Shown: piece by piece, positions 1 to 64,000 of the stretch
Numbering within the stretch: the first letter of the stretch is position 1
Layout: the number at the start of each line of letters is the position of its first letter
DNA from: Candidatus Electrothrix scaldis
Lineage (GTDB): Bacteria > Desulfobacterota > Desulfobulbia > Desulfobulbales > Desulfobulbaceae
Direction of reading: 5' to 3'
DNA: 64,000 nt
Assembly: GCA_033584155.1 (NCBI GenBank)
Contig: CP138355.1
Location: 2,303,826 to 2,367,825, forward strand
Position numbers and translations under genes: made by a program
The notes under the pieces: generated by a model
The model's input: only the letters and a program-made list of their open reading frames with translations
Database searches by the model: none
Told to the model about the DNA's origin: nothing

Positions 1-802
1 GTTGCATTCTTCTGCAGAATTTTTCCAGTCGGGTTCGGTTGCATCCGAACAGCTCGTCCTGTATAGAGATATAATGTACATTAAATTCATTGATCAAGAA
101 CTCTATTTCGGAAAAAACGTTATCCAGTGAACGTTGCCTGTATGTTTGACCACTTGGGTGAAAACAGAAGGTACATCGAAACGGGCATGACCTGCTCGTG
201 ATCATTGAAACCATTCTCTCTTCGCACATACCAACAAAATTCGGAACCGTCTGCAATTGTTTATCAAGCCCCATCCCCTTATAATCAGGAAAAGGCAAGC
301 TGTCTATATCCACCTGCCGGGTGTCGTCGCCTGTAAAGATGTACTGATCTCCGTCTTTATAAACGATCCCCGGAATATCAGTAATTGCCGATTGTTGTTC
401 AAGCGCTTTACATAATTGACAACATATGATTTCCCCTTCTCCGATGACTCCGTAATCCGCATATTCCAATGCCTGCATCGCGTGCTCCGGCGCACTCGTA
501 ATAATGCCACCGCCAACAACTGTTGCAATCGTTTTTTTTATGCGCTTTGCAGATTCAATAACGTTCCTCACCGCTCCATATTGTCCGGTTAAGCCACCTG
601 TCAAAACCACATCAATATCAGAACTCGTGATATGCTGTTTCAGAATGTCATAGAGAGTTCCATCTTCATGATTTAGATTCACAATGCTTATATCGAATCC
701 AGCGGCTTTCAGACTTGATGAGATGTACCCTATTCCGGTAGGAAACCAATACCAGTCTCCAGAATTATTCACGATTCTTGGTACTACTAATAAATGCCGC
801 AC
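1..802 (-). CDS. B12-binding domain radical SAM protein (3' end outside window)
   Basis: Reading the minus strand from a GTG at 802 gives an open frame to the window edge (about 267 codons). The N-terminal half is a cobalamin-binding-like Rossmann domain (VVLTGGLTG, ATVVGGGI, then ADYGVIGEGE). It is followed by the radical SAM motif CPFRCTFC (CxxxCxxC), which binds the 4Fe-4S cluster and SAM. The start is set by a CAGGAG ribosome site seven bases upstream of the GTG; the nearby ATG at 804 is out of frame and stops within six codons. Enzymes of this family perform methylations, ring contractions or other radical chemistry on sugars, lipids or antibiotics; the substrate here is unknown. It is the last visible gene of the minus-strand glycan-type operon, which suggests a modified sugar or lipid carrier. 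The C-terminal domain that would define the subclass is missing. Confidence 0.85.
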   Translation of the reverse strand, partial: MRHLLVVPRIVNNSGDWYWFPTGIGYISSSLKAAGFDISIVNLNHEDGTLYDILKQHITSSDIDVVLTGGLTGQYGAVRNVIESAKRIKKTIATVVGGGIITSAPEHAMQALEYADYGVIGEGEIICCQLCKALEQQSAITDIPGIVYKDGDQYIFTGDDTRQVDIDSLPFPDYKGMGLDKQLQTVPNFVGMCEERMVSMITSRSCPFRCTFCFHPSGQTYRQRSLDNVFSEIEFLINEFNVHYISIQDELFGCNRTRLEKFCRRMQ

Positions 803-909
803 ATGTATACTCCTGACGTTATATGCAAGAGAAATCCTCGCATAAAATTACGTAAAATCAGCGTTCAATAGTTATGGGTTTAATCGAAGTACGTGTTATC
901 ATGTTGTTG

Positions 910-2043
910 TCAGATGATTTTTTCCCATGTTTTTCTTTGAGCGGAACGGGAAATCGCTTCAAGCATATGCAGTCCTTCTTTGGCGATGTCCACGCCCAAA
1001 TTCCATGATGAAGCATATCGTCCTGTTTTTTGAAATTCAAGAAGACTGTCCGCAATATCATAATACATATTCGCAAAGGCTTCGATAAAGCCCGCAGGAT
1101 GACCAGCTTTAAAGCGATTATATCGCACCTGTGCCAGGACATTTGTCCTATCGAACGTTGAAACTTGTCCCATAATGTTGACGTATCGTAAATGTTCGGG
1201 GTCCATTTGATACCACTCTGCTGAACCTTGCGTTCCGTATACACGAATACGCAGACCATTGCGATGTCCCAAGGCACATTTACTATACCAGAGCTGACAA
1301 ACCATCTCATTCGTATAACGCGCCAGACACATTCCATTGTCACAAACCTGTTGAAATGTTCCAAAACTATCTTGCATAGCAGCAAGTTCTATGGGACGAT
1401 TGCCTGTTAAAAAAAAAATGATATGATGAAGGTGGGCGCACAAATCCAGCGACACGGTAGATAGCGTTTCAGGATCGTCTAATCGCCAAGCCTGTGGAGG
1501 TGCGTTTTTTTGATCCTTATACAGGCGAATAAATCCTTCTTGAGGCATTTCAGCATGAATTTGAAAAATTTTACCAAGAGCACCTTTTTTAATCATCATT
1601 TTGAGTTCACGCAACATCGGGTAGCCTGAATAGTTATAGGTCACAGCCAAAAATGCGTTTTGTTCTTCTACTGCTGCTCTGATCTTTTCTGCATCCGCGC
1701 TGGAACTGGCCAGCGCCTTTTCACTAATCACCGGATAACCGGCTTTCATGACCTGAATTGCAATATTTGCATGGGAGGGAATAGGCGTCAGAATAACAAT
1801 GGCATCCAATCTGTTTTGCTCTTCCGAGATAAGCGTCAGCCAATCATCGTAGATCCGATGTTTTTCGACTCCCCAAGTGTGCCCTGTTTGATGATTAACC
1901 GACTGATGCGTACTGAAACACCCTGCTTTAAGTGCAAAACGTCTATCCATCTCAACGGCGATGCGATGCGTCAGTCCAATTGCCGAATTCAATCCACCAC
2001 CGATAAATCCTAGGCTGAACGGCTGTGATGTTTTGCCTGTCAT
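910..2043 (-). CDS. Gfo/Idh/MocA family NAD(P)-dependent oxidoreductase
   Basis: The 377-residue product has an N-terminal Rossmann fold beginning GFIGGGLNSAIG, followed by AIVILTPIPSHANIA and the substrate-domain entry VISEKALA. Most family members have EKP at that position, here EKA. The length fits the family. Members oxidise or reduce hydroxyl groups of sugars, inositols or sugar nucleotides using NAD(P). It sits in a five-gene minus-strand cluster with a DegT aminotransferase, an ATP-grasp ligase, a GT2 and a radical SAM protein, so a role in making a modified sugar (for example the keto-sugar used by the aminotransferase) is a reasonable inference. The catalytic lysine of the family would be in the EKA motif. 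Exact substrate not assignable. Confidence 0.82.
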   Translation of the reverse strand: MTGKTSQPFSLGFIGGGLNSAIGLTHRIAVEMDRRFALKAGCFSTHQSVNHQTGHTWGVEKHRIYDDWLTLISEEQNRLDAIVILTPIPSHANIAIQVMKAGYPVISEKALASSSADAEKIRAAVEEQNAFLAVTYNYSGYPMLRELKMMIKKGALGKIFQIHAEMPQEGFIRLYKDQKNAPPQAWRLDDPETLSTVSLDLCAHLHHIIFFLTGNRPIELAAMQDSFGTFQQVCDNGMCLARYTNEMVCQLWYSKCALGHRNGLRIRVYGTQGSAEWYQMDPEHLRYVNIMGQVSTFDRTNVLAQVRYNRFKAGHPAGFIEAFANMYYDIADSLLEFQKTGRYASSWNLGVDIAKEGLHMLEAISRSAQRKTWEKII

Positions 2044-2083
2044 GAGAATATCTATTTGTAAATGTTGAGTTATTTATAAGCCG

Positions 2084-3058
2084 TTACTCATCGACATGAT
2101 CGAATGTTGTTTCCTGAATGAAATACACTGGCCTTCTCTTTGTTTCATCAAAAATTTTTCCAATATACAGCCCTAAAAATCCCATATTCATGAACAGTAA
2201 CCCACCGATAATATAAAACGAAAACATCAAGCTTGTCCAGCCAGCAATCCCTATTCCATATAGAAAATAGCGTAGAACCAGCCATACGGAATATCCCAGA
2301 GAAGCGATAAACATCAAAAATCCAAAACGAATAGACAGTTGTAGTGGTTTGTTCGAATTTGCAACAAGCGTATCAACGGCATGAGCGAGTTTTTTCTGAA
2401 GCGTATATGACGATGTTCCTGTGTCTCTTTTGGCATGTTCAACCGGTATTGATGTATTACGAAATCCGATATAGTGGATAAAAATTCCGAACGACCGATG
2501 TTGTTCTCTGTATTGGCATACGGCATCAATCGTTTTTTTTGAATATATTCCAAAGTTCGAAATGGTGTGATCGTGATCAATTCCTGATATATACTTGAGT
2601 ATCAGGTGAAATAGTTTTGAAAAAAATGTGTTTACAGCTTTATCCTTTCGTTTGACTCGTCGTCCGAGTACCATGTCATATCCTTCCTGCGCCTTTCTAT
2701 ACAATTTTATAATTTCTTCCGGTCTATCCTGTAAATCACAGTCCATGATAACAATCCAGTCACCGCGTATAGAGTCGAGACCAGCGATAATTGCATGGTG
2801 CTGTCCAAAATTTCGAGAAAGGTTAATCCCACGGACGCGAGAGTCTTGTTCGGCCAATGTTGTAATAATGCTCCATGCGCTATCAGGGCTGGCGTCATTG
2901 ACCATAATAATTTCAAAATCTTCTGTAATTTTTGAAAGAGTTTTTTTTAGACGTTTATACAGCCCCTCAAGATTTAAGTGAAAGCCGTATACAGGCGTAA
3001 CTACAGATATATGCACATTTTTTGGCGAGTGCGCTTTTTGAAGCGTATCAGATATCAT
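2084..3058 (-). CDS. Glycosyltransferase family 2, polyprenyl-phosphate type (GtrB/DPM1-like)
   Basis: The 324-residue protein has a GT-A domain starting VVTPVYGFHLNLEGLY, an acidic metal-binding motif (VIMDCDLQDRPEE) and the downstream GRRVKR region. Two hydrophobic C-terminal stretches (around residues 230-255 and 265-295) look like the paired membrane helices of GtrB, ArnC and DPM1-like enzymes. These transfer a sugar from a nucleotide donor to undecaprenyl phosphate at the inner membrane, supplying periplasmic glycosylation. An AGGAT sequence lies upstream of the ATG. The gene lies 17 bases from the ATP-grasp gene, so the two are probably co-transcribed. The sugar is unknown, but the neighbouring aminotransferase suggests an amino sugar. 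Confidence 0.88.
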   Translation of the reverse strand: MISDTLQKAHSPKNVHISVVTPVYGFHLNLEGLYKRLKKTLSKITEDFEIIMVNDASPDSAWSIITTLAEQDSRVRGINLSRNFGQHHAIIAGLDSIRGDWIVIMDCDLQDRPEEIIKLYRKAQEGYDMVLGRRVKRKDKAVNTFFSKLFHLILKYISGIDHDHTISNFGIYSKKTIDAVCQYREQHRSFGIFIHYIGFRNTSIPVEHAKRDTGTSSYTLQKKLAHAVDTLVANSNKPLQLSIRFGFLMFIASLGYSVWLVLRYFLYGIGIAGWTSLMFSFYIIGGLLFMNMGFLGLYIGKIFDETKRRPVYFIQETTFDHVDE

Positions 3059-3075
3059 GATATTCTTATCCTATG

Positions 3076-4254
3076 CTACTCAGTGGTCACACAAATTAAT
3101 TCTTGCATCTGTTCTGTCTTTTCCAGCATCTCATGCATTGAGTCGAATTTCAAAAACAGGATGCCAAATTTTGATGTCATTACGTCAGTAACTCTATCCC
3201 CCACTTTTCCCCAAATGATTGATTCGACAATCTTGTCCTTAATGCATGTATTAAATCGGAAATTTTTTACAAGGCCTTCCTGTGCAGCCATCATGCAGTG
3301 ACGGGTAAAAAATCCCGTTGGTTCCGCTTGAGCAAGATCAGAAATATCCAAGCCAGCTGAAGCCTTGATTATGTACGAAGGGTAGTCGACACCGGTGGCA
3401 TGCTGGACTAATTGGATATACAGATCGCCGGGGGCGCGGCGTGTAATTTCAAGAATGACCGGTTCAGTGTCTCGTAAGATATACTGCACATGAAAGATGC
3501 CGTCTGTCAGATGAAGAAGCTGAGCTATTTTTTCTGACTCTACACATAAAGTTTTCTCAACGCTTTTCGGGACAATAGAAGGAGTTGATGCCGCAGATAC
3601 AAGGTAGGGATTTTGATAGTAATGTTCGTTATCTGAAAAGTAAAACACGATGCGACCATTCCGCACAAAAGCAGAGAAACCGTGGCGAGTTCCTTCAATA
3701 AATTCTTCGACGACAATTCGTTTACTTCTGGAGCAATTGAGCGCATACTCCAATGCCAGCTCGGCCTGATGTGGCGTTGTTAATTTTGTCATGCCTTTAC
3801 CACCGCTGAGGTCCACGGGTTTGACAATAAGGGGAAAACGCCAGGTATTGATTGAGTTCAGTGCATCAGCGACAGAGTGAAACCCCATAGCCTTTGGTGA
3901 GGGGATACAATGTTTCCAGGCAAATTCTCGGAATCTATCTTTATGGTGAATAATCAAGGCAGTGCCATAGGGATCGTGACCAGGGAGTCCCAGTTTTTCA
4001 GCAGCATATGCGCATGAAAGAGCCGAAAAATCATTGCAGCACGCGCAGAGAGCATCAATTTCGAGCATTTTGGCAAGGGTGTAAATAGCCTCTTTGTCCG
4101 AAAAATCAGCCAGATGGTATTCATCAGCATATCTATGCCCTATGTCATGAATTCGGTTGCCGCTTGTAATGACGTGATAGCCTAGTTGCTGACCTGCTTG
4201 AATCAAAGGGATTTCAGCATACCCCCCACCTGCAATGAACAGTTTTTTTTTCAT
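3076..4254 (-). CDS. ATP-grasp domain carboxylate-amine ligase-like protein
   Basis: The 392-residue product begins with a nucleotide-binding-like fold (KLFIAGGGYAEIPLI), then an ATP-grasp core. PLIVKPVDLSGGKGM is the ATP-binding lysine and glycine-rich loop, VVEEFIEGTRHG the linker strand, and VILEITRRAPGD contains acidic metal ligands. This arrangement matches the carbamoyl-phosphate-synthase and biotin-carboxylase-like ATP-grasp group that forms amide or carboxylate bonds through an acyl phosphate. It starts five bases after the aminotransferase stop codon, so translation of the two is probably coupled. Pairing with a DegT transaminase suggests that an amino acid or other carboxylate is linked to the amino group of the sugar. 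The acyl substrate cannot be read from the sequence. Confidence 0.85.
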   Translation of the reverse strand: MKKKLFIAGGGYAEIPLIQAGQQLGYHVITSGNRIHDIGHRYADEYHLADFSDKEAIYTLAKMLEIDALCACCNDFSALSCAYAAEKLGLPGHDPYGTALIIHHKDRFREFAWKHCIPSPKAMGFHSVADALNSINTWRFPLIVKPVDLSGGKGMTKLTTPHQAELALEYALNCSRSKRIVVEEFIEGTRHGFSAFVRNGRIVFYFSDNEHYYQNPYLVSAASTPSIVPKSVEKTLCVESEKIAQLLHLTDGIFHVQYILRDTEPVILEITRRAPGDLYIQLVQHATGVDYPSYIIKASAGLDISDLAQAEPTGFFTRHCMMAAQEGLVKNFRFNTCIKDKIVESIIWGKVGDRVTDVMTSKFGILFLKFDSMHEMLEKTEQMQELICVTTE

Positions 4255-4259
4255 ATACT

Positions 4260-5405
4260 CTATGCATTCTCTCTAAAGAAATCATAAATGGCGTGAGCTA
4301 CGTGTTGAACATGCTGTTCGGTCATTTCGAAGTATAGTGGCAGGCGTAAAACTCTGCGGCTTATATCATTGGTTATATCCATTGAACCTACAGTGCGACC
4401 ATATCGTCGACCTGCTGGAGATGAATGCAATGGGATATAATGGAATAAGGTCGTGATGCCGCATTTGTTCAAAAATTTGATTAACCGTGTACGCTCGGGT
4501 GCTGATGCAGTTATAATATAAAAGATGTGACCGTTATTTTTGCTTTTATCTTTCCCAATTGCAGGCAGACTGATGCATTCATTCTTTTTTAATGGCTCTA
4601 ATAGTGTATAGTAGAGAGCACATAGACGGCGACGCTTTTCAATGATCATATCCGCATGTTCGAATTGCGCGCACAAAAAACCCGCAATAGTTTCACTTGG
4701 CGAATATGAAGAGCCTATATCAAGCCAGGTATATTTATCGACTTCGCCTCGTTGGAATTTTCGACGATCTGTGCCTTTTTCCCAGACAATTTCGGCTCTG
4801 TTAAGAAATTGCTCATCATTAATCAGAAGGGCACCACCTTCACCGCTGATAATGTTTTTCGTTTCGTGGAAACTTAACGCTCCCAAATGACCAATAGTCC
4901 CGAGTTTTTTTCCTTTATATTCAGATAGCAATGCCTGGGCGGCGTCCTCTATGACAAATATATTGTACTGTGTCGCAATCCGCATAATTCGATCTATTTC
5001 GCAAGGAAAACCAGCATAGTGAACTGGCACGATGGCTTTTGTTTTTTCTGTAATCGCAGATTCGATTAATGTTTCGTTGATATTTAAAGTATCAGGCCTG
5101 ATATCAATAAACACAGGGATGCCACCCTGAAGTACAAAGGCGTTCGCTGTTGAAACGAACGTAAATGAAGGCATGATTATTTCATCGCCAGGTTGAATAT
5201 TACACAGTATAGCTGCCATTTCGAGGGCGCTGGTACATGAATGAGTCAGTAACGCCTTTTTGCTTCCCAGTGTATTCTGGAGCCACTCATGACATTGAAA
5301 TGTAAATTCTCCACCGCTGGAGAGTTGCTTGTTAGTTAGAACGGCTTGAGCTACGTTATACAGCTCTTTGCCGACAACAAACGGTTTGTTAAATGGAATA
5401 CTCAT
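4260..5405 (-). CDS. wecE: DegT/DnrJ/EryC1/StrS aminotransferase, WecE/RffA-like
   Basis: From the ATG at 5405 the protein is 381 residues, close to the usual WecE/RffA length. That ATG has an AGGAAA site just upstream; an ATG at 5456 would add 17 residues unlike the family and has no clear ribosome site. The PLP lysine lies in SFHETKNI, and the acidic cofactor residue in FVIEDAAQA. These features are typical of dTDP-4-amino-4,6-dideoxygalactose transaminase, which aminates a 4-keto-6-deoxy sugar nucleotide with glutamate as donor. It is the first gene of the operon running down to position 1. Family assignment is firm; the symbol is a best guess since relatives use different keto sugars. Confidence 0.82.
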   Translation of the reverse strand: MSIPFNKPFVVGKELYNVAQAVLTNKQLSSGGEFTFQCHEWLQNTLGSKKALLTHSCTSALEMAAILCNIQPGDEIIMPSFTFVSTANAFVLQGGIPVFIDIRPDTLNINETLIESAITEKTKAIVPVHYAGFPCEIDRIMRIATQYNIFVIEDAAQALLSEYKGKKLGTIGHLGALSFHETKNIISGEGGALLINDEQFLNRAEIVWEKGTDRRKFQRGEVDKYTWLDIGSSYSPSETIAGFLCAQFEHADMIIEKRRRLCALYYTLLEPLKKNECISLPAIGKDKSKNNGHIFYIITASAPERTRLIKFLNKCGITTLFHYIPLHSSPAGRRYGRTVGSMDITNDISRRVLRLPLYFEMTEQHVQHVAHAIYDFFRENA

Positions 5406-5559
5406 ATTTTTCCTGACTGTTACGTTTTTAGGGGAGCAGGCTGATTTGGTCATCAAAGCTGAAATTTTAAGGACAAGAAATCAGCAAGTTATATTAATGC
5501 TCCTTTTCAGATGACTTTCGACACCCTTCTAGTTGTCAGTCTAATTTGCTGATATTTCG

Positions 5560-5805
5560 TTACCCGAGGAGCTTTTCCTTAAATCCGTAACAGTCAGCAA
5601 TAAAATATATCTTGAGTTCCTCTTCATTCCAATCCCACACATTATCCAGTAATTTTTCCTGGAGCCTTTGCAACTGCTGCTTCTCCGCGTTGGAGGGGGC
5701 TGAAACCGGGGTCATCCATTGTTCAAGCTGTTGGTACTGTTTCTGCTGGACGATATGAAACGTTTCTTCCACCTCTTCAATTGTCCATTTTGAAAAGGAC
5801 TTCAT
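5560..5805 (-). CDS. Small protein resembling the N-terminal domain of PD-(D/E)XK-type proteins
   Basis: The 81-residue protein starts with a good AGGAG ribosome site. It is acidic and helical, with a WTIEEVEETF start and a WDWNEEELKIYFIADCYGF end. From memory, similar N-terminal segments precede a nuclease-like domain in longer bacterial proteins, but here the frame stops right after the segment. It may be a stand-alone version or a remnant of a deleted longer gene. It lies between the glycan operon and livM, on the same strand, with no evident functional link. The function is unknown and the family comparison should be treated as weak. Confidence 0.5.
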   Translation of the reverse strand: MKSFSKWTIEEVEETFHIVQQKQYQQLEQWMTPVSAPSNAEKQQLQRLQEKLLDNVWDWNEEELKIYFIADCYGFKEKLLG

Positions 5806-5853
5806 GAGTATTTCTCCTGTTCCGTTTCTACTTTTTCCTGGAATTCTTTCAAA

Positions 5854-7164
5854 CTATGCGTTCTCTCTTTTGTACGTCCGCCGCACAGTGGAGATCAGCC
5901 CCTTGGGTCGGAAGACCATCATGACGACGAGGGTTGCACCAAAGACCAGCATTCTGTAATCGGCAAAGGCCCGTAGGTATTCCGGCAGCAACATCAGGAC
6001 CAGGGCTGCGATAATTACCCCGATGATGGAGCCCATCCCGCCTAGCACGACGATGCAGAGGATAATAGCGGATTCAAGAAAGGTAAAGGAAGAAGGGTTC
6101 ACAAAGGTGGTTTTTGCGGCAAAGATCACCCCGACCATACCAGCCCAGAAAGCACCCAGGGCAAAGGCGGTGAGTTTAGTCTTGGTTTTGTCGATGCCCA
6201 TAGCCTGGCAGGCGATCTCATCTTCGCGCAGGGCAAACCATGCCCGCCCGATTCGTGAGTTTTGCAGGCGGTTAACCATGAATACCGTGAAAATCACCAT
6301 CCCTATCATCAGGTAATAGAGATAATTGATAGACTGATCCAGGGACATTTCCATGCCAAAAAATCCAGGCCGGGGCACCCCTGCGATGCCGCTGGGGCCG
6401 TGGGAAAACTCGGTCCAGTTTTCCAGCACCAAGCGGATGATTTCCCCGAATCCCAGAGTGACTATAGCCAGATAGTCACCTCGCAGGCGCAGGACCGGAA
6501 AGCCGAGCAGGATACCGAAGCAGGCCGCCAGTAATCCACCGATAGGGAGGGCTGTCCAGAAGCCGATTCCAAAATGGAGATTGAGCAGGGCATAAGAATA
6601 GGCCCCGACCGCATAAAAGGCCACGTAGCCAAGATCCAGCAGGCCCGCCACCCCAACAACGATGTTCAGCCCTAATCCCAAGACCACATACATCAGGGCT
6701 GTGATCATGATATTGATCTGGTAGGTCGAAAGAAGAAACGGAAAGGCTGAGAGCACTGCCAGAAGTACTCCCAGGATTGGAAGAAATACTTTGGGATTAT
6801 TGAATAAGATGTGCTGCCAGTTTGTTACTTTGTGTCCTGAAGAGGGGCGTGCTTTTTTCTTTTCTCCTTGTGCGATTTTTATCGTCAAAAAAGCTTGCCT
6901 GGTGAGGTAGAGAACGAAACTTCCTAAGGCCACGTAGAGCATATTTTTCCAGCGCCAAGCGACAGTTTCCTCGTAGGGATTGACCTTGATCACCAGAATG
7001 GGAAAGGTAAGGAAACTGAACCAGAGGGCGACGAAGAAGGCTCTTTTGAGATGATTGATTGCGGGTATCTTGTTCATATTCACTATGCTCATGAAAAAAC
7101 GTGCAGGATATATTGCTGTCTCTCCAGATCTTTCCAAAATCTGGGGCTCCTGCCCCTGCATCAT
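5854..7164 (-). CDS. livM: Branched-chain amino acid ABC transporter permease LivM
   Basis: The protein is a polytopic inner-membrane permease. It contains the LivM signature region GLGLNIVVGVAGLLDLGYVAFYAVGA (shown in parts: NIVVGVAGLLDLGY) and the cytoplasmic coupling loop LRLRGDYLAIVTLGFGEI. The C-terminal motif GGMGSIIGVIIAA is also typical. With LivH it forms the channel of a LIV-type importer for leucine, isoleucine, valine or related compounds. The first 24 residues look non-native to the family; starts at 7092 or 7077 would also work, and no strong ribosome site decides. There is a roughly 80-residue N-terminal extension before the conserved core. No livH, livG, livF or binding-protein gene is adjacent; livH is 18 kb away on the other strand. 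Confidence 0.9.
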   Translation of the reverse strand: MMQGQEPQILERSGETAIYPARFFMSIVNMNKIPAINHLKRAFFVALWFSFLTFPILVIKVNPYEETVAWRWKNMLYVALGSFVLYLTRQAFLTIKIAQGEKKKARPSSGHKVTNWQHILFNNPKVFLPILGVLLAVLSAFPFLLSTYQINIMITALMYVVLGLGLNIVVGVAGLLDLGYVAFYAVGAYSYALLNLHFGIGFWTALPIGGLLAACFGILLGFPVLRLRGDYLAIVTLGFGEIIRLVLENWTEFSHGPSGIAGVPRPGFFGMEMSLDQSINYLYYLMIGMVIFTVFMVNRLQNSRIGRAWFALREDEIACQAMGIDKTKTKLTAFALGAFWAGMVGVIFAAKTTFVNPSSFTFLESAIILCIVVLGGMGSIIGVIIAALVLMLLPEYLRAFADYRMLVFGATLVVMMVFRPKGLISTVRRTYKRENA

Positions 7165-7232
7165 AGCTGAATCGCCCGGTCAACGCAATCTATCAGTCGG
7201 TTTTTCTCCTCCGGCAAGCCCAGTCAAGTCCG

Positions 7233-7628
7233 TTAAAGCAAGCCCGCAAGCAGCCGTCCCACCCAGACCAGGAAGACACCAAAAATAATTTGCCCTCCTG
7301 CATTAAGGAGAGCTAATTCCATGCGGCTTTCCCGAATGAGATTCAGGGTTTCATTCCCAAAGGTAGAAAAGGTGGTAAAGGCTCCGAGGAGGCCGATAAG
7401 AAGAAAACTTCGCGTTTCGGGCGAGAACATCGACTTCATTTCCACTAAGGCGGTTAAAAAACCTATCAGCAAGCAGCCGAGCATGTTGACGCTCAAGGTG
7501 CCAAAGGGAAAAATAATGGAGCCGGATCGGCCCTGAACCCAGGAGCTGACCAAAAAACGCAGAACAGCCCCTGTGAAACCACCAGCCCCGATAAGAGAAA
7601 GCTTAAGTAGAGATTCCATAGCGTTCAA
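7233..7628 (-). CDS. crcB: Fluoride efflux channel CrcB/Fluc
   Basis: The 131-residue protein has four hydrophobic segments and the hallmark CrcB motifs: GGFTGAVLRF near the N-terminus, the polar TM motif FPFGTLSVNMLG, and the phenylalanine-rich pore segment GAFTTFSTFGNE. CrcB proteins dimerise to export fluoride passively. The gene begins 17 bases after the stop of the AsmA-like gene, so it is probably transcribed with it. No fluoride riboswitch could fit immediately upstream, and none was seen. Confidence 0.92.
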   Translation of the reverse strand: MNAMESLLKLSLIGAGGFTGAVLRFLVSSWVQGRSGSIIFPFGTLSVNMLGCLLIGFLTALVEMKSMFSPETRSFLLIGLLGAFTTFSTFGNETLNLIRESRMELALLNAGGQIIFGVFLVWVGRLLAGLL

Positions 7629-7645
7629 CCTTTAAAGAACCTCTC

Positions 7646-10600
7646 TTATTGCCCCAGCAAGCCGTTCAGGAGATTAGGAACCACCTTATCAACCTGTTCT
7701 CTCAGGATGCTTCTGGTTGCCTGGCCTGCTGCCTGCTTGAGTAACTCCGATGAAGCATCCATCATAGCTTCCCGACTATAGGCTGGTTTTTCTTTCGTCC
7801 CCCTTATAGGAACTTTCAGCGTGGTTCCCTTAAGCAATTCGTATCCCTTTTTACCCAAGAGCCTTTGGGTTACCGGGACCTCGACAATATAGTTCAGGCT
7901 TCCGTCTATTCCTGCTGAACCGCTGATGATCATTTCGGAATCAGCGATTGTTACCTTAATCGGTGTACAGCTCACCTGTCCCTGCACGCTCTCGCAGGTC
8001 AGCTCCTTATTCTTCAGCGTGAGGCTTCTGTCCACATAGCCAGCCATATCCAGGATGCTATTCAGCGCGCCTTTGGCTTCTAAGGCCACGGCTTTCAGAT
8101 CGAGGTAGACCTTGAAATCAATCTTTTCCATCCCTTTTTCATCCAGGGGCAGGGAAAAGCGATCCAGCCGGACATTGATAATACCCTCAGCGTTTGCCAG
8201 GGCGCCAAAAATAGGGTGGATACCTTTGAGGACTTTCTCGGTTAAGGCCTCTTCAAGCTGCACGTCAGTCAGTACCTGTTCGCCCTCAGCCATTGTCAGG
8301 AGCGGTGGCTGCTGGGTATAATCAATGCGGGGCGAAAACTGCAACCAGCCGCCATTCAAAGTTCCTTTGATGACACCTGCCATCACCCCTTCCTTCATAT
8401 CGGTGTCCAGAGTGAGTTTGCTAATATCTATGCCCGATTGGGAAAAGGAGTCGGCATAGATTTTTGTGGCAAAACGGAGGTCAATCTTGGCATTTCCCTT
8501 TTCTTCGGCAGTAAGGGGATAATAGAGAGAAAATTTTTCTTTCTTTTTTCCGGTAGCTTCAATGCCCAAGGGGTACATACCGTTCAGGATAGCAACCAAG
8601 GAGGCTAAATCCGGGGTAGCATATCCGTTTAAGGTAAAATGCGGTTTCTTACCGCTGAGCTGAAATTCACCGTCTGCCTGGAGACTCAGTGGTGCGGATT
8701 CAATATCAAAGGTGGTAAACTGAACATCACCGGCGGTCAGATCTCCATGCAGGCGACTCCTGAAAACAAGTTTTTGCCGCTCTATCAGGAGGTCATCTTT
8801 GGCCTTTTGCCCCCGCACCTTTTCTCCGGCTTTCCTGTAGGTAAAATCATCAATATCCAACTTCACCGTTCCGGCATTCCCCTTATTGCTTGTTCCGGCG
8901 ATCTTGACATCTTCTTTTCTCTCAGCCAGATCAAGAGAGAATATCGCATCTCCACCAAACTTTTGCTCAGATCCCATCGCTCCCAGCTGCTGTAATAAGG
9001 TGGTCAGTTTGTCAAGATCTGATCTGCCGCTGACCTGCAGGGCCTTGATTGCGGGAGCCGGTTTTTTCTGCCAATCATCAAGGAAGATTTTTTCTATTTT
9101 GATGTCTGAGAAGCCTGAGTTTAGCGATAAATTGCGCAAAACCAAACGATGATTCTTGGTATCAATGAGGTTGTATCCCCCTCCCTGGGCAAAGAAAGCA
9201 TCCTTGCTGGCTGCTTTCTCCAGAGGACGTACGGCCTCTTCTACATTGGGGGTGGGTTCCGGCTTGGTTGTAAAAAGTGAGAGATCAGGATCCTGAAGGA
9301 CTTTTCCTTGGCGGTAGAGAATAAACTGCTTCACCCGGCTATCCAGGGTACTCACAACCAAGCGGTCTTTTTCTGTATAGCCGGTGGCCTGTAGCTTCAT
9401 GTCACCGGCAATACTGGTTTCCTGTTCTAAGAGATCAAAACGATGGAGCAATTCTGTTACCCGGGCCAGAGGTCCATCTGTGTTCAGCTGATAATTGGCC
9501 ATGATCTGTCCCTGATCCCGATACAGTCCGGTGAAAGATCCAGAGAATTTGCCCGCCCAAGAGGACAGGTCAAAGGTGAAATCCGCAGCCTCAGCCTTTG
9601 CCGTAGGAAAATGCCCTGGTGTGACCAAGGTGCCGTTAAAAAGGAAGGGATGCACCGGCAGCACCTCTCTCTTTTGCAGAGAGAGACGGTAATCGTTAAT
9701 GGCAATCATGGTACGTATCGTATAACGATCTTCGTTATCCTTTGTCGTTTCCAGATTCAGGTTCAAGTTGCCGCCTGCGTCCCAATCAAAGCGAATAATC
9801 CGACCAAGTTCTTTTACTGCCTTATCAAGGTTTGCTGATCCCTTGAGGGTGAAATGTTGCAGATTTCCCTGCCCCTCTATATCGAGAAAGTCAGCCTTAA
9901 GGGCTATTTTCTCGACCTCGGGTTCATTACCTGTCATGCTCCCGTTCAAACTCAGGCTGAAGGGGCTCTTCCAGATAAAGGACTGCTTATTTTGCCGACC
10001 TGCCAAATTCTCAACGATGGCATCCGCCTTTACCTGCATGACTTTGTCCTGTTCTTCCAGGTCAAAAGTCAATGAGGCCTTGCCATTCTCCAGCCTGAGA
10101 TTCTCCTGGGCCTTGAGAAGGCCGGGCAACTGCGCGAGTAACACCGGTAGATCAAATTTCGCTGTACCGTTTGCCTTTAAGCCCTGTTTGCCATAGCTGG
10201 ACTGAAGATCCACAGAACCAAGATCAGAGAGCATTTTTAGCTCCGGCAATTGCCATTCTTTTTTCTCATCACGTTGCAGATGGAGCTCAAAGGCCAGCTG
10301 CTCCAGCTGCGGATGATCATCTTGCAAAAAACCTCCTGTCAGGTCAAGTTCATGCAGGGTGATCGGGCCACTAAAGACCAAATTGCCTCCCTCGGTATTT
10401 TTCACGGTCAAATTAGCTGCGAGGATAGCCTTGCCCTGGGGAACATTGCTCCCGGCTGGCGCCAAAGCGAGAAAGGGGGAAAGCTGGACATCTGCCAAGG
10501 TGATCTTCATATCAGCAGTCATGAGATCCAACAGATTTCCTTTAAGCGAGGGGAGATGGGCCGTCCCTTGTACATTTACCTGACCAGCAGCCTGCTCAGC

Positions 10601-11224
10601 AGCACTTGCCAGAGCAAGATTCAGGTCCAGGTTGTCAGAAGCCAGGGTGAGTTCCAGATTCCCTTGCTGTAATAAGGGCTGGGGCTGCTGCTCTCCTTGC
10701 TGTACTTTGATCAGGGCTCGGTTAAGGAGGAGCTTTGCGTTCATTTGATGCCAGAACCAAGTTTCGGGCTCTTTACTTCCGTCCTCGTTTTTCACTTGGT
10801 CAGCATTGCCGCCGTCCTTTACAGAGGAGCCTTTCGTATCAGTTTGCGGGGCAACAGGATCGACTTCAGCGCCAGGTGTGGGCTGGGTGGTGATAAGCAC
10901 CACCGGATCATCCACCGTAATGGTTCCGAGGTTTTTCGGAGCCATCAGTAAGGAAAAGAGCCCCTGGGTTCCAGTCAACCGGGCAGCGTCGATCTTGTAG
11001 GACTGGTCATGATAAGAGATCTCTGAGCATTGTAGTCCCTCACTCCAACCTATCTCGCAATCACCAAGTGCGAGTTTTCCTGGAGAGCTGTTGTTTACCT
11101 TGTCAACAACACTGTCCTTCACCCAGTCCGAGGAAAGAATGAGGGGAATCACGGCCATGGTGATGCCGAAAAGTACAAGTGTAAAGAGCAGCGTTGCTCC
11201 CACAAAAAGTTTTATATTTTTCAC
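7646..11224 (-). CDS. AsmA-like / DUF748-type outer-membrane biogenesis protein
   Basis: The 1,192-residue protein has one N-terminal membrane anchor (about residues 5-30). It is followed by a very long beta-rich periplasmic region with recurring LQGSGNLDLNL-type strands. The C-terminal part (IIVSGSAGIDGSLNYIVEVPV-like, LLKGTTLKVPIRGT) matches the AsmA_2/DUF748 end. The family (AsmA, YhdP, TamB relatives) forms long lipid-conducting grooves linking inner and outer membranes and affects phospholipid transport and outer-membrane assembly. A low-complexity, charged stretch near residues 115-150 carries acidic and glycine residues. It is followed closely by crcB. The exact family member is uncertain, so no symbol is given. 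Confidence 0.82.
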   Translation of the reverse strand: MKNIKLFVGATLLFTLVLFGITMAVIPLILSSDWVKDSVVDKVNNSSPGKLALGDCEIGWSEGLQCSEISYHDQSYKIDAARLTGTQGLFSLLMAPKNLGTITVDDPVVLITTQPTPGAEVDPVAPQTDTKGSSVKDGGNADQVKNEDGSKEPETWFWHQMNAKLLLNRALIKVQQGEQQPQPLLQQGNLELTLASDNLDLNLALASAAEQAAGQVNVQGTAHLPSLKGNLLDLMTADMKITLADVQLSPFLALAPAGSNVPQGKAILAANLTVKNTEGGNLVFSGPITLHELDLTGGFLQDDHPQLEQLAFELHLQRDEKKEWQLPELKMLSDLGSVDLQSSYGKQGLKANGTAKFDLPVLLAQLPGLLKAQENLRLENGKASLTFDLEEQDKVMQVKADAIVENLAGRQNKQSFIWKSPFSLSLNGSMTGNEPEVEKIALKADFLDIEGQGNLQHFTLKGSANLDKAVKELGRIIRFDWDAGGNLNLNLETTKDNEDRYTIRTMIAINDYRLSLQKREVLPVHPFLFNGTLVTPGHFPTAKAEAADFTFDLSSWAGKFSGSFTGLYRDQGQIMANYQLNTDGPLARVTELLHRFDLLEQETSIAGDMKLQATGYTEKDRLVVSTLDSRVKQFILYRQGKVLQDPDLSLFTTKPEPTPNVEEAVRPLEKAASKDAFFAQGGGYNLIDTKNHRLVLRNLSLNSGFSDIKIEKIFLDDWQKKPAPAIKALQVSGRSDLDKLTTLLQQLGAMGSEQKFGGDAIFSLDLAERKEDVKIAGTSNKGNAGTVKLDIDDFTYRKAGEKVRGQKAKDDLLIERQKLVFRSRLHGDLTAGDVQFTTFDIESAPLSLQADGEFQLSGKKPHFTLNGYATPDLASLVAILNGMYPLGIEATGKKKEKFSLYYPLTAEEKGNAKIDLRFATKIYADSFSQSGIDISKLTLDTDMKEGVMAGVIKGTLNGGWLQFSPRIDYTQQPPLLTMAEGEQVLTDVQLEEALTEKVLKGIHPIFGALANAEGIINVRLDRFSLPLDEKGMEKIDFKVYLDLKAVALEAKGALNSILDMAGYVDRSLTLKNKELTCESVQGQVSCTPIKVTIADSEMIISGSAGIDGSLNYIVEVPVTQRLLGKKGYELLKGTTLKVPIRGTKEKPAYSREAMMDASSELLKQAAGQATRSILREQVDKVVPNLLNGLLGQ

Positions 11225-11366
11225 CTGCTGAACTCCAACATAGTCTTTTTTTATCTGAGGAAAATCGCCAGATTTGAAGTGGAATTTACCACTTTGATAT
11301 TAAAAAGTAAATAAGGGGCATGGGAGGGCATTGAAGCCTATGATTTTTTTTAATCAGGTTGTTCAA

Positions 11367-12098
11367 TCAAGAGTCGAAGTCACAGACTAAAGGAGCATGG
11401 TCGGATAGAAGCACGTCTGGGATAAAGAAGTTGGTTACTGTGAGTTCTGGGCTATGGAGGATAAAATCCAGTTGGCGGGTGGGTGTGTGGCTGGGGTGTG
11501 AGGGAGACCCCTGAGCGTTGGCGCTGCGTAGATGGGTGGCTGCGAGAAAAAGAGTAAGCTCCTGGGCGCCCCAAAATATGTTAAAGTCTCCAGCAACGAT
11601 GACCGGGCCTTGGGCTGCTTTGACCAGTTCGTAGAGTTGCTGAAGTTGGCTTTGCCTGTTGTAATAGGTCAGCGAAAGATGGACCAGAAAGACTGTCAGA
11701 TTTTTGGTCTTGGCCTCAATAACAAGGCGTTTAACCCCTTTCCTGAAAAAATGAAATTGATGTTGGATAAATGGTTCTTTGCTGAGGAGGGCATTTCCCT
11801 GTTTGGCCAACACAGGGACTTTGCGGGAAAGCGAACCTGTACGGTATTTTGATTCAATGACATGGTGATAGCCCAAGCGACGGGCCAAGGATTTGGCTTG
11901 GCAATTATATCCCGTCCGGAAGGAGCCTGCATCCACCTCAACGAGACCAAGCATGTCCGGGGCTAACCGGCTGATAAATTCTGTGATCTGGCGGTAATTT
12001 TCTGTTGAGCGCTTCAGGTATCCCGCGTAAGGAATCGGAAAGTGAAATCGGGTGCCGAAGCCGGTTCCATAGCGAATATTATAAAGTAAGAAGCGCAA
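11367..12098 (-). CDS. Endonuclease/exonuclease/phosphatase (EEP) family protein
   Basis: The 243-residue protein has the EEP-fold catalytic motifs in order: N in LLYNIRYG, E in GLVEVDAGS, an internal histidine in VHLSLTYYN, GDFN, and the terminal SDHAPLVCDF. These residues bind a divalent metal and cleave phosphodiester or phosphomonoester bonds. No signal peptide is evident, so it is probably cytoplasmic. The start lies 13 bases after the pcnB stop, so the two genes are likely co-transcribed. A nucleic-acid or phospholipid substrate cannot be told apart by sequence alone. Confidence 0.85.
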   Translation of the reverse strand: MRFLLYNIRYGTGFGTRFHFPIPYAGYLKRSTENYRQITEFISRLAPDMLGLVEVDAGSFRTGYNCQAKSLARRLGYHHVIESKYRTGSLSRKVPVLAKQGNALLSKEPFIQHQFHFFRKGVKRLVIEAKTKNLTVFLVHLSLTYYNRQSQLQQLYELVKAAQGPVIVAGDFNIFWGAQELTLFLAATHLRSANAQGSPSHPSHTPTRQLDFILHSPELTVTNFFIPDVLLSDHAPLVCDFDS

Positions 12099-12111
12099 AC
12101 TTACTCCTTAA

Positions 12112-13527
12112 TTACCCCTTCAGGAGCCCGAATACACCGTGTTTTTCCGCACTAAAGGCTGGATTATTTCCTCTTCTGCCTCCCCCGCTTCGTTTATCTT
12201 CTGTTTGAGCGCTGATCACAGAAGCAAGGAGCGGAGGTGCTTCCTGAGCCTCTTGAGCAGGTTTGGGCGATTCTTCAATAAACTGCTTGAGATCAGTGAT
12301 AGTTTCACCGATGATCGCCTCCTGATACAGGGTGTAGAAACGAGAACAATCTTGGAAATAGCTCTTTTTTCGTAACCAGGCAGGCCAGGTATCGTTCTTC
12401 CTGTGTTTTTGCAAGGAAGACATATTCACAAACAGGGTCGTAATTTTATCCTTGATTGCCCGCTTGAGATTTAAGCGACGGGCAAAAACGGTGTCAAGTT
12501 CAGTCCGTATCGCCTTGGACAGGCGATGGTAGCCAGCACCTTTGAGGTCCTGATTGAGCAGGTCAAACTGTCGCAGGGCCCAAGGAAAAAGCAGGATGGC
12601 AAAGAGAAAAGCATCTTCAAGAAGCACTCGCCCTTTTTCTTTGCCCTGGAGATAGATAGCGTCTAAGGCCCTGAGCATAGCCAGTAATTCCTCTTGGACC
12701 GTTCCCCCTACATCCTTATCCTGGAACAACGCATCGTAGAAGGGAAAGAGGGTAGAAAACACACCGGTTTGAAGAGCCAGCTCAGCCCAAGCCTTGCTGG
12801 CACCGCTACGTAAATCTTTGAGCAGCTCATCTCTGATCCGAGAAGTGGGGCAAAGATCCAGTTTCTCCACATGGTTACTGATGGCCTCAAAGGTCTTTTC
12901 TTCGATGCTGAAGCCGTTGCGGGCAGCATGGCGAATCGCCCGGAGCATACGAACCGGATCGCGAATGATCCGTTGCTCGGGTTCGCCAACAATGCGGATA
13001 ATACCATCTGTCAGATCCTTGACACCACCGACATAATCGATAACTGTCTTGTTCTCAATTTCATAAAAGAGGGAATTGATAGTGAGGTCACGGCGAAAGG
13101 CGTCTTCTTCCAGGGTACCAAAGGTGTTATTTGCAGGCAGTACCTTGTCCGGCTCATCGCTGTCAAACTCACTTTGGGAACGGAGGGTGGAGACCTCAAT
13201 GATTTTATTTCCCTTAAAAAAGACCTGAACCAGGCGAAAACGCCTCCCTATGGTTCTTGAGTTCCGGAAAAGCTTACGCAATTGTCCTGGTCTGGCATTG
13301 GTGGATATATCGAAATCTTTTGGCTTATTGCCAAGATAGAGATCGCGTACTCCGCCCCCGACCAGATACCCGGAATAGCCAGCATCTCGTAAACGGTAGA
13401 GCACCTTAAGTGCCTCGGTTTCAATATCCTTTTCAAGAATGGGGTGTTCTTCCTGAGAAAGAACGATCCGCCCATTTTCTTCTGCTTCTTCAATCAACTG
13501 CGAATCATTTTCAGTGATGCCATTCAT
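12112..13527 (-). CDS. pcnB: Poly(A) polymerase I (CCA-adding enzyme superfamily)
   Basis: The 471-residue protein has the class II nucleotidyltransferase signature GYLVGGGVRDLYLG followed by KDFDIST, which supplies the metal-binding aspartates. The downstream RRFRLVQVFF and RDLTINSLFY motifs and a helical RNA-binding domain follow. PcnB adds poly(A) tails that promote RNA decay; the closely related CCA-adding enzymes repair tRNA ends. The extended C-terminal region (roughly residues 400-471) with a basic GGGRRGN patch favours the PcnB type. It is the first gene of a pair with the EEP protein downstream. Confidence 0.88.
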   Translation of the reverse strand: MNGITENDSQLIEEAEENGRIVLSQEEHPILEKDIETEALKVLYRLRDAGYSGYLVGGGVRDLYLGNKPKDFDISTNARPGQLRKLFRNSRTIGRRFRLVQVFFKGNKIIEVSTLRSQSEFDSDEPDKVLPANNTFGTLEEDAFRRDLTINSLFYEIENKTVIDYVGGVKDLTDGIIRIVGEPEQRIIRDPVRMLRAIRHAARNGFSIEEKTFEAISNHVEKLDLCPTSRIRDELLKDLRSGASKAWAELALQTGVFSTLFPFYDALFQDKDVGGTVQEELLAMLRALDAIYLQGKEKGRVLLEDAFLFAILLFPWALRQFDLLNQDLKGAGYHRLSKAIRTELDTVFARRLNLKRAIKDKITTLFVNMSSLQKHRKNDTWPAWLRKKSYFQDCSRFYTLYQEAIIGETITDLKQFIEESPKPAQEAQEAPPLLASVISAQTEDKRSGGGRRGNNPAFSAEKHGVFGLLKG

Positions 13528-13676
13528 AGTTGCATACTAGGCTCAAATAACGTGAGCACAGAGTTTACGCTCTCATTAAAATTTTTGATTTTAACCCGAT
13601 ACCCTGCATGCAGTACTCTATAAAGGCTCCATCAAAGGGCTGCTCGCAGTGGTCAGAAGTTGAGATACGGTACTGA

Positions 13677-14693
13677 TCAGGCAGTTTCTGTGCTTCCTTT
13701 TTTCTGTGGTGTGGTCTCTTCCTTATAGACAGATTCCGCATCACGGACAAATCTTCTGAAGATTTCTTTGACTGGCAAGATTTCTGTCATCTTGTAGGCA
13801 TTTGCCCCACAGAAAACCAAGCCGTTATCAACATCTCCTGTGCAGGAGTTCATCAAACGATCATTAATACAGTATTTATAGCTGCATTTTTTCAGGCATT
13901 TGAATTTGCATTTTTCCGGCGAGACATCCTCGCCTTCTTGCATACGTCTGATAAAATCGGTCTTAATGGCTCGTCCTGTCATGCCCACTGGTGACTGCAC
14001 ATTGATAATATCTTTTTGCTGGGCCTTCAGGTAGGTCTCTTTAAATTCCTGAGAGACAGAGCATTCTTCGCTCAGAACAAAGCGGGAAGCAATCTGTATA
14101 CCGTCAGCACCGTATTTATCCATCATCTCTGCCATCTCAAAGCCATCAGAGATACCTCCAGCCGCAATGAGGGGAACCTTAGAAACTACTTTGCGGATTG
14201 CGGGAAAAATTTCCCGCAGGGGTTTGTCCGTGCCCAGATGTCCACCAGCTTCCGCTGATTCAACAACAATGGCAGCAGCACCTAATTTTTCAGCAAGTCG
14301 GGCAAAGGAGGGGGAAGAGACTATGGAGACAATAGGTGTGTTGTATTGTTTTCCTATTTTAAAAATATCCCGGGAAAAACCAGCTCCAGTGATAATCATG
14401 TCCACTCCAGCCTCAATAGATCCCATGACCAGATTATGAAAATTCTTCATGGCATACATGATGTTGACAGCAATAATGCCGTCAGTAGCGGACTTGGCTT
14501 TTCGGATATCTTCCTGCAGCTCTGCCACCGGGATTGCAGAACCACCTATAGTGCCGATCCCGCCGCAGTCCGCCACAGGAACCGCCAAAGCAGATGTGGA
14601 TACACGTATAGACATGCCACCTTGGATTAGCGGTATTTTGGCAGTCAGAGATCCTATTTTAAGTTCAGGTAATTTCATTCTATTCTCTTTCAT
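13677..14693 (-). CDS. Nitronate monooxygenase / FabK-like flavoprotein with Cys-rich insert
   Basis: The 338-residue TIM-barrel protein starts with PLIQGGMSIRVS and contains the FMN-binding strands VPLIAAGGISDG and ADGIQIASRFV. This matches the NMO/2-nitropropane dioxygenase and FabK group. An unusual feature is a cluster of cysteines around residues 250-285 (CKFKCLKKCSYKYC plus later Cys), which could bind an Fe-S cluster. Such Cys-rich NMO-like proteins occur in anaerobes, where oxygen-dependent nitronate oxidation is unlikely to be the real job. An upstream start at 14693 has a GGAGAG site; an in-frame ATG at 14678 is also possible. It is divergent from hisS. Confidence 0.82.
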   Translation of the reverse strand: MKENRMKLPELKIGSLTAKIPLIQGGMSIRVSTSALAVPVADCGGIGTIGGSAIPVAELQEDIRKAKSATDGIIAVNIMYAMKNFHNLVMGSIEAGVDMIITGAGFSRDIFKIGKQYNTPIVSIVSSPSFARLAEKLGAAAIVVESAEAGGHLGTDKPLREIFPAIRKVVSKVPLIAAGGISDGFEMAEMMDKYGADGIQIASRFVLSEECSVSQEFKETYLKAQQKDIINVQSPVGMTGRAIKTDFIRRMQEGEDVSPEKCKFKCLKKCSYKYCINDRLMNSCTGDVDNGLVFCGANAYKMTEILPVKEIFRRFVRDAESVYKEETTPQKKGSTETA

Positions 14694-14958
14694 TCATTAT
14701 ATTCTCTCCGTATACCTCGTAGATAGGGAGCGCCGGAAGAGTTCGCATTGTATCCATAATGCTACGCCATGCTCGCTTTGTCAAGTATACCCCATCAAGC
14801 CGTATTCAAAATATTTTGTCAGAGTACCATATTCCTACGAGATCGGCTTGACTTTTCCAGGTTAAATGAATTAAGTTTAAAATTTTTCTTTCCTTTCTTT
14901 CTGTTGAAGGAAAAAGGCAAGAGAGATCGCCATCTAAGATGGATAACCTGAGGAGTAC

Positions 14959-16221
14959 ATGTTGAAAATTAAGGCCATTAACGGAGTCAAAGATATTCTG
15001 CCGGAAGAGATTATTATCTGGCAAAAGATAGAAAAAAAAGCACGCGATATTTTTCGTTGTTTCGGTATTCATGAAATTCGTTTGCCGATTTTAGAAAAGA
15101 CCGAGCTCTTTACTCGCTCCATTGGTGAGGCCACCGATATTGTCGAAAAGGAGATGTATACCTTTGTTGACAAAAGAATTACCATGCGCCCGGAGATTAC
15201 GGCCTCCTTGTTACGTGCCTATGTTGAGCATGGTCTCCATGTGCAACAGCCTGTGCAGCGACTGTTCAGTATTGGGCCTGTGTTTCGTCACGAGCGTCCC
15301 CAGATGGGGCGGCAGCGTCAGTTTCATCAGATTGATGTGGAGATTATCGGGGCTCAGGAGCCTGAGATTGATGCCGAGCTCATGGCGATGGGCGAGATGT
15401 TCCTGCACCAGCTGAACCTGGACGTGAGCCTAGAGATAAACTCCCTTGGTTGCCCGGAATGCCGTCCTGATTTCCGAAAAAAATTGATTGCCTATTTACA
15501 GGAACGCAGCGAGACTCTCTGCGATGATTGCAAGCGACGGACTGAAAAGAATCCGCTCCGGGCATTAGACTGTAAGCAGCCTGGGTGCAAAGCAGCTGTC
15601 GAGAATGCTCCCTCTATTTTGGATAATCTCTGTCCTGCCTGTGAAGAACATTTTGCCGGGGTGCAGGCGCAACTGGACCGGCTCGGTGTTACCTACAAGC
15701 TGAACCGTTTTATGGTGCGCGGGCTGGATTATTATAATCGCACCGCCTTTGAATTTTTGACCACCGACCTCGGTGCCCAAGCCGCTGTTGCCGCAGGTGG
15801 GCGCTATGACGGTTTGGTTGAGGAGTTGGGTGGCCCGAAAAAAACTCCGGGTATCGGTTTTGCGATGGGCATGGAACGACTGTTTTTGCTGATCCAGCAG
15901 CAGAAAGATCAGCAAGAAGAGGAAAAGGGCGCTGATATCTTTGTTGCCGCACTCGGTGAGCAGGCTATTCATTGTGCAACGCCCCTTGTGCATGAGCTGC
16001 GTAAGCTTGGGTTGCAGGTAGCAATGGATTATAGTAACCGTAGCCTCAAGGCCCAGATGAAGCAGGCTGGTCGTCTTAAGGCTGGGTTTACCCTGATTCT
16101 CGGCGAACAGGAGCTGGAAGAGGGGAAGGGGATCTTGCGGAATATGAACACCCAGGAGCAGAGCGATTTTTCCTTACAAGAAGGGGCATCGGAGTTGGCA
16201 GAGGTGATTACCGGGAGGTAG
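14959..16221 (+). CDS. hisS: Histidyl-tRNA synthetase
   Basis: The 420-residue class II synthetase begins INGVKDILPEE and contains motif 2 (PVFRHERPQMGRQRQFHQ), the histidine-specific motif VRGLDYYNRTAFEF and motif 3 (GIGFAMGMERLF). It ends with an anticodon-binding domain. It charges tRNA-His with ATP and histidine in the cytoplasm. A GAGGAG ribosome site sits just upstream of the ATG. Two nuclease-like genes and aspS follow on the same strand. The hisS-aspS order is common in bacteria; the intervening genes are not. Confidence 0.97.
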   Translation: MLKIKAINGVKDILPEEIIIWQKIEKKARDIFRCFGIHEIRLPILEKTELFTRSIGEATDIVEKEMYTFVDKRITMRPEITASLLRAYVEHGLHVQQPVQRLFSIGPVFRHERPQMGRQRQFHQIDVEIIGAQEPEIDAELMAMGEMFLHQLNLDVSLEINSLGCPECRPDFRKKLIAYLQERSETLCDDCKRRTEKNPLRALDCKQPGCKAAVENAPSILDNLCPACEEHFAGVQAQLDRLGVTYKLNRFMVRGLDYYNRTAFEFLTTDLGAQAAVAAGGRYDGLVEELGGPKKTPGIGFAMGMERLFLLIQQQKDQQEEEKGADIFVAALGEQAIHCATPLVHELRKLGLQVAMDYSNRSLKAQMKQAGRLKAGFTLILGEQELEEGKGILRNMNTQEQSDFSLQEGASELAEVITGR

Positions 16222-16226
16222 CGAGA

Positions 16227-16835
16227 ATGCCGTACAGTGATTTCACCTTAAAAAAGGTCAAAGAAAAATTTGCTATCAGGGTTGTGGAGGATCAGGAGTT
16301 ATATTCTTCCATTGCCGCTGTCGGCATAAGCGCGTATCTGACTGAAACGCTCAAGTACAACGTTCCCCTAGCCTTGGCTGTGGGAACGGAAAAGGTTCGG
16401 TCTGAACTGATTATCGCCAATGTCCTTTTGGAAGTACGGCGTATCCTCAAGGATCAGATCAGCTTCTTTTCTGGAGTGAACCTGGATGTTGACAAGCAGC
16501 AGAATCTGAACGGATTCTGTGATTTTGTTATCAGCAGATCACCGGAACAATATTATCTGAATGCGCCGGTTGTCGCTATTGTTGAAGCGAAGAATGAAAA
16601 TATCGGCGGCGGCTTGGGTCAGTGCATTGCTGAAATGTATGCTTCCCGTCTGTTCAATGAACAGGAGGGGGGAGCAGGTCTTGCAAAGATTTATGGTGCG
16701 GTGACAACGGGAAATGCGTGGAAATTCTTGAAGTATGAGGATGGAGTAGCATACATTGATGTACCGGAATACCATATTGCCGATCCGGGGAAAATTGTCG
16801 GGATTTTGGTGGCGATGGTGAATCAGGAGGCTTGA
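16227..16835 (+). CDS. PD-(D/E)XK nuclease-like protein
   Basis: The 202-residue protein has a recognisable PD-(D/E)XK-like core: Asp99 in GFCDFVIS, and Glu120 and Lys122 in VVAIVEAKNEN, with Glu60 as a possible fourth acidic residue. The spacing between Asp and the ExK pair is typical of restriction-endonuclease-fold proteins. It starts five bases after the hisS stop, so it is probably translated from the hisS transcript. A DNA-cleaving role is only inferred; many proteins of this fold have unknown targets. An HNH protein follows 37 bases downstream. Confidence 0.6.
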   Translation: MPYSDFTLKKVKEKFAIRVVEDQELYSSIAAVGISAYLTETLKYNVPLALAVGTEKVRSELIIANVLLEVRRILKDQISFFSGVNLDVDKQQNLNGFCDFVISRSPEQYYLNAPVVAIVEAKNENIGGGLGQCIAEMYASRLFNEQEGGAGLAKIYGAVTTGNAWKFLKYEDGVAYIDVPEYHIADPGKIVGILVAMVNQEA

Positions 16836-16872
16836 GTTTTTGTGGATTATTACCTTGGAGTGATCATAAAAA

Positions 16873-17304
16873 ATGGAACAACCTTCTCTTTTTAAAAATA
16901 TTCCTCCCATTGTTGAAAAAAAGAAAAAGGACAATTATTCGCTTGGCCCTAAAACTAATCCTGCCAAATATGAGTATAGCTATTCAAAATATATTCAATC
17001 ATATGAATGGAGAGAAAAAGCTAAGAGGGCAAAAAAGTTATTCGGTAATAAATGCAAACGATGTGGGGCTACAGAAAATCTCTCTGTACATCATGTTGAT
17101 TATTCAACTCTTTATAATGAAACGATTTACGACATAGAAGTGTTATGTAATCAATGTCACAGAATAGCAGATAAAGATAGAGAAATTGAAACTGGATTCA
17201 GAACATGGTTGGAAAAAAGATACGGCGAAATTGCAGAAGAATACTATGATGATGAAATATTATATGAAGAATTCCGTGATTGGATTTATGACTCTGTTGA
17301 TTAA
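16873..17304 (+). CDS. HNH endonuclease domain protein
   Basis: The 143-residue protein has a canonical HNH core. CKRCGA and CNQCH form the two zinc-binding CxxC/CxxCH knuckles, LSVHHVDY supplies the catalytic histidine pair, and NETIYDIEVLC supplies the asparagine. The C-terminal 40 residues are very acidic. The gene is markedly more AT-rich than hisS and aspS on either side, which suggests a later arrival. It could be a restriction-like or homing-type nuclease; no partner methylase is present. A CGGTT/AACCG hairpin lies beyond its stop codon. Confidence 0.82.
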   Translation: MEQPSLFKNIPPIVEKKKKDNYSLGPKTNPAKYEYSYSKYIQSYEWREKAKRAKKLFGNKCKRCGATENLSVHHVDYSTLYNETIYDIEVLCNQCHRIADKDREIETGFRTWLEKRYGEIAEEYYDDEILYEEFRDWIYDSVD

Positions 17305-17425
17305 GCCTTTTTGAAATTTCACTGTGCTCTACATGGTGCATCGAGGAACTTTTGAGTGCCTCATATTGTGGTTAAAAATCTAAATTCGGACTTAATCAAC
17401 AGGCTCATTTATAGAGAAGAGTAGC

Positions 17426-17448
17426 AGGGACGGTTTGCGAACCGCCCT
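17426..17448. repeat. REP-like GC-rich palindrome
   Basis: An imperfect stem (AGGGaCGGTT, loop TGCG, AACCGCCCT) lies in the gap between the HNH gene and aspS. It has no T-tract directly after it, so it is more like a dispersed extragenic palindrome than a strong terminator. Only this copy was seen here. Confidence 0.4.
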
Positions 17449-17492
17449 TACATTGTTTTAAATTTTTCCCGAATATAACAAAGAGAAATATA

Positions 17493-19286
17493 ATGGAATC
17501 AATGGGAGCGCTGCGGCGCACACATGACTGTAATACCCTCGGCTTGGACAACCTGGATCAGGAAGTCGTCCTGATGGGCTGGGTTCTGCGTCGCCGTGAC
17601 CACGGCGGGGTTATTTTTATTGACCTGCGCGACCGCTACGGCATTACCCAGGTTGTTTTTAATCCTGAAATCAACCCGGATGTCCATGCCAAGGCGCACC
17701 AGCTCCGCTCTGAGTGGGTTTTAGCGGTAAGAGGCAAGGTTGAGCGACGCCCTGGTGACATGGCTAACCCCAAGCTGCAAACAGGTGAGATTGAGGTACT
17801 GGTCAGTGAGCTACGTATCCTTAATACCAGTAACACCCCTCCCTTCCCCCTTGATGAGGAGAGCGAGGTCTCCGATAACATCCGCTTGCAATACCGCTAT
17901 CTCGACCTGAGGCGGCCGGAGATTTCCAATAATCTGATCATGCGTCACAAGGCAGCTCAGTCTGTACGCAATTACCTGAGCGATAACGGTTTTCTGGAAG
18001 TTGAAACGCCCATGCTGACCAAATCCACCCCGGAAGGAGCGCGGGATTATCTGGTGCCCAGTAGGGTGAATGCAGGGAAATTTTATGCCCTGCCGCAGTC
18101 ACCGCAGCTTTTCAAACAGCTCCTGATGATGGGCGGTATGGAGCGCTATTTCCAGATCGTCAAATGCTTCCGCGATGAAGATTTGCGTGCTGATCGTCAG
18201 CCCGAATTTACTCAGATCGACCTTGAGCTGAGTTTTGTCGGAGAGGAAGATATCATGGCCATTGCTGAAGGCATGGTGAAAGAGGTCTTTGCGGCAACGC
18301 GAGGTATAGAGCTGAACCCGCCTTTTGCCCGTATGACCTATCAGGAGGCCATATCCCGTTTCGGCAATGACAAACCCGACACTCGCTTCGGCCTGGAGTT
18401 GGTTGATCTGACCGAAAAACTGCGCGGATGTGGCTTCAAGGTGTTCAACACCGTGATCGATAAGGGTGGAGTGGTTAAGGCAATTAATGCCAAGGGCTGC
18501 GGCACATTCTCTCGTAAGGACCTGGATGATCTTACCAATTATGCAGGAAATTTCGGCGCTAAGGGGATGGCCTGGATTAAGGTGAAAGAGGACGAGTGGC
18601 AGTCGCCCATCACCAAATTTTTTAATGAAGACGAAATCGCGGCCATGCGCGATGCCCTGGACGCAGAACCGGGCGACCTGATTCTCTTTGGTGCTGATAG
18701 TTTTGCAGTGGTGCATCAGGTGCTTTCTGAGCTGCGCCTTGAGCTTGGTCGCCGACTTGGTCTGATGGACAGTAATGTCTTTAATTTCCTCTGGGTGACA
18801 GATTTCCCTTTGGTCGAGTACGACAGCGAGCGTAAACGTCACGTTGCCTTGCACCATCCCTTCACCGCGCCTTTTGAGGAAGACCTTGACCTGCTGGAAA
18901 GCGAGCCGCTCCAGGTGCGCAGCCGGGCCTACGACTTGGTCCTGAACGGTAGTGAAGTCGGCGGCGGTTCCATCCGTATCCACAGCTCAGAGATGCAGGC
19001 ACGTATGCTCAAGGTGCTTGGTATTGGTGAGGAAGAAGCGAAAGAAAAATTTGGCTTCCTGCTTGATGCGCTGGAGTATGGTGCGCCCCCGCACGGCGGT
19101 ATAGCCTTTGGTTTGGATCGCCTGATGATGATCCTGACCGGGTCCAGCTCCATTCGTGACGTGATTGCCTTCCCTAAAACTCAGAAGGCTACCTGTCCGC
19201 TCACCGATGCGCCTTCTGCGGTTGAGCGTAAGCAACTGACCGAGCTCCATCTCCGTCCTGACTGGAAGGAGGAGAAGAAAGAGTAG
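17493..19286 (+). CDS. aspS: Aspartyl-tRNA synthetase
   Basis: The 597-residue bacterial-type enzyme has an N-terminal OB fold ([22 protein letters not shown]) shown by [14 protein letters not shown]. The class II catalytic core contains [19 protein letters not shown] (as [12 protein letters not shown]), [14 protein letters not shown] and [12 protein letters not shown]. The bacterial GAD insertion domain lies between roughly residues 300 and 410. It attaches aspartate to tRNA-Asp; whether it also charges tRNA-Asn cannot be decided here. Length is normal for bacteria. A strong intrinsic terminator follows. Confidence 0.97.
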
Positions 19287-19312
19287 GGTGACTCTCGCGA
19301 GTTTGCCTGATG

Positions 19313-19351
19313 ATCCCGGTTTTCAGCATTGTTTGGGCCGGGATTTTTTTG
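19313..19351 (+). terminator. Rho-independent terminator after aspS
   Basis: ATCCCGG at 19313-19319 pairs with CCGGGAT at 19338-19344, followed directly by a run of T residues. It closes the hisS-aspS transcription unit. Confidence 0.85.
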
Positions 19352-19565
19352 TTTTCTAAATATTTCCAATGTATTTTTCTGTGCCTATGGGGTTGGCATT
19401 CCAGTGAGTTTATATCAGAGTCGTTTTGCTCAGCGTAAAAAATTAAGAAGTGTCTGGGCTTGTAATATAGGAGGAACGTCGTATATGTGGTTTGTACCAC
19501 GGTCTCTGTGAGAGGGAAGAGATGAGAGTAACCTCACCTCTTCTTTATGGGATATCGATACTATA

Positions 19566-19757
19566 TTAAGCACATTTTTCGCATACTTTTTTGCATGTTT
19601 TTTGCGTATGAAACTGTTCCTTACCTGCATTACATACCGGGCAGTCCCAGCTCTCAGGAAGATCATTCCATTCTGTTCCGCATTGAACACCGTTTTCTTC
19701 ATCACCAACTTCTGGGTTGTAGGTGTATCCACACATTGAGCATTTCAGTATATCCAT
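19566..19757 (-). CDS. Rubredoxin
   Basis: The 63-residue protein has the two iron-binding motifs CSMCGY and CPVCNAGKEQF and the conserved middle GTEWNDLPESW, giving the single Fe(Cys)4 site. It carries a ten-residue C-terminal extension with two extra cysteines (KTCKKVCEKCA). A clear AAGGAG site precedes the ATG. Rubredoxins are soluble one-electron carriers, often feeding oxygen- or superoxide-detoxifying enzymes in anaerobes. An FAD/NAD oxidoreductase of a type that can reduce rubredoxin or ferredoxin lies about 1 kb away, but the gene between them is on the other strand. Confidence 0.93.
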   Translation of the reverse strand: MDILKCSMCGYTYNPEVGDEENGVQCGTEWNDLPESWDCPVCNAGKEQFHTQKTCKKVCEKCA

Positions 19758-20260
19758 AATTTTCTCCTTTTTTTGATCAATATTATCATTTGATAAATTT
19801 TATATGTATGAGCTGGGGGCAGTCAAACCTTTTTTGTGGGCCTCTTAGAATATCCCTTTTTGCTTATTTTTTGAGCATGATGATGTCTTGCTGTGAAAAG
19901 TCTTTTTATTTTAATTGACTATGCAGGGCCAGGATTCTTGGCTGTTTATGGGCTATGCTCTGTAAAGTTTCAGGAGGCGAGAATAGGTATTTTGGGGAAG
20001 CTATATATCTGTCTCTATTTCTTGAAGAAAAATATGCATTCTTTTTTGGGGATGGTTTTAAAATTTGAATAGGTTTTATTTTTATAATATCATGATATTA
20101 TAAAAATTATAGCCATGATTGTTAAAAATATTTGACAGGAAGTTTTAAGATTTAAAAGATAATAATTTGATATAATATACTTTTTTTCTTGACCTTGAAG
20201 GTCTGTTTAGATATTTTGATTTTAGGAGATAGTTATTATTACTAAAAAGGAGGGCTACAC
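19758..20260. other. AT-rich intergenic region between rubredoxin and secreted protein genes
   Basis: These 503 bases hold no convincing gene. They contain the rubredoxin promoter side, a 30-bp perfect palindrome (20078-20107), and a TTGACA-like box at 20132 with a TATAAT at 20171. The boxes are 33 bases apart, so they do not form one standard promoter together. An AAGGAGG site precedes the next gene. Confidence 0.6.
20078..20107. promoter_or_regulatory. 30-bp perfect AT-rich palindrome
   Basis: The arms are exact complements about the centre CATG at 20091-20094 (half-site ATTTTTATAATATCA). It lies about 150 bases upstream of the secreted-protein gene and could be a dimeric repressor operator or a hairpin. 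No known regulator motif was recognised. Confidence 0.5.
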
Positions 20261-20620
20261 ATGAAAAAAAATAATTTGATTTTGGCTTTGGCTGTTTTTG
20301 CTGTATCAAGCGTAGTTTGGGTATCAACTTCTTTTGCAACTTGGCAGAATGAATCATCAATTAATGTGGAAGGCTTGACTTTGGAGGAGGCAGCGCAAAA
20401 ATATGGTGTTGAGTCTGGCAGCAGCCATCCGGTCATTTTCGAAGTGAATACTCAGTCAGGACAGAAAGATTGTAGGCTCGTCGTTGCCACTGGCTCCAGT
20501 GAAGCCTGCCCAACAGCAAAGATTTTTTACCAGTCAAGTAAACTTACTTCAAACTTTGACGGCACCAGCACCATGAGAGTTGATGTTTATTATGATGTCA
20601 ACGAGTTAACTTATGAGTAG
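20261..20620 (+). CDS. Small secreted protein of unknown function
   Basis: The 119-residue product has a classical signal peptide: MKKNN, a hydrophobic core LILALAVFAVSSVVWVS and a likely cleavage after TSFA. The mature part of about 92 residues contains two cysteines (KDCRL and EACPTA, 14 residues apart) that could form a disulfide. The end is strand-rich (MRVDVYYDVNELTYE). The ATG has a strong AAGGAGG site, and a terminator follows, so it is a single-gene unit. No family was recognised. A periplasmic or outer-membrane-associated role is inferred only from the signal peptide. Confidence 0.75.
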   Translation: MKKNNLILALAVFAVSSVVWVSTSFATWQNESSINVEGLTLEEAAQKYGVESGSSHPVIFEVNTQSGQKDCRLVVATGSSEACPTAKIFYQSSKLTSNFDGTSTMRVDVYYDVNELTYE

Positions 20621-20678
20621 CCACGCCGTGTGGTAGCGTTGCTTAGGCTGAAGCGGAGCGGCTTAAGCAATGAAAAGA

Positions 20679-20705
20679 GGGCGGAGCAGATGTTCCGCCC
20701 TTTTT
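20679..20705 (+). terminator. Rho-independent terminator after the secreted protein gene
   Basis: GGGCGGA pairs with TCCGCCC across a short loop, followed by five T residues. A second imperfect stem (TTGCTTA ... TAAGCAA) lies just upstream at about 20638-20670. Confidence 0.85.
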
Positions 20706-20823
20706 GCATGAGAATGCAGGAAGCAATGGCAACTTTTTTTTAAGGCTGTCATTGTTGTTTCCAGGAGAGTCGATGGTTTACCTTGTTCAAGGGGAACATC
20801 TCTTTCTTATTTACGGATTGTTT

Positions 20824-22053
20824 TTATTGAATAATTTCTCGCATAACCTCGCGGATTGCCCTATCCCGGCGCCCTCCTAAAGGGATGCGGTTACGAATGA
20901 GATTGATATACACACCAGCCTTGTTAACGTTACCCAGAAAGAGCAGGCCAACTAACCGGTCCTTATCAAACAGGAGCTTACGGTAGTTTTCACCCTTGCT
21001 CTCGGCAAAAAGTGTGAATTGATCGCCAGGATTATCAAGTCGGCCCGCTGAAACTAGGGCTAAGCCTGATATCTCGGTGCTGTTCATCACAGAAAGCAGC
21101 GGTGGCATTTCAGACCGTCCTCCGCTCATGCTGGAGCCTGCCACCCTTCCGGTATGGACGGCATTGCTCCAGAGTCCACTTACGGCCTCTTCACCCGTGG
21201 CTTGATCTTTAAAGCGGACCAAATCACCTGCGGCATAGATATTCGGTACAGATGTACGCATTTTGCTATCCACCTGCACCCCATAATCCATTGAGATACC
21301 TGATTCGGCAAGAAAGTCAGTGTTCGGACGTACACCAATCCCTACGATCACCATATCAGCCGGAATGGTTTCACCCGATTTCAGTCTGACAGCGCTTACC
21401 TTGCCCTCAGCGTTTATAATTTCCGCAACGGTTTCGTTGGTGCGGAGACTGACCCCGTTTTGCCGCAACCGGGCAGCAATCTCTTTTGCCGCCACCTGAT
21501 CTGCCCTGTGCGGGAGGATTTGTTCTTGTTGCTCAATAACGGTGATGCTGGGAAATCCTACTCGGTTCAGGGCCTCGGTGGCCTTGATGCCGACCAGCCC
21601 TCCGCCGATAATGATGGCGTTGCGGCAATTGGGCAGATATTCCCTGATCCTGAGCGCATCATCCATGCTGCGTAGGGTAAAGACCCCTTTGCTGCTTATC
21701 CCAGGCAGGTCATGCAGTGGCATGATAGGGACGCCGCCAGCAGCCAGAAGTAGTTTTTCGTAGGTCAATTCCTTGCCGGATTGGAGTTCGATGACCTGCT
21801 TTTGTGCATCAATCCGCAGGCAGCGATCATGAACCAGTTCTGTCTCTTTGCCAGCCATAGGCTGTTCTGCAAACAGGATTTCATCCGCTGTTCGGCTGCC
21901 ATCCAGGAGGTAGGGGATAAGCGGCCGGTAGTAGAAGGGGATAGCCTCATCCGTCACCACTCGGATTTCCGCCTGGGGCCTGTTGCGGCGGATGGCAGCC
22001 AGCCCGGAAGCAGCAGCTACTGAGCCGCCTACAATGACATATTCCATTGTCAT
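20824..22053 (-). CDS. CODH-associated FAD/NAD(P)-dependent oxidoreductase (FNOR)
   Basis: The 409-residue flavoprotein has two dinucleotide-binding folds: an N-terminal FAD site (YVIVGGSVAAASGLAA) and a central NAD site (AIIIGGGLVGIKATEAL). The second FAD motif NIYAAGDLVRF is also present. This is the NADH:rubredoxin/nitrite reductase-large-subunit-like group. Its start overlaps the cooF stop by four bases, so translation is coupled, and cooS lies just upstream. In similar cooS-cooF-FNOR operons the protein is thought to pass electrons from CO oxidation, through the ferredoxin, to NAD(P)+. No membrane segment is present. An electron-acceptor role with the nearby rubredoxin is also possible. 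Confidence 0.85.
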   Translation of the reverse strand: MTMEYVIVGGSVAAASGLAAIRRNRPQAEIRVVTDEAIPFYYRPLIPYLLDGSRTADEILFAEQPMAGKETELVHDRCLRIDAQKQVIELQSGKELTYEKLLLAAGGVPIMPLHDLPGISSKGVFTLRSMDDALRIREYLPNCRNAIIIGGGLVGIKATEALNRVGFPSITVIEQQEQILPHRADQVAAKEIAARLRQNGVSLRTNETVAEIINAEGKVSAVRLKSGETIPADMVIVGIGVRPNTDFLAESGISMDYGVQVDSKMRTSVPNIYAAGDLVRFKDQATGEEAVSGLWSNAVHTGRVAGSSMSGGRSEMPPLLSVMNSTEISGLALVSAGRLDNPGDQFTLFAESKGENYRKLLFDKDRLVGLLFLGNVNKAGVYINLIRNRIPLGGRRDRAIREVMREIIQ

Positions 22054-22532
22054 TCGCCCTCCCGGAGCATGTATTCCCGCCGCCGTTCCTTGGGTAAATC
22101 CTCAGCATCGACCAGCCGGAGGGCCTTGGTTGGGCAGGAGGCCACGCAGGCCGGTATCTCCCGATCCGGACAGCGATCGCATTTTACCGCAAGATGCAAG
22201 TTCGCATCCCTTGCCACCACTCCGAAGGGGCAGGACATGATGCAGGACCAGCAACCGATACAGCGTTCATCCTTGCGCCGGACAACACCTCGTTCATCGC
22301 GATACAGGCTGCCGGTAATGCAGGCGGCCATGCAGGGCGATTCATCACAGTGATGACAGAGTACCGGTTCTTTCCGGTCCCCTTGTTGCTCAACAAAAAG
22401 ACGCTTTTTCGGGGGATGGATCTGGCTGATTGCAGAAGTCAGATTTTTTTCCTCGGAATGCTCAACCCGACAGGCGATCTCACAGGTTCGGCAGCCGAGA
22501 CAACGCTCAGCGTCTGCGTAAAGAAATTGCAT
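22050..22532 (-). CDS. cooF: CooF-type 4Fe-4S ferredoxin
   Basis: The 160-residue protein carries four cysteine groups: CLGCRTCEIAC, CHHCDESPCMAAC, CIGCWSCIMSCP and CDRCPDREIPACVASCP. This is enough for four 4Fe-4S clusters, in the HycB/CooF pattern. An AGGAGGTGA ribosome site precedes the ATG. It starts ten bases after the cooS stop and overlaps the FNOR gene. CooF takes electrons from the CooS D-cluster side and hands them on, here most likely to the adjacent FAD/NAD enzyme since no hydrogenase genes are in the window. Confidence 0.88.
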   Translation of the reverse strand: MQFLYADAERCLGCRTCEIACRVEHSEEKNLTSAISQIHPPKKRLFVEQQGDRKEPVLCHHCDESPCMAACITGSLYRDERGVVRRKDERCIGCWSCIMSCPFGVVARDANLHLAVKCDRCPDREIPACVASCPTKALRLVDAEDLPKERRREYMLREGE

Positions 22533-22542
22533 AATTCACCTC

Positions 22543-24447
22543 CTACAGGCCCAGACCGGCTCGGCGCTCGTCAATCACCGCGAGCAGTTTTTCCGCAGCC
22601 TTGACTGGGTCCGGCTCCACAATGAAATATCCGCCCAGCAGATCTTTGATCGTTGCGGTCAGGGTCTCCGTGACCAGTTTGCTGCCCAGTACAGGCGGGG
22701 CCATGCCAAGATGGGTGGGGAAGCCGCCAACCACAGCCCAAGTGCCAATGGCGATAGCCTTTTCGGTGACCGCTTCCGGGGCTGAAGCAACAACAGGCAA
22801 TTGGGCCATATCCACCCCGAGCTTATTGGCAACAGCTGCTGCAACATCCACTGCTCTGGGGTTATCCACGCAGGAGCCCATATGGAGAACCGGTGGCAGC
22901 GCTGCCTCCAGTCCGGCAGCCTCACCGATGGCGGTCAGGACCGCAGCCAGCCCTTCACCAGCATATTTATTGGTGGCCTCCGAAGTCATGAAACCGTGGC
23001 GGGCATAGGTGGAAGAGGCACAGCCGGTGGCCAGGATCAGAACGTTCTCTGCCAGGAGTTTCTTGACCATCTCAACATAGTTTTTGTCCTGGGGGATTTT
23101 GACCGTGTTGCAGCCTGCAAAGAGACAGATGCCGCGAATATTACCAGCTACGATATTGTCGATCAGCGGCTTGAGCGGATCCTCGGCATTGACCTTGGCT
23201 AAGGCGCCGATGATGGCCTCTGCTGAAAAACCGGCAATAGCTGTGGAAGACTCCTGCGGGATACAGACCTTGTCTGGATTACGGAATTTGAAGCGCTCTA
23301 TTCCCTGACGAATAATTGCCCGGGCACATTCCACGGCATTTTCATCGGAAAAGGCCATATGCTCTGCGCCGGGCATCTTGGCGATGGGCATGGTGGTGAT
23401 GACCTTGGTGTGGAAGCATTCCGCGATGGTGGCAACACTCGGCATGATGCATTGGTAATCCACCACCATTGCATCTAATACTCCGGTCATGATGGCCACT
23501 TCCTGGGAAACCGAGCTGGTTGCCAGGGGAATGCCGTGCCGCATCAGGATTTCATTGCCTGTGCAGCAGATACCTACCACATTCAGTCCTTCCGAAGCAC
23601 CGGCCTTTTTTGCCTCGGCAATAAGTTCCTCCTCAGAGGCAACTTGAGCGATAATGTCGCTGAGGAGGGGATTGTGGCCGTGCAGGGCAATATTGACAGC
23701 ATCTTCCCTGAGGACGCCCAGATTCGCCTTGCTGACCACGGGTTGCGGGGTGCCAAAGAGGATATCAGAAAGATCAGTAGCCAGATGACAGGCTGTGTAA
23801 TCAGCCACAGCGCATTTCAGCGCGCCCAGGAGGATATTGATGGGGTCTGCATCCACGCCGTAGGTGGTCCGGTGCATAACCTCAGCCACCGTACTGTCAA
23901 TACTGGTGGGCACGATGCCAAGCTCACTACATTTCTCAATTCGACCGGGGGTAACCGTACATGCTGCCCAGGCCAGCGGCTCCTCCTTGCCTCCGAACTC
24001 AGACAGGGCCAGCTTTGCCAGATCTTGTGCAATCTCTTTGCTTGAGCGCCCTTCGACCTCTATGCCGCTACGGGCTGCTACGGCCTTGAGCTTTGTTTTA
24101 TCCTGAATGGCGTAGGCCGGGGCCTCGCCAGCTACGGTTTTCTGGAATACATGGACCACATGCAGAGCATGACCACTATGAGAAGCTGTTCCACCGGCTA
24201 TTGCTCGGGCCAGCCCCCTGGCAACGATGGTATCCGCAGTTGCCCCGCAGACGCCCCGAGTAGGTCCTTCGCCAAAGGGATCAATGCGGCAGGGGCCTTG
24301 CATGCAGTGGCGGCAGCAAACGCCGAGCTCTCCAAAACCGCATTGTGGTTGCTGGGCCTCGTATCTATCCCAGGCGGTCTGCACCTGGTTGCCACCTTTG
24401 TGCTGGTTGAGCACATGGATTACTGCCTTGTCGATTGATCGTTCCAT
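22543..24447 (-). CDS. cooS: Anaerobic Ni-containing carbon-monoxide dehydrogenase
   Basis: The 634-residue enzyme interconverts CO + H2O and CO2 + 2 electrons. Cys36 and Cys44 match the inter-subunit D-cluster, and Cys45, Cys48, Cys53 and Cys67 the B-cluster. Ligands of the NiFe4S4 C-cluster are visible in LHGHNPLL (His), GICCTGNE, DYQCIMPS, FAGCNTVK, LATGCASS and MGSCVDN. The acid-base region ARHGFM is present. Length matches the monofunctional CooS family. An AAGGAG site precedes the ATG. It leads a cooS-cooF-FNOR operon. No cooC maturation factor, cooA regulator or acetyl-CoA synthase gene is in view, so nickel insertion must be served from elsewhere. Confidence 0.95.
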   Translation of the reverse strand: MERSIDKAVIHVLNQHKGGNQVQTAWDRYEAQQPQCGFGELGVCCRHCMQGPCRIDPFGEGPTRGVCGATADTIVARGLARAIAGGTASHSGHALHVVHVFQKTVAGEAPAYAIQDKTKLKAVAARSGIEVEGRSSKEIAQDLAKLALSEFGGKEEPLAWAACTVTPGRIEKCSELGIVPTSIDSTVAEVMHRTTYGVDADPINILLGALKCAVADYTACHLATDLSDILFGTPQPVVSKANLGVLREDAVNIALHGHNPLLSDIIAQVASEEELIAEAKKAGASEGLNVVGICCTGNEILMRHGIPLATSSVSQEVAIMTGVLDAMVVDYQCIMPSVATIAECFHTKVITTMPIAKMPGAEHMAFSDENAVECARAIIRQGIERFKFRNPDKVCIPQESSTAIAGFSAEAIIGALAKVNAEDPLKPLIDNIVAGNIRGICLFAGCNTVKIPQDKNYVEMVKKLLAENVLILATGCASSTYARHGFMTSEATNKYAGEGLAAVLTAIGEAAGLEAALPPVLHMGSCVDNPRAVDVAAAVANKLGVDMAQLPVVASAPEAVTEKAIAIGTWAVVGGFPTHLGMAPPVLGSKLVTETLTATIKDLLGGYFIVEPDPVKAAEKLLAVIDERRAGLGL

Positions 24448-25139
24448 TGGGTACTCCTTTTTTCTTCTCTGTGGGTTCTCTTGTGACGTGGTGGTAGCTC
24501 AAACGTCCCAGCTATAGCTTGTTACAAGGCATATTGCGGTGTGTTGCCACGTTGACATTTTGCGTAGCCATGATACACTCTCTCACAGATTGTATGTCTT
24601 CCTGGTGAGAAAGGTTTTTGTGTGTAGACCGGTCGAGTTTAAAAGGGTCTGTGAATTAGCTGATTACGTTTGATATCTTTCTTGTAAATAAAGTGAGTGT
24701 TACAAAAAAGAAAAATTTGTTTTAGCAGAAACTCTTTGGAAGATCAATAAATAATATTGAGTTGCTATTAATATCTGTGTCGTTGAGTGACCAGATTCTG
24801 TTGAAGATATATTTTTTTCTGCTAGAGTTCTATGATGTGATTAAGATAAATGAAGAAAATAGTGAATTTCTACTGCTGATTTGCATAAAAATCAGAGCAA
24901 AATATTCACAAGTAGTGTTGGATGTACGCGGATGAGGGAGTTGTCAGAGTGGTATGGACAGGAAACTTCGTCGGATAGCTGGAGGAGAAAAAGATCATTC
25001 TTGACGTGTTTGAGGATGTGGCCTATGAAATGGAGAATAATCTTATCCCGGAACATACGTTTGAAAACGTGCATAAATATTCTCAGGGCATAGGATAGAA
25101 ACGCTGTTGTTGCCGATTTATTTCAGATTATAATTCTTT
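24448..25139. other. Intergenic region between divergent cooS and livH
   Basis: These 692 bases separate divergent genes and must hold both promoters. No CRP/CooA-type palindrome or riboswitch was recognised. The right part (about 24890-25098) looks like decayed coding sequence, described separately. The rest is AT-rich with no visible structure. Confidence 0.5.
24979..25098 (+). pseudogene. Possible decayed gene fragment upstream of livH
   Basis: One frame from 24979 reads LEEKKIILDVFEDV then AYEMENNLIPEHTFEN and ends at a stop at 25098, with protein-like composition. Just upstream in the same frame, EGVVRVVWTGNFVG is separated from it by a stop codon. The codon-like character and the in-frame stop suggest a remnant, but no family was identified. 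Confidence 0.3.
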
Positions 25140-26054
25140 ATGGATATAGATTTCGAATACCTGGTTGAACTTTTTTTTAGCGGCCTGACCCGTGGCTCTA
25201 TCTACGCCCTGATCGCTTTGGGCTATACTATGGTCTATGGCATTATCGGCCTGATTAATTTTGCGCATGGCGAGATTTACATGATCGGAGCCTTTACCGC
25301 CTTTATCGTTGCTACGGTGTTGTCCATTTATGGCTTTCCGCTTTTTGCCGTGCTGATTTTGGCTGCTGTTGCGGCAATGGTGTGGGCTGCGGCCTATGGC
25401 TTTACCGTGGAAAAGTTGGCCTACAGACCGCTCCGTAATGCACCCCGTTTGTCGCCGCTTATTTCAGCCATCGGTATGTCGATTTTTTTGCAGAACTACG
25501 TTCTGTTGGCCCAAACGTCCGATTTCCTCTCTTTCCCGGAGCTGATCCCTGAGTTTGCCTTTCTGGAACCCTATGCTTATGTAATTGGCTCAACAGACTT
25601 TGTTATCTTGGTCACCACCGCTGTTGTCATGGTGCTCTTGACTTGGCTGATTAAGTTTACCCGATTGGGCAAAGCCATGCGCGCCACGGCCCAGGATAAG
25701 GTTATGGCCGCGCTGGTGGGAATCAACGTAAATAATGTGATTTCCGCTACCTTTGTTATCGGCTCAGCCCTGGCTGCCCTTGGTGGTTTGCTCATTGCCT
25801 CCCATGTTGGGCAGATTAATTTTTTTGTTGGCTTTATTGCTGGGATCAAGGCCTTTACTGCTGCGGTGCTGGGTGGTATCGGCTCCATTCCCGGCGCCGT
25901 GCTCGGCAGCTTCATCCTCGGCCTGACCGAGGCTTTTGCCACTGGCTATGTCTCCAGTGATTACGAAGACGTGTTTGCCTTTTCCCTGCTGGTGTTGATC
26001 TTAATTTTCCGGCCCGCAGGTATCCTGGGGAAGGCAAGTGTGGAGAAGGTGTGA
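25140..26054 (+). CDS. livH: Branched-chain amino acid ABC transporter permease LivH
   Basis: The 304-residue polytopic membrane protein has the LivH opening GLTRGSIYALIALGYTMVYG (as RGSIYALIALGYTMVYG), then GLINFAHGEIYMIGAF. The coupling loop includes RAPR-like RNAPRLSPLISAIG and the C-terminal part GGIGSIPGAVLGSFI. It pairs with LivM to form the translocation channel of a LIV importer. The other components are not adjacent: livM is at 5854-7164 on the opposite strand, and ATPase and binding-protein genes are not in the window. No obvious ribosome site precedes the ATG. Confidence 0.92.
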   Translation: MDIDFEYLVELFFSGLTRGSIYALIALGYTMVYGIIGLINFAHGEIYMIGAFTAFIVATVLSIYGFPLFAVLILAAVAAMVWAAAYGFTVEKLAYRPLRNAPRLSPLISAIGMSIFLQNYVLLAQTSDFLSFPELIPEFAFLEPYAYVIGSTDFVILVTTAVVMVLLTWLIKFTRLGKAMRATAQDKVMAALVGINVNNVISATFVIGSALAALGGLLIASHVGQINFFVGFIAGIKAFTAAVLGGIGSIPGAVLGSFILGLTEAFATGYVSSDYEDVFAFSLLVLILIFRPAGILGKASVEKV

Positions 26055-26388
26055 AACAGGACCTTTTTTGCATTTCATACAGGAGCAGGAGGAGGGGATC
26101 ATCCCGGATAACGATCCAGGATGTTCAACAGGGTTCTCAGGAAATTCTCCCCGGCGATTTCCTGAAAGTGCCTCAGCTCCCCCTTTCAGGGCTTGACGCT
26201 GTCTGGTCTCTATAATAGAGTCTTGGCCTGTTTTTCTTTACCCAGTAAGAGAAATGGGCTATGTTCAACCGTGTTTGCTGGAAGCCGGGCTGATAGGGCT
26301 ACTCCAACCTCTTAGGTGGGGAGAGGCCTTGGCTGTTCCAAAAGACTTGAACAGAATGCCACGATAAAGAGAAGAGGAGAAAGATTGA
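26055..26388. other. Intergenic region upstream of fabZ
   Basis: These 334 bases contain no supported gene. A TTGACG at 26193 and TATAAT at 26211 are only 12 bases apart, too close for a normal sigma-70 promoter. A GAGGAG-rich stretch just before 26389 provides the fabZ ribosome site. Confidence 0.5.
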
Positions 26389-26841
26389 ATGAGTGAGGAC
26401 AAAAAGGTGCAGCTCCCTCTGGGAATTAGAGAAATTCTTGAATTATTGCCGCACCGATATCCTTTTATTATGTTGGACAGGGTCTTGGAATTTGAAGCTG
26501 ATAAGAGAATCGTCGGTTTGAAAAATGTGACTATGGGAGAGCCCTTTTTTCAGGGGCATTTTCCTGGCGAACCTGTCATGCCTGGAGTCCTTATTCTTGA
26601 GGGCATGGCTCAGGCTGGGGCTGTGCTGGCCTATCTTTCCACTGAAGATATGAATGGGAAATTGGTTTATTTTGCTGGAATGGATAAGGTCCGTTTCCGT
26701 AAGGTTGTCCGTCCGGGTGATCAGCTGATCTATACAGTGGAACTCGTGCGGAAAAAAGGAAAGATTATTAAGGTCCAATGTCAGGCTCATGTTGATGGTG
26801 TGTTAGTAACCGAAGCAGAGCAAATGGCGAGTTTTTCTTGA
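26389..26841 (+). CDS. fabZ: 3-hydroxyacyl-[ACP] dehydratase FabZ
   Basis: The 150-residue hot-dog-fold enzyme has LLPHRYPFIMLDRV with the catalytic histidine, and GHFPGEPVMPGVLILEGMAQ with the catalytic glutamate. It dehydrates (3R)-hydroxyacyl-ACP in fatty-acid synthesis and competes with LpxA for hydroxymyristoyl-ACP. A GGAG-type site precedes the ATG. It opens a lipid A cluster with lpxA and lpxI, the usual arrangement in Gram-negatives. Confidence 0.96.
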   Translation: MSEDKKVQLPLGIREILELLPHRYPFIMLDRVLEFEADKRIVGLKNVTMGEPFFQGHFPGEPVMPGVLILEGMAQAGAVLAYLSTEDMNGKLVYFAGMDKVRFRKVVRPGDQLIYTVELVRKKGKIIKVQCQAHVDGVLVTEAEQMASFS

Positions 26842-26925
26842 GAGCTTTTTTGCTGATTAAAGGGCAAGAATACAGCACATGCTGTTCATTAGACCGTCGG
26901 TGAAGGCCGACAAAGGGATATATAA

Positions 26926-27726
26926 ATGACTATACATGCTACTGCCGTGGTTGATCCACAGGCGGAAGTTCATGAAACTGCTTCCGTTGGTGCCTACAGC
27001 GTTATCGGCCCTAATGTTACCATTGGTCCGAATACCGTCATTGATGCACATGCCGTGATTTCCGGGCATACTCGTATTGGGGCAGAGAATCATATCGGTT
27101 CTTTTTCTTCTCTGGGAACGCCGCCACAGGATATGCATTATCAGGATGAACCCACTGAGTTGATTGTCGGTGATGGTAACAAGATACGGGAGTATGTTTC
27201 TATTCACCGGGGAACTCCCTCTGGAGGAGGCAAAACAATCATTGGAAATCATAATATGCTCATGGCCTATTGTCATGTGGCCCATGATTGTATCCTTCAT
27301 GATCATGTCATTATGTCCAACGTGGCTACACTGGGTGGACATGTTGAGGTGGGCAGTTACGCCAATCTTGGTGGTTTGGTGGCCGTTCATCAATTCTGTC
27401 GTATAGGTCCTTATACGTATATCGGAGGAATGTCTGGTATCTCCCTTGATGTGCCTCCTTATGTTATTTTAACCGGGACCAGAAATCGAATGCGTATTGC
27501 CGGGGTTAATAAGATCGGTATGCGGCGTAATGGCCTGACTCGGGAGACCATAGGGGATATTGACCGTGCCTTTCGCATCATCTTCCGCTCATCACCACAG
27601 CTTTTGGTGAAAGAAGCTCTGGCACAGGTCACCCATGAGTTTCCAGAGTCTGACGCTGTTCGTGTGCTGGTGGATTTTTTCCGGGAAAGCAAGCGCGGTG
27701 TGGTGAAACGCACTGAAGATAGCTGA
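26926..27726 (+). CDS. lpxA: UDP-N-acetylglucosamine acyltransferase LpxA
   Basis: The 266-residue left-handed beta-helix protein has hexapeptide repeats from the start (IGPNVTIGPNTVIDAHAVI), the catalytic histidine in MAYCHVAHDC and the signature GGLVAVHQFCRIG. It ends with the helical C-terminal domain. It transfers a 3-hydroxyacyl chain to UDP-GlcNAc, the first step of lipid A synthesis. It is 84 bases downstream of fabZ and 18 bases before lpxI. Confidence 0.96.
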   Translation: MTIHATAVVDPQAEVHETASVGAYSVIGPNVTIGPNTVIDAHAVISGHTRIGAENHIGSFSSLGTPPQDMHYQDEPTELIVGDGNKIREYVSIHRGTPSGGGKTIIGNHNMLMAYCHVAHDCILHDHVIMSNVATLGGHVEVGSYANLGGLVAVHQFCRIGPYTYIGGMSGISLDVPPYVILTGTRNRMRIAGVNKIGMRRNGLTRETIGDIDRAFRIIFRSSPQLLVKEALAQVTHEFPESDAVRVLVDFFRESKRGVVKRTEDS

Positions 27727-27744
27727 AACGTTAACGCATCGCAC

Positions 27745-28578
27745 ATGTCTACACCCATTGGACTTATTGCCGGAGGAGGTCAGTTTCCCCTGCTTTTTAC
27801 CGAGGCAGCCAAAGCGCGTGACCGCCGGGTTGTCGCGGTTTGTCACCAGAATGAGACCCAGGAGGAGCTCGCTCAGTGCGCTGATGTTTCTTGCTGGGTC
27901 AAGCTTGGCCAGCTTGGAAAAATTATTCGTTTTTTTCATGAGCAAGGGGTCCGGGAGACGGTCTTTTGCGGTACCATCACCAAGACTCGTATGTTCAAGG
28001 ATATTCTTCCAGACCTCAAGGGATTGAGTCTGTGGAATAAAATTGACAGACGTTTAGATGATGCTATCCTTCGGGCGGTTGCCGGAGCACTTGAAGAGGA
28101 AGGCATTAAGGTGCTTGCCTCGACCTGCTACCTTGAGCATCTTTTTTTTTCAAAGGGTATTTTAGGAAAGAAAAAGCCCACTCAGGAGCAGTTAGCAGAC
28201 ATTCGTTTTGGTTGGCGTATTGCCCGTGAGATAGGTCGCTTGGATATAGGGCAATGCGTTGTTGTCCGTGAAGGGGCAGTCTTGGCTGTTGAGGCTATTG
28301 AGGGGACAGATGCGGCAATTCGTCGGGGCGGTGAACTCTCAGGTTCAGGCGCTGTAGTGGTGAAAATGAAAAAACCGGGCCAGGATTTTCGTTTTGATCT
28401 GCCTGCCACAGGGACAAAAACCATCGAGACCTTAGCCTCTGTCAAGGGCGCTGTGCTGGCTGTCGAGGCTGGTCAATCCCTTCTTTTTGATCGCGAGGCC
28501 ATGATTGCTGCGGCAAACCGGGCAGGTATTGTGGTCGTGGGGCTCCAGGAAGATGCGTCCGGCGAGCTGCTCTTCTAA
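27745..28578 (+). CDS. lpxI: UDP-2,3-diacylglucosamine pyrophosphatase LpxI
   Basis: The 277-residue protein starts PIGLIAGGGQFPLLF, the opening of the LpxI (DUF1009) family. It also has the conserved REGAVLAVEAIEGTDAAI segment (as VLAVEAIEGTDAAI) in the C-terminal half. LpxI hydrolyses UDP-2,3-diacylglucosamine to lipid X and UMP, replacing LpxH in many Alpha- and Deltaproteobacteria. Its position right after lpxA supports the call. It is followed after 19 bases by a GT4 gene, where many genomes have lpxB. Confidence 0.92.
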   Translation: MSTPIGLIAGGGQFPLLFTEAAKARDRRVVAVCHQNETQEELAQCADVSCWVKLGQLGKIIRFFHEQGVRETVFCGTITKTRMFKDILPDLKGLSLWNKIDRRLDDAILRAVAGALEEEGIKVLASTCYLEHLFFSKGILGKKKPTQEQLADIRFGWRIAREIGRLDIGQCVVVREGAVLAVEAIEGTDAAIRRGGELSGSGAVVVKMKKPGQDFRFDLPATGTKTIETLASVKGAVLAVEAGQSLLFDREAMIAAANRAGIVVVGLQEDASGELLF

Positions 28579-28597
28579 AAAACAAGAAGATCCCCTG

Positions 28598-29854
28598 ATG
28601 AAGAGCGAGCAGAACCCACTGAAAGTGCTCCTCCTGACAACATCCTTCCCTTTAAGCAGGAAATCACGAAGTGGCGTCTTTATTCAGAAGATGATCCGCT
28701 GCCTTCCTGACCATGTGCAGGTGACGGTGCTGACCCCTGATGGCACGGAAGGAGGTTTGCCCATCTCTGCTAACTATACGGTATTTCCCTTTCGTTATGC
28801 CCCAAAGAGCTGGCAGCAGCTTGCCCACGGGGCTGGCGGTATCATGGCTGCTCTTGCCCGCAATAAGCTGTTTTTTCTCCTGCTTCCTTTTTTTCTCTGT
28901 TCTCATCTGCTGACCTGTTGTTGGCTTACCCGCAAGGTGGATGTCCTGCATGCCAATTGGTCGATCAATGGTGTTATTGCCGGGATAGCTGGCCTTCTCT
29001 TTGGGAAGCCGGTTGTCACCACCCTGCGAGGCAGTGATGTCAACCTGATGGAAAAATCAGGTGTAATGCATAGGCTGGTCCATTTTTGTCTCCGTTTCAG
29101 TGTTGCTGTTGTGACGGTCAGCCCTTCTTTAGAGCAAAAACTCACCGAGTATTTTCCCCAGTACAGTGCAAAGATCGGAGTCATTTGTAATGGCATTGAT
29201 CAGGATTTCTTTACTGCTGCTGAGGAACTTCAGAAAGCTGCAGAAGGAAATAATGGGGGAAATGGTGGTCATTCCGCATCAGGGCAGGGCAATAAACCTG
29301 TCCGTTTTGTATATGTAGGGAACCTGGTCCCTGGCAAAGGGGTGGATGTGATTCTCAAGGCGGCCTCTTCTCTACCTTCTCAGATTTCTTCGGAGAGTTG
29401 GCAGCTTGATATTATTGGTGACGGCCCGGAACGAAAGGCCTTAGAAGCGTTTTGTCAGGAACAGGACCTGGTAACTCAGGTGTCCTTTCATGGAGCAGCT
29501 CCCCCAGAGGATATTCCTGGCTTGATGGCTCGCTCTGATGTCTTTGTCTTTGCCAGCTTTGCCGAGGGAAGGCCTAATGTGGTCCTGGAGGCAATGGCCG
29601 TTGGCCTACCGGTGATTGCCGGAGCAATTCCAGCAGTCTCAGAACTCATCGAAAATGGGCAGCAAGGGCTTCTTTTTCCTCCTGGAGATGTCAGTGCCCT
29701 TGCAGAACATATGGCCTTGCTCATCAAGGAGCCGCTTACCAGACAGCGGCTGGGAGAGAAGGCCAGGGAATATCTCCATTTGCTCGGGCTGAGTTGGTCA
29801 GAGTCAGCACGAGACTACGCCAGACTTTATACAGAGGTGGCAACGAAAAACTGA
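28598..29854 (+). CDS. Glycosyltransferase family 4
   Basis: From the ATG at 28598 the protein is 418 residues, beginning PLKVLLLTTSFPLSRKSRSG (as VLLLTTSFPLSRKS). An earlier in-frame ATG at 28505 lies inside lpxI and would add 31 residues unlike the family. The fold is GT-B: an acceptor domain, then VYVGNLVPGKGVDVIL and the donor-site EX7E motif in FAEGRPNVVLEAMAVGLPV. It moves a sugar from an activated donor to a lipid or glycan. Linkage to lpxA-lpxI suggests lipopolysaccharide core or related surface glycan synthesis, but the sugar is unknown. Confidence 0.88.
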   Translation: MKSEQNPLKVLLLTTSFPLSRKSRSGVFIQKMIRCLPDHVQVTVLTPDGTEGGLPISANYTVFPFRYAPKSWQQLAHGAGGIMAALARNKLFFLLLPFFLCSHLLTCCWLTRKVDVLHANWSINGVIAGIAGLLFGKPVVTTLRGSDVNLMEKSGVMHRLVHFCLRFSVAVVTVSPSLEQKLTEYFPQYSAKIGVICNGIDQDFFTAAEELQKAAEGNNGGNGGHSASGQGNKPVRFVYVGNLVPGKGVDVILKAASSLPSQISSESWQLDIIGDGPERKALEAFCQEQDLVTQVSFHGAAPPEDIPGLMARSDVFVFASFAEGRPNVVLEAMAVGLPVIAGAIPAVSELIENGQQGLLFPPGDVSALAEHMALLIKEPLTRQRLGEKAREYLHLLGLSWSESARDYARLYTEVATKN

Positions 29855-30130
29855 TTAATAGAACCAGCTTGTAAGAGTTTCTTTTAGCTCCTATGTAATG
29901 ACTTCTCCTTTCTTATCTCCTTCTAGCTTGCCCTTCTTTTTAACTTTTTTCATTGTATTATAGTCTTTATACACCTTCTCAGCTCGTGTGGTAAGTAGAA
30001 AATAATAGCAATCTCGCCTTCGTTTATTCCTTCGGAAAAACAATGTCTTGAAAAAACTTGACAAGTAATGTCTGAGGTTAGATGATATATCAATAGATAA
30101 TAGTTACTAATGTTAAGGAGGGGCAAGGGT

Positions 30131-32359
30131 ATGAGGAGAAGAAACGTAGTGATCATAACGGGAATGAGTTTTTTTATTATTAGCATATTGCCTCTTATTC
30201 CCGGTTTAACTATTAAAATGGCAGAAGCTGCAAACCAAACTGTGCTTGCACAAATGCAAGCTCTTTCTCCTTCATCTGAAGGGATCCAAATGGTCCAGGC
30301 TGCTACTCCTGAAAGCAGCTTATGGAAAGGTCATACGCAGGCTGGTCTGCGTAGCCGGGCCATAGCACTGAATCCTCAGCTTCATGCAGAGAAACCATTC
30401 AGCAAAGGAACCAAACTTGTTACCCAGCTTTTTGATGATTTCAAGATCGAAGCAAATGTGCTGCGTTCTACCCGTAACAGCAAAGGGGTAACTGTAACGA
30501 CAGCAAAAATTGTTGGATCCCAATGGGGCAGGGTTTTTATTGCCTCATCCAACGGAAAGGTCAGGACGAAAATACTGGATCCTGAACAAAATAAGATTTT
30601 TTCCATTGAATATAATCAAGAGAATGGTCTTCATTATGCTGTGGAACTTGACCCAAATTTATTCCAAGACGGTGACGACCAGGTTGACGTCGTTCAACCT
30701 CCTGCCGAAACACTCATTAATAATGAACAGAGCATCTCGCAGATGCTGGGCGTTCTTCCAGTAGAAGACGACGAAAGTACAGATACAAGCACCGTGGTGG
30801 ATGTGATGGTTGTCTACTCCAATGACGCGCTCACCTATGCAGGCAGTGTTGATGAGATAAATAATATTATAGCCTTGGGTATAGCTATAGCCAATGATGC
30901 CCATGAGACCACGAATACAGGGATATTTCTCCACTTGGTGCATTCTGCCCAAGTGAATTATACCGATTCTGGAAATCGCTCTACCGATTTAGATCGCTTG
31001 TATGAAAGCAGTGATGGCTACCTGGATGATGTTCCTGCCCTGAGAGACGCCTATGGTGCTGATTTTGTTTCTCTCATGGTTGGTGATTCTGGTTCTGGAG
31101 GCACTGGCTATGTGCTGACCACTTCTTCCGGTTGGGCTTCTATCGCCTTGAATGTTATTAATGCGACGGTTTTTGATAGCTACACCCCAGCCCACGAGAT
31201 TGGCCATAATATGGGCTTGAGTCATGCCAAGGATCAAAATTATCAAGCAGGACCAACCTCTTGGTACCCAGATACCTATAGTTTTTCTGAAAGTTCCGCA
31301 GGTTGGCATTGGCACCCTGATGCAGGCCAGAGTGGCTACAGCAGTATTATGGCCTATAGCGACGGGAAATATTATGCTGATGGATTAAGTCACACACGAG
31401 TGGGGTTGTTTTCTGATCCTAATATTACTTACGGAGGCTTACCCTGTGGTCATGCAGATGATGGCTATAATGCTTTGGTATTACGATCACTAAAAAATGT
31501 CTACGCTGCTTATCGAGATCGCCCCATAAGTGCCAACTCCGTTGTCATAGATTCACCTAATGGCGGTGAAAGCTTTGCCGCAGGAAGTACCCAGTACATT
31601 CAATGGGACTTCGACGGAATATCAGGAAACGTAAAGATTGAACTTCTTGATAACGGGAGTGTGGATCAGGTCATTGCTGCGAGTACCTTGAATGATCGGG
31701 TTTATTCCTGGACACTGCCAAGCAATATAAGCGGTAAAAATTATACCATACGGATTAGCAGCCTTGATGGCTCCATTTCTGATACCAGTGATGCTGTTTT
31801 TTCCATCAAGTCTGTTGTATATGAGCATACTATGGATACTGACCCTGGCTATACCACAGAAAGCGAGTGGGAGTTTGGGGCACCCAGTGGGAATAATCCA
31901 ACCTATGGTGGGGCTGATGCTGCCTATACAGGAACAAATATCTATGATACTGACCTTGACAGCGTTATGTTTTCAACAGGTTATATGATGTCAACAGCCT
32001 TTGATTGCAGCGACTATGAGGCTGTAGAACTCTCTTTTATGGGATGGTTTTCAGTAACAAGCGGATATAATGCAACCGTTGAGGTTTCAAATGATAATGT
32101 CAACTGGACAACCCTTTATTCTATCTCAGACGTATGGACAAACGCTTGGCAAGAATATACTTTTGATATTTCCAGCTATGCTGATGAACAGGCAACGGTC
32201 TATGTCCGCTGGGGACATGTTGCCACCAGTGGTGGTTCCAATTATAGTGGAATGTCGGTGGATGATGTGAAAATCATCGGGGTGAACAAAGCAACAGCTG
32301 TATCTTCTTCCACAGGCAGTGTCGTTCCTGCCCTCATGCTGTTATTGATGTCAAAGTAG
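30131..32359 (+). CDS. Secreted metzincin metallopeptidase (reprolysin-like)
   Basis: The start is placed at the ATG at 30131, since an AAGGAGG site lies between it and an earlier ATG at 30110. A signal peptide (RRRNVVIITGMSFFIISIL) is followed by a propeptide of about 190 residues. The zinc site HEIGHNMGLSH (HExxHxxGxxH) lies near residue 355, with a Met-turn candidate in SSIMAYS. After the catalytic domain come a Kre9/KNH-like beta domain (SPNGGESFAAGSTQYIQW) and a jelly-roll-like domain ending VDDVKIIG. The C-terminus is hydrophobic with a terminal lysine (SVVPALMLLLMSK), possibly a sorting tail. It is predicted to degrade extracellular protein or process surface proteins. Confidence 0.85.
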   Translation: MRRRNVVIITGMSFFIISILPLIPGLTIKMAEAANQTVLAQMQALSPSSEGIQMVQAATPESSLWKGHTQAGLRSRAIALNPQLHAEKPFSKGTKLVTQLFDDFKIEANVLRSTRNSKGVTVTTAKIVGSQWGRVFIASSNGKVRTKILDPEQNKIFSIEYNQENGLHYAVELDPNLFQDGDDQVDVVQPPAETLINNEQSISQMLGVLPVEDDESTDTSTVVDVMVVYSNDALTYAGSVDEINNIIALGIAIANDAHETTNTGIFLHLVHSAQVNYTDSGNRSTDLDRLYESSDGYLDDVPALRDAYGADFVSLMVGDSGSGGTGYVLTTSSGWASIALNVINATVFDSYTPAHEIGHNMGLSHAKDQNYQAGPTSWYPDTYSFSESSAGWHWHPDAGQSGYSSIMAYSDGKYYADGLSHTRVGLFSDPNITYGGLPCGHADDGYNALVLRSLKNVYAAYRDRPISANSVVIDSPNGGESFAAGSTQYIQWDFDGISGNVKIELLDNGSVDQVIAASTLNDRVYSWTLPSNISGKNYTIRISSLDGSISDTSDAVFSIKSVVYEHTMDTDPGYTTESEWEFGAPSGNNPTYGGADAAYTGTNIYDTDLDSVMFSTGYMMSTAFDCSDYEAVELSFMGWFSVTSGYNATVEVSNDNVNWTTLYSISDVWTNAWQEYTFDISSYADEQATVYVRWGHVATSGGSNYSGMSVDDVKIIGVNKATAVSSSTGSVVPALMLLLMSK

Positions 32360-32380
32360 AACGTTGGGCCTATGGTGGTG

Positions 32381-32413
32381 CAAAGGGTGCCGCTGCTGAG
32401 CGGGTACCCTTTG
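32381..32413. terminator. Hairpin between convergent genes
   Basis: CAAAGGGT at 32381-32388 pairs with ACCCTTTG at 32406-32413. An A-tract lies to its right, so it looks more like a terminator for the minus-strand two-CW operon than for the peptidase, though it may serve both. Confidence 0.5.
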
Positions 32414-32435
32414 CTGTATAAAAAACGTACTGAAT

Positions 32436-32786
32436 TCAGTCTGTGTCATCTGAATGAGCTGTAACAGTAGCAATAACTTCCCGCAATTTTTGCACGATTT
32501 CCACGGTTCCCTTAAAATCATTCTGTTCTTCAGCGAGCACCTGTTCAAAGAACTCACAGTCATAACAGCTGGTACTTACGGTGCGGGCAAAACTCCCCTG
32601 AACTTTTTCGGCAGGACCGGACATGGTGCCGGTCAGTGCCCAGCAGGCACGCCCTCCATTGATCCCGTTATTTATTCCATTGATGGCTATGATGGTGGAT
32701 GCCGGACAAATTCCCTGTGAACTGACCTGATCGCCACCAGGCTGACGACCGCACTTTTTTACTTCCCAGCAATTTTTTTTTCGCAC
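32436..32786 (-). CDS. Two-CW domain protein
   Basis: The 116-residue protein shows the family pattern: an N-terminal CWEVKKCGR with a following CPAS, a second GRACWALTGT, then CYDCEFF. The paired Cys-Trp motifs and later cysteines suggest a metal or Fe-S binding fold, but this has not been shown. A helical tail of about 35 residues follows. Proteins of this kind often occur next to signalling genes in Desulfobacterota. Here it is the last of eight minus-strand genes with roadblock proteins and response regulators, 24 bases after the previous gene. Confidence 0.8.
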   Translation of the reverse strand: MRKKNCWEVKKCGRQPGGDQVSSQGICPASTIIAINGINNGINGGRACWALTGTMSGPAEKVQGSFARTVSTSCYDCEFFEQVLAEEQNDFKGTVEIVQKLREVIATVTAHSDDTD

Positions 32787-32810
32787 TCGGGTCTCCTTAC
32801 TTGCAGGGAA

Positions 32811-33329
32811 TTACCTTTCATTTTGAGAAAGCAATGTGTCTAAGGTACTGGTTATGTTCTCGTTATCCAGGGACGTGTTGAGCTCCTGAAGGCTATTGGG
32901 AGATAAACGAAAGTCTTCTGCCAAAAGTTCGATAACATTACCTATTTCAATTCTTGCTATGCCGAAACTGTTGGGGTTGTCAATCAGGAGGATAAGATGT
33001 ATATGGCATTTTCCGGGTTCTGCCCCAAGAGGATTATGCCCCTCATTGAGGCAACGGGCTAAGACTAAAGCCTTTTCTGTATGCATAAAGGTCAAATGAC
33101 TGCGACCCAACCCCATGTCTCGTGAGGCCTTTTCCGCTGTACGGAGTACATTATTGGCAAGGAAGGCGATCAGTTCAATATCTATATCCGAAGGATCGCA
33201 TTTTTGCAGGATACGACCATTGGGGGTTAAGACTGCGGCCCCGACAAAACCATCAATCTCTGCAAGCCGGCAGAGTTTTTCCTGAATTTTCATAACAGCA
33301 TTGATGAGGAGAGGGCCTCTTGAGGCCAC
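32811..33329 (-). CDS. Roadblock/LC7-like protein
   Basis: The 172-residue protein resembles a roadblock/LC7 fold: an initial helix (KIQEKLCRLAEIDG), strands FVGAAVLTPNGRIL, a long helix (LIAFLANNVLRTAEKASRDMG) and strands LTFMHTEKALVLARC, with ILLIDNPNSFGIARIEI following. Bacterial members such as MglB act as GTPase regulators or dimeric scaffolds. The frame can begin at a GTG at 33329 or, more naturally for the fold, at the ATG at 33293. Neither has a good ribosome site. It is adjacent to a second roadblock protein, but no MglA-like GTPase lies in the window. Confidence 0.62.
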   Translation of the reverse strand: MASRGPLLINAVMKIQEKLCRLAEIDGFVGAAVLTPNGRILQKCDPSDIDIELIAFLANNVLRTAEKASRDMGLGRSHLTFMHTEKALVLARCLNEGHNPLGAEPGKCHIHLILLIDNPNSFGIARIEIGNVIELLAEDFRLSPNSLQELNTSLDNENITSTLDTLLSQNER

Positions 33330-33372
33330 TCCTCAGAAAAAGATTATTAGAAGAAGAAGGAACCCGTGCAGA

Positions 33373-33774
33373 TTAGGCCAAGGCCTCTGCTGGATAATAT
33401 TGCGTCATAATTTCCAGAAGCTCTGCCTCAAAGGATTGCATAATCATCTTGGTCCTTCCCAACCACTCGTTACGGTCGGTCATAACAAAGAGGAAAAAAG
33501 AGAGGTTGTTCAGGTCTCTGATAATGAAATGGTATTGTGCTGTGCTAATGATAATGTCATCCGTTTTTTCCTTATGAGCAAGGAGCTTGATTGCCTTACG
33601 GTTTGATTTTACGATGGAAGAAAGATAGGCTGCTGCCGCACCTGCTTCAATTTCCGGTTGTACACTAAGCTCAGCCAAGGAAAGGCCATCATCGCAGTTC
33701 ACCACAGCAGCGGCCAAAAAACCAGGAAGATCCTTTCTCAGTCGTTCGAGTAAGGGAGGGAGTTGCTTTATCAT
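33373..33774 (-). CDS. Roadblock/LC7 domain protein
   Basis: The 133-residue protein fits a single roadblock/LC7 domain: PPLLERLRKDLPGFLAAAVV, then NCDDGLSLAEL, AAAYLSSIVKSNRKAIKLL, and the two strands DIIISTAQYHFIIRDL and LSFFLFVMTD. The C-terminal helix MIMQSFEAELLEIM follows. Such domains dimerise and may bind a small GTPase or another roadblock chain. It sits between a glutamine amidotransferase and another roadblock-like gene on the minus strand. It differs enough from its neighbour that the two could form a heterodimer. Confidence 0.72.
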   Translation of the reverse strand: MIKQLPPLLERLRKDLPGFLAAAVVNCDDGLSLAELSVQPEIEAGAAAAYLSSIVKSNRKAIKLLAHKEKTDDIIISTAQYHFIIRDLNNLSFFLFVMTDRNEWLGRTKMIMQSFEAELLEIMTQYYPAEALA

Positions 33775-33858
33775 CGGATTGATTCGGTCAGAGGATTAAA
33801 GTCGTATAAGACGGTATGTTGTTTATCTTTTAACTGCGTTCTGCTGGTGCGAGGCGAT

Positions 33859-34641
33859 CTATCCTTTTTCCTTGCTGAATAAGGGAAATTGGCGGACCGG
33901 GTGCTCACGGTATGTATTCAGCGTTCTCGCATCAAACATGAAGCCAGTTCTTCCTGGGAGGCCATCGGTGATAGCCGATCTTCCAAAGGTTTTTCGCAGG
34001 AAAAGATAACGTGATGAGAAAAAGAGGGCCCCCAGCTCGCTGCACCAATGCACTGAAACAGGATTTTTGTACTTTAACAGAAAAACAGAGTAGGGCAAAG
34101 CGGGATTGACATAAAGAATAACATAGGAACCAATGACCTCTTGGGAGATCTTGTAGAGCCTGTCGCTGTAGCTGGGTTGATTCATAGCACCTGAAATACT
34201 GTCAAGCAGCGCGATCACTGCCTCGCTGTCCACGGAGCCGATTCGGTCGCCATCTATGATCTGTTGCGCGAAGATATTGTCATCATTGGTGATTGTTCCG
34301 TTATGGACACCGATGATGTCGCCTCGAATAATGGGGTGGTTATTGACGTTTTTTTGCGGAGAGCCCTTCGTTGGCTCTCTGGTATGGCCGAGCATAACCG
34401 TTGTTTTTTCAGAAAGAGAACGCAATACCCGAAGATATCCTGGTGAGTGGACGAATTGGCTCGCTGTTACCGGAGCCTTATTTACCCGTATACTGGAGTC
34501 CTTATTCAGGAGGGCAATGCCGCTTGCCTCCCGGCCACGTTGTTCATTGGCGAGTAGGTTTTCGGTGAACAACTCTTGTATTCTGTGGAGTTGGGCAGAA
34601 GTTCTGCCAGGACTGATGAGTATGCCATTAATTCCGCACAT
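33859..34641 (-). CDS. Class II glutamine amidotransferase
   Basis: The 260-residue protein begins MCGINGIL, so Cys2 becomes the N-terminal nucleophile once Met is removed, as in all Ntn-type glutaminase domains. It also has MLGHTREPTKGSPQ and NNHPIIRGDIIGVHNGTI, the glutamine-site motifs. It is a stand-alone glutaminase with no synthase domain. It ends 36 bases after the amidoligase gene on the same strand, so it should supply ammonia or process a glutamine moiety for that enzyme. GATase-amidoligase gene pairs are a known but functionally unassigned combination. Confidence 0.87.
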   Translation of the reverse strand: MCGINGILISPGRTSAQLHRIQELFTENLLANEQRGREASGIALLNKDSSIRVNKAPVTASQFVHSPGYLRVLRSLSEKTTVMLGHTREPTKGSPQKNVNNHPIIRGDIIGVHNGTITNDDNIFAQQIIDGDRIGSVDSEAVIALLDSISGAMNQPSYSDRLYKISQEVIGSYVILYVNPALPYSVFLLKYKNPVSVHWCSELGALFFSSRYLFLRKTFGRSAITDGLPGRTGFMFDARTLNTYREHPVRQFPLFSKEKG

Positions 34642-34677
34642 TATATTTTTTATGGATATTTTTAACTGGCTATATAG

Positions 34678-35967
34678 TCAGCGGAGAAAAACCATACTCC
34701 CCAGTTCTTCCTGCCAAACCGGAGAACGATTTTTGTAATTCTGCAGACGTTTGTTGATTTCAGCTGTTGGCAAGTGGAGAAATTGTGCGGCTGATTCAAT
34801 CCAGCAGTTTTGATCGCTAATACCTATCAGTAAACCTAACTCAATGACCTTAATAAGCTCATAATCAGTATTGTCCAGAGTTGGTTGCGGGTTGATATGG
34901 CTGAGGAGCTCATCTTCTATTTTCTCCCAGCGTTGTCCTTTGGCTCTTCGAAGAGAAATAGGCTCAAGGGCTAATTGCTGTAGCACGACTTCACTGGGAT
35001 TGTCAAGAAGGAGGAAGATGGACTTGAGGAATAAAAGGAGTTGCTTGGCATTGCTCTGATATTTTTCCAGGATGATGTCGTCAATAGCACTGGTGTCACT
35101 GGTTGCCAGCTTCCCCTCGTTATTGCTGATCATATCCATCAAGTTCTTATTGTCGTCCATCAGCGAACCGATGTCAGCCTGAAGGAGGCCGAATTTAGAT
35201 ATCTCAACGGCCTTGAGCAGCATGGTCATGAAGAGGAAAACTTTTGCAGTGATAGATACCGGGCAGAGATCACCGTCTGGAAAACGAAATTCCAGGTGAA
35301 AGTTGGAAATATTGCCAGATTCTCCGAAACGAACATGCTCAATGTTAAAAAAGTTCTGATGCTCGGGTACTTCCAGGCTTTTTTTCAGGGTAGCCTGAAT
35401 CTCTTGCATGGAATGTTTTACCGGGGACAGCCGCATAAATTCCTGATGTGCGTTATGCTGTCTTCGTCGACAGAGTTCCTGGCGATTTTTCCCCCCGGAA
35501 GTGAGAAATTTGAGGCCAGGAGCGAAAATTCGGCCCATATTCCAGAGATTTGCCAGAACGATTTCAGGAACCTCTTCTGCCAGGCCTGTTCCGAGGATAT
35601 GAAAATGGAGGCCGCAGGTTGGGCGCATCCTGATTTTTTCCGCCAGCAGAGGGAGGATGATGTGCTGGTACTGATTGAGCAAGGCCTCCCAGTGAGGATG
35701 CCGTCCGATAACCAGAATCTCTACGCCGCAATGCTCCTTAATAACATCATATACTCCTAGCTCCCCGAGCTGATTCATATTGCCTGAGGGGTGCAGAGCC
35801 TGTTCTATGCGAGGTTGGAAATCTTCGCGGAGCACACCTTTGGGAAGGGCAAATTCCAGCTCTGTACCGATCTTGACGGTTCTATACAGGAGGTCCTGGA
35901 AATAACGGGCATCCGGTAAGGTCAGGCTGTCGGGGCGGCTGAGAAAAGCAGGAAGGAAATTTTGCAT
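34678..35967 (-). CDS. Amidoligase of the glutamine synthetase/GCS-like superfamily
   Basis: The 429-residue protein has the metal-binding start IGTELEFALP, the histidine strand RPTCGLHFHILG and LEFRFPDGDL. These match the active-site layout of gamma-glutamylcysteine-synthetase-like amidoligases. They form an amide between a carboxylate and an amine using ATP. The C-terminal 170 residues are helical and unlike characterised members. The pairing with the downstream glutaminase suggests it amidates or conjugates a small molecule, peptide or protein. Its location in a signalling cluster raises protein modification as an option. The substrate cannot be read from sequence. Confidence 0.75.
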   Translation of the reverse strand: MQNFLPAFLSRPDSLTLPDARYFQDLLYRTVKIGTELEFALPKGVLREDFQPRIEQALHPSGNMNQLGELGVYDVIKEHCGVEILVIGRHPHWEALLNQYQHIILPLLAEKIRMRPTCGLHFHILGTGLAEEVPEIVLANLWNMGRIFAPGLKFLTSGGKNRQELCRRRQHNAHQEFMRLSPVKHSMQEIQATLKKSLEVPEHQNFFNIEHVRFGESGNISNFHLEFRFPDGDLCPVSITAKVFLFMTMLLKAVEISKFGLLQADIGSLMDDNKNLMDMISNNEGKLATSDTSAIDDIILEKYQSNAKQLLLFLKSIFLLLDNPSEVVLQQLALEPISLRRAKGQRWEKIEDELLSHINPQPTLDNTDYELIKVIELGLLIGISDQNCWIESAAQFLHLPTAEINKRLQNYKNRSPVWQEELGSMVFLR

Positions 35968-36092
35968 AAAAGCTGCGCGCAGGGCAGTACATACAAAGGT
36001 ATAATCAAAGAATGCCGAAGAAGTGATGGGTAGAAAGAATATCTGGGCTGAGCCGTCACTTCCTCGGTGTTCTGGTTCGTTCTAGTGTACTA

Positions 36093-36569
36093 TCAATGCT
36101 CTATCAGCGTAAAGGTAATGGTCGAACCGTGTGTCTCCGGAATAGGTGCAATGGCCTTTTGCGCTGGTTTACCCATCCGGATCAGAGCAGCCTGGCAGAC
36201 GTTCATGATGGGACAAGTAAAAGGGATTTCTACGCCGGTCTTCAAAATGGACTGGGTGAGATTCCAGCCCTGACAGTGGTTAACAGTCAGAGCAATTTTA
36301 TTACCATCCTGTTCTGTGGTAAAAGATTCGATAAAACCCATTTCGTCGGCAAAGATACGGCCAATTTCGGTGATAACATTTTTGGGATCTTCGCCTTCAA
36401 CCTCAAGGCCCATTTCTTGCTCCATGATCTCCAGTGTTGATTTACCAACCTCGCTCATGGTGGCAAAAGCTGTTTCGCCGAATAAATCGTATAAGGCCTT
36501 GGCCATGCCTGATATCATCAAGGTCATCAGGCGCATCATATTTTTTTTCTTTTGTTCTTCAGTAGCCAT
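36093..36569 (-). CDS. V4R-like small-molecule-binding protein
   Basis: The 158-residue protein starts with a GGGAG site. Its pattern recalls V4R domains: a helix with YDLFGETAFATMSEVGKSTLE, an acidic helix with ITEIGRIFADEMGF, the strand NKIALTVNHCQ, and a Cys-containing segment PFTCPIMNVCQAALI. The end reads STITFTLIEH. V4R domains bind hydrophobic ligands or metals and often regulate partner kinases. It lies in the middle of the two-component/roadblock cluster. The three cysteines could bind a metal. The family call is by visual resemblance only. Confidence 0.45.
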   Translation of the reverse strand: MATEEQKKKNMMRLMTLMISGMAKALYDLFGETAFATMSEVGKSTLEIMEQEMGLEVEGEDPKNVITEIGRIFADEMGFIESFTTEQDGNKIALTVNHCQGWNLTQSILKTGVEIPFTCPIMNVCQAALIRMGKPAQKAIAPIPETHGSTITFTLIEH

Positions 36570-36752
36570 AAGGATCTCCCCACTTCTTCATTCCTGGATG
36601 TAAAGACACCGGTTAGGTCGGCGGCCTTGCTTATACTTTGATCGTGTCGGTGTGCCGGGAACTGCGCGTGGCGCTGTTCTGAGATCGGTCTATACTATAT
36701 ACGTCTATACTATATACCTTACACACCGTGCTAACGATATTGTTCTGCTGTA

Positions 36753-37883
36753 TTATAATGATTTGCGAAGTTGGTCAAGATACCGTTGAGCAACCAGCCG
36801 GACATTCCCCAGGGTGCCATCTCTGCTCACAGCGATGCCAACATAGTATTGAGGAGTGATAAATCTGGTAAGTATCCAGGCGTTTTGTGATTGCACCAGA
36901 TTTTCTTCAAAATCACCCATTCCCTGCAGAGAGTCAACAGATTTTTCAACGAGTTTCATGACCATAGCAAATTTGGCTGAAAATGCCTCAACATCTGTTC
37001 CGGTCGGATTATGCAGGGCAATTGTGATACCGTCCATACCTGTTACTTGAATTGCAAGGACGCCGTCCATTTCGCCAGCCATTTCTTTAAGTAGCTCTTT
37101 GATTCCGGCCATTTTTTTTTCTCCTGTAGGTTGTTGTTGCTTCTTTTTCTGTTGTTGTATACGAATAAATTCCTGTTTGACTAAATCCAGTGGCTTTTCT
37201 TCTTTGACTGTATCCTTACGGTGTGCGGCCTCAAGAAGAAGCGACATCAGCTCGGCCTGGATTTTGGGCTCCGGCAGAGGGGGAGAGAGTTTTTTCATGC
37301 TGAGACAAACATTCTCCCAGGTTAGCATCTCAAAAGCCGCTTCTTCAGCAATAAGATGATCATACTGCGCATCAATGAGCTTGCCGTCTGCAAAAAAAAG
37401 AAAACCTACCTTGCCGTTGGGATGGGCCACCTTTAATGCCGCTGTTTTTTGTTCCATAGCGACAATTTGCAGGAAATTAGACAGGGTAATACCTGCAAGC
37501 CCGTCATTCCGATGCTCATGAAGATCTAGGGCTCTATTGATGGCCTGTTCCAAGGCATCAATATCCAGAGGTTTTTCAAGAACCTCCATAGTTCCGGCTT
37601 TTTTCAGCTGTTGTTCCATGACGGGTGTACCAAAGGCGGTCATGACGATATTGGGAACCTTGGGAAAGGTTTCTGTCATGGCTGCCAGCAGTTCGACGCC
37701 ATCCATAACAGGCATCCTCAGGTCGGTAACTACAAGATCCATTGGATTTCTTGACAGGATATCCAGGGCCTCTCTGCCATTATGGGCCGTGGTTATCTGG
37801 AAACGGTCGTTTTTTTCAAAGCCGTAACTGATGCTTAAGAGCAGTTCTGGCTCATCGTCAACAATGAGTACTTGTTGTTTCAT
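36753..37883 (-). CDS. Response regulator: REC-PATAN(DUF4388)-roadblock/LC7
   Basis: The 376-residue protein has a receiver domain (LIVDDEPELLL, phospho-acceptor Asp in DLVVTDLRMPVMDG, EKPLDI). A PATAN/DUF4388 segment follows (NFLQIVAMEQKTAALKV ... GFLFFADGKLIDAQY), then a Gln/Lys-rich linker. A C-terminal roadblock/LC7 domain begins near residue 260 (IKELLKEMAGEMDGVLAIQV). This fusion ties phosphorelay input directly to a roadblock module. It is 53 bases downstream of a paralogue lacking the last domain. No DNA-binding domain is present, so output is probably through protein contacts. Confidence 0.85.
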   Translation of the reverse strand: MKQQVLIVDDEPELLLSISYGFEKNDRFQITTAHNGREALDILSRNPMDLVVTDLRMPVMDGVELLAAMTETFPKVPNIVMTAFGTPVMEQQLKKAGTMEVLEKPLDIDALEQAINRALDLHEHRNDGLAGITLSNFLQIVAMEQKTAALKVAHPNGKVGFLFFADGKLIDAQYDHLIAEEAAFEMLTWENVCLSMKKLSPPLPEPKIQAELMSLLLEAAHRKDTVKEEKPLDLVKQEFIRIQQQKKKQQQPTGEKKMAGIKELLKEMAGEMDGVLAIQVTGMDGITIALHNPTGTDVEAFSAKFAMVMKLVEKSVDSLQGMGDFEENLVQSQNAWILTRFITPQYYVGIAVSRDGTLGNVRLVAQRYLDQLRKSL

Positions 37884-37936
37884 GGAGTAGGGTGTGACTG
37901 TATCGGTTCCAGATCTTGTCCCAGACCTGAGCTTGC

Positions 37937-38665
37937 CTATTTCTTTTTCTGGAGTCGGGTAAATTCCTGCCGGACTTGGTCCAAGGGATGAACCTCACCA
38001 TATTGTTCTTTATGATAAGGCATGCCAAAGAGGAGAGGCGTAAGTTGGGATTGTTCATCGTTTTTTCTGGTGGCAGGGCAGAATTCCTTCATACTGAGTC
38101 TGATTCTGTTCCATTCCAGCATTTCCAGTACAGCCTCGTCTCCGGTTTGCTCGCCTTGCTCCGCATCAATGAGGTAACCTTTACGGAAAAAGAAACTCCC
38201 GTGTTCATCCTTCTTATTAAATACCTTGAGATGAACGGTTTTTTTCTCCATTGCGACCAGCTGAAGAAAGATATCCAATTTGGGACCTCCTTCCTGCGTT
38301 TGATAGAAATCTAAAGCTGTGGTAATGGCCTGTTCAAGTGTTTCGATATCTAAAGGTTTTTCCAGAAGATTGAGGGTGCCCGCCTTTTTTAACTGCTGTT
38401 CCATTTTTGATGTCCCAAAGGCAGTCATGACAATGCTGGGAATTTCAGGAAAGGATTGGCTCATGGCTGCCAGGAGCTCTATCCCGTCCATCTGCGGCAT
38501 CCTCAGGTCTGTTACCACTAAGTCAACAATATTATTTTCGAGCAGATCAAGAGCCTCTCTGCCGTTTCCAGCAGTCATCAGCTGGAAATGCGGATTATTT
38601 TCAAATCCTGCCTGGACAGTGAGGAGAAGGTCTGGTTCATCATCGACTATTAAAACGTTTTTCAT
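37937..38665 (-). CDS. Response regulator: REC-PATAN(DUF4388)
   Basis: The 242-residue protein has a receiver domain (VLIVDDEPDLLLTV, VVTDLRMPQMDG, EKPLDIETLEQAI) and a PATAN segment (IFLQLVAMEKKTVHLKV, GSFFFRKGYLIDAEQG). It ends at LDQVRQEFTRLQKKK, the same point where its downstream paralogue continues into a roadblock domain. Large stretches of the two are near-identical, indicating recent tandem duplication. It is the first gene of the minus-strand cluster and is divergent from the histidine kinase. Confidence 0.88.
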   Translation of the reverse strand: MKNVLIVDDEPDLLLTVQAGFENNPHFQLMTAGNGREALDLLENNIVDLVVTDLRMPQMDGIELLAAMSQSFPEIPSIVMTAFGTSKMEQQLKKAGTLNLLEKPLDIETLEQAITTALDFYQTQEGGPKLDIFLQLVAMEKKTVHLKVFNKKDEHGSFFFRKGYLIDAEQGEQTGDEAVLEMLEWNRIRLSMKEFCPATRKNDEQSQLTPLLFGMPYHKEQYGEVHPLDQVRQEFTRLQKKK

Positions 38666-39020
38666 GAATTTTTTCTGGATGTTTCATTGGCCTGCATGCA
38701 CGAACATAAAAATATACATGCAGAAAGGTATTTTTATCAAGAGTACCGCAGAACCCGTAGGGAGGGGGCTTTCTGTCTTGACTTGGGAGACGAATAAATC
38801 TTGTTTCTCTAAACATTCCATGTTAGCAATAACAGAGTCTGAAATAAACAAAAAAATGTATTGTCAGTCCGGTGAGATGCCTTCTTAAATACTGTGCTCT
38901 GCCTGGGCTTGTACTACGGATTGGTTGTTAGGTGTGTTTTAAATAGATGTTTTCTCTGTAAATAAATATTACCGGAGCCTGAATTCCTCTCCTTTCTGCT
39001 CTCTCCTTTTTTTGCATACT
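38666..39020. other. Divergent promoter region of the phosphorelay cluster
   Basis: These 355 bases separate the response-regulator operon from the divergent kinase gene and should contain both promoters. No convincing sigma factor box, operator palindrome or ribosome site was recognised. Confidence 0.45.
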
Positions 39021-41078
39021 ATGAAAATTGAAAAGGCCTGTATACTTCTGATTGACGATGATCCACTGATCCTTGCAATTTTACGATATATTTTAGAGCA
39101 TGAGCAGTATAAGGTGTTGGATGCACAAAACGGTCAAAGAGGCTTGCAGCTTGCCGAAGAGGAGCAACCAAACCTTATTCTGCTTGATATTAATTTGCCT
39201 GATATCACTGGGTTTAACGTCTGTAAGCAGCTGAAGATGAATGGAAAGACCAGTGGCATCCCGATTATTTTTCTTACAGCTACCGGGGTTGAGGGAAATG
39301 AGTATCGAGGCTTTGAAGAAGGAGCTGTGGATTTCCTGCGCAAGCCGGTCAATAAGGCCCAGCTTTGTGCCCGGGTCAATAATGCCTTAGACATGCAGGC
39401 TGCCCGGCTGAAACTGGAGCAACAGGCCTTTGACCTGGAGCGGGCAAATGTCTTGCTCAAAGATACACTGGCGGTTCAGCAGCGTACCAGTCGTAATTTA
39501 TTGCAGCGCGACCATATCCTCAGTGCTGTGAATTATGTGGCAAAGTCTTTTTTGAAAACAGATAATTGGGAAGAGATTATCAAGAAGGTGCTCAAGTATT
39601 TGGGCGAAAATGTTGACAGCGAGCACGTCTACCTGAAGACCTTCGAACCACAGGTAGCCCAACGGCGCCATTATACCTGGTATAAAACCAATAACACCAT
39701 CACATGCTCCAGTATCGACCTGCTGGCTATGTGGAAGACACCAGGGGATTTGTTGTCTGAGGAGCCCATAACCGGCCCAGACTCCCATGTTCCTTCCTTT
39801 CTGTGGGGAGAATTTGAAAATAATAATATTCGTACCTATCTTATTCTGCCTATCTATGTCTATAAACAGCTCTGGGGATGTATCGGCTTTGATTGCAGCC
39901 TTGCCGGGCGTTCCTGGGATGCCCCCCTTGTTGAGGCCATGAAAACCTCTTCTGATATAATTGGCACTGCTATCCAGAGAACTTTTGAGTCCCGGGAAAG
40001 AAGCCGATTGGCTGCTGCGATTAATGAATTTGCCGATTGTGTGCTGATGGCGGATAGGGCAGGGACTATATTTTATGCCAATCCCGCCAGTACACAGGTT
40101 ACCGGATATCGACCTGAAGAGTTGACCGGGTTAAAACTTGCCCAGATCCAATGTGATGAGCACAGACGTTTTAACTGTCATGATGTACTGAATATGGTGG
40201 TGGAAGGGGCGGAATGGCACGGTGAGATAAAAAATCGACATAAGGATGGGACATTTTACGATGAATCTATTGCTGTTATCCCTGTGAAGGGAAAGGCTGA
40301 TAGGGTGAATAGCTTTTGCGTGATCAAGCGTGATCAGACAGAAAAAAAACGGCTGGAATCCATTGCTGAGGCTGCGAACCTCATGGATAATGTCGGCTTT
40401 GTGTTTTCCGGGATCAGGCATGAGCTGGGTAATCCACTGAACTCCTTGAAAATGGCGATCAGCGTTTTGCAGCGACAATTAGATGGTCTTTCTCTGGAGA
40501 GAATCAGAGAGTTTCTGGATCGTTCCATGGGAGAGATTAAAAGAATGGAGTATCTGCTCTATTCGTTGAAGAATTTTAACGTCCTGGAAGAACAGGAACT
40601 CGTTTTGGTTGATCTCGCTGTTTTTCTGGAAAATTTCAAACGGGTTCATGAGAAGGATTTGCTGGCAAATGATGTAAAAATAGAACTCTATATAGAGGCA
40701 AAGGCTTGTAGTCTGGTTGATGAGAGGGCATTGCATCAGGTCTTTCTCAATTTGTTGACGAACTCCGTTAATGCCCTGAAGAATACCTTGTCTCCTTGTA
40801 TCTCTGTCTATCTTCTCCGAAAAGACGCGCAATTTGCCCAGATTATCTTTCAGGATAACGGTTGCGGGATTTCTGAACAAACCAGGAAACAGCTTTTTAA
40901 GCCTTTTTTTACCACCCGGGCCAAGGGGACTGGACTGGGGCTTACCATTGTTAAAAAAATGCTGACATCGATGAACTGCACAGTGAGCGTAGAAGGGAGA
41001 GTGGGAAAAGGTACCAAAATTCTCATTACCCTGCCCACAGAGCATTGCCTGCCTCTACATGATGAAGAAAAAAAATAA
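39021..41078 (+). CDS. Hybrid sensor: REC-GAF-PAS-histidine kinase
   Basis: The protein of about 685 residues has an N-terminal receiver (LLIDDDPLILAIL, Asp in LILLDINLPDITG). A GAF-like domain (residues about 170-330) and a PAS domain follow (ADRAGTIFYANPASTQVTG). The dimerisation helix has His467 in GIRHELGNPLNSLK. The ATPase domain has the N-box QVFLNLLTNSVNAL, G1 FQDNGCGIS and G2 KGTGLGLTIV. There are no transmembrane segments, so it senses a cytoplasmic signal. The start is placed at the ATG at 39021; a TTG at 39012 is possible. It is the only kinase near the two PATAN response regulators and probably phosphorylates them. Confidence 0.9.
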   Translation: MKIEKACILLIDDDPLILAILRYILEHEQYKVLDAQNGQRGLQLAEEEQPNLILLDINLPDITGFNVCKQLKMNGKTSGIPIIFLTATGVEGNEYRGFEEGAVDFLRKPVNKAQLCARVNNALDMQAARLKLEQQAFDLERANVLLKDTLAVQQRTSRNLLQRDHILSAVNYVAKSFLKTDNWEEIIKKVLKYLGENVDSEHVYLKTFEPQVAQRRHYTWYKTNNTITCSSIDLLAMWKTPGDLLSEEPITGPDSHVPSFLWGEFENNNIRTYLILPIYVYKQLWGCIGFDCSLAGRSWDAPLVEAMKTSSDIIGTAIQRTFESRERSRLAAAINEFADCVLMADRAGTIFYANPASTQVTGYRPEELTGLKLAQIQCDEHRRFNCHDVLNMVVEGAEWHGEIKNRHKDGTFYDESIAVIPVKGKADRVNSFCVIKRDQTEKKRLESIAEAANLMDNVGFVFSGIRHELGNPLNSLKMAISVLQRQLDGLSLERIREFLDRSMGEIKRMEYLLYSLKNFNVLEEQELVLVDLAVFLENFKRVHEKDLLANDVKIELYIEAKACSLVDERALHQVFLNLLTNSVNALKNTLSPCISVYLLRKDAQFAQIIFQDNGCGISEQTRKQLFKPFFTTRAKGTGLGLTIVKKMLTSMNCTVSVEGRVGKGTKILITLPTEHCLPLHDEEKK

Positions 41079-41155
41079 GCCTGTCTGTCTTTTTTGTTGG
41101 GAAAAGGAGAGGGTTTCTTTTATTGTTTTGGGCACTGTGAAACAGTACCGTCCTT

Positions 41156-41914
41156 TTGGGACTGAATCCACAGGAAGATTCATGCGAAGAAATAAAATTT
41201 AACCTGATCCAAGCCATGTCCTTTGAAGTCAGCTTACCCGGTTATGAGCGCCTTAATACCATTGTGGTTTCACTTGGAATGGAAATTTCCGATTCCATTC
41301 TGCTGGCATTGCGTAATGAAGTTGCTGCCTGTCGTGCGGAGCAAAAGGAGCAGCTCGGAAGAGTTGGCCCGGTTCTTCAGGGGATTGAAGCTGTGGCCCG
41401 CCATATTGATGAAATTCGTTTGCTCACCGATGCCCGCGCCTTACATCTTCTCCAGGAACTTGTGCAGACCTATAAGGTGCTTACTGAGGAAAAGCCGGAA
41501 GAGTCCGTTGCTTGGTCCATTTCCTCTGAGGCCTTGAATAAGGTCCTTTCCTGGCAGCATGGCTGTGTTCGGGAAAGCCTGAATAAGGCCCAAAGCCCGG
41601 ATTATGACGGAATCCCGACAACGCCTCAATCGTCTTCCTTTGATATGCGTGGCATGCTGGATGCAGTGCGACAGGAAATCGCGGAAACCGGCATACTGGC
41701 TATTCGGGAATCTGCTACAATACTGGAACTTGTTCACGGGCAAAAAGAGGTCCAAGAAGCTCAAGAGGGCGAAGCCTCTGCTGACGCTGAACAGAGCGCA
41801 GTAGAGCAAAATATAGATTTCAGCGCAGTGGTCCGGGAAAATATTTCTTCTTTGCAACAGGCGCTCCATCAGGAAATGGGGCGTTTGCGTCATGATTTTA
41901 TTGGAGATAGATGA
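41156..41914 (+). CDS. Uncharacterised helical protein downstream of the kinase
   Basis: The 252-residue frame begins with a TTG at 41156; an ATG at 41216 would give a 232-residue protein (MSFEVSLPGYERL). It is rich in helix-forming residues, with an acidic stretch (EVQEAQEGEASADAEQ) and an ending helix (ISSLQQALHQEMGRLRHD). The repeated ARHIDEIRLLTDARAL-like helices suggest a helical bundle. No enzyme or domain family was recognised. Its position 78 bases after the kinase stop suggests a role in the same signalling system, for example as an input or scaffold. Confidence 0.55.
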   Translation: MGLNPQEDSCEEIKFNLIQAMSFEVSLPGYERLNTIVVSLGMEISDSILLALRNEVAACRAEQKEQLGRVGPVLQGIEAVARHIDEIRLLTDARALHLLQELVQTYKVLTEEKPEESVAWSISSEALNKVLSWQHGCVRESLNKAQSPDYDGIPTTPQSSSFDMRGMLDAVRQEIAETGILAIRESATILELVHGQKEVQEAQEGEASADAEQSAVEQNIDFSAVVRENISSLQQALHQEMGRLRHDFIGDR

Positions 41915-41920
41915 GATGGG

Positions 41921-43732
41921 TCATTCCTCCCGGCTGAACAGGGGAATGGAATAATTACTCCCGAATCTCCGAAAGATGTTGTTGATGCCGTCATAATCCG
42001 AGGCGTACATATTCTCCCGACTGCGAGCATATTCCAGCACCTCCTGCGTAAAGCCACCGGTGGAAATGAGCCAGAGCCGGATTTCCGGTACAGACTGCTG
42101 TTCCTCTTCCATCTGCTGTTGAAAGACCTGGGCTGCTGCCTCCAGCTTTTCCACCTGCCCTATACTCATAGGCTTCCGGGTGTACTTACATTCACAGAGC
42201 CAGACCCGGTAATCTCTCCCCGCTTCATTGCCCAGCAAATCAATCTGATACTCCGGGCTTGCAGATGCCTTGACCCTCTGCGACCTGACGTATTGAAATA
42301 AAGGTACTTCCAGATCACCCCGCCTGCCGAACCAGGAACCGGGCAGTTGCTCACGGTTGAACTTGAGCATGGAGACCTCCACCGCCATTTCCAGGAATTT
42401 CCCTTTCAGCGTGTTGATCAGCCCTTGCTGACTCAGGTCAATCTCATCCACGCCTTCCAGATCCTGCTCATACAGGAACTTGATGAAACGCATCAGGCAG
42501 ATATCGTTAAACGTATAATATTTTGCAGCACTCCTGTAGACCAGATCTGCTGTGTAGAGCTTTTCGATCTTTTTTGCCACAGCTTTTTTGGGAACCCTGA
42601 GTTTTTCGGCAATGGCCCCGGTGTCCACAGGCTGATTATTATAGCGGGTGAAGTAATAAATGATTTTCTTGCCCAATTCTGTATCATCGTCCTGATTGAT
42701 CAGGTTCCGGTTATTGTCAAAATGAGTCTGCCAGAAACCAAAAATTTTTCCTCTCTCAATCTCATAGCGGATAACCCGATCAACAGCCTGTTTATTCTGA
42801 AACTCTCTGGTCTCGCACCTGGAGGTGGCCAGACAGTAGAGATAATAGGGATGGCCTCCCACCTGCGCACTGGCATACAGGGCCAGTTCCGTGCTGATTG
42901 TTCTTCCCCGACCGTAGTATTTTAACGCGGTGTGCAGGAGTGCGGCCCCGTCTGGCAAGGATAACGGTTTCATGTACATAAAATCAAAACGTCCGCCCAG
43001 AGGCCCGCCCATGACTGTTCGGAACACCATGGTCACTGCGGAACCGGACACCAGCATGGGGGCCTTGCGGCTCTGGGCCTGCCTGTCAAAGGTATTGGCG
43101 AGACGGATGGCTCCGTATCCATCCGAGCGGTCTTTGGCATCCATCAGTTCTTTCGGCATATCATAGACACAGGTCTGCATGTCCTGGAATTCGTCAATGA
43201 TCACAGCCACTCTGGTGCCGGAATGGGAACCGAGCCGTTCCGGAACCCGGATAAATGCCTCCCAATGGATCAGGGCCTCTTCCTCCCCGTGACGATTATA
43301 CCGCCGCATAAACCGTTGAATATACTCCTGAGCCAGGATGCCAGCCTCATGGTCTGTTTTGTAGTCCAAAAGGTCTTCCAACGCAATATCCTGGCCAAAC
43401 AAAAGCGCATCCTGTTCACAATAAGCGAGATACTGACGAAAAAAGGTGGTCGCGTATTCCAGAAGAAATTTTCTGAGCGTCCGTTTTTCCCGCGTCATTT
43501 TAAAATAGAAGGGCGCAACCTGATATTCGGGTTTGAAAAAAACTGTGTTCACGAGGCGGTCCAGAAACACGGTCTTGCCGATCCTGCGGGGTGCGATCAG
43601 GGCTGTGCTGGTTGCGCCCATGCGCTGAATCGCGGCAACCCATTGCTCCAGTTCGCGGAGCAACTCCACCCGGTCGGTAAATTCATCCTCGTGAACCATC
43701 TCCTCCACCGGCCATATTTTTATATCCGACAT
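41921..43732 (-). CDS. AAA-type ATPase with C-terminal PD-(D/E)XK-like domain
   Basis: The 603-residue protein has a Walker A motif in ALIAPRRIGKT (residues 45-54), Walker B VAVIIDEFQD, a winged-helix-like region (KLRVPKKAVAKKIEKL) and a C-terminal nuclease-like core. In the latter, QIDLLGNE supplies an Asp and WLCECKYTRKP the ExK. This is the DUF234-like archaeal-type ATPase architecture, often found in mobile or defence contexts. It converges with the preceding gene and stands alone. Its target is unknown. Confidence 0.8.
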   Translation of the reverse strand: MSDIKIWPVEEMVHEDEFTDRVELLRELEQWVAAIQRMGATSTALIAPRRIGKTVFLDRLVNTVFFKPEYQVAPFYFKMTREKRTLRKFLLEYATTFFRQYLAYCEQDALLFGQDIALEDLLDYKTDHEAGILAQEYIQRFMRRYNRHGEEEALIHWEAFIRVPERLGSHSGTRVAVIIDEFQDMQTCVYDMPKELMDAKDRSDGYGAIRLANTFDRQAQSRKAPMLVSGSAVTMVFRTVMGGPLGGRFDFMYMKPLSLPDGAALLHTALKYYGRGRTISTELALYASAQVGGHPYYLYCLATSRCETREFQNKQAVDRVIRYEIERGKIFGFWQTHFDNNRNLINQDDDTELGKKIIYYFTRYNNQPVDTGAIAEKLRVPKKAVAKKIEKLYTADLVYRSAAKYYTFNDICLMRFIKFLYEQDLEGVDEIDLSQQGLINTLKGKFLEMAVEVSMLKFNREQLPGSWFGRRGDLEVPLFQYVRSQRVKASASPEYQIDLLGNEAGRDYRVWLCECKYTRKPMSIGQVEKLEAAAQVFQQQMEEEQQSVPEIRLWLISTGGFTQEVLEYARSRENMYASDYDGINNIFRRFGSNYSIPLFSREE

Positions 43733-43801
43733 TGCGATATTCCTCTATGATCTCAGGATTTTTTATTGACAGAACAACGGATCATGATATAGTTTTTTGC
43801 T

Positions 43802-43834
43802 CCAGCGTCTCCAGCGTCTCCAGCGTCTCCAGCG
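43802..43834. repeat. 9-bp tandem repeat (CCAGCGTCT)
   Basis: Three complete copies and a partial fourth copy of CCAGCGTCT lie 70 bases upstream of the ATPase gene start (minus strand). The array is too short and too regular for CRISPR; slippage is the simplest origin. Confidence 0.85.
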
Positions 43835-43906
43835 TATCTCGGAAACCGCATCATTGTATCCGAGTCGCCTCACGCAGGCAACACATGAAAGCCCTTTGAG
43901 TATGAG

Positions 43907-43926
43907 AAAAAACTCCGGCGGGAGTT
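43907..43926 (-). terminator. Small hairpin with T-tract on the minus strand
   Basis: AACTCC and GGAGTT pair across a four-base loop, and the minus strand continues into a T-run. It resembles a weak terminator, but no minus-strand gene ends just before it. Confidence 0.35.
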
Positions 43927-44014
43927 AGCTGCTGAATTGAGCGGTGGTATAAAATACAGAATTTTTCGGAATATAAAAAGCACTGCAAATTATAAATGGA
44001 CAATAAAGAGAGAG

Positions 44015-44983
44015 ATGGACAGTCTGCTGGCTATATTACGCCGTACCGTCGAAAAACGTCTCGCCTGGGACGACACTGAAGTTTCCGCCTCACTCGGCAA
44101 ACCGGCGGTGTTTATCCTCACCCCGCCGCGTTCCGGTTCCACTCTGCTCAGGGTCATGCTGGCCGGGCATCCGGAATTGTTTGCGCCGCCCGAACTGGAA
44201 CTGCTGTCGTTCACGAACCTGAAACATCGCCGTGAGGGGCTGTCGTTGCGCCACGGCTATATGCTCAGGGGGCTGGTGCGCGCGGTGATGGCATTGCGCG
44301 AATGCGGTGAAGCTGAAGCCGAAGGGCTTGTCAACGAGTGGGAAGCCCGGGCCGTTCTGATGCCGGAGGTGTACGCGCAACTGCAGGAATGGTGCGGGTC
44401 GCGCATGTTGGTGGACAAGTCGGTGCATTACGCCCTGTCACCGAAAATTCTGCAACGGGCGGCCGACTGTTTCGGGCAGGCCCGGTTTATTCATCTGACC
44501 CGCCATCCCCAAGCCACCCTGCAATCCATTGTATCCATGAAATTGGATAAAGAACTGTTCGGCGGCGTGAGCGCGGGTGCGGAGGAGATTGCCGAAGGAA
44601 TCTGGACACTGAGTCATGAAAACATTCTCGGTTTTCTGGATCCAATCCCTGCCGGGCACCGGCTTCGGGTGCGTTACGAGGATCTGGTCTCCGCACCACA
44701 GGATGAGTTGGGGAGAATATGCGCGTTTCTGGGCATAGCATTTCATCCCGCCATGCTGTTGCCTTATGCGGAACGGCGGCAGCGCATGACCGACGAGATC
44801 GGTCCTCAGGATCCCAATTTTCATCGACATCAGGGCATCGACGCCCGGCTGGCCGAGGCATGGCGGGACAGCGGGCATGTTGCTCTTTCGTCGGAAAGCA
44901 TGTGCATTGCCGACAAGCTGCACCGCCAGCAGTCCTGTTGCGGGACTCGAATCTGTCCACACCCCAGTTGGCCTGTTGGTTGA
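44015..44983 (+). CDS. Sulfotransferase family protein
   Basis: From the ATG at 44015, preceded by a GAGAG stretch, the product is 322 residues. The PAPS 5'-phosphosulfate loop is visible in LTPPRSGSTLLRVML. A second motif (IHLTRHPQATLQSI) gives the 3'-phosphate site arginine/serine region, and RVRYEDLVSAPQDEL matches the family's downstream conserved segment. It would transfer sulfate from PAPS to a hydroxyl or amine. The last 20-30 residues overlap the start of the NRPS frame, which runs in another phase, so the natural stop may have been changed by a frameshift. Confidence 0.82.
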   Translation: MDSLLAILRRTVEKRLAWDDTEVSASLGKPAVFILTPPRSGSTLLRVMLAGHPELFAPPELELLSFTNLKHRREGLSLRHGYMLRGLVRAVMALRECGEAEAEGLVNEWEARAVLMPEVYAQLQEWCGSRMLVDKSVHYALSPKILQRAADCFGQARFIHLTRHPQATLQSIVSMKLDKELFGGVSAGAEEIAEGIWTLSHENILGFLDPIPAGHRLRVRYEDLVSAPQDELGRICAFLGIAFHPAMLLPYAERRQRMTDEIGPQDPNFHRHQGIDARLAEAWRDSGHVALSSESMCIADKLHRQQSCCGTRICPHPSWPVG

Positions 44984-47370
44984 GGCGGCAGCGTGACCGG
45001 CTGTATCCGCAAAGACAGCAATACCTGTACCCGCTGCCCGAACAATTGGACGCAGCGGCTTTCAGTCAGGCTTTCGCAATGGTGATCAAGGCCAACCCGC
45101 TGTTGTGTCAAAGACTTGTCATAATGCGGGGCATCCCCCGATGGCAGCAGGGGGCGGTGCCTGAGCTGCCGGTCATCAAGCTGGACGGCAATGATGCGCG
45201 AGCCTGGACAGCGGGGGCCGAGCCTTCGGATGAGGGTGTACCCCGTTTTGCGTTGCTGCATTCAGCGGACGGCATCTGGCGATGGTGGATGGATCTGCCT
45301 GCGGTCATGCTGAATAAGGCCGGGGCACGGGGTCTGATACGGCGGATCTTGGCCTGTTACGGCCGGGAGTCGGCACTTGCGCCCGAACGGGAGCTGGAAG
45401 ATCAGCAGGCGCAACGCCGGGCCTATCTCGAATCGCCCCGATACGCCGAAGATCTGGCCTTTTGGCGGGATTTTCAGACCGCACCGATGAGCCGATGGTA
45501 TGCACGCCACCGCCATCCGGCTGCTGTAGCGGTTCATCACCGTCGTCTGGAACTGTCCGCAGCAGGACTGTTTGATAAGGACTGCTTACCTGCTGCACTG
45601 ACTGCGGCCCTGACGGTTTATCTACACTGCATCTGTCAGGAGCAGACCGTGGCTCTGGGACTGACTGTGGTCGAGCCCTCCCGTGATATCGGTCACCGAC
45701 AAAGCATCATCCCGCTGAACCTGGAGTGGCGCGACGAGGAAAATTTGGCTGAACTGCAGCAGCGGATACAGGCTCAAATTCATCAAACCGCTCCCCGTGC
45801 CCGACGCCTGCCGCCGGTCAGTTCACCTGTCGCACCTTTTTACAACGTGCTGCTGGAAATCGAAGACCCCGACGACCTCGCGCCCGTCAATCCGGCGGAG
45901 TTCAGCACTGACGTCATGGTGCTGCGCTGCCGTTACGATGCCGGGGCGCGGTTGGTGACGTGCGATTTTCAGCTCAATCAAGACCTCTTCCCGGAAGATC
46001 TGGTTCCTTTCGCCTTGGAGCAGTTCGCTCAAGCCGTGGCCTGCCTGGGCAATCCCGAGCAGCACCTCGGAAAGATCACGTTGTTGGGCGCGCGGGACAA
46101 ACAACTGTTAGAGGTTTGGAACGACACAACGATCGACTATCCGGCGGACAGAACTTTGGCCGATCTTTTTGAGGAGCAGGTTGAAAAAACTCCTGAAAAC
46201 ATCGCTGTTGTCTTCCCTTCGGCAGGCTCGGGGCGGGCTGAAGACGAGCGGCTGACCTACTGCGAACTCAACGAGAAAGCCGATCAGCTCGCTCATGCCC
46301 TTATTGAACACGGCGTTCAGGCCGACACCCTGGTGGGCATCTGCGCCGAGCGTTCCCTTGAAATGATCATCGGCCTGCTCGGTATCCTCAAGGCCGGAGG
46401 GGCCTATGTGCCCCTTGACCCGGATTATCCGGAGGAGCGGCTCCGCTTCATGCTGGAGGACTGCGGCGCGGAGATTCTCCTCACCCAGACCCGTCTCCAT
46501 GAACGGCTGCCCGGTTTTGCCGGAACCCTGCTTGATCTGGATGACCGGCAGCTTTATGCGGAACGATCCGCAGAAAATCCCCGGAAATGCTGCGGGCCGG
46601 AGCATCTGGCATATCTTATATACACTTCCGGCTCCACCGGCAGGCTCAAGGGCGTGATGGTGGAACATAGGGGAGCATTGAACTTAGCTTCTTTTCAAAA
46701 AAGAACTTACAATATCAGTACGCAAAGCCATATTCTGCAATTTTCCTCGCTGAGTTTCGATGCTGCAACCTGGGAAGTATTGATGGCGATTACCGGCGGT
46801 GGCTCTCTGTATCTTTTTTCCTCAGACAGGATCAAGGCCGAAATACAGTCCTTGCTGAAAGAACATGCAGTCACTCACGCCACTCTGCCGCCTTCCGTCG
46901 CACATACTCTTGACGAGAAACAGCTCGAAACGGTGCAGTATCTGACTGTTGCCGGTGAGGCCTGTCCGTCAGATCTGGCTGCCAGATTTTCGCAGGACAG
47001 AGTATTTATCAATGCCTACGGTCCGACAGAGACAACGGTTTGTGCCAGCATGACCGACATGCTCTCGGAGCATGAAACACCGCATATCGGCCATCCCATC
47101 GCCAACACCCGCATCTACATCCTTGACGGGAATCTGCAGCCCCTTCCCCCCGGCATTCCCGGCGAACTCTGCATTGCCGGAGCCGGTCTGGCGCGGGGTT
47201 ATCTGAACCGTCCCAATCTGACGGCGGAAAAATTCGTCGAGGTGGAGATTTTCGGAAAAACCGAGCGCATCTACCGAACCGGCGACTTGGCCCGCTGGAG
47301 AGCCGACGGCAATCTGGAATATCTTGGCCGCCTTGATCATCAGATCAAGCTGCGGGGCTTTCGTAACTAA
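44902..47370 (+). pseudogene. Truncated NRPS: degenerate condensation region and adenylation domain
   Basis: The frame is open from 44719, but protein-like sequence starts only near 44902 (GTG, or a fusion with the sulfotransferase). The first 400 residues resemble a condensation domain without the HHxxxDG motif. An adenylation domain follows: LTYCELNEKAD, AYLIYTSGSTGRLKG (A3), NAYGPTETTVCAS (A5), GELCIAGAGLARGY and YRTGDLARW (A7). The frame ends at KLRGFRN, exactly where motif A8 (KLRGFRIE) should continue. An IS66 copy starts at 47363, so the carrier domain and everything after it are lost. The pocket residues read approximately D-A-W-T-T-A-A-V-C, close to the known Phe code. The gene cannot make a complete synthetase. 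Confidence 0.85.
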
Positions 47371-48485
47371 TCACAGGGTATCGAAACTAAAAGAATTAGT
47401 AGCGGCCCTTTCCGTAATCTGCTAGAGTTACATTCACTATAATGTAATCTCTTTTTTCGTGACATATCCAATTTTGCCCTGATGTCCGCTGATAATCCTC
47501 TACCCGACGATCTCAAAATAACCGAAGTCGATCTTGCCGCCACTCCTCCGGCAGTATTGGATCTGGTGCGGATTCTTGCTGCCGAGAATGCTGCATTGCG
47601 CAAGCGGGTAGAAGAGCTGGAGGCCAAGCTCGGAGAAAATTCATCAAATTCCAATAAGCCACCGTCTTCCGATTCTCCCTACGATGAAAAAGGGGAAACT
47701 GAGGATAAGAAAAAGAAGGGGCAAGGATCGCAGAAACCACCCAAAAAGCGCAAAGGATCACGGCAGAAATTCATGTCGCCCACGGAAACGCAGGATGTAA
47801 CGCCCTCCACCTGTTCCTGTGGCTGCAGCAGCTTCAAAAATCTCGAACCATACTATACCCACCAGCACATCGAACTCCCCGAAATCGTGATGTCGGTCAT
47901 TCATTTCACCCTGTATAAAGGGGAATGCACTGGCTGCGGAAAAACCGGTAAAGGATACGTTCCCGGAGAATTCCAGGCTGGCTTCGGTCCGAGATTCACA
48001 GCCCTGGTCGGCGAGATCAGCGGTATTGACGGCAATAGCCGCGAGACCGTTCAGACATTCTGCTCTTCTGTCCTCGGTGTTCCCGTCAGCCTTGGAGCTA
48101 TACAAAAAATCATTGATCGGGCCTCGGCAGCGGTCAAACCGCATTATGAAACTATACGGGACGTAGCCCGAAGCCAGGATGTCAATTATCTCGACGAAAC
48201 TACTTGGAAAAAAGGCGGCAAAATCCACTGGCTGTGGGTTATGACCAATTCAACGGTCGCCTATTTTATGATTCATCGACACCGATCCAGGGAAGCCTTT
48301 GAACAGCTTATCGGTATCTGGGAAGGTATTCTGGTCAGTGACGGTTACAGGCTCTATCAAAGCTGGGTCAATGGCCGCCAAACCTGCCTTGCCCATCTGA
48401 TACGCAGAGCACAAGGACTATCCGAGCGTGATAACCCGGAGCTTGCTAAATGCGGCAAATGGGCTGCCGCCGAACTGAGACGATT
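47363..48485 (+). mobile_element. IS66-family element, copy 1 (3' end missing)
   Basis: The copy begins with the terminal sequence GTAACTAATCACAGGGTA directly after the NRPS fragment. It carries the complete upstream region and the first 334 codons of the transposase, and then stops at the terminal repeat of copy 2. Its right end and its target duplication are missing, so the truncation happened when copy 2 arrived or by a later deletion. Confidence 0.85.
47367..47442 (+). repeat. 76-bp perfect inverted repeat, left arm
   Basis: These 76 bases are the exact reverse complement of 51630-51705. They are the 5' ends of two oppositely oriented IS66 copies. A pair of this length can drive inversion or hairpin formation of the intervening 4.2 kb. 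Confidence 0.9.
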
Positions 48486-48489
48486 GTAA
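47482..48489 (+). pseudogene. IS66-family transposase, truncated
   Basis: The frame gives 335 residues, the last one or two contributed by the invading terminal repeat. It has an N-terminal coiled coil (ENAALRKRVEELEAKLGE), a zinc-finger-like region (CSCGCSSF, CTGCGK) and part of the DDE core (VNYLDETTWKKGGK, ILVSDGYRLYQSW). The full-length copy next to it has 468 residues and only a few differences (for example Asp/Glu substitutions). The final catalytic glutamate region is missing, so this copy is inactive. Confidence 0.93.
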
Positions 48490-48505
48490 CTAATCACAGG
48501 GTAGC

Positions 48506-49912
48506 TCAAGCGGCCTGTCTGATCCAATCTAAGTCGGGAGTCTGTTGCCTGAAATAAGAACGCACAGCATCGGTGAGCACCTCAAACGTGGATTTGCCTT
48601 GCAATCTGCATGTCTGGCGCAGCGAGAGAATTCGCTCAACCCATCGATTTCCTTTGTCGCTCTTTGTTCCCTGGCTGCGTTTTCGCCAGAGCACGGCGAA
48701 GCGAATCATTCGTTCAGCAAAATTGTTGGTGGGATCCACCCCCTCCTCAAACAGGAAGGTAAAAAGTGAATCCATTTCATCCTCAATATGGCGGACAAAC
48801 TTCCCCGCATCACTGTCGCAGTCGCGATACAGCGCAATAAGTCGGCAAAGCCGGGCATAAAATGATGACCATTCACCCTGAGTTGGTGGATTCTTCGCCA
48901 TTTTACACAATCGTCTCAGTTCGGCGGCAGCCCATTTGCCGCATTTAGCAAGCTCCGGGTTATCACGCTCGGATAGTCCTTGTGCTCTGCGTATCAGATG
49001 GGCAAGGCAGGTTTGGCGGCCATTGACCCAGCTTTGATAGAGCCTGTAACCGTCACTGACCAAAATACCTTCCCAGATACCGATAAGCTGTTCAAAGGCT
49101 TCCCTGGATCGGTGTCGATGAATCATGAAATAGGCGACCGTCGAATTGGTCATAACCCACAGCCAGTGGAGTTTGCCGCCTTTTTTCCAGGTGGTTTCGT
49201 CGAGATAATTGACATCCTGGCTTCGGGCTACGTCCCGTATGGTTTCATAATGCGGTTTGACCGCTGCCGAGGCCCGATCAATGATTTTTTGTATAGCTCC
49301 AAGGCTGACGGGAACACCGAGGACGGAAGAACAAAACGTCTGAACGGTCTCGCGACTGTTGCCGTCAATCCCGCTGATCTCGCCGACCAGGGCTGTGAAT
49401 CTCGGACCGAAGCCAGCCTGGAATTCTCCGGGAACATACCCTTTGCCGGTTTTTCCGCAGCCAGTGCATTCCCCTTTATACAGGGTGAAATGAATAACCG
49501 ACATCACGATTTCGGGGAGTTCGATATGCTGGTGGGTATAGTATGGTTCGAGATTTTTGAAGCTGCTGCAGCCACAGGAACAGGTGGAGGGCGTTACATC
49601 CTGCGTTTCCGTGGGCGACATGAATTTCTGCCGTGATCCTTTGCGCTTTTTGGGTGGTTTCTGCGATCCTTGCCCCTTCTTTTTCTTCTCTTCAGTTTCC
49701 CCTTTTTCATCGTAGGGAGAATCGGAAGACGGTGGCTTATTGGAATTTGATGAATTCTCTCCGAGCTTGGCTTCCAGCTCTTCTACCCGCTTGCGCAATG
49801 CAGCATTCTCGGCAGCAAGAATCCGCACCAGATCCAATACTGCCGGAGGAGTGGCGGCAAGATCGACTTCGGTTATTTTGAGATCTTCGGGTAGAGGATT
49901 ATCAGCGGACAT
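48506..49912 (-). CDS. IS66-family transposase, full length
   Basis: The 468-residue protein has the helical N-terminus, zinc-binding segment (STCSCGCSSF, ECTGCGKTGKGYVPGEF) and a complete DDE core, with the Glu-containing end in DPTNNFAERMIRF. It ends WIRQAA right inside the terminal repeat. The catalytic residues appear intact, but the IS1380 insertion sits about 40 bases upstream of the start and removes the native promoter end, so expression is doubtful. Confidence 0.95.
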   Translation of the reverse strand: MSADNPLPEDLKITEVDLAATPPAVLDLVRILAAENAALRKRVEELEAKLGENSSNSNKPPSSDSPYDEKGETEEKKKKGQGSQKPPKKRKGSRQKFMSPTETQDVTPSTCSCGCSSFKNLEPYYTHQHIELPEIVMSVIHFTLYKGECTGCGKTGKGYVPGEFQAGFGPRFTALVGEISGIDGNSRETVQTFCSSVLGVPVSLGAIQKIIDRASAAVKPHYETIRDVARSQDVNYLDETTWKKGGKLHWLWVMTNSTVAYFMIHRHRSREAFEQLIGIWEGILVSDGYRLYQSWVNGRQTCLAHLIRRAQGLSERDNPELAKCGKWAAAELRRLCKMAKNPPTQGEWSSFYARLCRLIALYRDCDSDAGKFVRHIEDEMDSLFTFLFEEGVDPTNNFAERMIRFAVLWRKRSQGTKSDKGNRWVERILSLRQTCRLQGKSTFEVLTDAVRSYFRQQTPDLDWIRQAA

Positions 49913-49956
49913 CAGGGCAAAATTGGATATGTCACGAAAAAAGAGATTACATTATA

Positions 49957-51629
49957 CCTAAATCCTGCAATTGATCTTTTTGGCTCAAATGACTAACCAT
50001 TTGGTGTTGTAGAAAACCAAAAATTCTGAAAATAGTTATCAGTTGATAGTAAAAAACACCGAAAAGTGCTGTTTCCAGATAAGCAGATGCCTCTTTAAGG
50101 CTGATCAAGTAGAATATTTTGCCCCACAAGACGCACTAATCCTGTTGATGGAAAAAAATATTTCAAAAAAAGAGGTAGTAGTGCTGGTCAGTACAGCCCC
50201 ACCGCCACCCAGTCATCCCACTGAGTGGAATACAGCATTCGTTCGGGAACAAATAGCTTTTGCTGCCGTCCACCAGTAGTATACTTCCCAGCCACCCGAA
50301 CGAGAAATGTACGAATTGTACCTGGCTCCCAGCGACGTAATACAGCATTACCGCTCAATAAAGCCATCCATCGTATCGTGTTGTATGCCAGAATAGCAGT
50401 TTGAAACAACACACTATTTGCCCAGAAATCTTCTGTCTTGATATGTACCAACGCAGTCTGGTTTTTTGCTTCCTCAATCCAGGTTTCACAAGTTGCTCGT
50501 TGGCCGTATCGTTTGTGGACCTGCCATGGATCAGCAATCTCACTGACCACATAACAGAAGTAATCGAACTCCTTCATCTCAAACAGGGTCGCTGGTTTTG
50601 CCGGGTCAGCCGGTTTCTCTCTGCGGACCGCAACAAAGAGTCGGGTCGAAGACCAGGTCGTACATTTATGAAAAAAGATACATTGTTCCCAACCGGCCTG
50701 CCCGGGGACCGGCTCCCAGGATTGTTTGGACAGAAGGGTGACCAGCCCCTTGAGCTTAACCTTGATCAGGTAACTATGACCATACTGATCCAAAAGATCA
50801 AGCAGGGCACCAACAAAAAACCGCTGTCGCCCCTGAACAAAATCCGGGTTCCATTGGGAAGGTGTGCCAGAAGTTGCTTGGTAAACTCGACAATACCATT
50901 ACTTGTATAGGCATTGCCGCATCGAAGCCACCCTTGCAATATCTCTTTGCTTTCAGCGCAAAATGCAAGCAGAGGATGATACGATTTTGCACCGCGTTTA
51001 TGTGGATTAAACCCTTTGGCCGCTCCTTGCTGAGAACCGTATACCGTCTTTTCTGTGGAATCCACATCAACAACCAGACAGTGGGCTGCACCGACTTTAC
51101 TTTTCCCGGATCGCAATCCCTTACGCCACATGCGAGCACGCAACCGATGATTAAGAACTTCCAGGTTATTGATATGACGATAGCTGAATGTTCGAAAAAG
51201 GCGGCCAAAGGTTGTTTCGTCCGGGATTAACCGCCATCCTGCTATCCGGCAAAGTACGCTATCTGCCCAGACTGTTGCAATATTGCTGATAGAACGAGCT
51301 CCGCCGATAATAGCTATCAAAGGGAGAAATATTATATCAACTGCATCATAAGTGGCGGTGGCTCCGCGTTGATGTTCTAAAGTTTCCTGGATAAGCTGGC
51401 CAACATTATGTTTTTGCAGGAACTTTACGGCAGGAATCAAGCCTGCCTGTGCTGTAACCCCTTTTGCTCCTTTATTAATTTGTATTTTTTTGGGCGAGAC
51501 TCGGGCAGATCGTTTATTCTGTTTAGACTTCATAAAAATAGTGACCCTCTTCTGTAGTAATTTTACCTTTAACATATTGAGGATTATACTATTTTTACGA
51601 TACCCTTTCAACTAATTGCAGGATTTAGG
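49957..51629 (-). mobile_element. IS1380-family element A (1,673 bp)
   Basis: The ends are perfect 16-bp inverted repeats (CCTAAATCCTGCAATT at 49957, complement at 51614-51629). The 5-bp direct repeats TTATA flank both sides (49952-49956 and 51630-51634). It interrupts the upstream region of IS66 copy 2, and copy 1 shows the uninterrupted sequence CACTATAATGTAATC. Confidence 0.92.
50188..51533 (-). pseudogene. IS1380-family transposase with a frameshift
   Basis: Two frames together make one transposase. The N-terminal frame (from the ATG at 51533, or 51611) covers LVVDVDSTEKTVYG and RILFRGDSGF, and the C-terminal frame covers FDYFCYVVSE and ATCETWIEEAKNQ. They meet at a run of six T residues (50815-50820, minus strand). 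One more T would give RGDSGFFVGALLD and a continuous protein. Either the element is inactivated, or it uses slippage at the T-run. IS1380 elements are not generally known to need frameshifting. Confidence 0.85.
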
Positions 51630-51705
51630 TTATAGTGAATGTAACTCTAGCAGATTACGGAAAGGGCCGCTACTAATTCTTTTAGTTTCGATACCCTGTG
51701 ATTAG
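51630..51705 (-). repeat. 76-bp perfect inverted repeat, right arm
   Basis: The exact reverse complement of 47367-47442; it is the outer 5' end of IS66 copy 2, separated from its transposase gene by IS1380 element A. Confidence 0.9.
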
Positions 51706-51709
51706 ATAC

Positions 51710-52108
51710 CCTACGCTTGGCAACCCGTTGGTGAACATATTGAAATTCCCAGCTCAAAGAGTAAACGTCTGAATGTTTTATGATTTATCGACCGTAATTG
51801 TAAGTTTGAATCATTTGTTTTTGAAGGCAGTGTCACATCTGAAGTTGTTGTTGCTTGTTTTGATCAATTTGTACAAAAAATTACCAAGAAAACAGTAGTA
51901 GTTATTGATAATGCTTCAATGCATACTTGTAAAAATTTCCAAAAAAATATTGAAAAATGGGAGAAACAGGGGCTTTTTATCCAAAATATTCCTGCATATT
52001 CGCCAGAATTAAACAAAATTGAAATATTATGGCGGAAAATAAAATACGAATGGCTCGACTTTTCCGCATATGAATCATTCAAAGCTCTGAAAAATGCTCT
52101 ATATGATA
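51710..52108 (+). pseudogene. IS630-family transposase remnant, part 1
   Basis: The frame reads YAWQPVGEHIEIPSSKSKR, then an internal TGA (LNVL-stop-FIDRN, where glycine is expected). It continues with TVVVIDNASMHTCKNFQ and IPAYSPELNKIEILWRKIKYE, the DDE core of IS630. The N-terminal third is gone, cut by IS66 copy 2. The C-terminus is separated by IS1380 element B and resumes at 54086. Confidence 0.88.
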
Positions 52109-52321
52109 CCTAAATTGAGCGATTCATGGTCTGGGTAAAGCAATTCCGGTAAGAAAAGCTCAATTTTTTAAAAATTGGTTCTCAGGGGAAAACAAAAACA
52201 CCTCTGAATATAGCTTTTCTTCAGATCCGTTACGTTTTGGGGCCAATTTCCGCAGTTTTCATGAAAATTGGGCGCACTTATCCTGTCTGAATTCAAATTG
52301 AGAATTGCCAGAGATGCTCAC

Positions 52322-53728
52322 CTAGTGTTGTAACACAGGGGGCTCAATACACCTTTTTAACATTTCGGCTAATTGAAGCCCTTCAAAAGCACACCGGGCC
52401 ACTTTTAATACAACCTGACCGCTGTGCCTGACAATTTTACCCGCTACATCTATCAGTTGACGGCGCACTGTTGATGCATAGGCTGTTATTGAAACTACGG
52501 GAGAAGCTGCATCCTCTTTGAATGATTCAAAAAGAAAAAAGCCGACCAGTAGCATGTAATACCACGCAGCGTTTGGAGTGAATCGAGTGAACGGCAGTTG
52601 TTCATGGCCAAAATCCTTGAAACCTCGGTTAACCAACTCGTCGCTACCGCGTACATGATACCCTGCAACAATAGCGTTGGCACTTACATATTCTGACATA
52701 ACTCCCGCCTTTTCAAGAAGTTCGTCAATAGTTCCGCCACGCCCAAGATTTGTAATGATCACGGTGTCTGGACCAGTTCCTGGAAGCCGAAGCTGAGACC
52801 CGTGGTTGCACAGGCGACAGTATATAGCACGTCGAAATTGCTTCCAATTACCCCTTTTAGTGCCGAATTCCGCATACTCCCAAATATCTTTCTTACCGGG
52901 TGCGGCAAAACGCCTCCAACGGGTTGTCTCACTTGCAAATTCTTTTATATCTTTATACATCTTCCCACCACAGATATAACCAACACCAAGTTGCTCACAA
53001 AATTCAAAAATCTTCTGGTCGAAAAAACCACTGTCCATTCGGATAACAATCGGGACATCATGTCGATATTCCTTTCTGATGCGATTCACAATATGCAATA
53101 TCATTTTTTGGACAGTGTCACCGTGATTCGAGTGCTTATCACCACCGCGAAAAACCGCATCTACAAAAAATCTTCCCCAGTTCATCTGTAACGGCTGGAA
53201 TCCTTTCTTTTTTTTATAGGTCGGTTTTACTCCATGTCGACACTCTGCGTCATCGTTTTCCATAACCATTGTATCAATGCCGAGTTCAACAACGGCTGGC
53301 TTGGTTATATTCAATCGCCAAATGAACAGTTTCTGCAGCAGACGTCGAAAAACAAACACTTTAACAAAAGAAAAATTGCCGAAAAAACGCTTGATTGTAT
53401 GCGAGGAGGCCATGTCATCCTCTGATGTCTCTATACAGGCGGCATAGCCCTTATCTGCCTTAAGATCGTCAAAGTACACCAGATGTCGACTGGTTCCGTC
53501 CATCATGAAACAGAATATCTGCTTGAATATCTCAACCGCCGATGCACCTTTTTTGCTTTTTCTCAGATCGCCGAACAAACTCTCAATAATAGGGAATAAT
53601 GAAATACCATGCAGGTACGCTATAAAAAGAGACAGACCTGACCGACTGGTCAAACAGTCGTCAGTTATGTCAATATAATTAATTTTCAGGTCACTTTTTC
53701 GATAGGTCGTGTTTTTTTTCTTCTTCAT
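52322..53728 (-). CDS. IS1380-family transposase
   Basis: The 468-residue transposase is intact. It has an N-terminal DNA-binding part, the core Asp in VELGIDTMVMEND, the IS1380-typical VIRMDSGFFDQKIFEF and a C-terminal Glu-containing region (YHVRGSDELVNRGFKDFG). It is distantly related to the transposase of element A. A MITE-like insertion lies 31 bases upstream of its start, which may change its expression. Confidence 0.93.
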   Translation of the reverse strand: MKKKKNTTYRKSDLKINYIDITDDCLTSRSGLSLFIAYLHGISLFPIIESLFGDLRKSKKGASAVEIFKQIFCFMMDGTSRHLVYFDDLKADKGYAACIETSEDDMASSHTIKRFFGNFSFVKVFVFRRLLQKLFIWRLNITKPAVVELGIDTMVMENDDAECRHGVKPTYKKKKGFQPLQMNWGRFFVDAVFRGGDKHSNHGDTVQKMILHIVNRIRKEYRHDVPIVIRMDSGFFDQKIFEFCEQLGVGYICGGKMYKDIKEFASETTRWRRFAAPGKKDIWEYAEFGTKRGNWKQFRRAIYCRLCNHGSQLRLPGTGPDTVIITNLGRGGTIDELLEKAGVMSEYVSANAIVAGYHVRGSDELVNRGFKDFGHEQLPFTRFTPNAAWYYMLLVGFFLFESFKEDAASPVVSITAYASTVRRQLIDVAGKIVRHSGQVVLKVARCAFEGLQLAEMLKRCIEPPVLQH

Positions 53729-53759
53729 GGTACTTCACCCGGAGGGTTGCAAATCAATT

Positions 53760-53983
53760 GGGTGCGGCTCTTCTAAATCAAAGCTAGGGTATTGAAAAAG
53801 TGCCAATACTTCATTTCACTTTAAGTGCTATTTGTCTAAACTGCTCCTGTTAATGTGGTGGTAATTATGGGGTCTATTTTTACCGGATTAAAAGTAGAGC
53901 GGTTCGAGCGAATAACACTCAATTTGAAATCTACAATTGATATATTATAAATATGTTAACATCAAAACAGAAGAGCCGCACCC
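53760..53983. mobile_element. MITE-like 224-bp element with 9-bp target duplication
   Basis: GGGTGCGGCTCTTCT at 53760 is the exact inverted repeat of 53969-53983, and the 9-bp direct repeat AAATCAATT flanks both sides (53751-53759, 53984-53992). There is no gene inside, so it is non-autonomous. The GGCTCTTC core resembles ISL3-family ends, but those usually give 8-bp duplications. Confidence 0.85.
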
Positions 53984-54085
53984 AAATCAATTAAGCTGTA
54001 GTTCTTTACTTACATGAATAATAACATATGGTTGAAACATGGAAAAGGATTATTTTATATCAAGAATCGCTCAATTTAGGTGATA

Positions 54086-54129
54086 TATTGGCTAATGTTG
54101 GACAAGATTACAACATCAACTTTACGTAA
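54086..54129 (+). pseudogene. IS630-family transposase remnant, part 2
   Basis: These bases encode the displaced C-terminus ILANVGQDYNINFT plus the stop codon. Together with 51710-52108 they rebuild the end of an IS630 transposase. Confidence 0.85.
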
Positions 54130-54256
54130 CTTTTGTTAAAATAATTTTGGTTGGGTACTTATACCTGTATAAATCCATCGCTCTGAACAACGATTCGATA
54201 CGCAATGATTTTTACGGACCTCTCCATATAGCTCTTAACTTTTCGTCTTCAAAGAA

Positions 54257-55156
54257 TTATTGAGGAAGGACATGCTGCCAGTCGGTCTCTGCACGGAGAG
54301 GGAGTCCTGCCCGGAAGAAACTCTTCAGTTTTTCATCAAACTCTCTGAAATAGCCGCTGAAAATATCTGCGGTGAGAAACTGAAAATCATGATAGGCGAT
54401 TGCCTCAGCAGTCACAGTAACCGGATCTTTCCGAGTTTTGGGTACCAGCAACAGCACACCAAGCAACACACTTTCCTCGTCCACATATTCCTTGCCATCC
54501 AGTTGCCAGAAGCAGACGCTGTCCAGCTTACCACGAACTTTGATCTTCGGACGGCGTAATCTGTAACGAAACGATGCCGAAAGAAAGCTTTTGATCTTCC
54601 CTTGGAATTCCGTGCCAGCCTGCGCTTGAACAAACTCGGCAGTTTCTTCGGGGATTGCGGAAAATTGCATCTGCTCATTCAATGTCACTGTACAGTCTAT
54701 GCCCGCTTTCAACACATCAACCCAATCATCCTTGGGAAACATATCATACACAACAGGTACTTGAGAACTGTCTGTTTCCCCCTCACAAAAACGGAGTTCA
54801 CACTCTAATCGACTGAACGCCCAGCCGACTCTCGACTTAAGGGTAACCGGAATAACAATCTGATAGAAATCATAGACCTGCATTTTGGCCTGTACATCCC
54901 GAGAAATTTCCTTGCCAGATCCCCGCAACTCAGCAGGATCAATGATACGGATATCTAGTTTCGGCGAGAAGCGTATCTGTTCCTGCTGAAGTCTCTTGAT
55001 TTTTTCGAGGAGCTGCCGTTTGGTTTCATCCGCCACCTCAACACTTTTTCGCTCACCTAAACAGACATCACCGTAGGCGATAATCTCCAATGCTTCTTCA
55101 AGCAAAGCGCTACGATTGACAATTTTCCGGGCAGTAAAATTCGCCTTCGACATCAT
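54257..55156 (-). CDS. Conserved-looking protein of unknown function
   Basis: The 299-residue protein has an N-terminal helical part (NRSALLEEALEIIAYG, TKRQLLEKIKRLQQEQIRF) and a strand-rich centre (YQIVIPVTLKSRVGWAFSRLECELRF). The C-terminal half has KIKVRGKLDSVCFWQLDGK and a final amphipathic helix. No signal peptide, membrane segment or catalytic motif is seen. A GGAG site precedes two adjacent ATG codons (55156 and 55153), and the second has the better spacing. It stands alone between the IS region and nadD. I do not recognise its family. Confidence 0.65.
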   Translation of the reverse strand: MMSKANFTARKIVNRSALLEEALEIIAYGDVCLGERKSVEVADETKRQLLEKIKRLQQEQIRFSPKLDIRIIDPAELRGSGKEISRDVQAKMQVYDFYQIVIPVTLKSRVGWAFSRLECELRFCEGETDSSQVPVVYDMFPKDDWVDVLKAGIDCTVTLNEQMQFSAIPEETAEFVQAQAGTEFQGKIKSFLSASFRYRLRRPKIKVRGKLDSVCFWQLDGKEYVDEESVLLGVLLLVPKTRKDPVTVTAEAIAYHDFQFLTADIFSGYFREFDEKLKSFFRAGLPLRAETDWQHVLPQ

Positions 55157-55421
55157 ATCACTCCAGCCTTATAGGATGAATCGGAATGCTTCCTTTAAAC
55201 AAAAGCCACAAGCCGAACAATTTATCATAAACTGTGCAGAGATGCGAGTATTTCGGGATAATACAGAGATCAGAAAAGGAAGAGCTGCAATGCTGACAAC
55301 TCAATTTTGGAGGGAAAAATACGATTCAGGCTGAGGCCGGGGATCGGCTCAGGATCTGTACTCCTGGTGGGGGTGAGGAGTAACGAGACCGTTTCCCGGA
55401 GATGAACGCTCTGGCTACGAG

Positions 55422-56087
55422 TTACAGGTACAGCCCTTCCTGGAGAATATATTCCCAGACCTGGCTATCCACGTTTTTTGGCATTCTTCCTGTCTTCATC
55501 TTCGACCGTATCATAGTAGAGGAGATATCCTCTTGCAAATGATTCATGAGTAGAAGGATTTCCGCTCCGTCCGAGCGGCACCAGCGCTGGCAGTATATAT
55601 CGCTCTCAAAAGAACCAGGCAAACGTTCAATAGCATGTTGCATATCTATCAGGGAGATACCTGGCCGTGAAATAACAATAAAATTGGTCAGACTGAGCAA
55701 CTTCTGATATTGATACCACCGGTGCAGATCCAACAAGGAATCCGCTCCGATGATAAAATAACATTTCGGGTTAAGAAGTCGCTTCTTCAGCTCAGACAGG
55801 GTGTCAACGGTATAGGAGGGAAAGGAAAGCTCTGCTTCCAGCAAAGAAATGGTAAAACGATCATCTGCCTGCTCAGACCTGCTAAGGACTATTTCCAGCA
55901 TAGCCACCCGATGCCAGAACGAGGCACCGGGTGCGGGCTTATGGGGAGGATCGGCCGTTGGAATAAAGAGCACCTCGTCCAGCCAGGCCTCTTCCGCAGC
56001 TTGACGGGCAATAGCCAGATGGCCCTTATGAACAGGATCAAAGGTCCCCCCGAACAGGCCGACCCTCTGCTCAAGCGTTTTCTCCAC
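55422..56087 (-). CDS. nadD: Nicotinate-nucleotide adenylyltransferase
   Basis: The 221-residue enzyme has the nucleotidyltransferase signature GLFGGTFDPVHKGHLA near the N-terminus, the middle YFIIGADSLLDLHRW and the C-terminal ISSTMIRSKM. It joins nicotinate mononucleotide and ATP into deamido-NAD in NAD synthesis. It directly abuts the proA stop codon, so the two are one transcription unit; this proA-nadD order is common in Deltaproteobacteria. Confidence 0.95.
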   Translation of the reverse strand: MEKTLEQRVGLFGGTFDPVHKGHLAIARQAAEEAWLDEVLFIPTADPPHKPAPGASFWHRVAMLEIVLSRSEQADDRFTISLLEAELSFPSYTVDTLSELKKRLLNPKCYFIIGADSLLDLHRWYQYQKLLSLTNFIVISRPGISLIDMQHAIERLPGSFESDIYCQRWCRSDGAEILLLMNHLQEDISSTMIRSKMKTGRMPKNVDSQVWEYILQEGLYL

Positions 56088-57353
56088 CTATTGCCTGACC
56101 TCACCTTCGCCGTAAACCACGAACTTCTTGGTGGTCAGCTCTTCCAGGCCCATTGGACCGTAGGCATGCAGCTTGGTGGTGGAAATACCGATCTCAGCGC
56201 CAAGGCCGAACTGGCCGCCGTCATTAAAGCGGCTGGAGGCATTAATCATCACGGCAGAGGCATCCACCTCCCGGAGGAAGCGCTGGCTGTTCGCATAGGA
56301 CTCGGTCACGATGACCTCGGTATGCTGGGAGCCGTACTGCTCAATATAGGCTATGGCTCCGTCCATATCATCCACCACCTTAACCACCATTTTTAGCTCC
56401 AGGAACTCAGTCCCCCAGTCACTCTCAGCAGCAGGTTTAATCTCTGGAACCAGGGCACAACTCTGCTCGCAACCGAGCAACTCGACCCCTGCCCCCATCA
56501 GCTCCTTGGCTGCCGCAGGCAGGAAACGCTCCGCAATGGCCTTATGCACCAGCATCCCTTCCAGGGCATTGCAGACTCCGGGACGCTGGGTCTTACCGTT
56601 CATGGCGATACGGATACCGGTATCAATGTCGCCGCTCTCATCGATATAAAGATGGCAGACCCCCTTATAATGCTTGAGCACCGGGATGCTGGAATTTTCA
56701 GTAACAAAGCGAATCAGGCCCTCCCCGCCCCTGGGGATGATCACATCAACAAAGGCCTCCTGGGCCAGCATGGCGTTCACCCCGTAACGATCTGTCACCG
56801 GGATAACCTGCACAGCCTCTTTAGGCACCTTATGGGCCTCCAGCACCTTTTGCAGCAGGCCAGCCAGGGCCAGATTAGAATGAATAGCCTCAGAGCCACC
56901 CCGAAGCAAAACCCCGTTGCCTGCCTTAAGGCAGAGGGCAGCGGCATCAATGGTTACATTGGGCCGGGACTCGTAGATCATACCCACAACTCCCAGGGGT
57001 ACCCGCATTCGTCCAACCGTGATTCCACTGGGACGACGCTTCATATCATCCACCTCACCTACCGGATCAGGTAAGGCTGCGATCTCTTCCAGGCCCTGAA
57101 TCATGGAGGCAATGACCTTATCACTGAGCTCCAGGCGATCAAGCATGGCAGGAGACAGGCCTTTTTCCCGGCCCGCAGCCAGGTCTTTTTCGTTTTCTGT
57201 GCGGATGAAGTCCCGCTCTGCCTTAAGCTGCTCTGCTGTGGACAGCAGGATATCATTCTTTACCGCAGTGGACAGGGCAGCCAGTTTACGCGCGGCCTTA
57301 CGTCCCTTTTCCGCCATCCCGGTGATGAGTTGATCTATTTCCTTATTATCCAT
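56088..57353 (-). CDS. proA: Gamma-glutamyl phosphate reductase
   Basis: From the ATG at 57353 the enzyme is 421 residues, close to the normal ProA length. An upstream start at 57494 would add 47 residues with no family resemblance. The aldehyde-dehydrogenase-type fold is clear, with MIYESRPNVTIDAA, VIIPRGGEGLI and the catalytic cysteine region KTQRPGVCNALEG. It reduces gamma-glutamyl phosphate to glutamate semialdehyde using NADPH in proline synthesis. A weak ribosome site is present. nadD follows directly. Confidence 0.95.
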   Translation of the reverse strand: MDNKEIDQLITGMAEKGRKAARKLAALSTAVKNDILLSTAEQLKAERDFIRTENEKDLAAGREKGLSPAMLDRLELSDKVIASMIQGLEEIAALPDPVGEVDDMKRRPSGITVGRMRVPLGVVGMIYESRPNVTIDAAALCLKAGNGVLLRGGSEAIHSNLALAGLLQKVLEAHKVPKEAVQVIPVTDRYGVNAMLAQEAFVDVIIPRGGEGLIRFVTENSSIPVLKHYKGVCHLYIDESGDIDTGIRIAMNGKTQRPGVCNALEGMLVHKAIAERFLPAAAKELMGAGVELLGCEQSCALVPEIKPAAESDWGTEFLELKMVVKVVDDMDGAIAYIEQYGSQHTEVIVTESYANSQRFLREVDASAVMINASSRFNDGGQFGLGAEIGISTTKLHAYGPMGLEELTTKKFVVYGEGEVRQ

Positions 57354-57557
57354 AATCATTCTTTTTTTGTTGAAGTGATTTGTATTTCCTTCCATACTCC
57401 TACAAATGGAAAGAGCAACAGTGTACTGCATTTCGCAAGCAAGAACAATACGCAAGGATAAGACGTAAGAACAATGCAGCACACATGAACGCACTGTATC
57501 TCTACAGTGAGCAAATCAATGCATATCTCAATTTATATCTTGGTAAGGAGAAGAGAC

Positions 57558-57911
57558 ATGGAACTGCCTTCAGAAGGATACCTTTTACGGATTATTATCG
57601 GTGAGGCGGCACGCTATGAGCATAAACATCTCTACGAGTGGATTATTATTAAGGCGCGGGAGCAGGGCATTGCCGGAGCAACGGCGGTACGGGGCATGAT
57701 AGGCTATGGCGCAGGTTCCCGGATCAAAACCAGCTCCATTCTTTGCCTATCCGAGGATCTTCCTGTAGTCATAGAGATGATTGACAGCCAGCAAAAGCTG
57801 GAGGCATTTCTCGACATCCTTGATCCGATTATCCCCGAGGGTGTGGTGACAATGGAAAAGGTTCATGTTAGGTTATATCGGCATGATGACAACAAGCAGG
57901 GAGCAAGGTAG
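57558..57911 (+). CDS. DUF190 family (PII-like) protein
   Basis: From the ATG at 57558, preceded by AAGGAG, the product is 117 residues; the frame is open further upstream but without the family pattern. It has LLRIIIGEAARYEHKHLYEW, then ARGQ-like AREQGIAGATAVRGMIGYG and the strand DLPVVIEMIDSQQKLEAFL. DUF190 proteins are small, PII-like ligand-binding trimers that in many genomes sit beside crcB. The crcB gene here is about 50 kb away. The ligand is unknown. Confidence 0.88.
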   Translation: MELPSEGYLLRIIIGEAARYEHKHLYEWIIIKAREQGIAGATAVRGMIGYGAGSRIKTSSILCLSEDLPVVIEMIDSQQKLEAFLDILDPIIPEGVVTMEKVHVRLYRHDDNKQGAR

Positions 57912-57930
57912 CTCAAAAGAACGAGAGAAA

Positions 57931-57958
57931 CACCTCGCAGCGTGGATACTCCGAGGTG
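57931..57958 (-). terminator. Hairpin terminating the CARDB peptidase gene
   Basis: CACCTCG (57931-57937) pairs with CGAGGTG (57952-57958). Read on the minus strand it lies about 30 bases after the peptidase stop and is followed by a T-rich stretch. Confidence 0.55.
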
Positions 57959-57988
57959 CAACTCTCTTACTTCGTCTTCTTTTATGCC

Positions 57989-60739
57989 CTAAAAAAACGC
58001 CGGGTAAAAGAGAATCCAAGGGAAGCGCTCTTGTTCGCCGACTGTAACCTCTACGCCGGAAGAGCATTGATTACTGGCATTCGATTCATCACTCACCGTA
58101 TCCACGCAGGCTCCGAACCAATACGTTCCCTCGTTTGTTGGTGCCGTAATCGAGGCGTTCTGCGCCGAGGTAGCTCCTGCCAGGAGTGAACTCACCAAAT
58201 CCGTGGCAAATTGGCTATCACCGATGCTGATCGTTGCATCGTCTGACCGATAATAACGAAGAGTAGTACTATTTGCCGTTGCATTCCCTTGATTTTTTAC
58301 TGTCGCAGAGACAGTGAAACTCTGCCCTGGTGTTAACGTCGTATCACTCACAGCAGAGGAGGTAACAAGCAAATCCGGTTGGCTTGGCGTTGTCACAGCA
58401 ACCTGTACCCCTCCAGAGCACTGATTGGTGGAGCTGGATTCATTGCTCACCGGATCCACACAGGCTCCTATCCAATAGGTTCCATCACTCGTTGGTGCTG
58501 TTACCGAGACGCTTTTTGTCGAAGTTATCCCCGCAGCAAGTGAGGCTACGCTCGCGGTGCTCAGCTGACTATCACTCGTCGTGATCGTTGCATCATTTGA
58601 CCGGTAATAGCGCAAGGTGGAACTCGCTGCTGTTGCACTTCCCTGATTCTTCACCGTGGCAGTCGCAATAAAACTCTGGCCCGGCGTCAAGCTGCTGTCG
58701 CTAACAGAAGGTGAAATAACAAGCAAGTCCGGCTTCGCAGCAACAACAGAGACCTCTACACCTGCGGAACATTGATTACTTGTATCCGATTCCCCGGCAA
58801 CAGTAGCGGCACAGGCACCAAACCAATAGGTTCCCTCTAAAGAAGGGGCTGCAATGGTAATATTTTGCGGAGAAACTCCACCGGCAGTCAACAATGGAAT
58901 GCTATCATTGCCTATTACCATGTCAGTTACTGTGATTGTTGCATCGCTTGAGCGGTAATAGAACAGGGCTGTGGCATTGGCTGTCCCAGCCCCCTGATTT
59001 TTCACCGTCGCAGAGAGTGTAAAGGACTGGCCAGGGGTCAGGGTGTTATTACTGACAGCAGGAGAGATAACAAGCAAATCAGGACTGGTACTGCTACTAC
59101 TGTTAACAGATATTCTGTACTTACCGCCGTTACCGTATTCACCAAACCCAGTAAACCAGCTCGTGTTTGGAGAGACTGCATCAATAGTAAGATAATAGGT
59201 CCCGGAAAGCAGCGTCCCATCATAGGTAAAGATATTCGTCTCTGGAGATAAGGGAGAATGATCATGAGAAGCAATACTGGCGATAACAGTCCCGGCCGCA
59301 TTCTTCAGGGTAACATTCATAGCAAGATTAGCCGCACGATCCTCCCCCTCATCCCCTAAAAGGGGCTTCACCTGAATTGAGGTAGCACCTGAGGCGGCAA
59401 AAGAATACACATCAACATCGGAAAAGAGACCATTCGGTGTGATCTGGCCTTCCCTATCGATGACGGGTAAGGTCAATGCCGTGGCAGAGGTTGTGGCATT
59501 ACCTGCATCATCTGCACGCATACCTAAGACTCCCTTAATGATATCCAAATCCTTTTCCTTATTATTGGCCCCGATATATTCTCCTTGATCCCATTGCACA
59601 TAAGGTTGATCATACGGAGCCCCCATAATTGGCCCCCAACTCCCATGCCCTTCATAATATTCCACAAGCAAAGTGCCATCATGGGAAAGCCCCATCTGAT
59701 GCCCGGATTCATGGGATATGGTTATGCCGAGAGCCCCTGCACTGGTATTCCAGACCCAGCCGGTTCGGTAATAGTCATTTGCGGTTCCAAAAGCGCCAAG
59801 ATAGGCTATCCCACCCGCACCAGGAAGAAAGTCATCTGTGGTTGTAGCGATAATCTGGACACGATTTGCAGCGGATGTCGCAAGGTAGACCGCAGCACTG
59901 GTGGTTACATTAATATTAAAGGCGGCATAGTCTTCTGAGGTTTCCTCCCAGGCTAACCACATATTGTATCGATCAGTTACTGAAAAAGAGCTGGTATCAA
60001 TGTCAGAACTGTACGGAGTATACGCGATATCCTGTCCACTGTTATACTCATCATTCCAAACTGTTCCTGAAAGCACTCCTCCCCAGAAATTAATATACAG
60101 AGTTTTAGAGGCCCCAGGCCGACTCTCCAGGTTTTGCAGGGTGGACAAATCAGGGGTTAACGCTGCGACATCCAACATTGCCATAGAACTGGCTGGAACA
60201 TGAGCAGTAAGAGAGGCATTTTTCTGCATAGGAAAATCTACGCAGAAATATTTATTCTTATCAGTCTCTACCAGTACTCCGCTGCCACCTTCATCTAAAG
60301 ATGCCTGATAGATCTTTTGAGCGTCATTATCAAAAAGGATCATGCCTGTGATGGAACCATTTTGTTCAATCATTCGCAGCGCACCGCCGTTATTAGCGAT
60401 GGTGACAACAGTCACAGACTCAGCCTCTCGTTCGAGCTCAGAAGGCCCTTTCCCCTTCAAGGTTTTGCTCACGGTTCCAGCCACCAGTTCACCTGTAGGC
60501 AAAGGAATCAAAACCTCATCCAGGGCGGCAATCTGCGCAGGGGAAGAAAGAGCGAGTTGTATAGGTATAGCGCTGCCTCCTGATGCCAGACTTTCCTGTA
60601 ACGCCTCTGCCTGGACATTTGTCTGGGCATTTGTCTGGATATCTGTCATTGAATAAATAAGCTCTGCGGAAAAGACCGTTGTCGGCAGGGTTACCCCAAG
60701 AAACAAAAAAAATATCTTAAAGATCTTATTCATTTTCAT
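57989..60739 (-). CDS. Secreted metzincin metallopeptidase with three CARDB repeats
   Basis: The 916-residue protein has a signal peptide (MNKIFKIFFLFLGVTLPTTV) and a propeptide. The zinc motif HESGHQMGLSH starts at residue 343. A PPC-like beta domain follows, then three CARDB-like adhesion repeats. Each repeat starts near PDLLV(I/T)S and contains LTPGQSF, TATVKNQG or SATVKNQG, YYRS(N/D)DATI and YW(F/I)GAC. The end is short and aromatic (PWILFYPAFF). It is probably exported and binds proteins or surfaces through the repeats while cutting with the N-terminal domain. It is separate from the 30-kb metzincin but shares the same HExxHxxGLSH site. Confidence 0.86.
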   Translation of the reverse strand: MKMNKIFKIFFLFLGVTLPTTVFSAELIYSMTDIQTNAQTNVQAEALQESLASGGSAIPIQLALSSPAQIAALDEVLIPLPTGELVAGTVSKTLKGKGPSELEREAESVTVVTIANNGGALRMIEQNGSITGMILFDNDAQKIYQASLDEGGSGVLVETDKNKYFCVDFPMQKNASLTAHVPASSMAMLDVAALTPDLSTLQNLESRPGASKTLYINFWGGVLSGTVWNDEYNSGQDIAYTPYSSDIDTSSFSVTDRYNMWLAWEETSEDYAAFNINVTTSAAVYLATSAANRVQIIATTTDDFLPGAGGIAYLGAFGTANDYYRTGWVWNTSAGALGITISHESGHQMGLSHDGTLLVEYYEGHGSWGPIMGAPYDQPYVQWDQGEYIGANNKEKDLDIIKGVLGMRADDAGNATTSATALTLPVIDREGQITPNGLFSDVDVYSFAASGATSIQVKPLLGDEGEDRAANLAMNVTLKNAAGTVIASIASHDHSPLSPETNIFTYDGTLLSGTYYLTIDAVSPNTSWFTGFGEYGNGGKYRISVNSSSSTSPDLLVISPAVSNNTLTPGQSFTLSATVKNQGAGTANATALFYYRSSDATITVTDMVIGNDSIPLLTAGGVSPQNITIAAPSLEGTYWFGACAATVAGESDTSNQCSAGVEVSVVAAKPDLLVISPSVSDSSLTPGQSFIATATVKNQGSATAASSTLRYYRSNDATITTSDSQLSTASVASLAAGITSTKSVSVTAPTSDGTYWIGACVDPVSNESSSTNQCSGGVQVAVTTPSQPDLLVTSSAVSDTTLTPGQSFTVSATVKNQGNATANSTTLRYYRSDDATISIGDSQFATDLVSSLLAGATSAQNASITAPTNEGTYWFGACVDTVSDESNASNQCSSGVEVTVGEQERFPWILFYPAFF

Positions 60740-60756
60740 TCTGTTGATAAAACCAA

Positions 60757-61251
60757 CTAAAACAACTTCTCCAAAATCACAATGCCATCAGGGGTAAAGG
60801 GCTCAGATCGGCTCAATTCAAGGGCAGCACGGGGGAGCATAAAGCGTCCGTACTCCACCTCTTCCTCTTGCAGGGTAAAAGGACCTTCGTGGGTGCAGGT
60901 GAAAATGCGCCCCCAGACCCGATTTTCCTGATCCTCATAGTACTGATCAAAGAGAAAATCCATCTTGACCGCCCCTACTCCCAGTTCCTCAGCAAGCTCC
61001 CGCTCTGCGGATTGCTCATAGCTCTCGCCGCTCTGAACCACCCCGCCTGCTGCCACATCCCAATAACCGGGATAGACATCCTTGGTCATGGTCCGTTTCT
61101 GGATAAAGAGCTCACCAGCCGCATTAAAGACCAGGATATAACTTGCCCGGTGAATAAGGCGTTGTTCACGCATCAGGCGTCGGGGCAATTCCCCCAGCTC
61201 CCTGTTGTGCTCATCCACAATCTGGACAATCTCCTCACCTGGCGTGTACAT
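60757..61251 (-). CDS. Nudix hydrolase (YfcD-like)
   Basis: The 164-residue protein has a complete Nudix box (GGVVQSGESYEQSAERELAEELG, key residues Gly, Glu-Arg-Glu and Glu-Glu), residues about 89-111. An N-terminal strand region reads QIVDEHNRELGELPR, and LIHRASYILVFNAAGEL precedes the box. The pattern is close to the YfcD and isopentenyl-isomerase-like Nudix group. Its start codon shares one base with the rlmKL stop, so translation is coupled. It hydrolyses a nucleoside-diphosphate-linked compound, identity unknown. Confidence 0.88.
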   Translation of the reverse strand: MYTPGEEIVQIVDEHNRELGELPRRLMREQRLIHRASYILVFNAAGELFIQKRTMTKDVYPGYWDVAAGGVVQSGESYEQSAERELAEELGVGAVKMDFLFDQYYEDQENRVWGRIFTCTHEGPFTLQEEEVEYGRFMLPRAALELSRSEPFTPDGIVILEKLF

Positions 61252-63509
61252 TAAGCGTCCTCGTCGTTGTGATTATGATGCATAAAGTGCCAGCAACGAT
61301 GAATAGTACCTTTTCCTTGAAAATCTTCCGGCAAGGTCTGCTCGGTGATTTCCTGGACAACAAATTCTTCCTCCAGGCTCTTATCCAGCTGGAATTTTCT
61401 GAAATTGGTGGAAAAGATCAGTACCCCGTCCCGATTCAAGCGATTCATAGCCAGCCTGAGCAGCTCCGGGTGATCCTGTTGTACATCAAAAACTATTTTC
61501 TTGTGCCGGGAATTGGAAAAGGTAGGCGGATCCACAAAGATCACGGCGTACCGATCCCGACAGGAACGGAGCCATTGCAGGCAATCTGCTTCAGAGAACT
61601 GGTGGGGAAGCCCACCAAAGCCGTTCAGGGCCAGATTTGCCTGGGCCCGGATAAGATATTTCTCCGAAAGATCTACAGTCCGGGTGGAAACCGCCCCACC
61701 CTGGGCTGCGTAGACTGTTGCCGATCCTGTGTAGGCAAAGAGATTGAGAAAAGTCTTACCCTCAGCAAGTTGCCCCAGCATGGCCCTGGTCTTGCGATGA
61801 TCAAGAAAAAGGCCGGTGTCCAGGTAATCGGTAAAATTAACCAGGAAACGACAGCCACCTTCATGCACCTCGTACAGCTTGCCTTGTTTTCCTTTCTTAC
61901 CTGCTGTTCCAGGACGCTTCTGGTACTGCTCCTTTCCCTTCTGCTTTTTCCGTTTCTTAATAAAGAGCTGGGAATGGGGCACTGCGAGCAGATGTCGAAT
62001 CACCTGAAGGGCTTCATTAAAGCGCTCTTCCGCCTTTTCCTGGGGTACCGTTGCTGGCGGCTCATATTCCTGCACATGAACCCATTGTTCATAGATATCA
62101 ACAGCTACATTGTACTCAGGTATATCAGCATCATAGATTCGAAAACAGGTAATATCCTGCTCCTCTGCCCAGGGGAAAAGTCGACGGCAGTTTTTATGCA
62201 GCCGATGGGCAAAATCCTGTGCAGGTAAGTCCGGGTCATTCTCCTGCAACGAGAGACGCAGACCTTGCTCACCTGCCTCGGCAGAAGCCTCGACAGAAGG
62301 AACTGCCTCAGCTGTGAGCAGGCGACATTTCAGAGGGCCGTTAAACAGACGATAACGGCCCTGCCAGCTGATCCCCAGCATATCGGCAAGATCAGGATTC
62401 GCCGTAAAAAAGCCCAACTGCCAACCGGAAAAATACTGACAAAAGGTGCGTCCCAGGGCACGATAGAGGTATTTCGCTGCCTCTTTTTCGGACAAACGTT
62501 CCCCATAGGGAGGATTGGTCAGCAGGAGCCCATGAGCAACAGGAGGGTGCAAGCGGGCCAGTTGCCGCTGTTTGATGACAATTCGGTCAGTAAGGCCAGC
62601 ATTGGTGATGTTTTTTCGGGCAATAGCCACAACCTGTGGATCCGCATCATAGCCGATAATCGTCGGCCAGGCAGACTCTGCATGCTGATCGTCCCGCTGT
62701 ACCGCCTCATCAACCAAGGTCTGCCACATCTTTTCATTATGGCCCAACCAGTGTTGGAACCCGAAATTTTCCCGCAACAGCCCCGGAGCGGAATCACCGA
62801 CAATCAGAGCCGCCTCTATAAGCAGGGTTCCTGAGCCACACATGGGATCCAGGAGGCAGAAATCAGCTGGCATCCCTACGCGCACGCCAGCAAGATGGGC
62901 AATCGCTGCGGCCAGAGTCTCTTTTAAAGGCGCCTCGCCCGCCCCACTGCGGTAACCACGCCGATGCAGGCTATCCCCGGACAAATCCAGGGAGAGCGCC
63001 GCCGCAGTTCCGTCCACATGCAGATTAAGCCGTAGATCCGGGCTACGGATATCCACATCCGGTCGTTTTCCGGTCCGGCGACGGAACTGATCCACCACAG
63101 CATCCTTAATCTTCAGGGAAGCATAATGGCTATGATTCAGTTCGGAATTCACCAAGGTACAATAGACAGCAAAGCGAGTATCAGCGTTAAAATGCTTGCT
63201 CCAGTCAATCTTACCAGCCTCTGTATAGAGATCTTCCGGGGTTGCGGCCTCAAATTGTTTCAGGCGGAGAAGTATACGTGAACTGAACCTGGACCAGAGG
63301 CAGGCAAGGTAGGCGGTTTTTAAAGAGCTGGCTTGCCAGGTAACAGCTCCAGGGGAAACAACCGGATCTTTACCGCCCAGTGAAGTAATTTCTTCCTGGA
63401 CCAGTTCCTCAAGACCTGATGCACAGGTGGCAACAAAATAAAAGGGTTCTTTGGTACTACGCCGTCTTTTGGATCGCACAGAGCGACCAGAATTTTGATA
63501 TGGGCACAT
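61251..63509 (-). CDS. rlmL: Bifunctional 23S rRNA methyltransferase RlmK/RlmL
   Basis: The 752-residue fusion has an N-terminal THUMP-like domain (YFVATCASGLEELVQEEI), then an m2G methyltransferase (LLDPMCGSGTLLIEAAL, LLTNPPYGERL). The C-terminal half is the m7G methyltransferase (LFLDHRKTRAML, FLNLFAYTGSATVYAA, VIFVDPPTFSNS). It is somewhat longer than the E. coli protein (about 700 residues), with a basic linker near residues 525-545. It modifies guanines of 23S rRNA during ribosome assembly. The Nudix gene follows with a one-base overlap. Confidence 0.95.
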   Translation of the reverse strand: MCPYQNSGRSVRSKRRRSTKEPFYFVATCASGLEELVQEEITSLGGKDPVVSPGAVTWQASSLKTAYLACLWSRFSSRILLRLKQFEAATPEDLYTEAGKIDWSKHFNADTRFAVYCTLVNSELNHSHYASLKIKDAVVDQFRRRTGKRPDVDIRSPDLRLNLHVDGTAAALSLDLSGDSLHRRGYRSGAGEAPLKETLAAAIAHLAGVRVGMPADFCLLDPMCGSGTLLIEAALIVGDSAPGLLRENFGFQHWLGHNEKMWQTLVDEAVQRDDQHAESAWPTIIGYDADPQVVAIARKNITNAGLTDRIVIKQRQLARLHPPVAHGLLLTNPPYGERLSEKEAAKYLYRALGRTFCQYFSGWQLGFFTANPDLADMLGISWQGRYRLFNGPLKCRLLTAEAVPSVEASAEAGEQGLRLSLQENDPDLPAQDFAHRLHKNCRRLFPWAEEQDITCFRIYDADIPEYNVAVDIYEQWVHVQEYEPPATVPQEKAEERFNEALQVIRHLLAVPHSQLFIKKRKKQKGKEQYQKRPGTAGKKGKQGKLYEVHEGGCRFLVNFTDYLDTGLFLDHRKTRAMLGQLAEGKTFLNLFAYTGSATVYAAQGGAVSTRTVDLSEKYLIRAQANLALNGFGGLPHQFSEADCLQWLRSCRDRYAVIFVDPPTFSNSRHKKIVFDVQQDHPELLRLAMNRLNRDGVLIFSTNFRKFQLDKSLEEEFVVQEITEQTLPEDFQGKGTIHRCWHFMHHNHNDEDA

Positions 63510-63703
63510 AAAATAACTATAAAGACCTTACAACTGAGTAATAAAAACCAAGACATCTAAAAACAAGAATAGAGCCCGGCATTTTTTTGAATAGAAGTTT
63601 TGAACAATATAGCCGTTTCAGTTTGAATCGCTATCTGTTTTCTACAAAACAAGGCTCTCTCTCCGTATCTCGTCAATACGAGGGAGCATTCCCAAAAAGT
63701 AGG

Positions 63704-64000
63704 TCAAATGACACTCGCGGCCTTTAGGGAAAAAACATGCTCTCTCAACATGTTCCATCGGCCAGCTTTATAGTGCGCTCGTAAATACAACATAGCCTCC
63801 GCTGTTTCCTGCAACCAGAACAGCGAAGCGCCCTTAAGGCGCAGATTAACCACTCTGCGTATCGCGCTCTCGACGGACCCGCTCCCTATCGGTAAACTTT
63901 TTTCCGCGACATCGGAATAAAGCATGCGATGCATGTTGCGGACAAAATAATCCCGCTCTGTTTTGAGCTTTTTATTTCGACTCCTGCGATAAAGCTCTTT
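63704..64000 (-). pseudogene. Transposase C-terminal part, cut by the window edge
   Basis: The frame is open from the right edge to the stop at 63704. It shows LPIGSGSVESAIRRVVNLRLK and the ending ETAEAMLYLRAHYKAGRW, a C-terminal pattern seen in ISKra4-like and related transposases, where the Glu of the DDE triad lies in GSGSVES. Whether it is a whole gene cannot be decided, because its N-terminal part lies outside the window. Confidence 0.7.

Follow-up and report, generated by a model that had tools for sequence, protein, structure and literature searches.

In other bacteria, modules of roadblock proteins, PATAN domains and MglA-type GTPases govern how cells are polarised and move. We are not aware of any covalent chemistry coupled to such modules, and literature searches for it returned none among the matches listed; to our knowledge, a V4R-fold subunit, a ligase and a glutaminase are no part of the Mgl system either. 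A conservon operon encodes a histidine kinase (HK), a roadblock protein, CvnC (DUF742) and a GTPase. Among the described systems, the MglA/MglB polarity module (with RomR) of Myxococcus xanthus resembles the locus presented here in its roadblock proteins and REC-domain regulators, which there surround a Group-1 MglA-type GTPase, and passages of PMC4316618 place some Group 1 and 5 MglA genes near PATAN genes. In actinobacterial conservons (CvnA-D), a kinase and a roadblock protein are encoded with an MglA-type GTPase, according to parts of PMC4316618 and PMC13343842, and the Asgard and eukaryotic roadblock-TRAPPC3-GTPase sets (Ragulator, TRAPP) combine a Bet3/TRAPPC3-type fold, roadblock-type proteins and a Ras-like GTPase, as given in parts of PMC10933270.

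Here, we describe a ten-gene cluster from the genome of a Candidatus Electrothrix, a cable bacterium, located in a window of 64,000 nucleotides (the whole stretch of DNA that was analysed). It differs from the Mgl system in that the GTPase lies outside the locus in this genome, and from conservons in having REC-PATAN regulators, a V4R protein, a ligase and a glutaminase and, at 13 of the 15 loci, no GTPase. Since Pfam found no DUF742 in the ten cluster proteins and the GTPase is also missing from the locus, the cluster falls outside the conservon type. Unlike in Ragulator and TRAPP, the V4R fold is here equally close to BcsD, H-NOX and PoxR/MopR. Our best reading, tentative and at slightly less than even confidence, is that the cluster serves an MglA-family small GTPase as a signalling module and carries a detachable ligase cassette.

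Gene content of the locus

All ten genes of the preliminary description were recovered, with eight minus-strand open reading frames at 32436-38665 and two plus-strand frames at 39012-41914 (Table 1). The domain content of its phosphorelay was borne out by Pfam matches to REC and DUF4388 (PATAN) over the cut-off in both regulators and by the domain order of the kinase, as was its two-CW protein by NCBIfam; the Pfam cut-offs were 23 bits for Robl_LC7, 27 for GATase_6 and 25 for DUF4388. In Electrothrix, dN/dS was below 0.32 wherever computable, covering nine of the ten genes (REC-PATAN excluded; many dS values saturated), and judging by these ratios the nine tested genes are under purifying selection. 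As the gene order additionally recurs in five families, the cluster goes beyond chance.

Table 1 Genes of the cluster, with positions in the window
Gene product	Position	Strand	Length	Evidence
Two-CW domain protein	32436..32786	-	116 aa	NCBIfam NF045718, E 8.7e-26, 90 bits
RblA, free roadblock/LC7 protein	32811..33329	-	172 aa	Pfam Robl_LC7 21.3 bits, sub-cut-off
RblB, free roadblock-like protein	33373..33774	-	133 aa	Profile similarity to fused roadblock domain
GAT, class-II glutaminase/amidotransferase	33859..34641	-	260 aa	GATase_6 31.7 bits
AL, putative carboxylate-amine ligase, GS/GCS fold	34678..35967	-	429 aa	Predicted structure
V4R/Bet3-fold protein	36093..36569	-	158 aa	Predicted structure
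REC-PATAN-roadblock regulator (PATAN-Rbl)	36753..37883	-	376 aa	Response_reg 88.6, DUF4388 49.9, Robl_LC7 17.8 bits
REC-PATAN regulator, paralogue of fused regulator	37937..38665	-	242 aa	Response_reg 89.7, DUF4388 26.7 bits
REC-GAF-PAS histidine kinase (HK), divergent	39012..41078	+		Pfam REC-GAF-PAS-HisKA-HATPase
Helical protein	41156..41914	+		Residues 29-112, module of MglA-linked acidic protein

The roadblock assignments stood as profile links through the fused domain and not as Pfam matches: none of the proteins exceeded the PF03259 (Robl_LC7) cut-off, RblB having no match at all. In HHalign profile-profile comparisons, the fused roadblock domain was tied to RblB with 97.6% and to RblA with 91.7% probability, and a three-row roadblock reference set matched it with 86.7%, compared with at most 0.6% for five unrelated controls. 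Direct comparisons failed between RblA and RblB (0.3%), RblB and the reference set (0.2%), and RblA and the reference set (2.3%), and on these profiles the tie of RblA and RblB to established roadblock proteins appears transitive, via the fused domain.

The V4R-like protein matched no Pfam family at E 0.1, including V4R and TRAPP, and its name is carried by a predicted Bet3/V4R-type fold (pLDDT 84.5). The top Foldseek match was mouse Bet3 (1wc8, E 2.8e-5), and VIA-align gave Z of about 9-11 to TRAPP (up to 11.0), with near-ties to BcsD, H-NOX and PoxR/MopR. The gene is strongly constrained in Electrothrix (dN/dS 0.025-0.038).

Distribution across relatives

AL was found at 15 loci, all of them with the fused roadblock domain adjoining, and the order PATAN-Rbl, V4R, AL, GAT is repeated in five families; the exceptions are two loci with the two-CW gene between V4R and AL, and one with V4R on a separate contig, so that V4R adjoins AL in 14 of 15 loci and is present in 15/15 genomes. 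Relatives in which the amide-forming pair always stands apart from the roadblock and regulator genes were thus not encountered, and the link drawn between the two by the preliminary description holds in one direction. Three genomes of the sister genus g255 have HK, PATAN-Rbl, V4R, RblA and the two-CW gene and are without AL, GAT and RblB (for RblB, tblastn against the three loci gave nothing below E 1): the dependence is one-way, as the signalling module exists without ligase and glutaminase. Taken together, the relatives suggest that signalling genes, ligase and glutaminase form one working unit.

The accompanying genes are more variable. RblA occurs in the six AL-bearing Electrothrix genomes and the three AL-less g255 genomes, and RblB in 11 of the 15 AL loci. 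The two-CW gene is in the locus of eight AL-bearing genomes out of 15 (six Electrothrix, G260 and G194) and in the three g255 loci. In other Electrothrix, G423 and g255, the kinase gene is likewise placed divergently at this site, and in G395 it is on contig C123. Across the AL loci, the fused regulator includes the roadblock domain in 15, PATAN in 14 and REC in 11; the G260 contig is cut, leaving PATAN unseen and REC not countable there. As REC is missing in three loci (G605, G616 and G194), phosphorylation of the fused regulator is no fixed part of the system.

HSG9 and GMC6 have a minimal cluster without adjacent HK, RblA or helical protein, which we count against our best explanation; RblB was not found in HSG9, and the GMC6 contig ends before that point. 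Neither AL nor V4R was found in the Electrothrix genome G401 (97% complete).

Ligase and glutaminase

AL matched no family in Pfam, NCBIfam or PHROGs. Structure prediction of the protein called a GCS-like amidoligase in the preliminary description yielded a model (pLDDT 83.2) with a GS/GCS fold, so that this label stands on fold and motifs in place of a family match. By VIA-align, the closest structures were plant GCL (Z 17.6), the Salmonella predicted glutathione synthase 1tt4 (17.2) and YbdK (1r8g, 16.3), followed among Pup-ligase relatives by Dop (14.8) and PafA (14.7), and all of the best 50 rows (Z 17.6 to 10.8) belonged to the GS/GCS fold superfamily; Foldseek gave E 6e-5 with low TM-scores (0.29-0.35 over the first seven matches, query-normalised). 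The conserved motifs G-x-E-x-E, C-G-L-H-x-H and E-x-R-x-x-D are GCS-like, and by eye AL shares with the GCS2/YbdK carboxylate-amine ligases (PF04107) the motif order ExE, GxHxH, ExRxxD as well as the fold. However, the GCS2 model does not match AL, the sole GCS2 match in this genome being a different gene, and a profile comparison with GCS2 proteins reached 2.7%. On the model, AL is a new family with the glutamine synthetase/glutamate-cysteine ligase/Pup-ligase fold and a putative carboxylate-amine ligase.

Each AL-bearing genome has a single AL, always within the cluster (phage-like G026 set aside). The nearest AL relative found outside the cluster (32% in one comparison, 28% in another) is in a phage-like contig that also encodes two phiEco32-like COOH.NH2 ligases (PF14395), although neither AL nor this relative was matched by the Pfam or PHROGs models of such ligases.

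GAT exceeds the GATase_6 cut-off, and its alignment has C2 (the catalytic Cys after Met) in 13/13 rows and R88, N114, G115 and D138 in every aligned row except the deleted G400 row; by these hallmark residues and the profile it is assigned to the class-II glutamine amidotransferases, and it is likely the ammonia supplier of AL. The gene is complete in 12 of the 15 loci, runs off the contig in G194, and is degenerate in G400 and E. gigas; none of the 16 genomes searched has another intact GAT. AL remains under purifying selection in the two of six AL-bearing Electrothrix genomes with eroded GAT, with dN/dS of 0.059-0.074 in pairs with the GAT-less G398 and 0.065-0.119 in pairs with G400, compared with 0.075-0.128 between GAT-intact genomes. 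Given this erosion under continued constraint on AL, and g255 without AL and GAT, glutaminase-fed amide formation is not obligatory.

MglA-type GTPase and helical protein

The reported lack of an MglA-like GTPase is correct for this locus, but the same cluster includes one in two distant relatives. The single MglA-type match in this genome is located about 0.85 Mb away, accompanied by its own roadblock gene and with a gene for an acidic protein behind it, and such a GTPase is present in 20/20 genomes tested, including cluster-less ones; it is a core gene. In two of the 15 AL loci, the GTPase gene is next to the cluster, no more than about 1.1 kb away and in the same orientation: G616 (f2) has the order V4R-AL-GAT-RblB-Rbl-GTPase, with RblB and Rbl frames overlapping by 4 bp (frames from the first possible start), and G194 (f14) has GTPase-Rbl-small gene-PATAN/Rbl-V4R-twoCW-AL-GAT. 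TVPGQ and R-T motifs are found in both of these GTPases and in that of this genome; passages of PMC4316618 give TVPGQ and an Arg beside the G2 Thr as Group-1 MglA hallmarks. Because the GTPase sits inside the cluster in two relatives, the roadblock scaffold probably serves an MglA-type GTPase, and since the GTPase gene adjoins the cluster in only 2/15 loci and is also core in cluster-less genomes, the module cannot be its sole regulator. The fused regulators without REC include both loci with the GTPase, which counts against our best explanation.

The module of the helical protein (Table 1) matched the repeats at the N-terminus of the acidic protein linked to the GTPase, which is very Asp/Glu-rich, at 94.1% in HHalign and at 12.8 bits only by plain HMMER. 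Among the loci read, the helical protein occurs only in the six AL-bearing Electrothrix genomes (dN/dS 0.26-0.31).

Proposed explanation and alternatives

In the signalling-module reading, the divergent hybrid kinase would phosphorylate both PATAN regulators on their REC domains, at loci that have these, and the fused roadblock domain and free roadblock proteins would pair into a platform binding and switching the GTPase, which in this genome would be the distant core gene. The V4R/Bet3-fold protein may be the subunit that senses a ligand or partner and connects to the ligase, completing with the PATAN and roadblock parts what would, within this reading as a whole, be the control module. AL would spend ATP on forming an amide, either on a small molecule or on a protein; the ammonia would come from GAT where this is intact, and genomes that have lost GAT would use free ammonium or a different amine. 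The resulting compound or modified protein would in turn feed back on the GTPase module. In favour of this reading are the fused roadblock domain and V4R that accompany AL throughout, the GTPases with Group-1 motifs in the G616 and G194 clusters, the module shared by the helical and GTPase-linked proteins, the GTPase in all 20 genomes tested, the AL fold and motifs, and purifying selection on the nine tested genes. The tied V4R Z-scores, low AL TM-scores, sub-cut-off roadblock matches with their failed direct comparisons, and G401 also count against this explanation.

If the cassette works as proposed, an enzymatic output or feedback would be added to a roadblock/PATAN/MglA-type switch, and cable bacteria, for which we know of no genetic tools, would gain a concrete regulatory system for study. 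Movement of cable bacteria is by gliding or twitching, according to parts of PMC12093952. AL represents a GS/GCS-fold family unmatched in the searched database copies, and since genomes with both AL and GAT, with AL but no GAT, and with the module but no AL all occur naturally, what each part does can be tested by comparing them.

The best-surviving alternative, though unlikely, is a GTPase-free circuit in which a soluble compound, an amide or one of gamma-glutamyl type, is made by AL and GAT and bound by V4R, kinase and PATAN regulators tune the pathway, and the roadblock proteins are scaffold only. GCL and YbdK, among the nearest solved folds to AL, make small amides, and the GTPase does not adjoin most clusters; V4R/TRAPPC3 folds have cavities binding hydrophobic ligands according to parts of PMC10933270, and PoxR/MopR are among the V4R structural matches. 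Against it stand the GTPase within the cluster in two distant lineages, the module shared by the helical and GTPase-linked proteins, the AL-less signalling module kept in g255, and, in the loci read by eye, no recurrent transporter or further biosynthetic gene with AL.

Distinctly unlikely is a bacterial G-protein-like circuit, in which the phosphorelay and the Bet3/roadblock platform act on, or answer to, a ligase of a new GS-fold family that forms covalent amides; a small-GTPase module would then be coupled to an enzyme, and its output would be the conjugation or amidation of proteins. More doubtful again is that AL, like the Pup ligase PafA or an amidating enzyme, modifies a partner protein (regulator, GTPase or acidic scaffold) at one of its carboxylates, with the module setting the timing: PafA and Dop rank among the top structural matches and the GTPase-linked protein is acidic, but GCL and YbdK score higher and the substrate cannot be read from the fold.

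That AL and GAT move horizontally as a cassette and sit beside the regulators without joint function is highly improbable: it would fit the cassette-less g255 genomes, the GAT decay in two Electrothrix genomes and the distant AL relative on a phage-like contig, but order and neighbours are constant across five families, AL and intact GAT occur without second copies, and V4R exceeds the fused roadblock domain in conservation in 8/9 non-Electrothrix AL-bearing genomes compared with 0/2 in g255 (two of the three genomes compared).

Gene content and domain assignments

We recovered all ten open reading frames of the cluster where the preliminary description had placed them, eight co-oriented and two divergent, and we agree with its domain assignments, for which the strength of the evidence differs by gene. 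In both regulators the REC and DUF4388 (PATAN) domains score above the Pfam cut-offs, the kinase (HK) has the Pfam architecture REC-GAF-PAS-HisKA-HATPase, the glutaminase (GAT) lies above the GATase_6 cut-off, and NCBIfam identifies the small protein as a two-CW protein. The genome itself, that of a cable bacterium of the genus Candidatus Electrothrix, is a single contig of 5.09 Mb. An Rfam scan of 30000-44000 returned zero RNA elements at gathering scores, and scans for promoter-like sites (22 vs 13.2 +/- 4.0 in shuffles) and terminator-like sites (9 vs 10.2 +/- 3.3 in shuffles) were uninformative for operon limits. An anti-phage reading was rejected, as PADLOC, run on 8 proteins, gave just two weak matches, one for a REC protein (20.1 bits) and one for the neighbouring ATPase (15.3 bits).

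The flanks of the cluster are species-dependent. The flanking pair found in the window recurs in the relative G396, while on the side of the helical protein in G400, G397 and E. gigas we noted NUDIX-like and methyltransferase-like genes by eye.

Coordinates of the cluster, its surroundings and the loci discussed in related genomes
Feature	Location	Strand	Remarks
Eight co-oriented genes	32436-38665	-
Two divergent genes	39012-41914	+
GAT, class-II glutaminase	33859-34641	-
AL, putative GS/GCS-fold ligase	34678-35967	-
V4R/Bet3-fold protein	36093-36569	-
REC-PATAN-roadblock regulator	36753-37883	-	C-terminal fused roadblock domain
HK, REC-GAF-PAS kinase	39012-41078	+
Helical protein	41156-41914	+
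Cluster flanks	30110-32359 and 41921-43732		Reprolysin-like metallopeptidase and weakly ATPase_2-like protein
Sulfotransferase-like ORF, then NRPS-like ORF	43937-47370		Soon past the cluster; condensation and adenylation-like, by eye from the translation
Distant AL relative	L019 (G026:C64:47000-56850)		Phage-like contig
Degenerate GAT genes	L022:12353-12646 and L003:10284-10447		Conserved place, between AL and RblB
Acidic protein	L025:9441-17001 (G000:C1)		Very long, repeat-rich; gene immediately follows a roadblock gene and the GTPase gene
HYDIN/ASH-like protein	L038:3043-4629 (G616)		Behind GTPase and acidic protein; weak zinc-ribbon match; also two small proteins (142 and 116 aa)

Distribution and conservation

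Within the Desulfobulbales, 5 of 69 genera have the ligase AL (11 of 257 genomes). A phylum-wide sample of 395 genomes gave four with AL, one of them the window's own and another a phage-like case. AL is also present in 6 of the 8 genomes of the genus, in 2 of 10 from the order of G260 and in both genomes of the HSG9 family. These genome sets overlap, and with the phage-like case left out they comprise 15 distinct AL loci (the window, G396, G400, G397, G395, G398, G423, G489, G490, G605, G616, GMC6, HSG9, G260 and G194). The proposed association of the ligase with roadblock proteins holds across relatives, since every one of the 15 AL loci also encodes the fused roadblock domain. The PATAN part of the fused regulator was seen in 14 of these and the REC part in 11; REC is missing from the regulators of G605, G616 and G194, and the one in G260 is cut by the contig. 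The V4R protein adjoins AL in 14 loci and lies on another contig in the remaining one (E. aarhusensis, G395), and the free roadblock proteins RblB and RblA, the two-CW protein and an MglA-type GTPase are found in 11, 6, 8 and 2 loci, respectively.

Among the 257 Desulfobulbales genomes, V4R occurs in 14, namely the 11 with AL and three without it, all from genus g255; a further g255 genome (G469, 95% complete) is not among them. The three g255 loci carry HK, the PATAN-roadblock regulator, V4R, RblA and the two-CW protein, and two of them also a separate REC-PATAN gene, while AL, GAT and RblB gave no tblastn match below E 0.3 in these loci. As the latter three are missing between V4R and RblA, they appear to form a detachable cassette in a module able to stand alone. 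Conversely, wherever AL was found in the loci examined, the genome also had the fused roadblock domain and V4R. The cluster is absent from G401, and we do not claim that it tracks multicellular life.

The cluster of E. aarhusensis is divided between contigs C123 and C92 (L083 and L007), one with the order helical protein, HK, PATAN, PATAN-roadblock and V4R, the other with a second, more diverged PATAN-roadblock gene together with AL, GAT, RblB, RblA and the two-CW gene.

Roadblock domains

The roadblock domains of the cluster score below the Pfam cut-off or have no Pfam match at all. In profile-profile comparisons (HHalign), the fused C-terminal domain matched RblB at 97.6%, RblA at 91.7% and a three-row roadblock reference set at 86.7%, compared with at most 0.6% for five unrelated controls; two of the three reference rows are above the Pfam roadblock cut-off, and the third shares 62% identity with one of those two. 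Direct comparisons of RblA with RblB (0.3%), RblB with the reference (0.2%) and RblA with the reference (2.3%) were all negative, and the roadblock link is thus transitive, running through the fused domain.

Ligase and glutaminase

By sequence, AL matches nothing in Pfam, NCBIfam, PHROGs or the PDB chains. Its AlphaFold2 model (mean pLDDT 83.2) has the predicted fold of glutamine synthetase, glutamate-cysteine ligase (GCL), YbdK and the Pup enzymes. The first seven Foldseek matches had E-values of 6.2e-5 to 7.6e-4 with low query-normalised TM-scores (0.29-0.35), and VIA-align Z-scores were 17.6 for plant GCL, 17.2 for 1tt4 (a predicted glutathione synthase of Salmonella), 16.3 for YbdK, 14.8 for Dop and 14.7 for PafA. 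As AL resembles GCL and YbdK in structure more than it does PafA and Dop, we lean by a small margin towards a small molecule or free carboxylate as the substrate, over protein conjugation.

In an alignment of eleven rows, E38 of the motif GTELEF is invariant and E36 nearly so; H121 and H123 of GLHFH and E226, R228 and D231 of HLEFRFPD are invariant too. By eye, a separate GCS2-family protein of the genome shows the same succession of motifs, namely GVELEF, GMHVH and VEVRICD. The GCS2 model gave no match to AL, and HHalign of AL against GCS2 proteins was not significant (2.7%, in an alignment widened by one 869-aa row), with GLHFH aligned on GMHVH. We assign AL to a new family of the GS/GCS fold and infer that it may be an active ATP-dependent carboxylate-amine ligase. 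Among viral contigs, the AL alignment gave 26 pattern matches, none of which proved to be a relative. A distant relative with 28-32% identity was observed in the phage-like contig of G026, which also encodes a clamp loader, an SSB, a helicase and two phiEco32-like COOH.NH2 ligases, so that a single mobile element may carry three genes of the ligase fold.

Over 13 aligned rows (E. gigas remnant left out), GAT retains C2 throughout and R88, N114, G115 and D138 in all but the deleted G400 row; we take these five to be the class-II catalytic residues. Of the 15 loci, 12 have a full-length gene, G194 has one that runs into the end of its contig, and two have degenerate genes: G400 has an in-frame deletion leaving 97 aa, and E. 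gigas only a frameshifted remnant. No second intact GAT was found in either genome, the remaining weak matches falling within open frames of 618 and 766 aa that we took for GlmS-like enzymes. Pairwise dN/dS of AL, with many dS values saturated, was 0.059-0.074 for pairs with E. gigas (G398) and 0.065-0.119 for pairs with G400, against 0.075-0.128 between GAT-intact genomes. These substitution ratios indicate that AL is still under purifying selection where GAT is degenerate, and two or more lineages would therefore have a use for AL even without GAT, provided that GAT was not lost very recently.

The V4R protein

The V4R model (pLDDT 84.5) has mouse Bet3 as its top Foldseek match (E 2.8e-5, TM 0.60); designed helical proteins and H-NOX are also among the matches, and lower down PoxR, a Thorarchaeal TRAPPC3 and a BcsD-type protein. 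VIA-align Z-scores of approximately 9-11 for TRAPP subunits, BcsD, H-NOX and PoxR/MopR are too close to rank. Both TRAPPC3 and PoxR accommodate hydrophobic ligands in cavities, and proteins of this kind dimerise (PMC10933270). With dN/dS of 0.025-0.038, V4R is under the strongest constraint among nine genes tested. Its loss in E. aarhusensis was ruled out by the gene on L083. In a test of V4R against fused-domain divergence, GMC6 was the one exception among AL-bearing genomes (50.3 vs 60.8%); this exception, and g255 being a single genus, make the comparison weak as evidence.

Proposed link to an MglA-type GTPase

The window's locus lacks an MglA-like GTPase, as first described, and the gene lies elsewhere in the genome. 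The RblB gene of G616 precedes a second roadblock gene, their frames overlapping by 4 bases when read from the earliest possible start, and next comes a GTPase with 66% identity to that of the window's genome. In G194, the PATAN-roadblock gene is directly preceded by a GTPase, a roadblock gene (above the Pfam cut-off) and a small gene. Both genomes have two GTPase copies. From copy number, genome size and a reach of 1.1 kb, the chance of a GTPase adjoining the cluster is roughly 0.0015-0.002 per locus, and rough arithmetic gives about 3 in 10,000 for 2 of 15 loci. These three GTPases (that of the window's genome and those in the G616 and G194 loci) carry TVPGQ as well as an Arg ahead of the G2 Thr; both are marks of Group-1 MglA, and Group 1 and 5 MglA genes are occasionally close to PATAN genes (PMC4316618). 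A 128-aa gene adjoining the G194 GTPase was rejected as a roadblock gene, having no Pfam roadblock match; HHalign gave 42.2% to RblB and <1% to the rest.

All 20 genomes tested, AL-bearing or not, have the GTPase, with 98-100% identity within the genus. The gene immediately behind that of the GTPase encodes a long acidic protein, and its N-terminal repeats and the window's helical protein have a module in common (HHalign 94.1%, second repeat 33.6%; plain HMMER 12.8 bits). When 36 pairs were compared all against all by HHalign, just one further pair, RblB and the fused domain, exceeded 25% (3 of 14 fused-domain rows out of frame). The acidic protein has open frames of 2,544-2,644 aa in three Electrothrix genomes and of 897-1,925 aa in three more, against 416-1,232 aa in the remaining relatives, where contig ends may truncate some of the frames.

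Proposed mechanism and novelty

The best explanation as a whole, to which we give slightly less than an even chance, is a kinase/PATAN/roadblock/V4R module acting on an MglA-type GTPase, with AL as a cassette. HK would signal to the REC-PATAN and REC-PATAN-roadblock regulators where REC is present, the fused roadblock domain with RblA and RblB would form a platform acting on the GTPase, V4R could be a sensor or adaptor, and AL, with GAT, might be the chemical output or the maker of a ligand. The absence of REC from some fused regulators slightly lowers this explanation and slightly raises two rivals. The parts list, predicted folds, linkage and selection are what we observe; every arrow between the parts we infer.

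Precedents exist for roadblock/PATAN/MglA modules, for conservons and for V4R/TRAPPC3 folds. Apparently new are a GS-fold ligase from a family outside the libraries searched, stably added along with a glutaminase, and, for bacteria, the combination of a V4R/Bet3-fold protein with PATAN and roadblock proteins. In the mostly open-access literature searched, no description of such a system was found among the matches listed, and within the same scope amidoligase and roadblock, or cable bacteria and roadblock, never appeared together. Cable bacteria and amidotransferase did co-occur, in work on herbicide breakdown.
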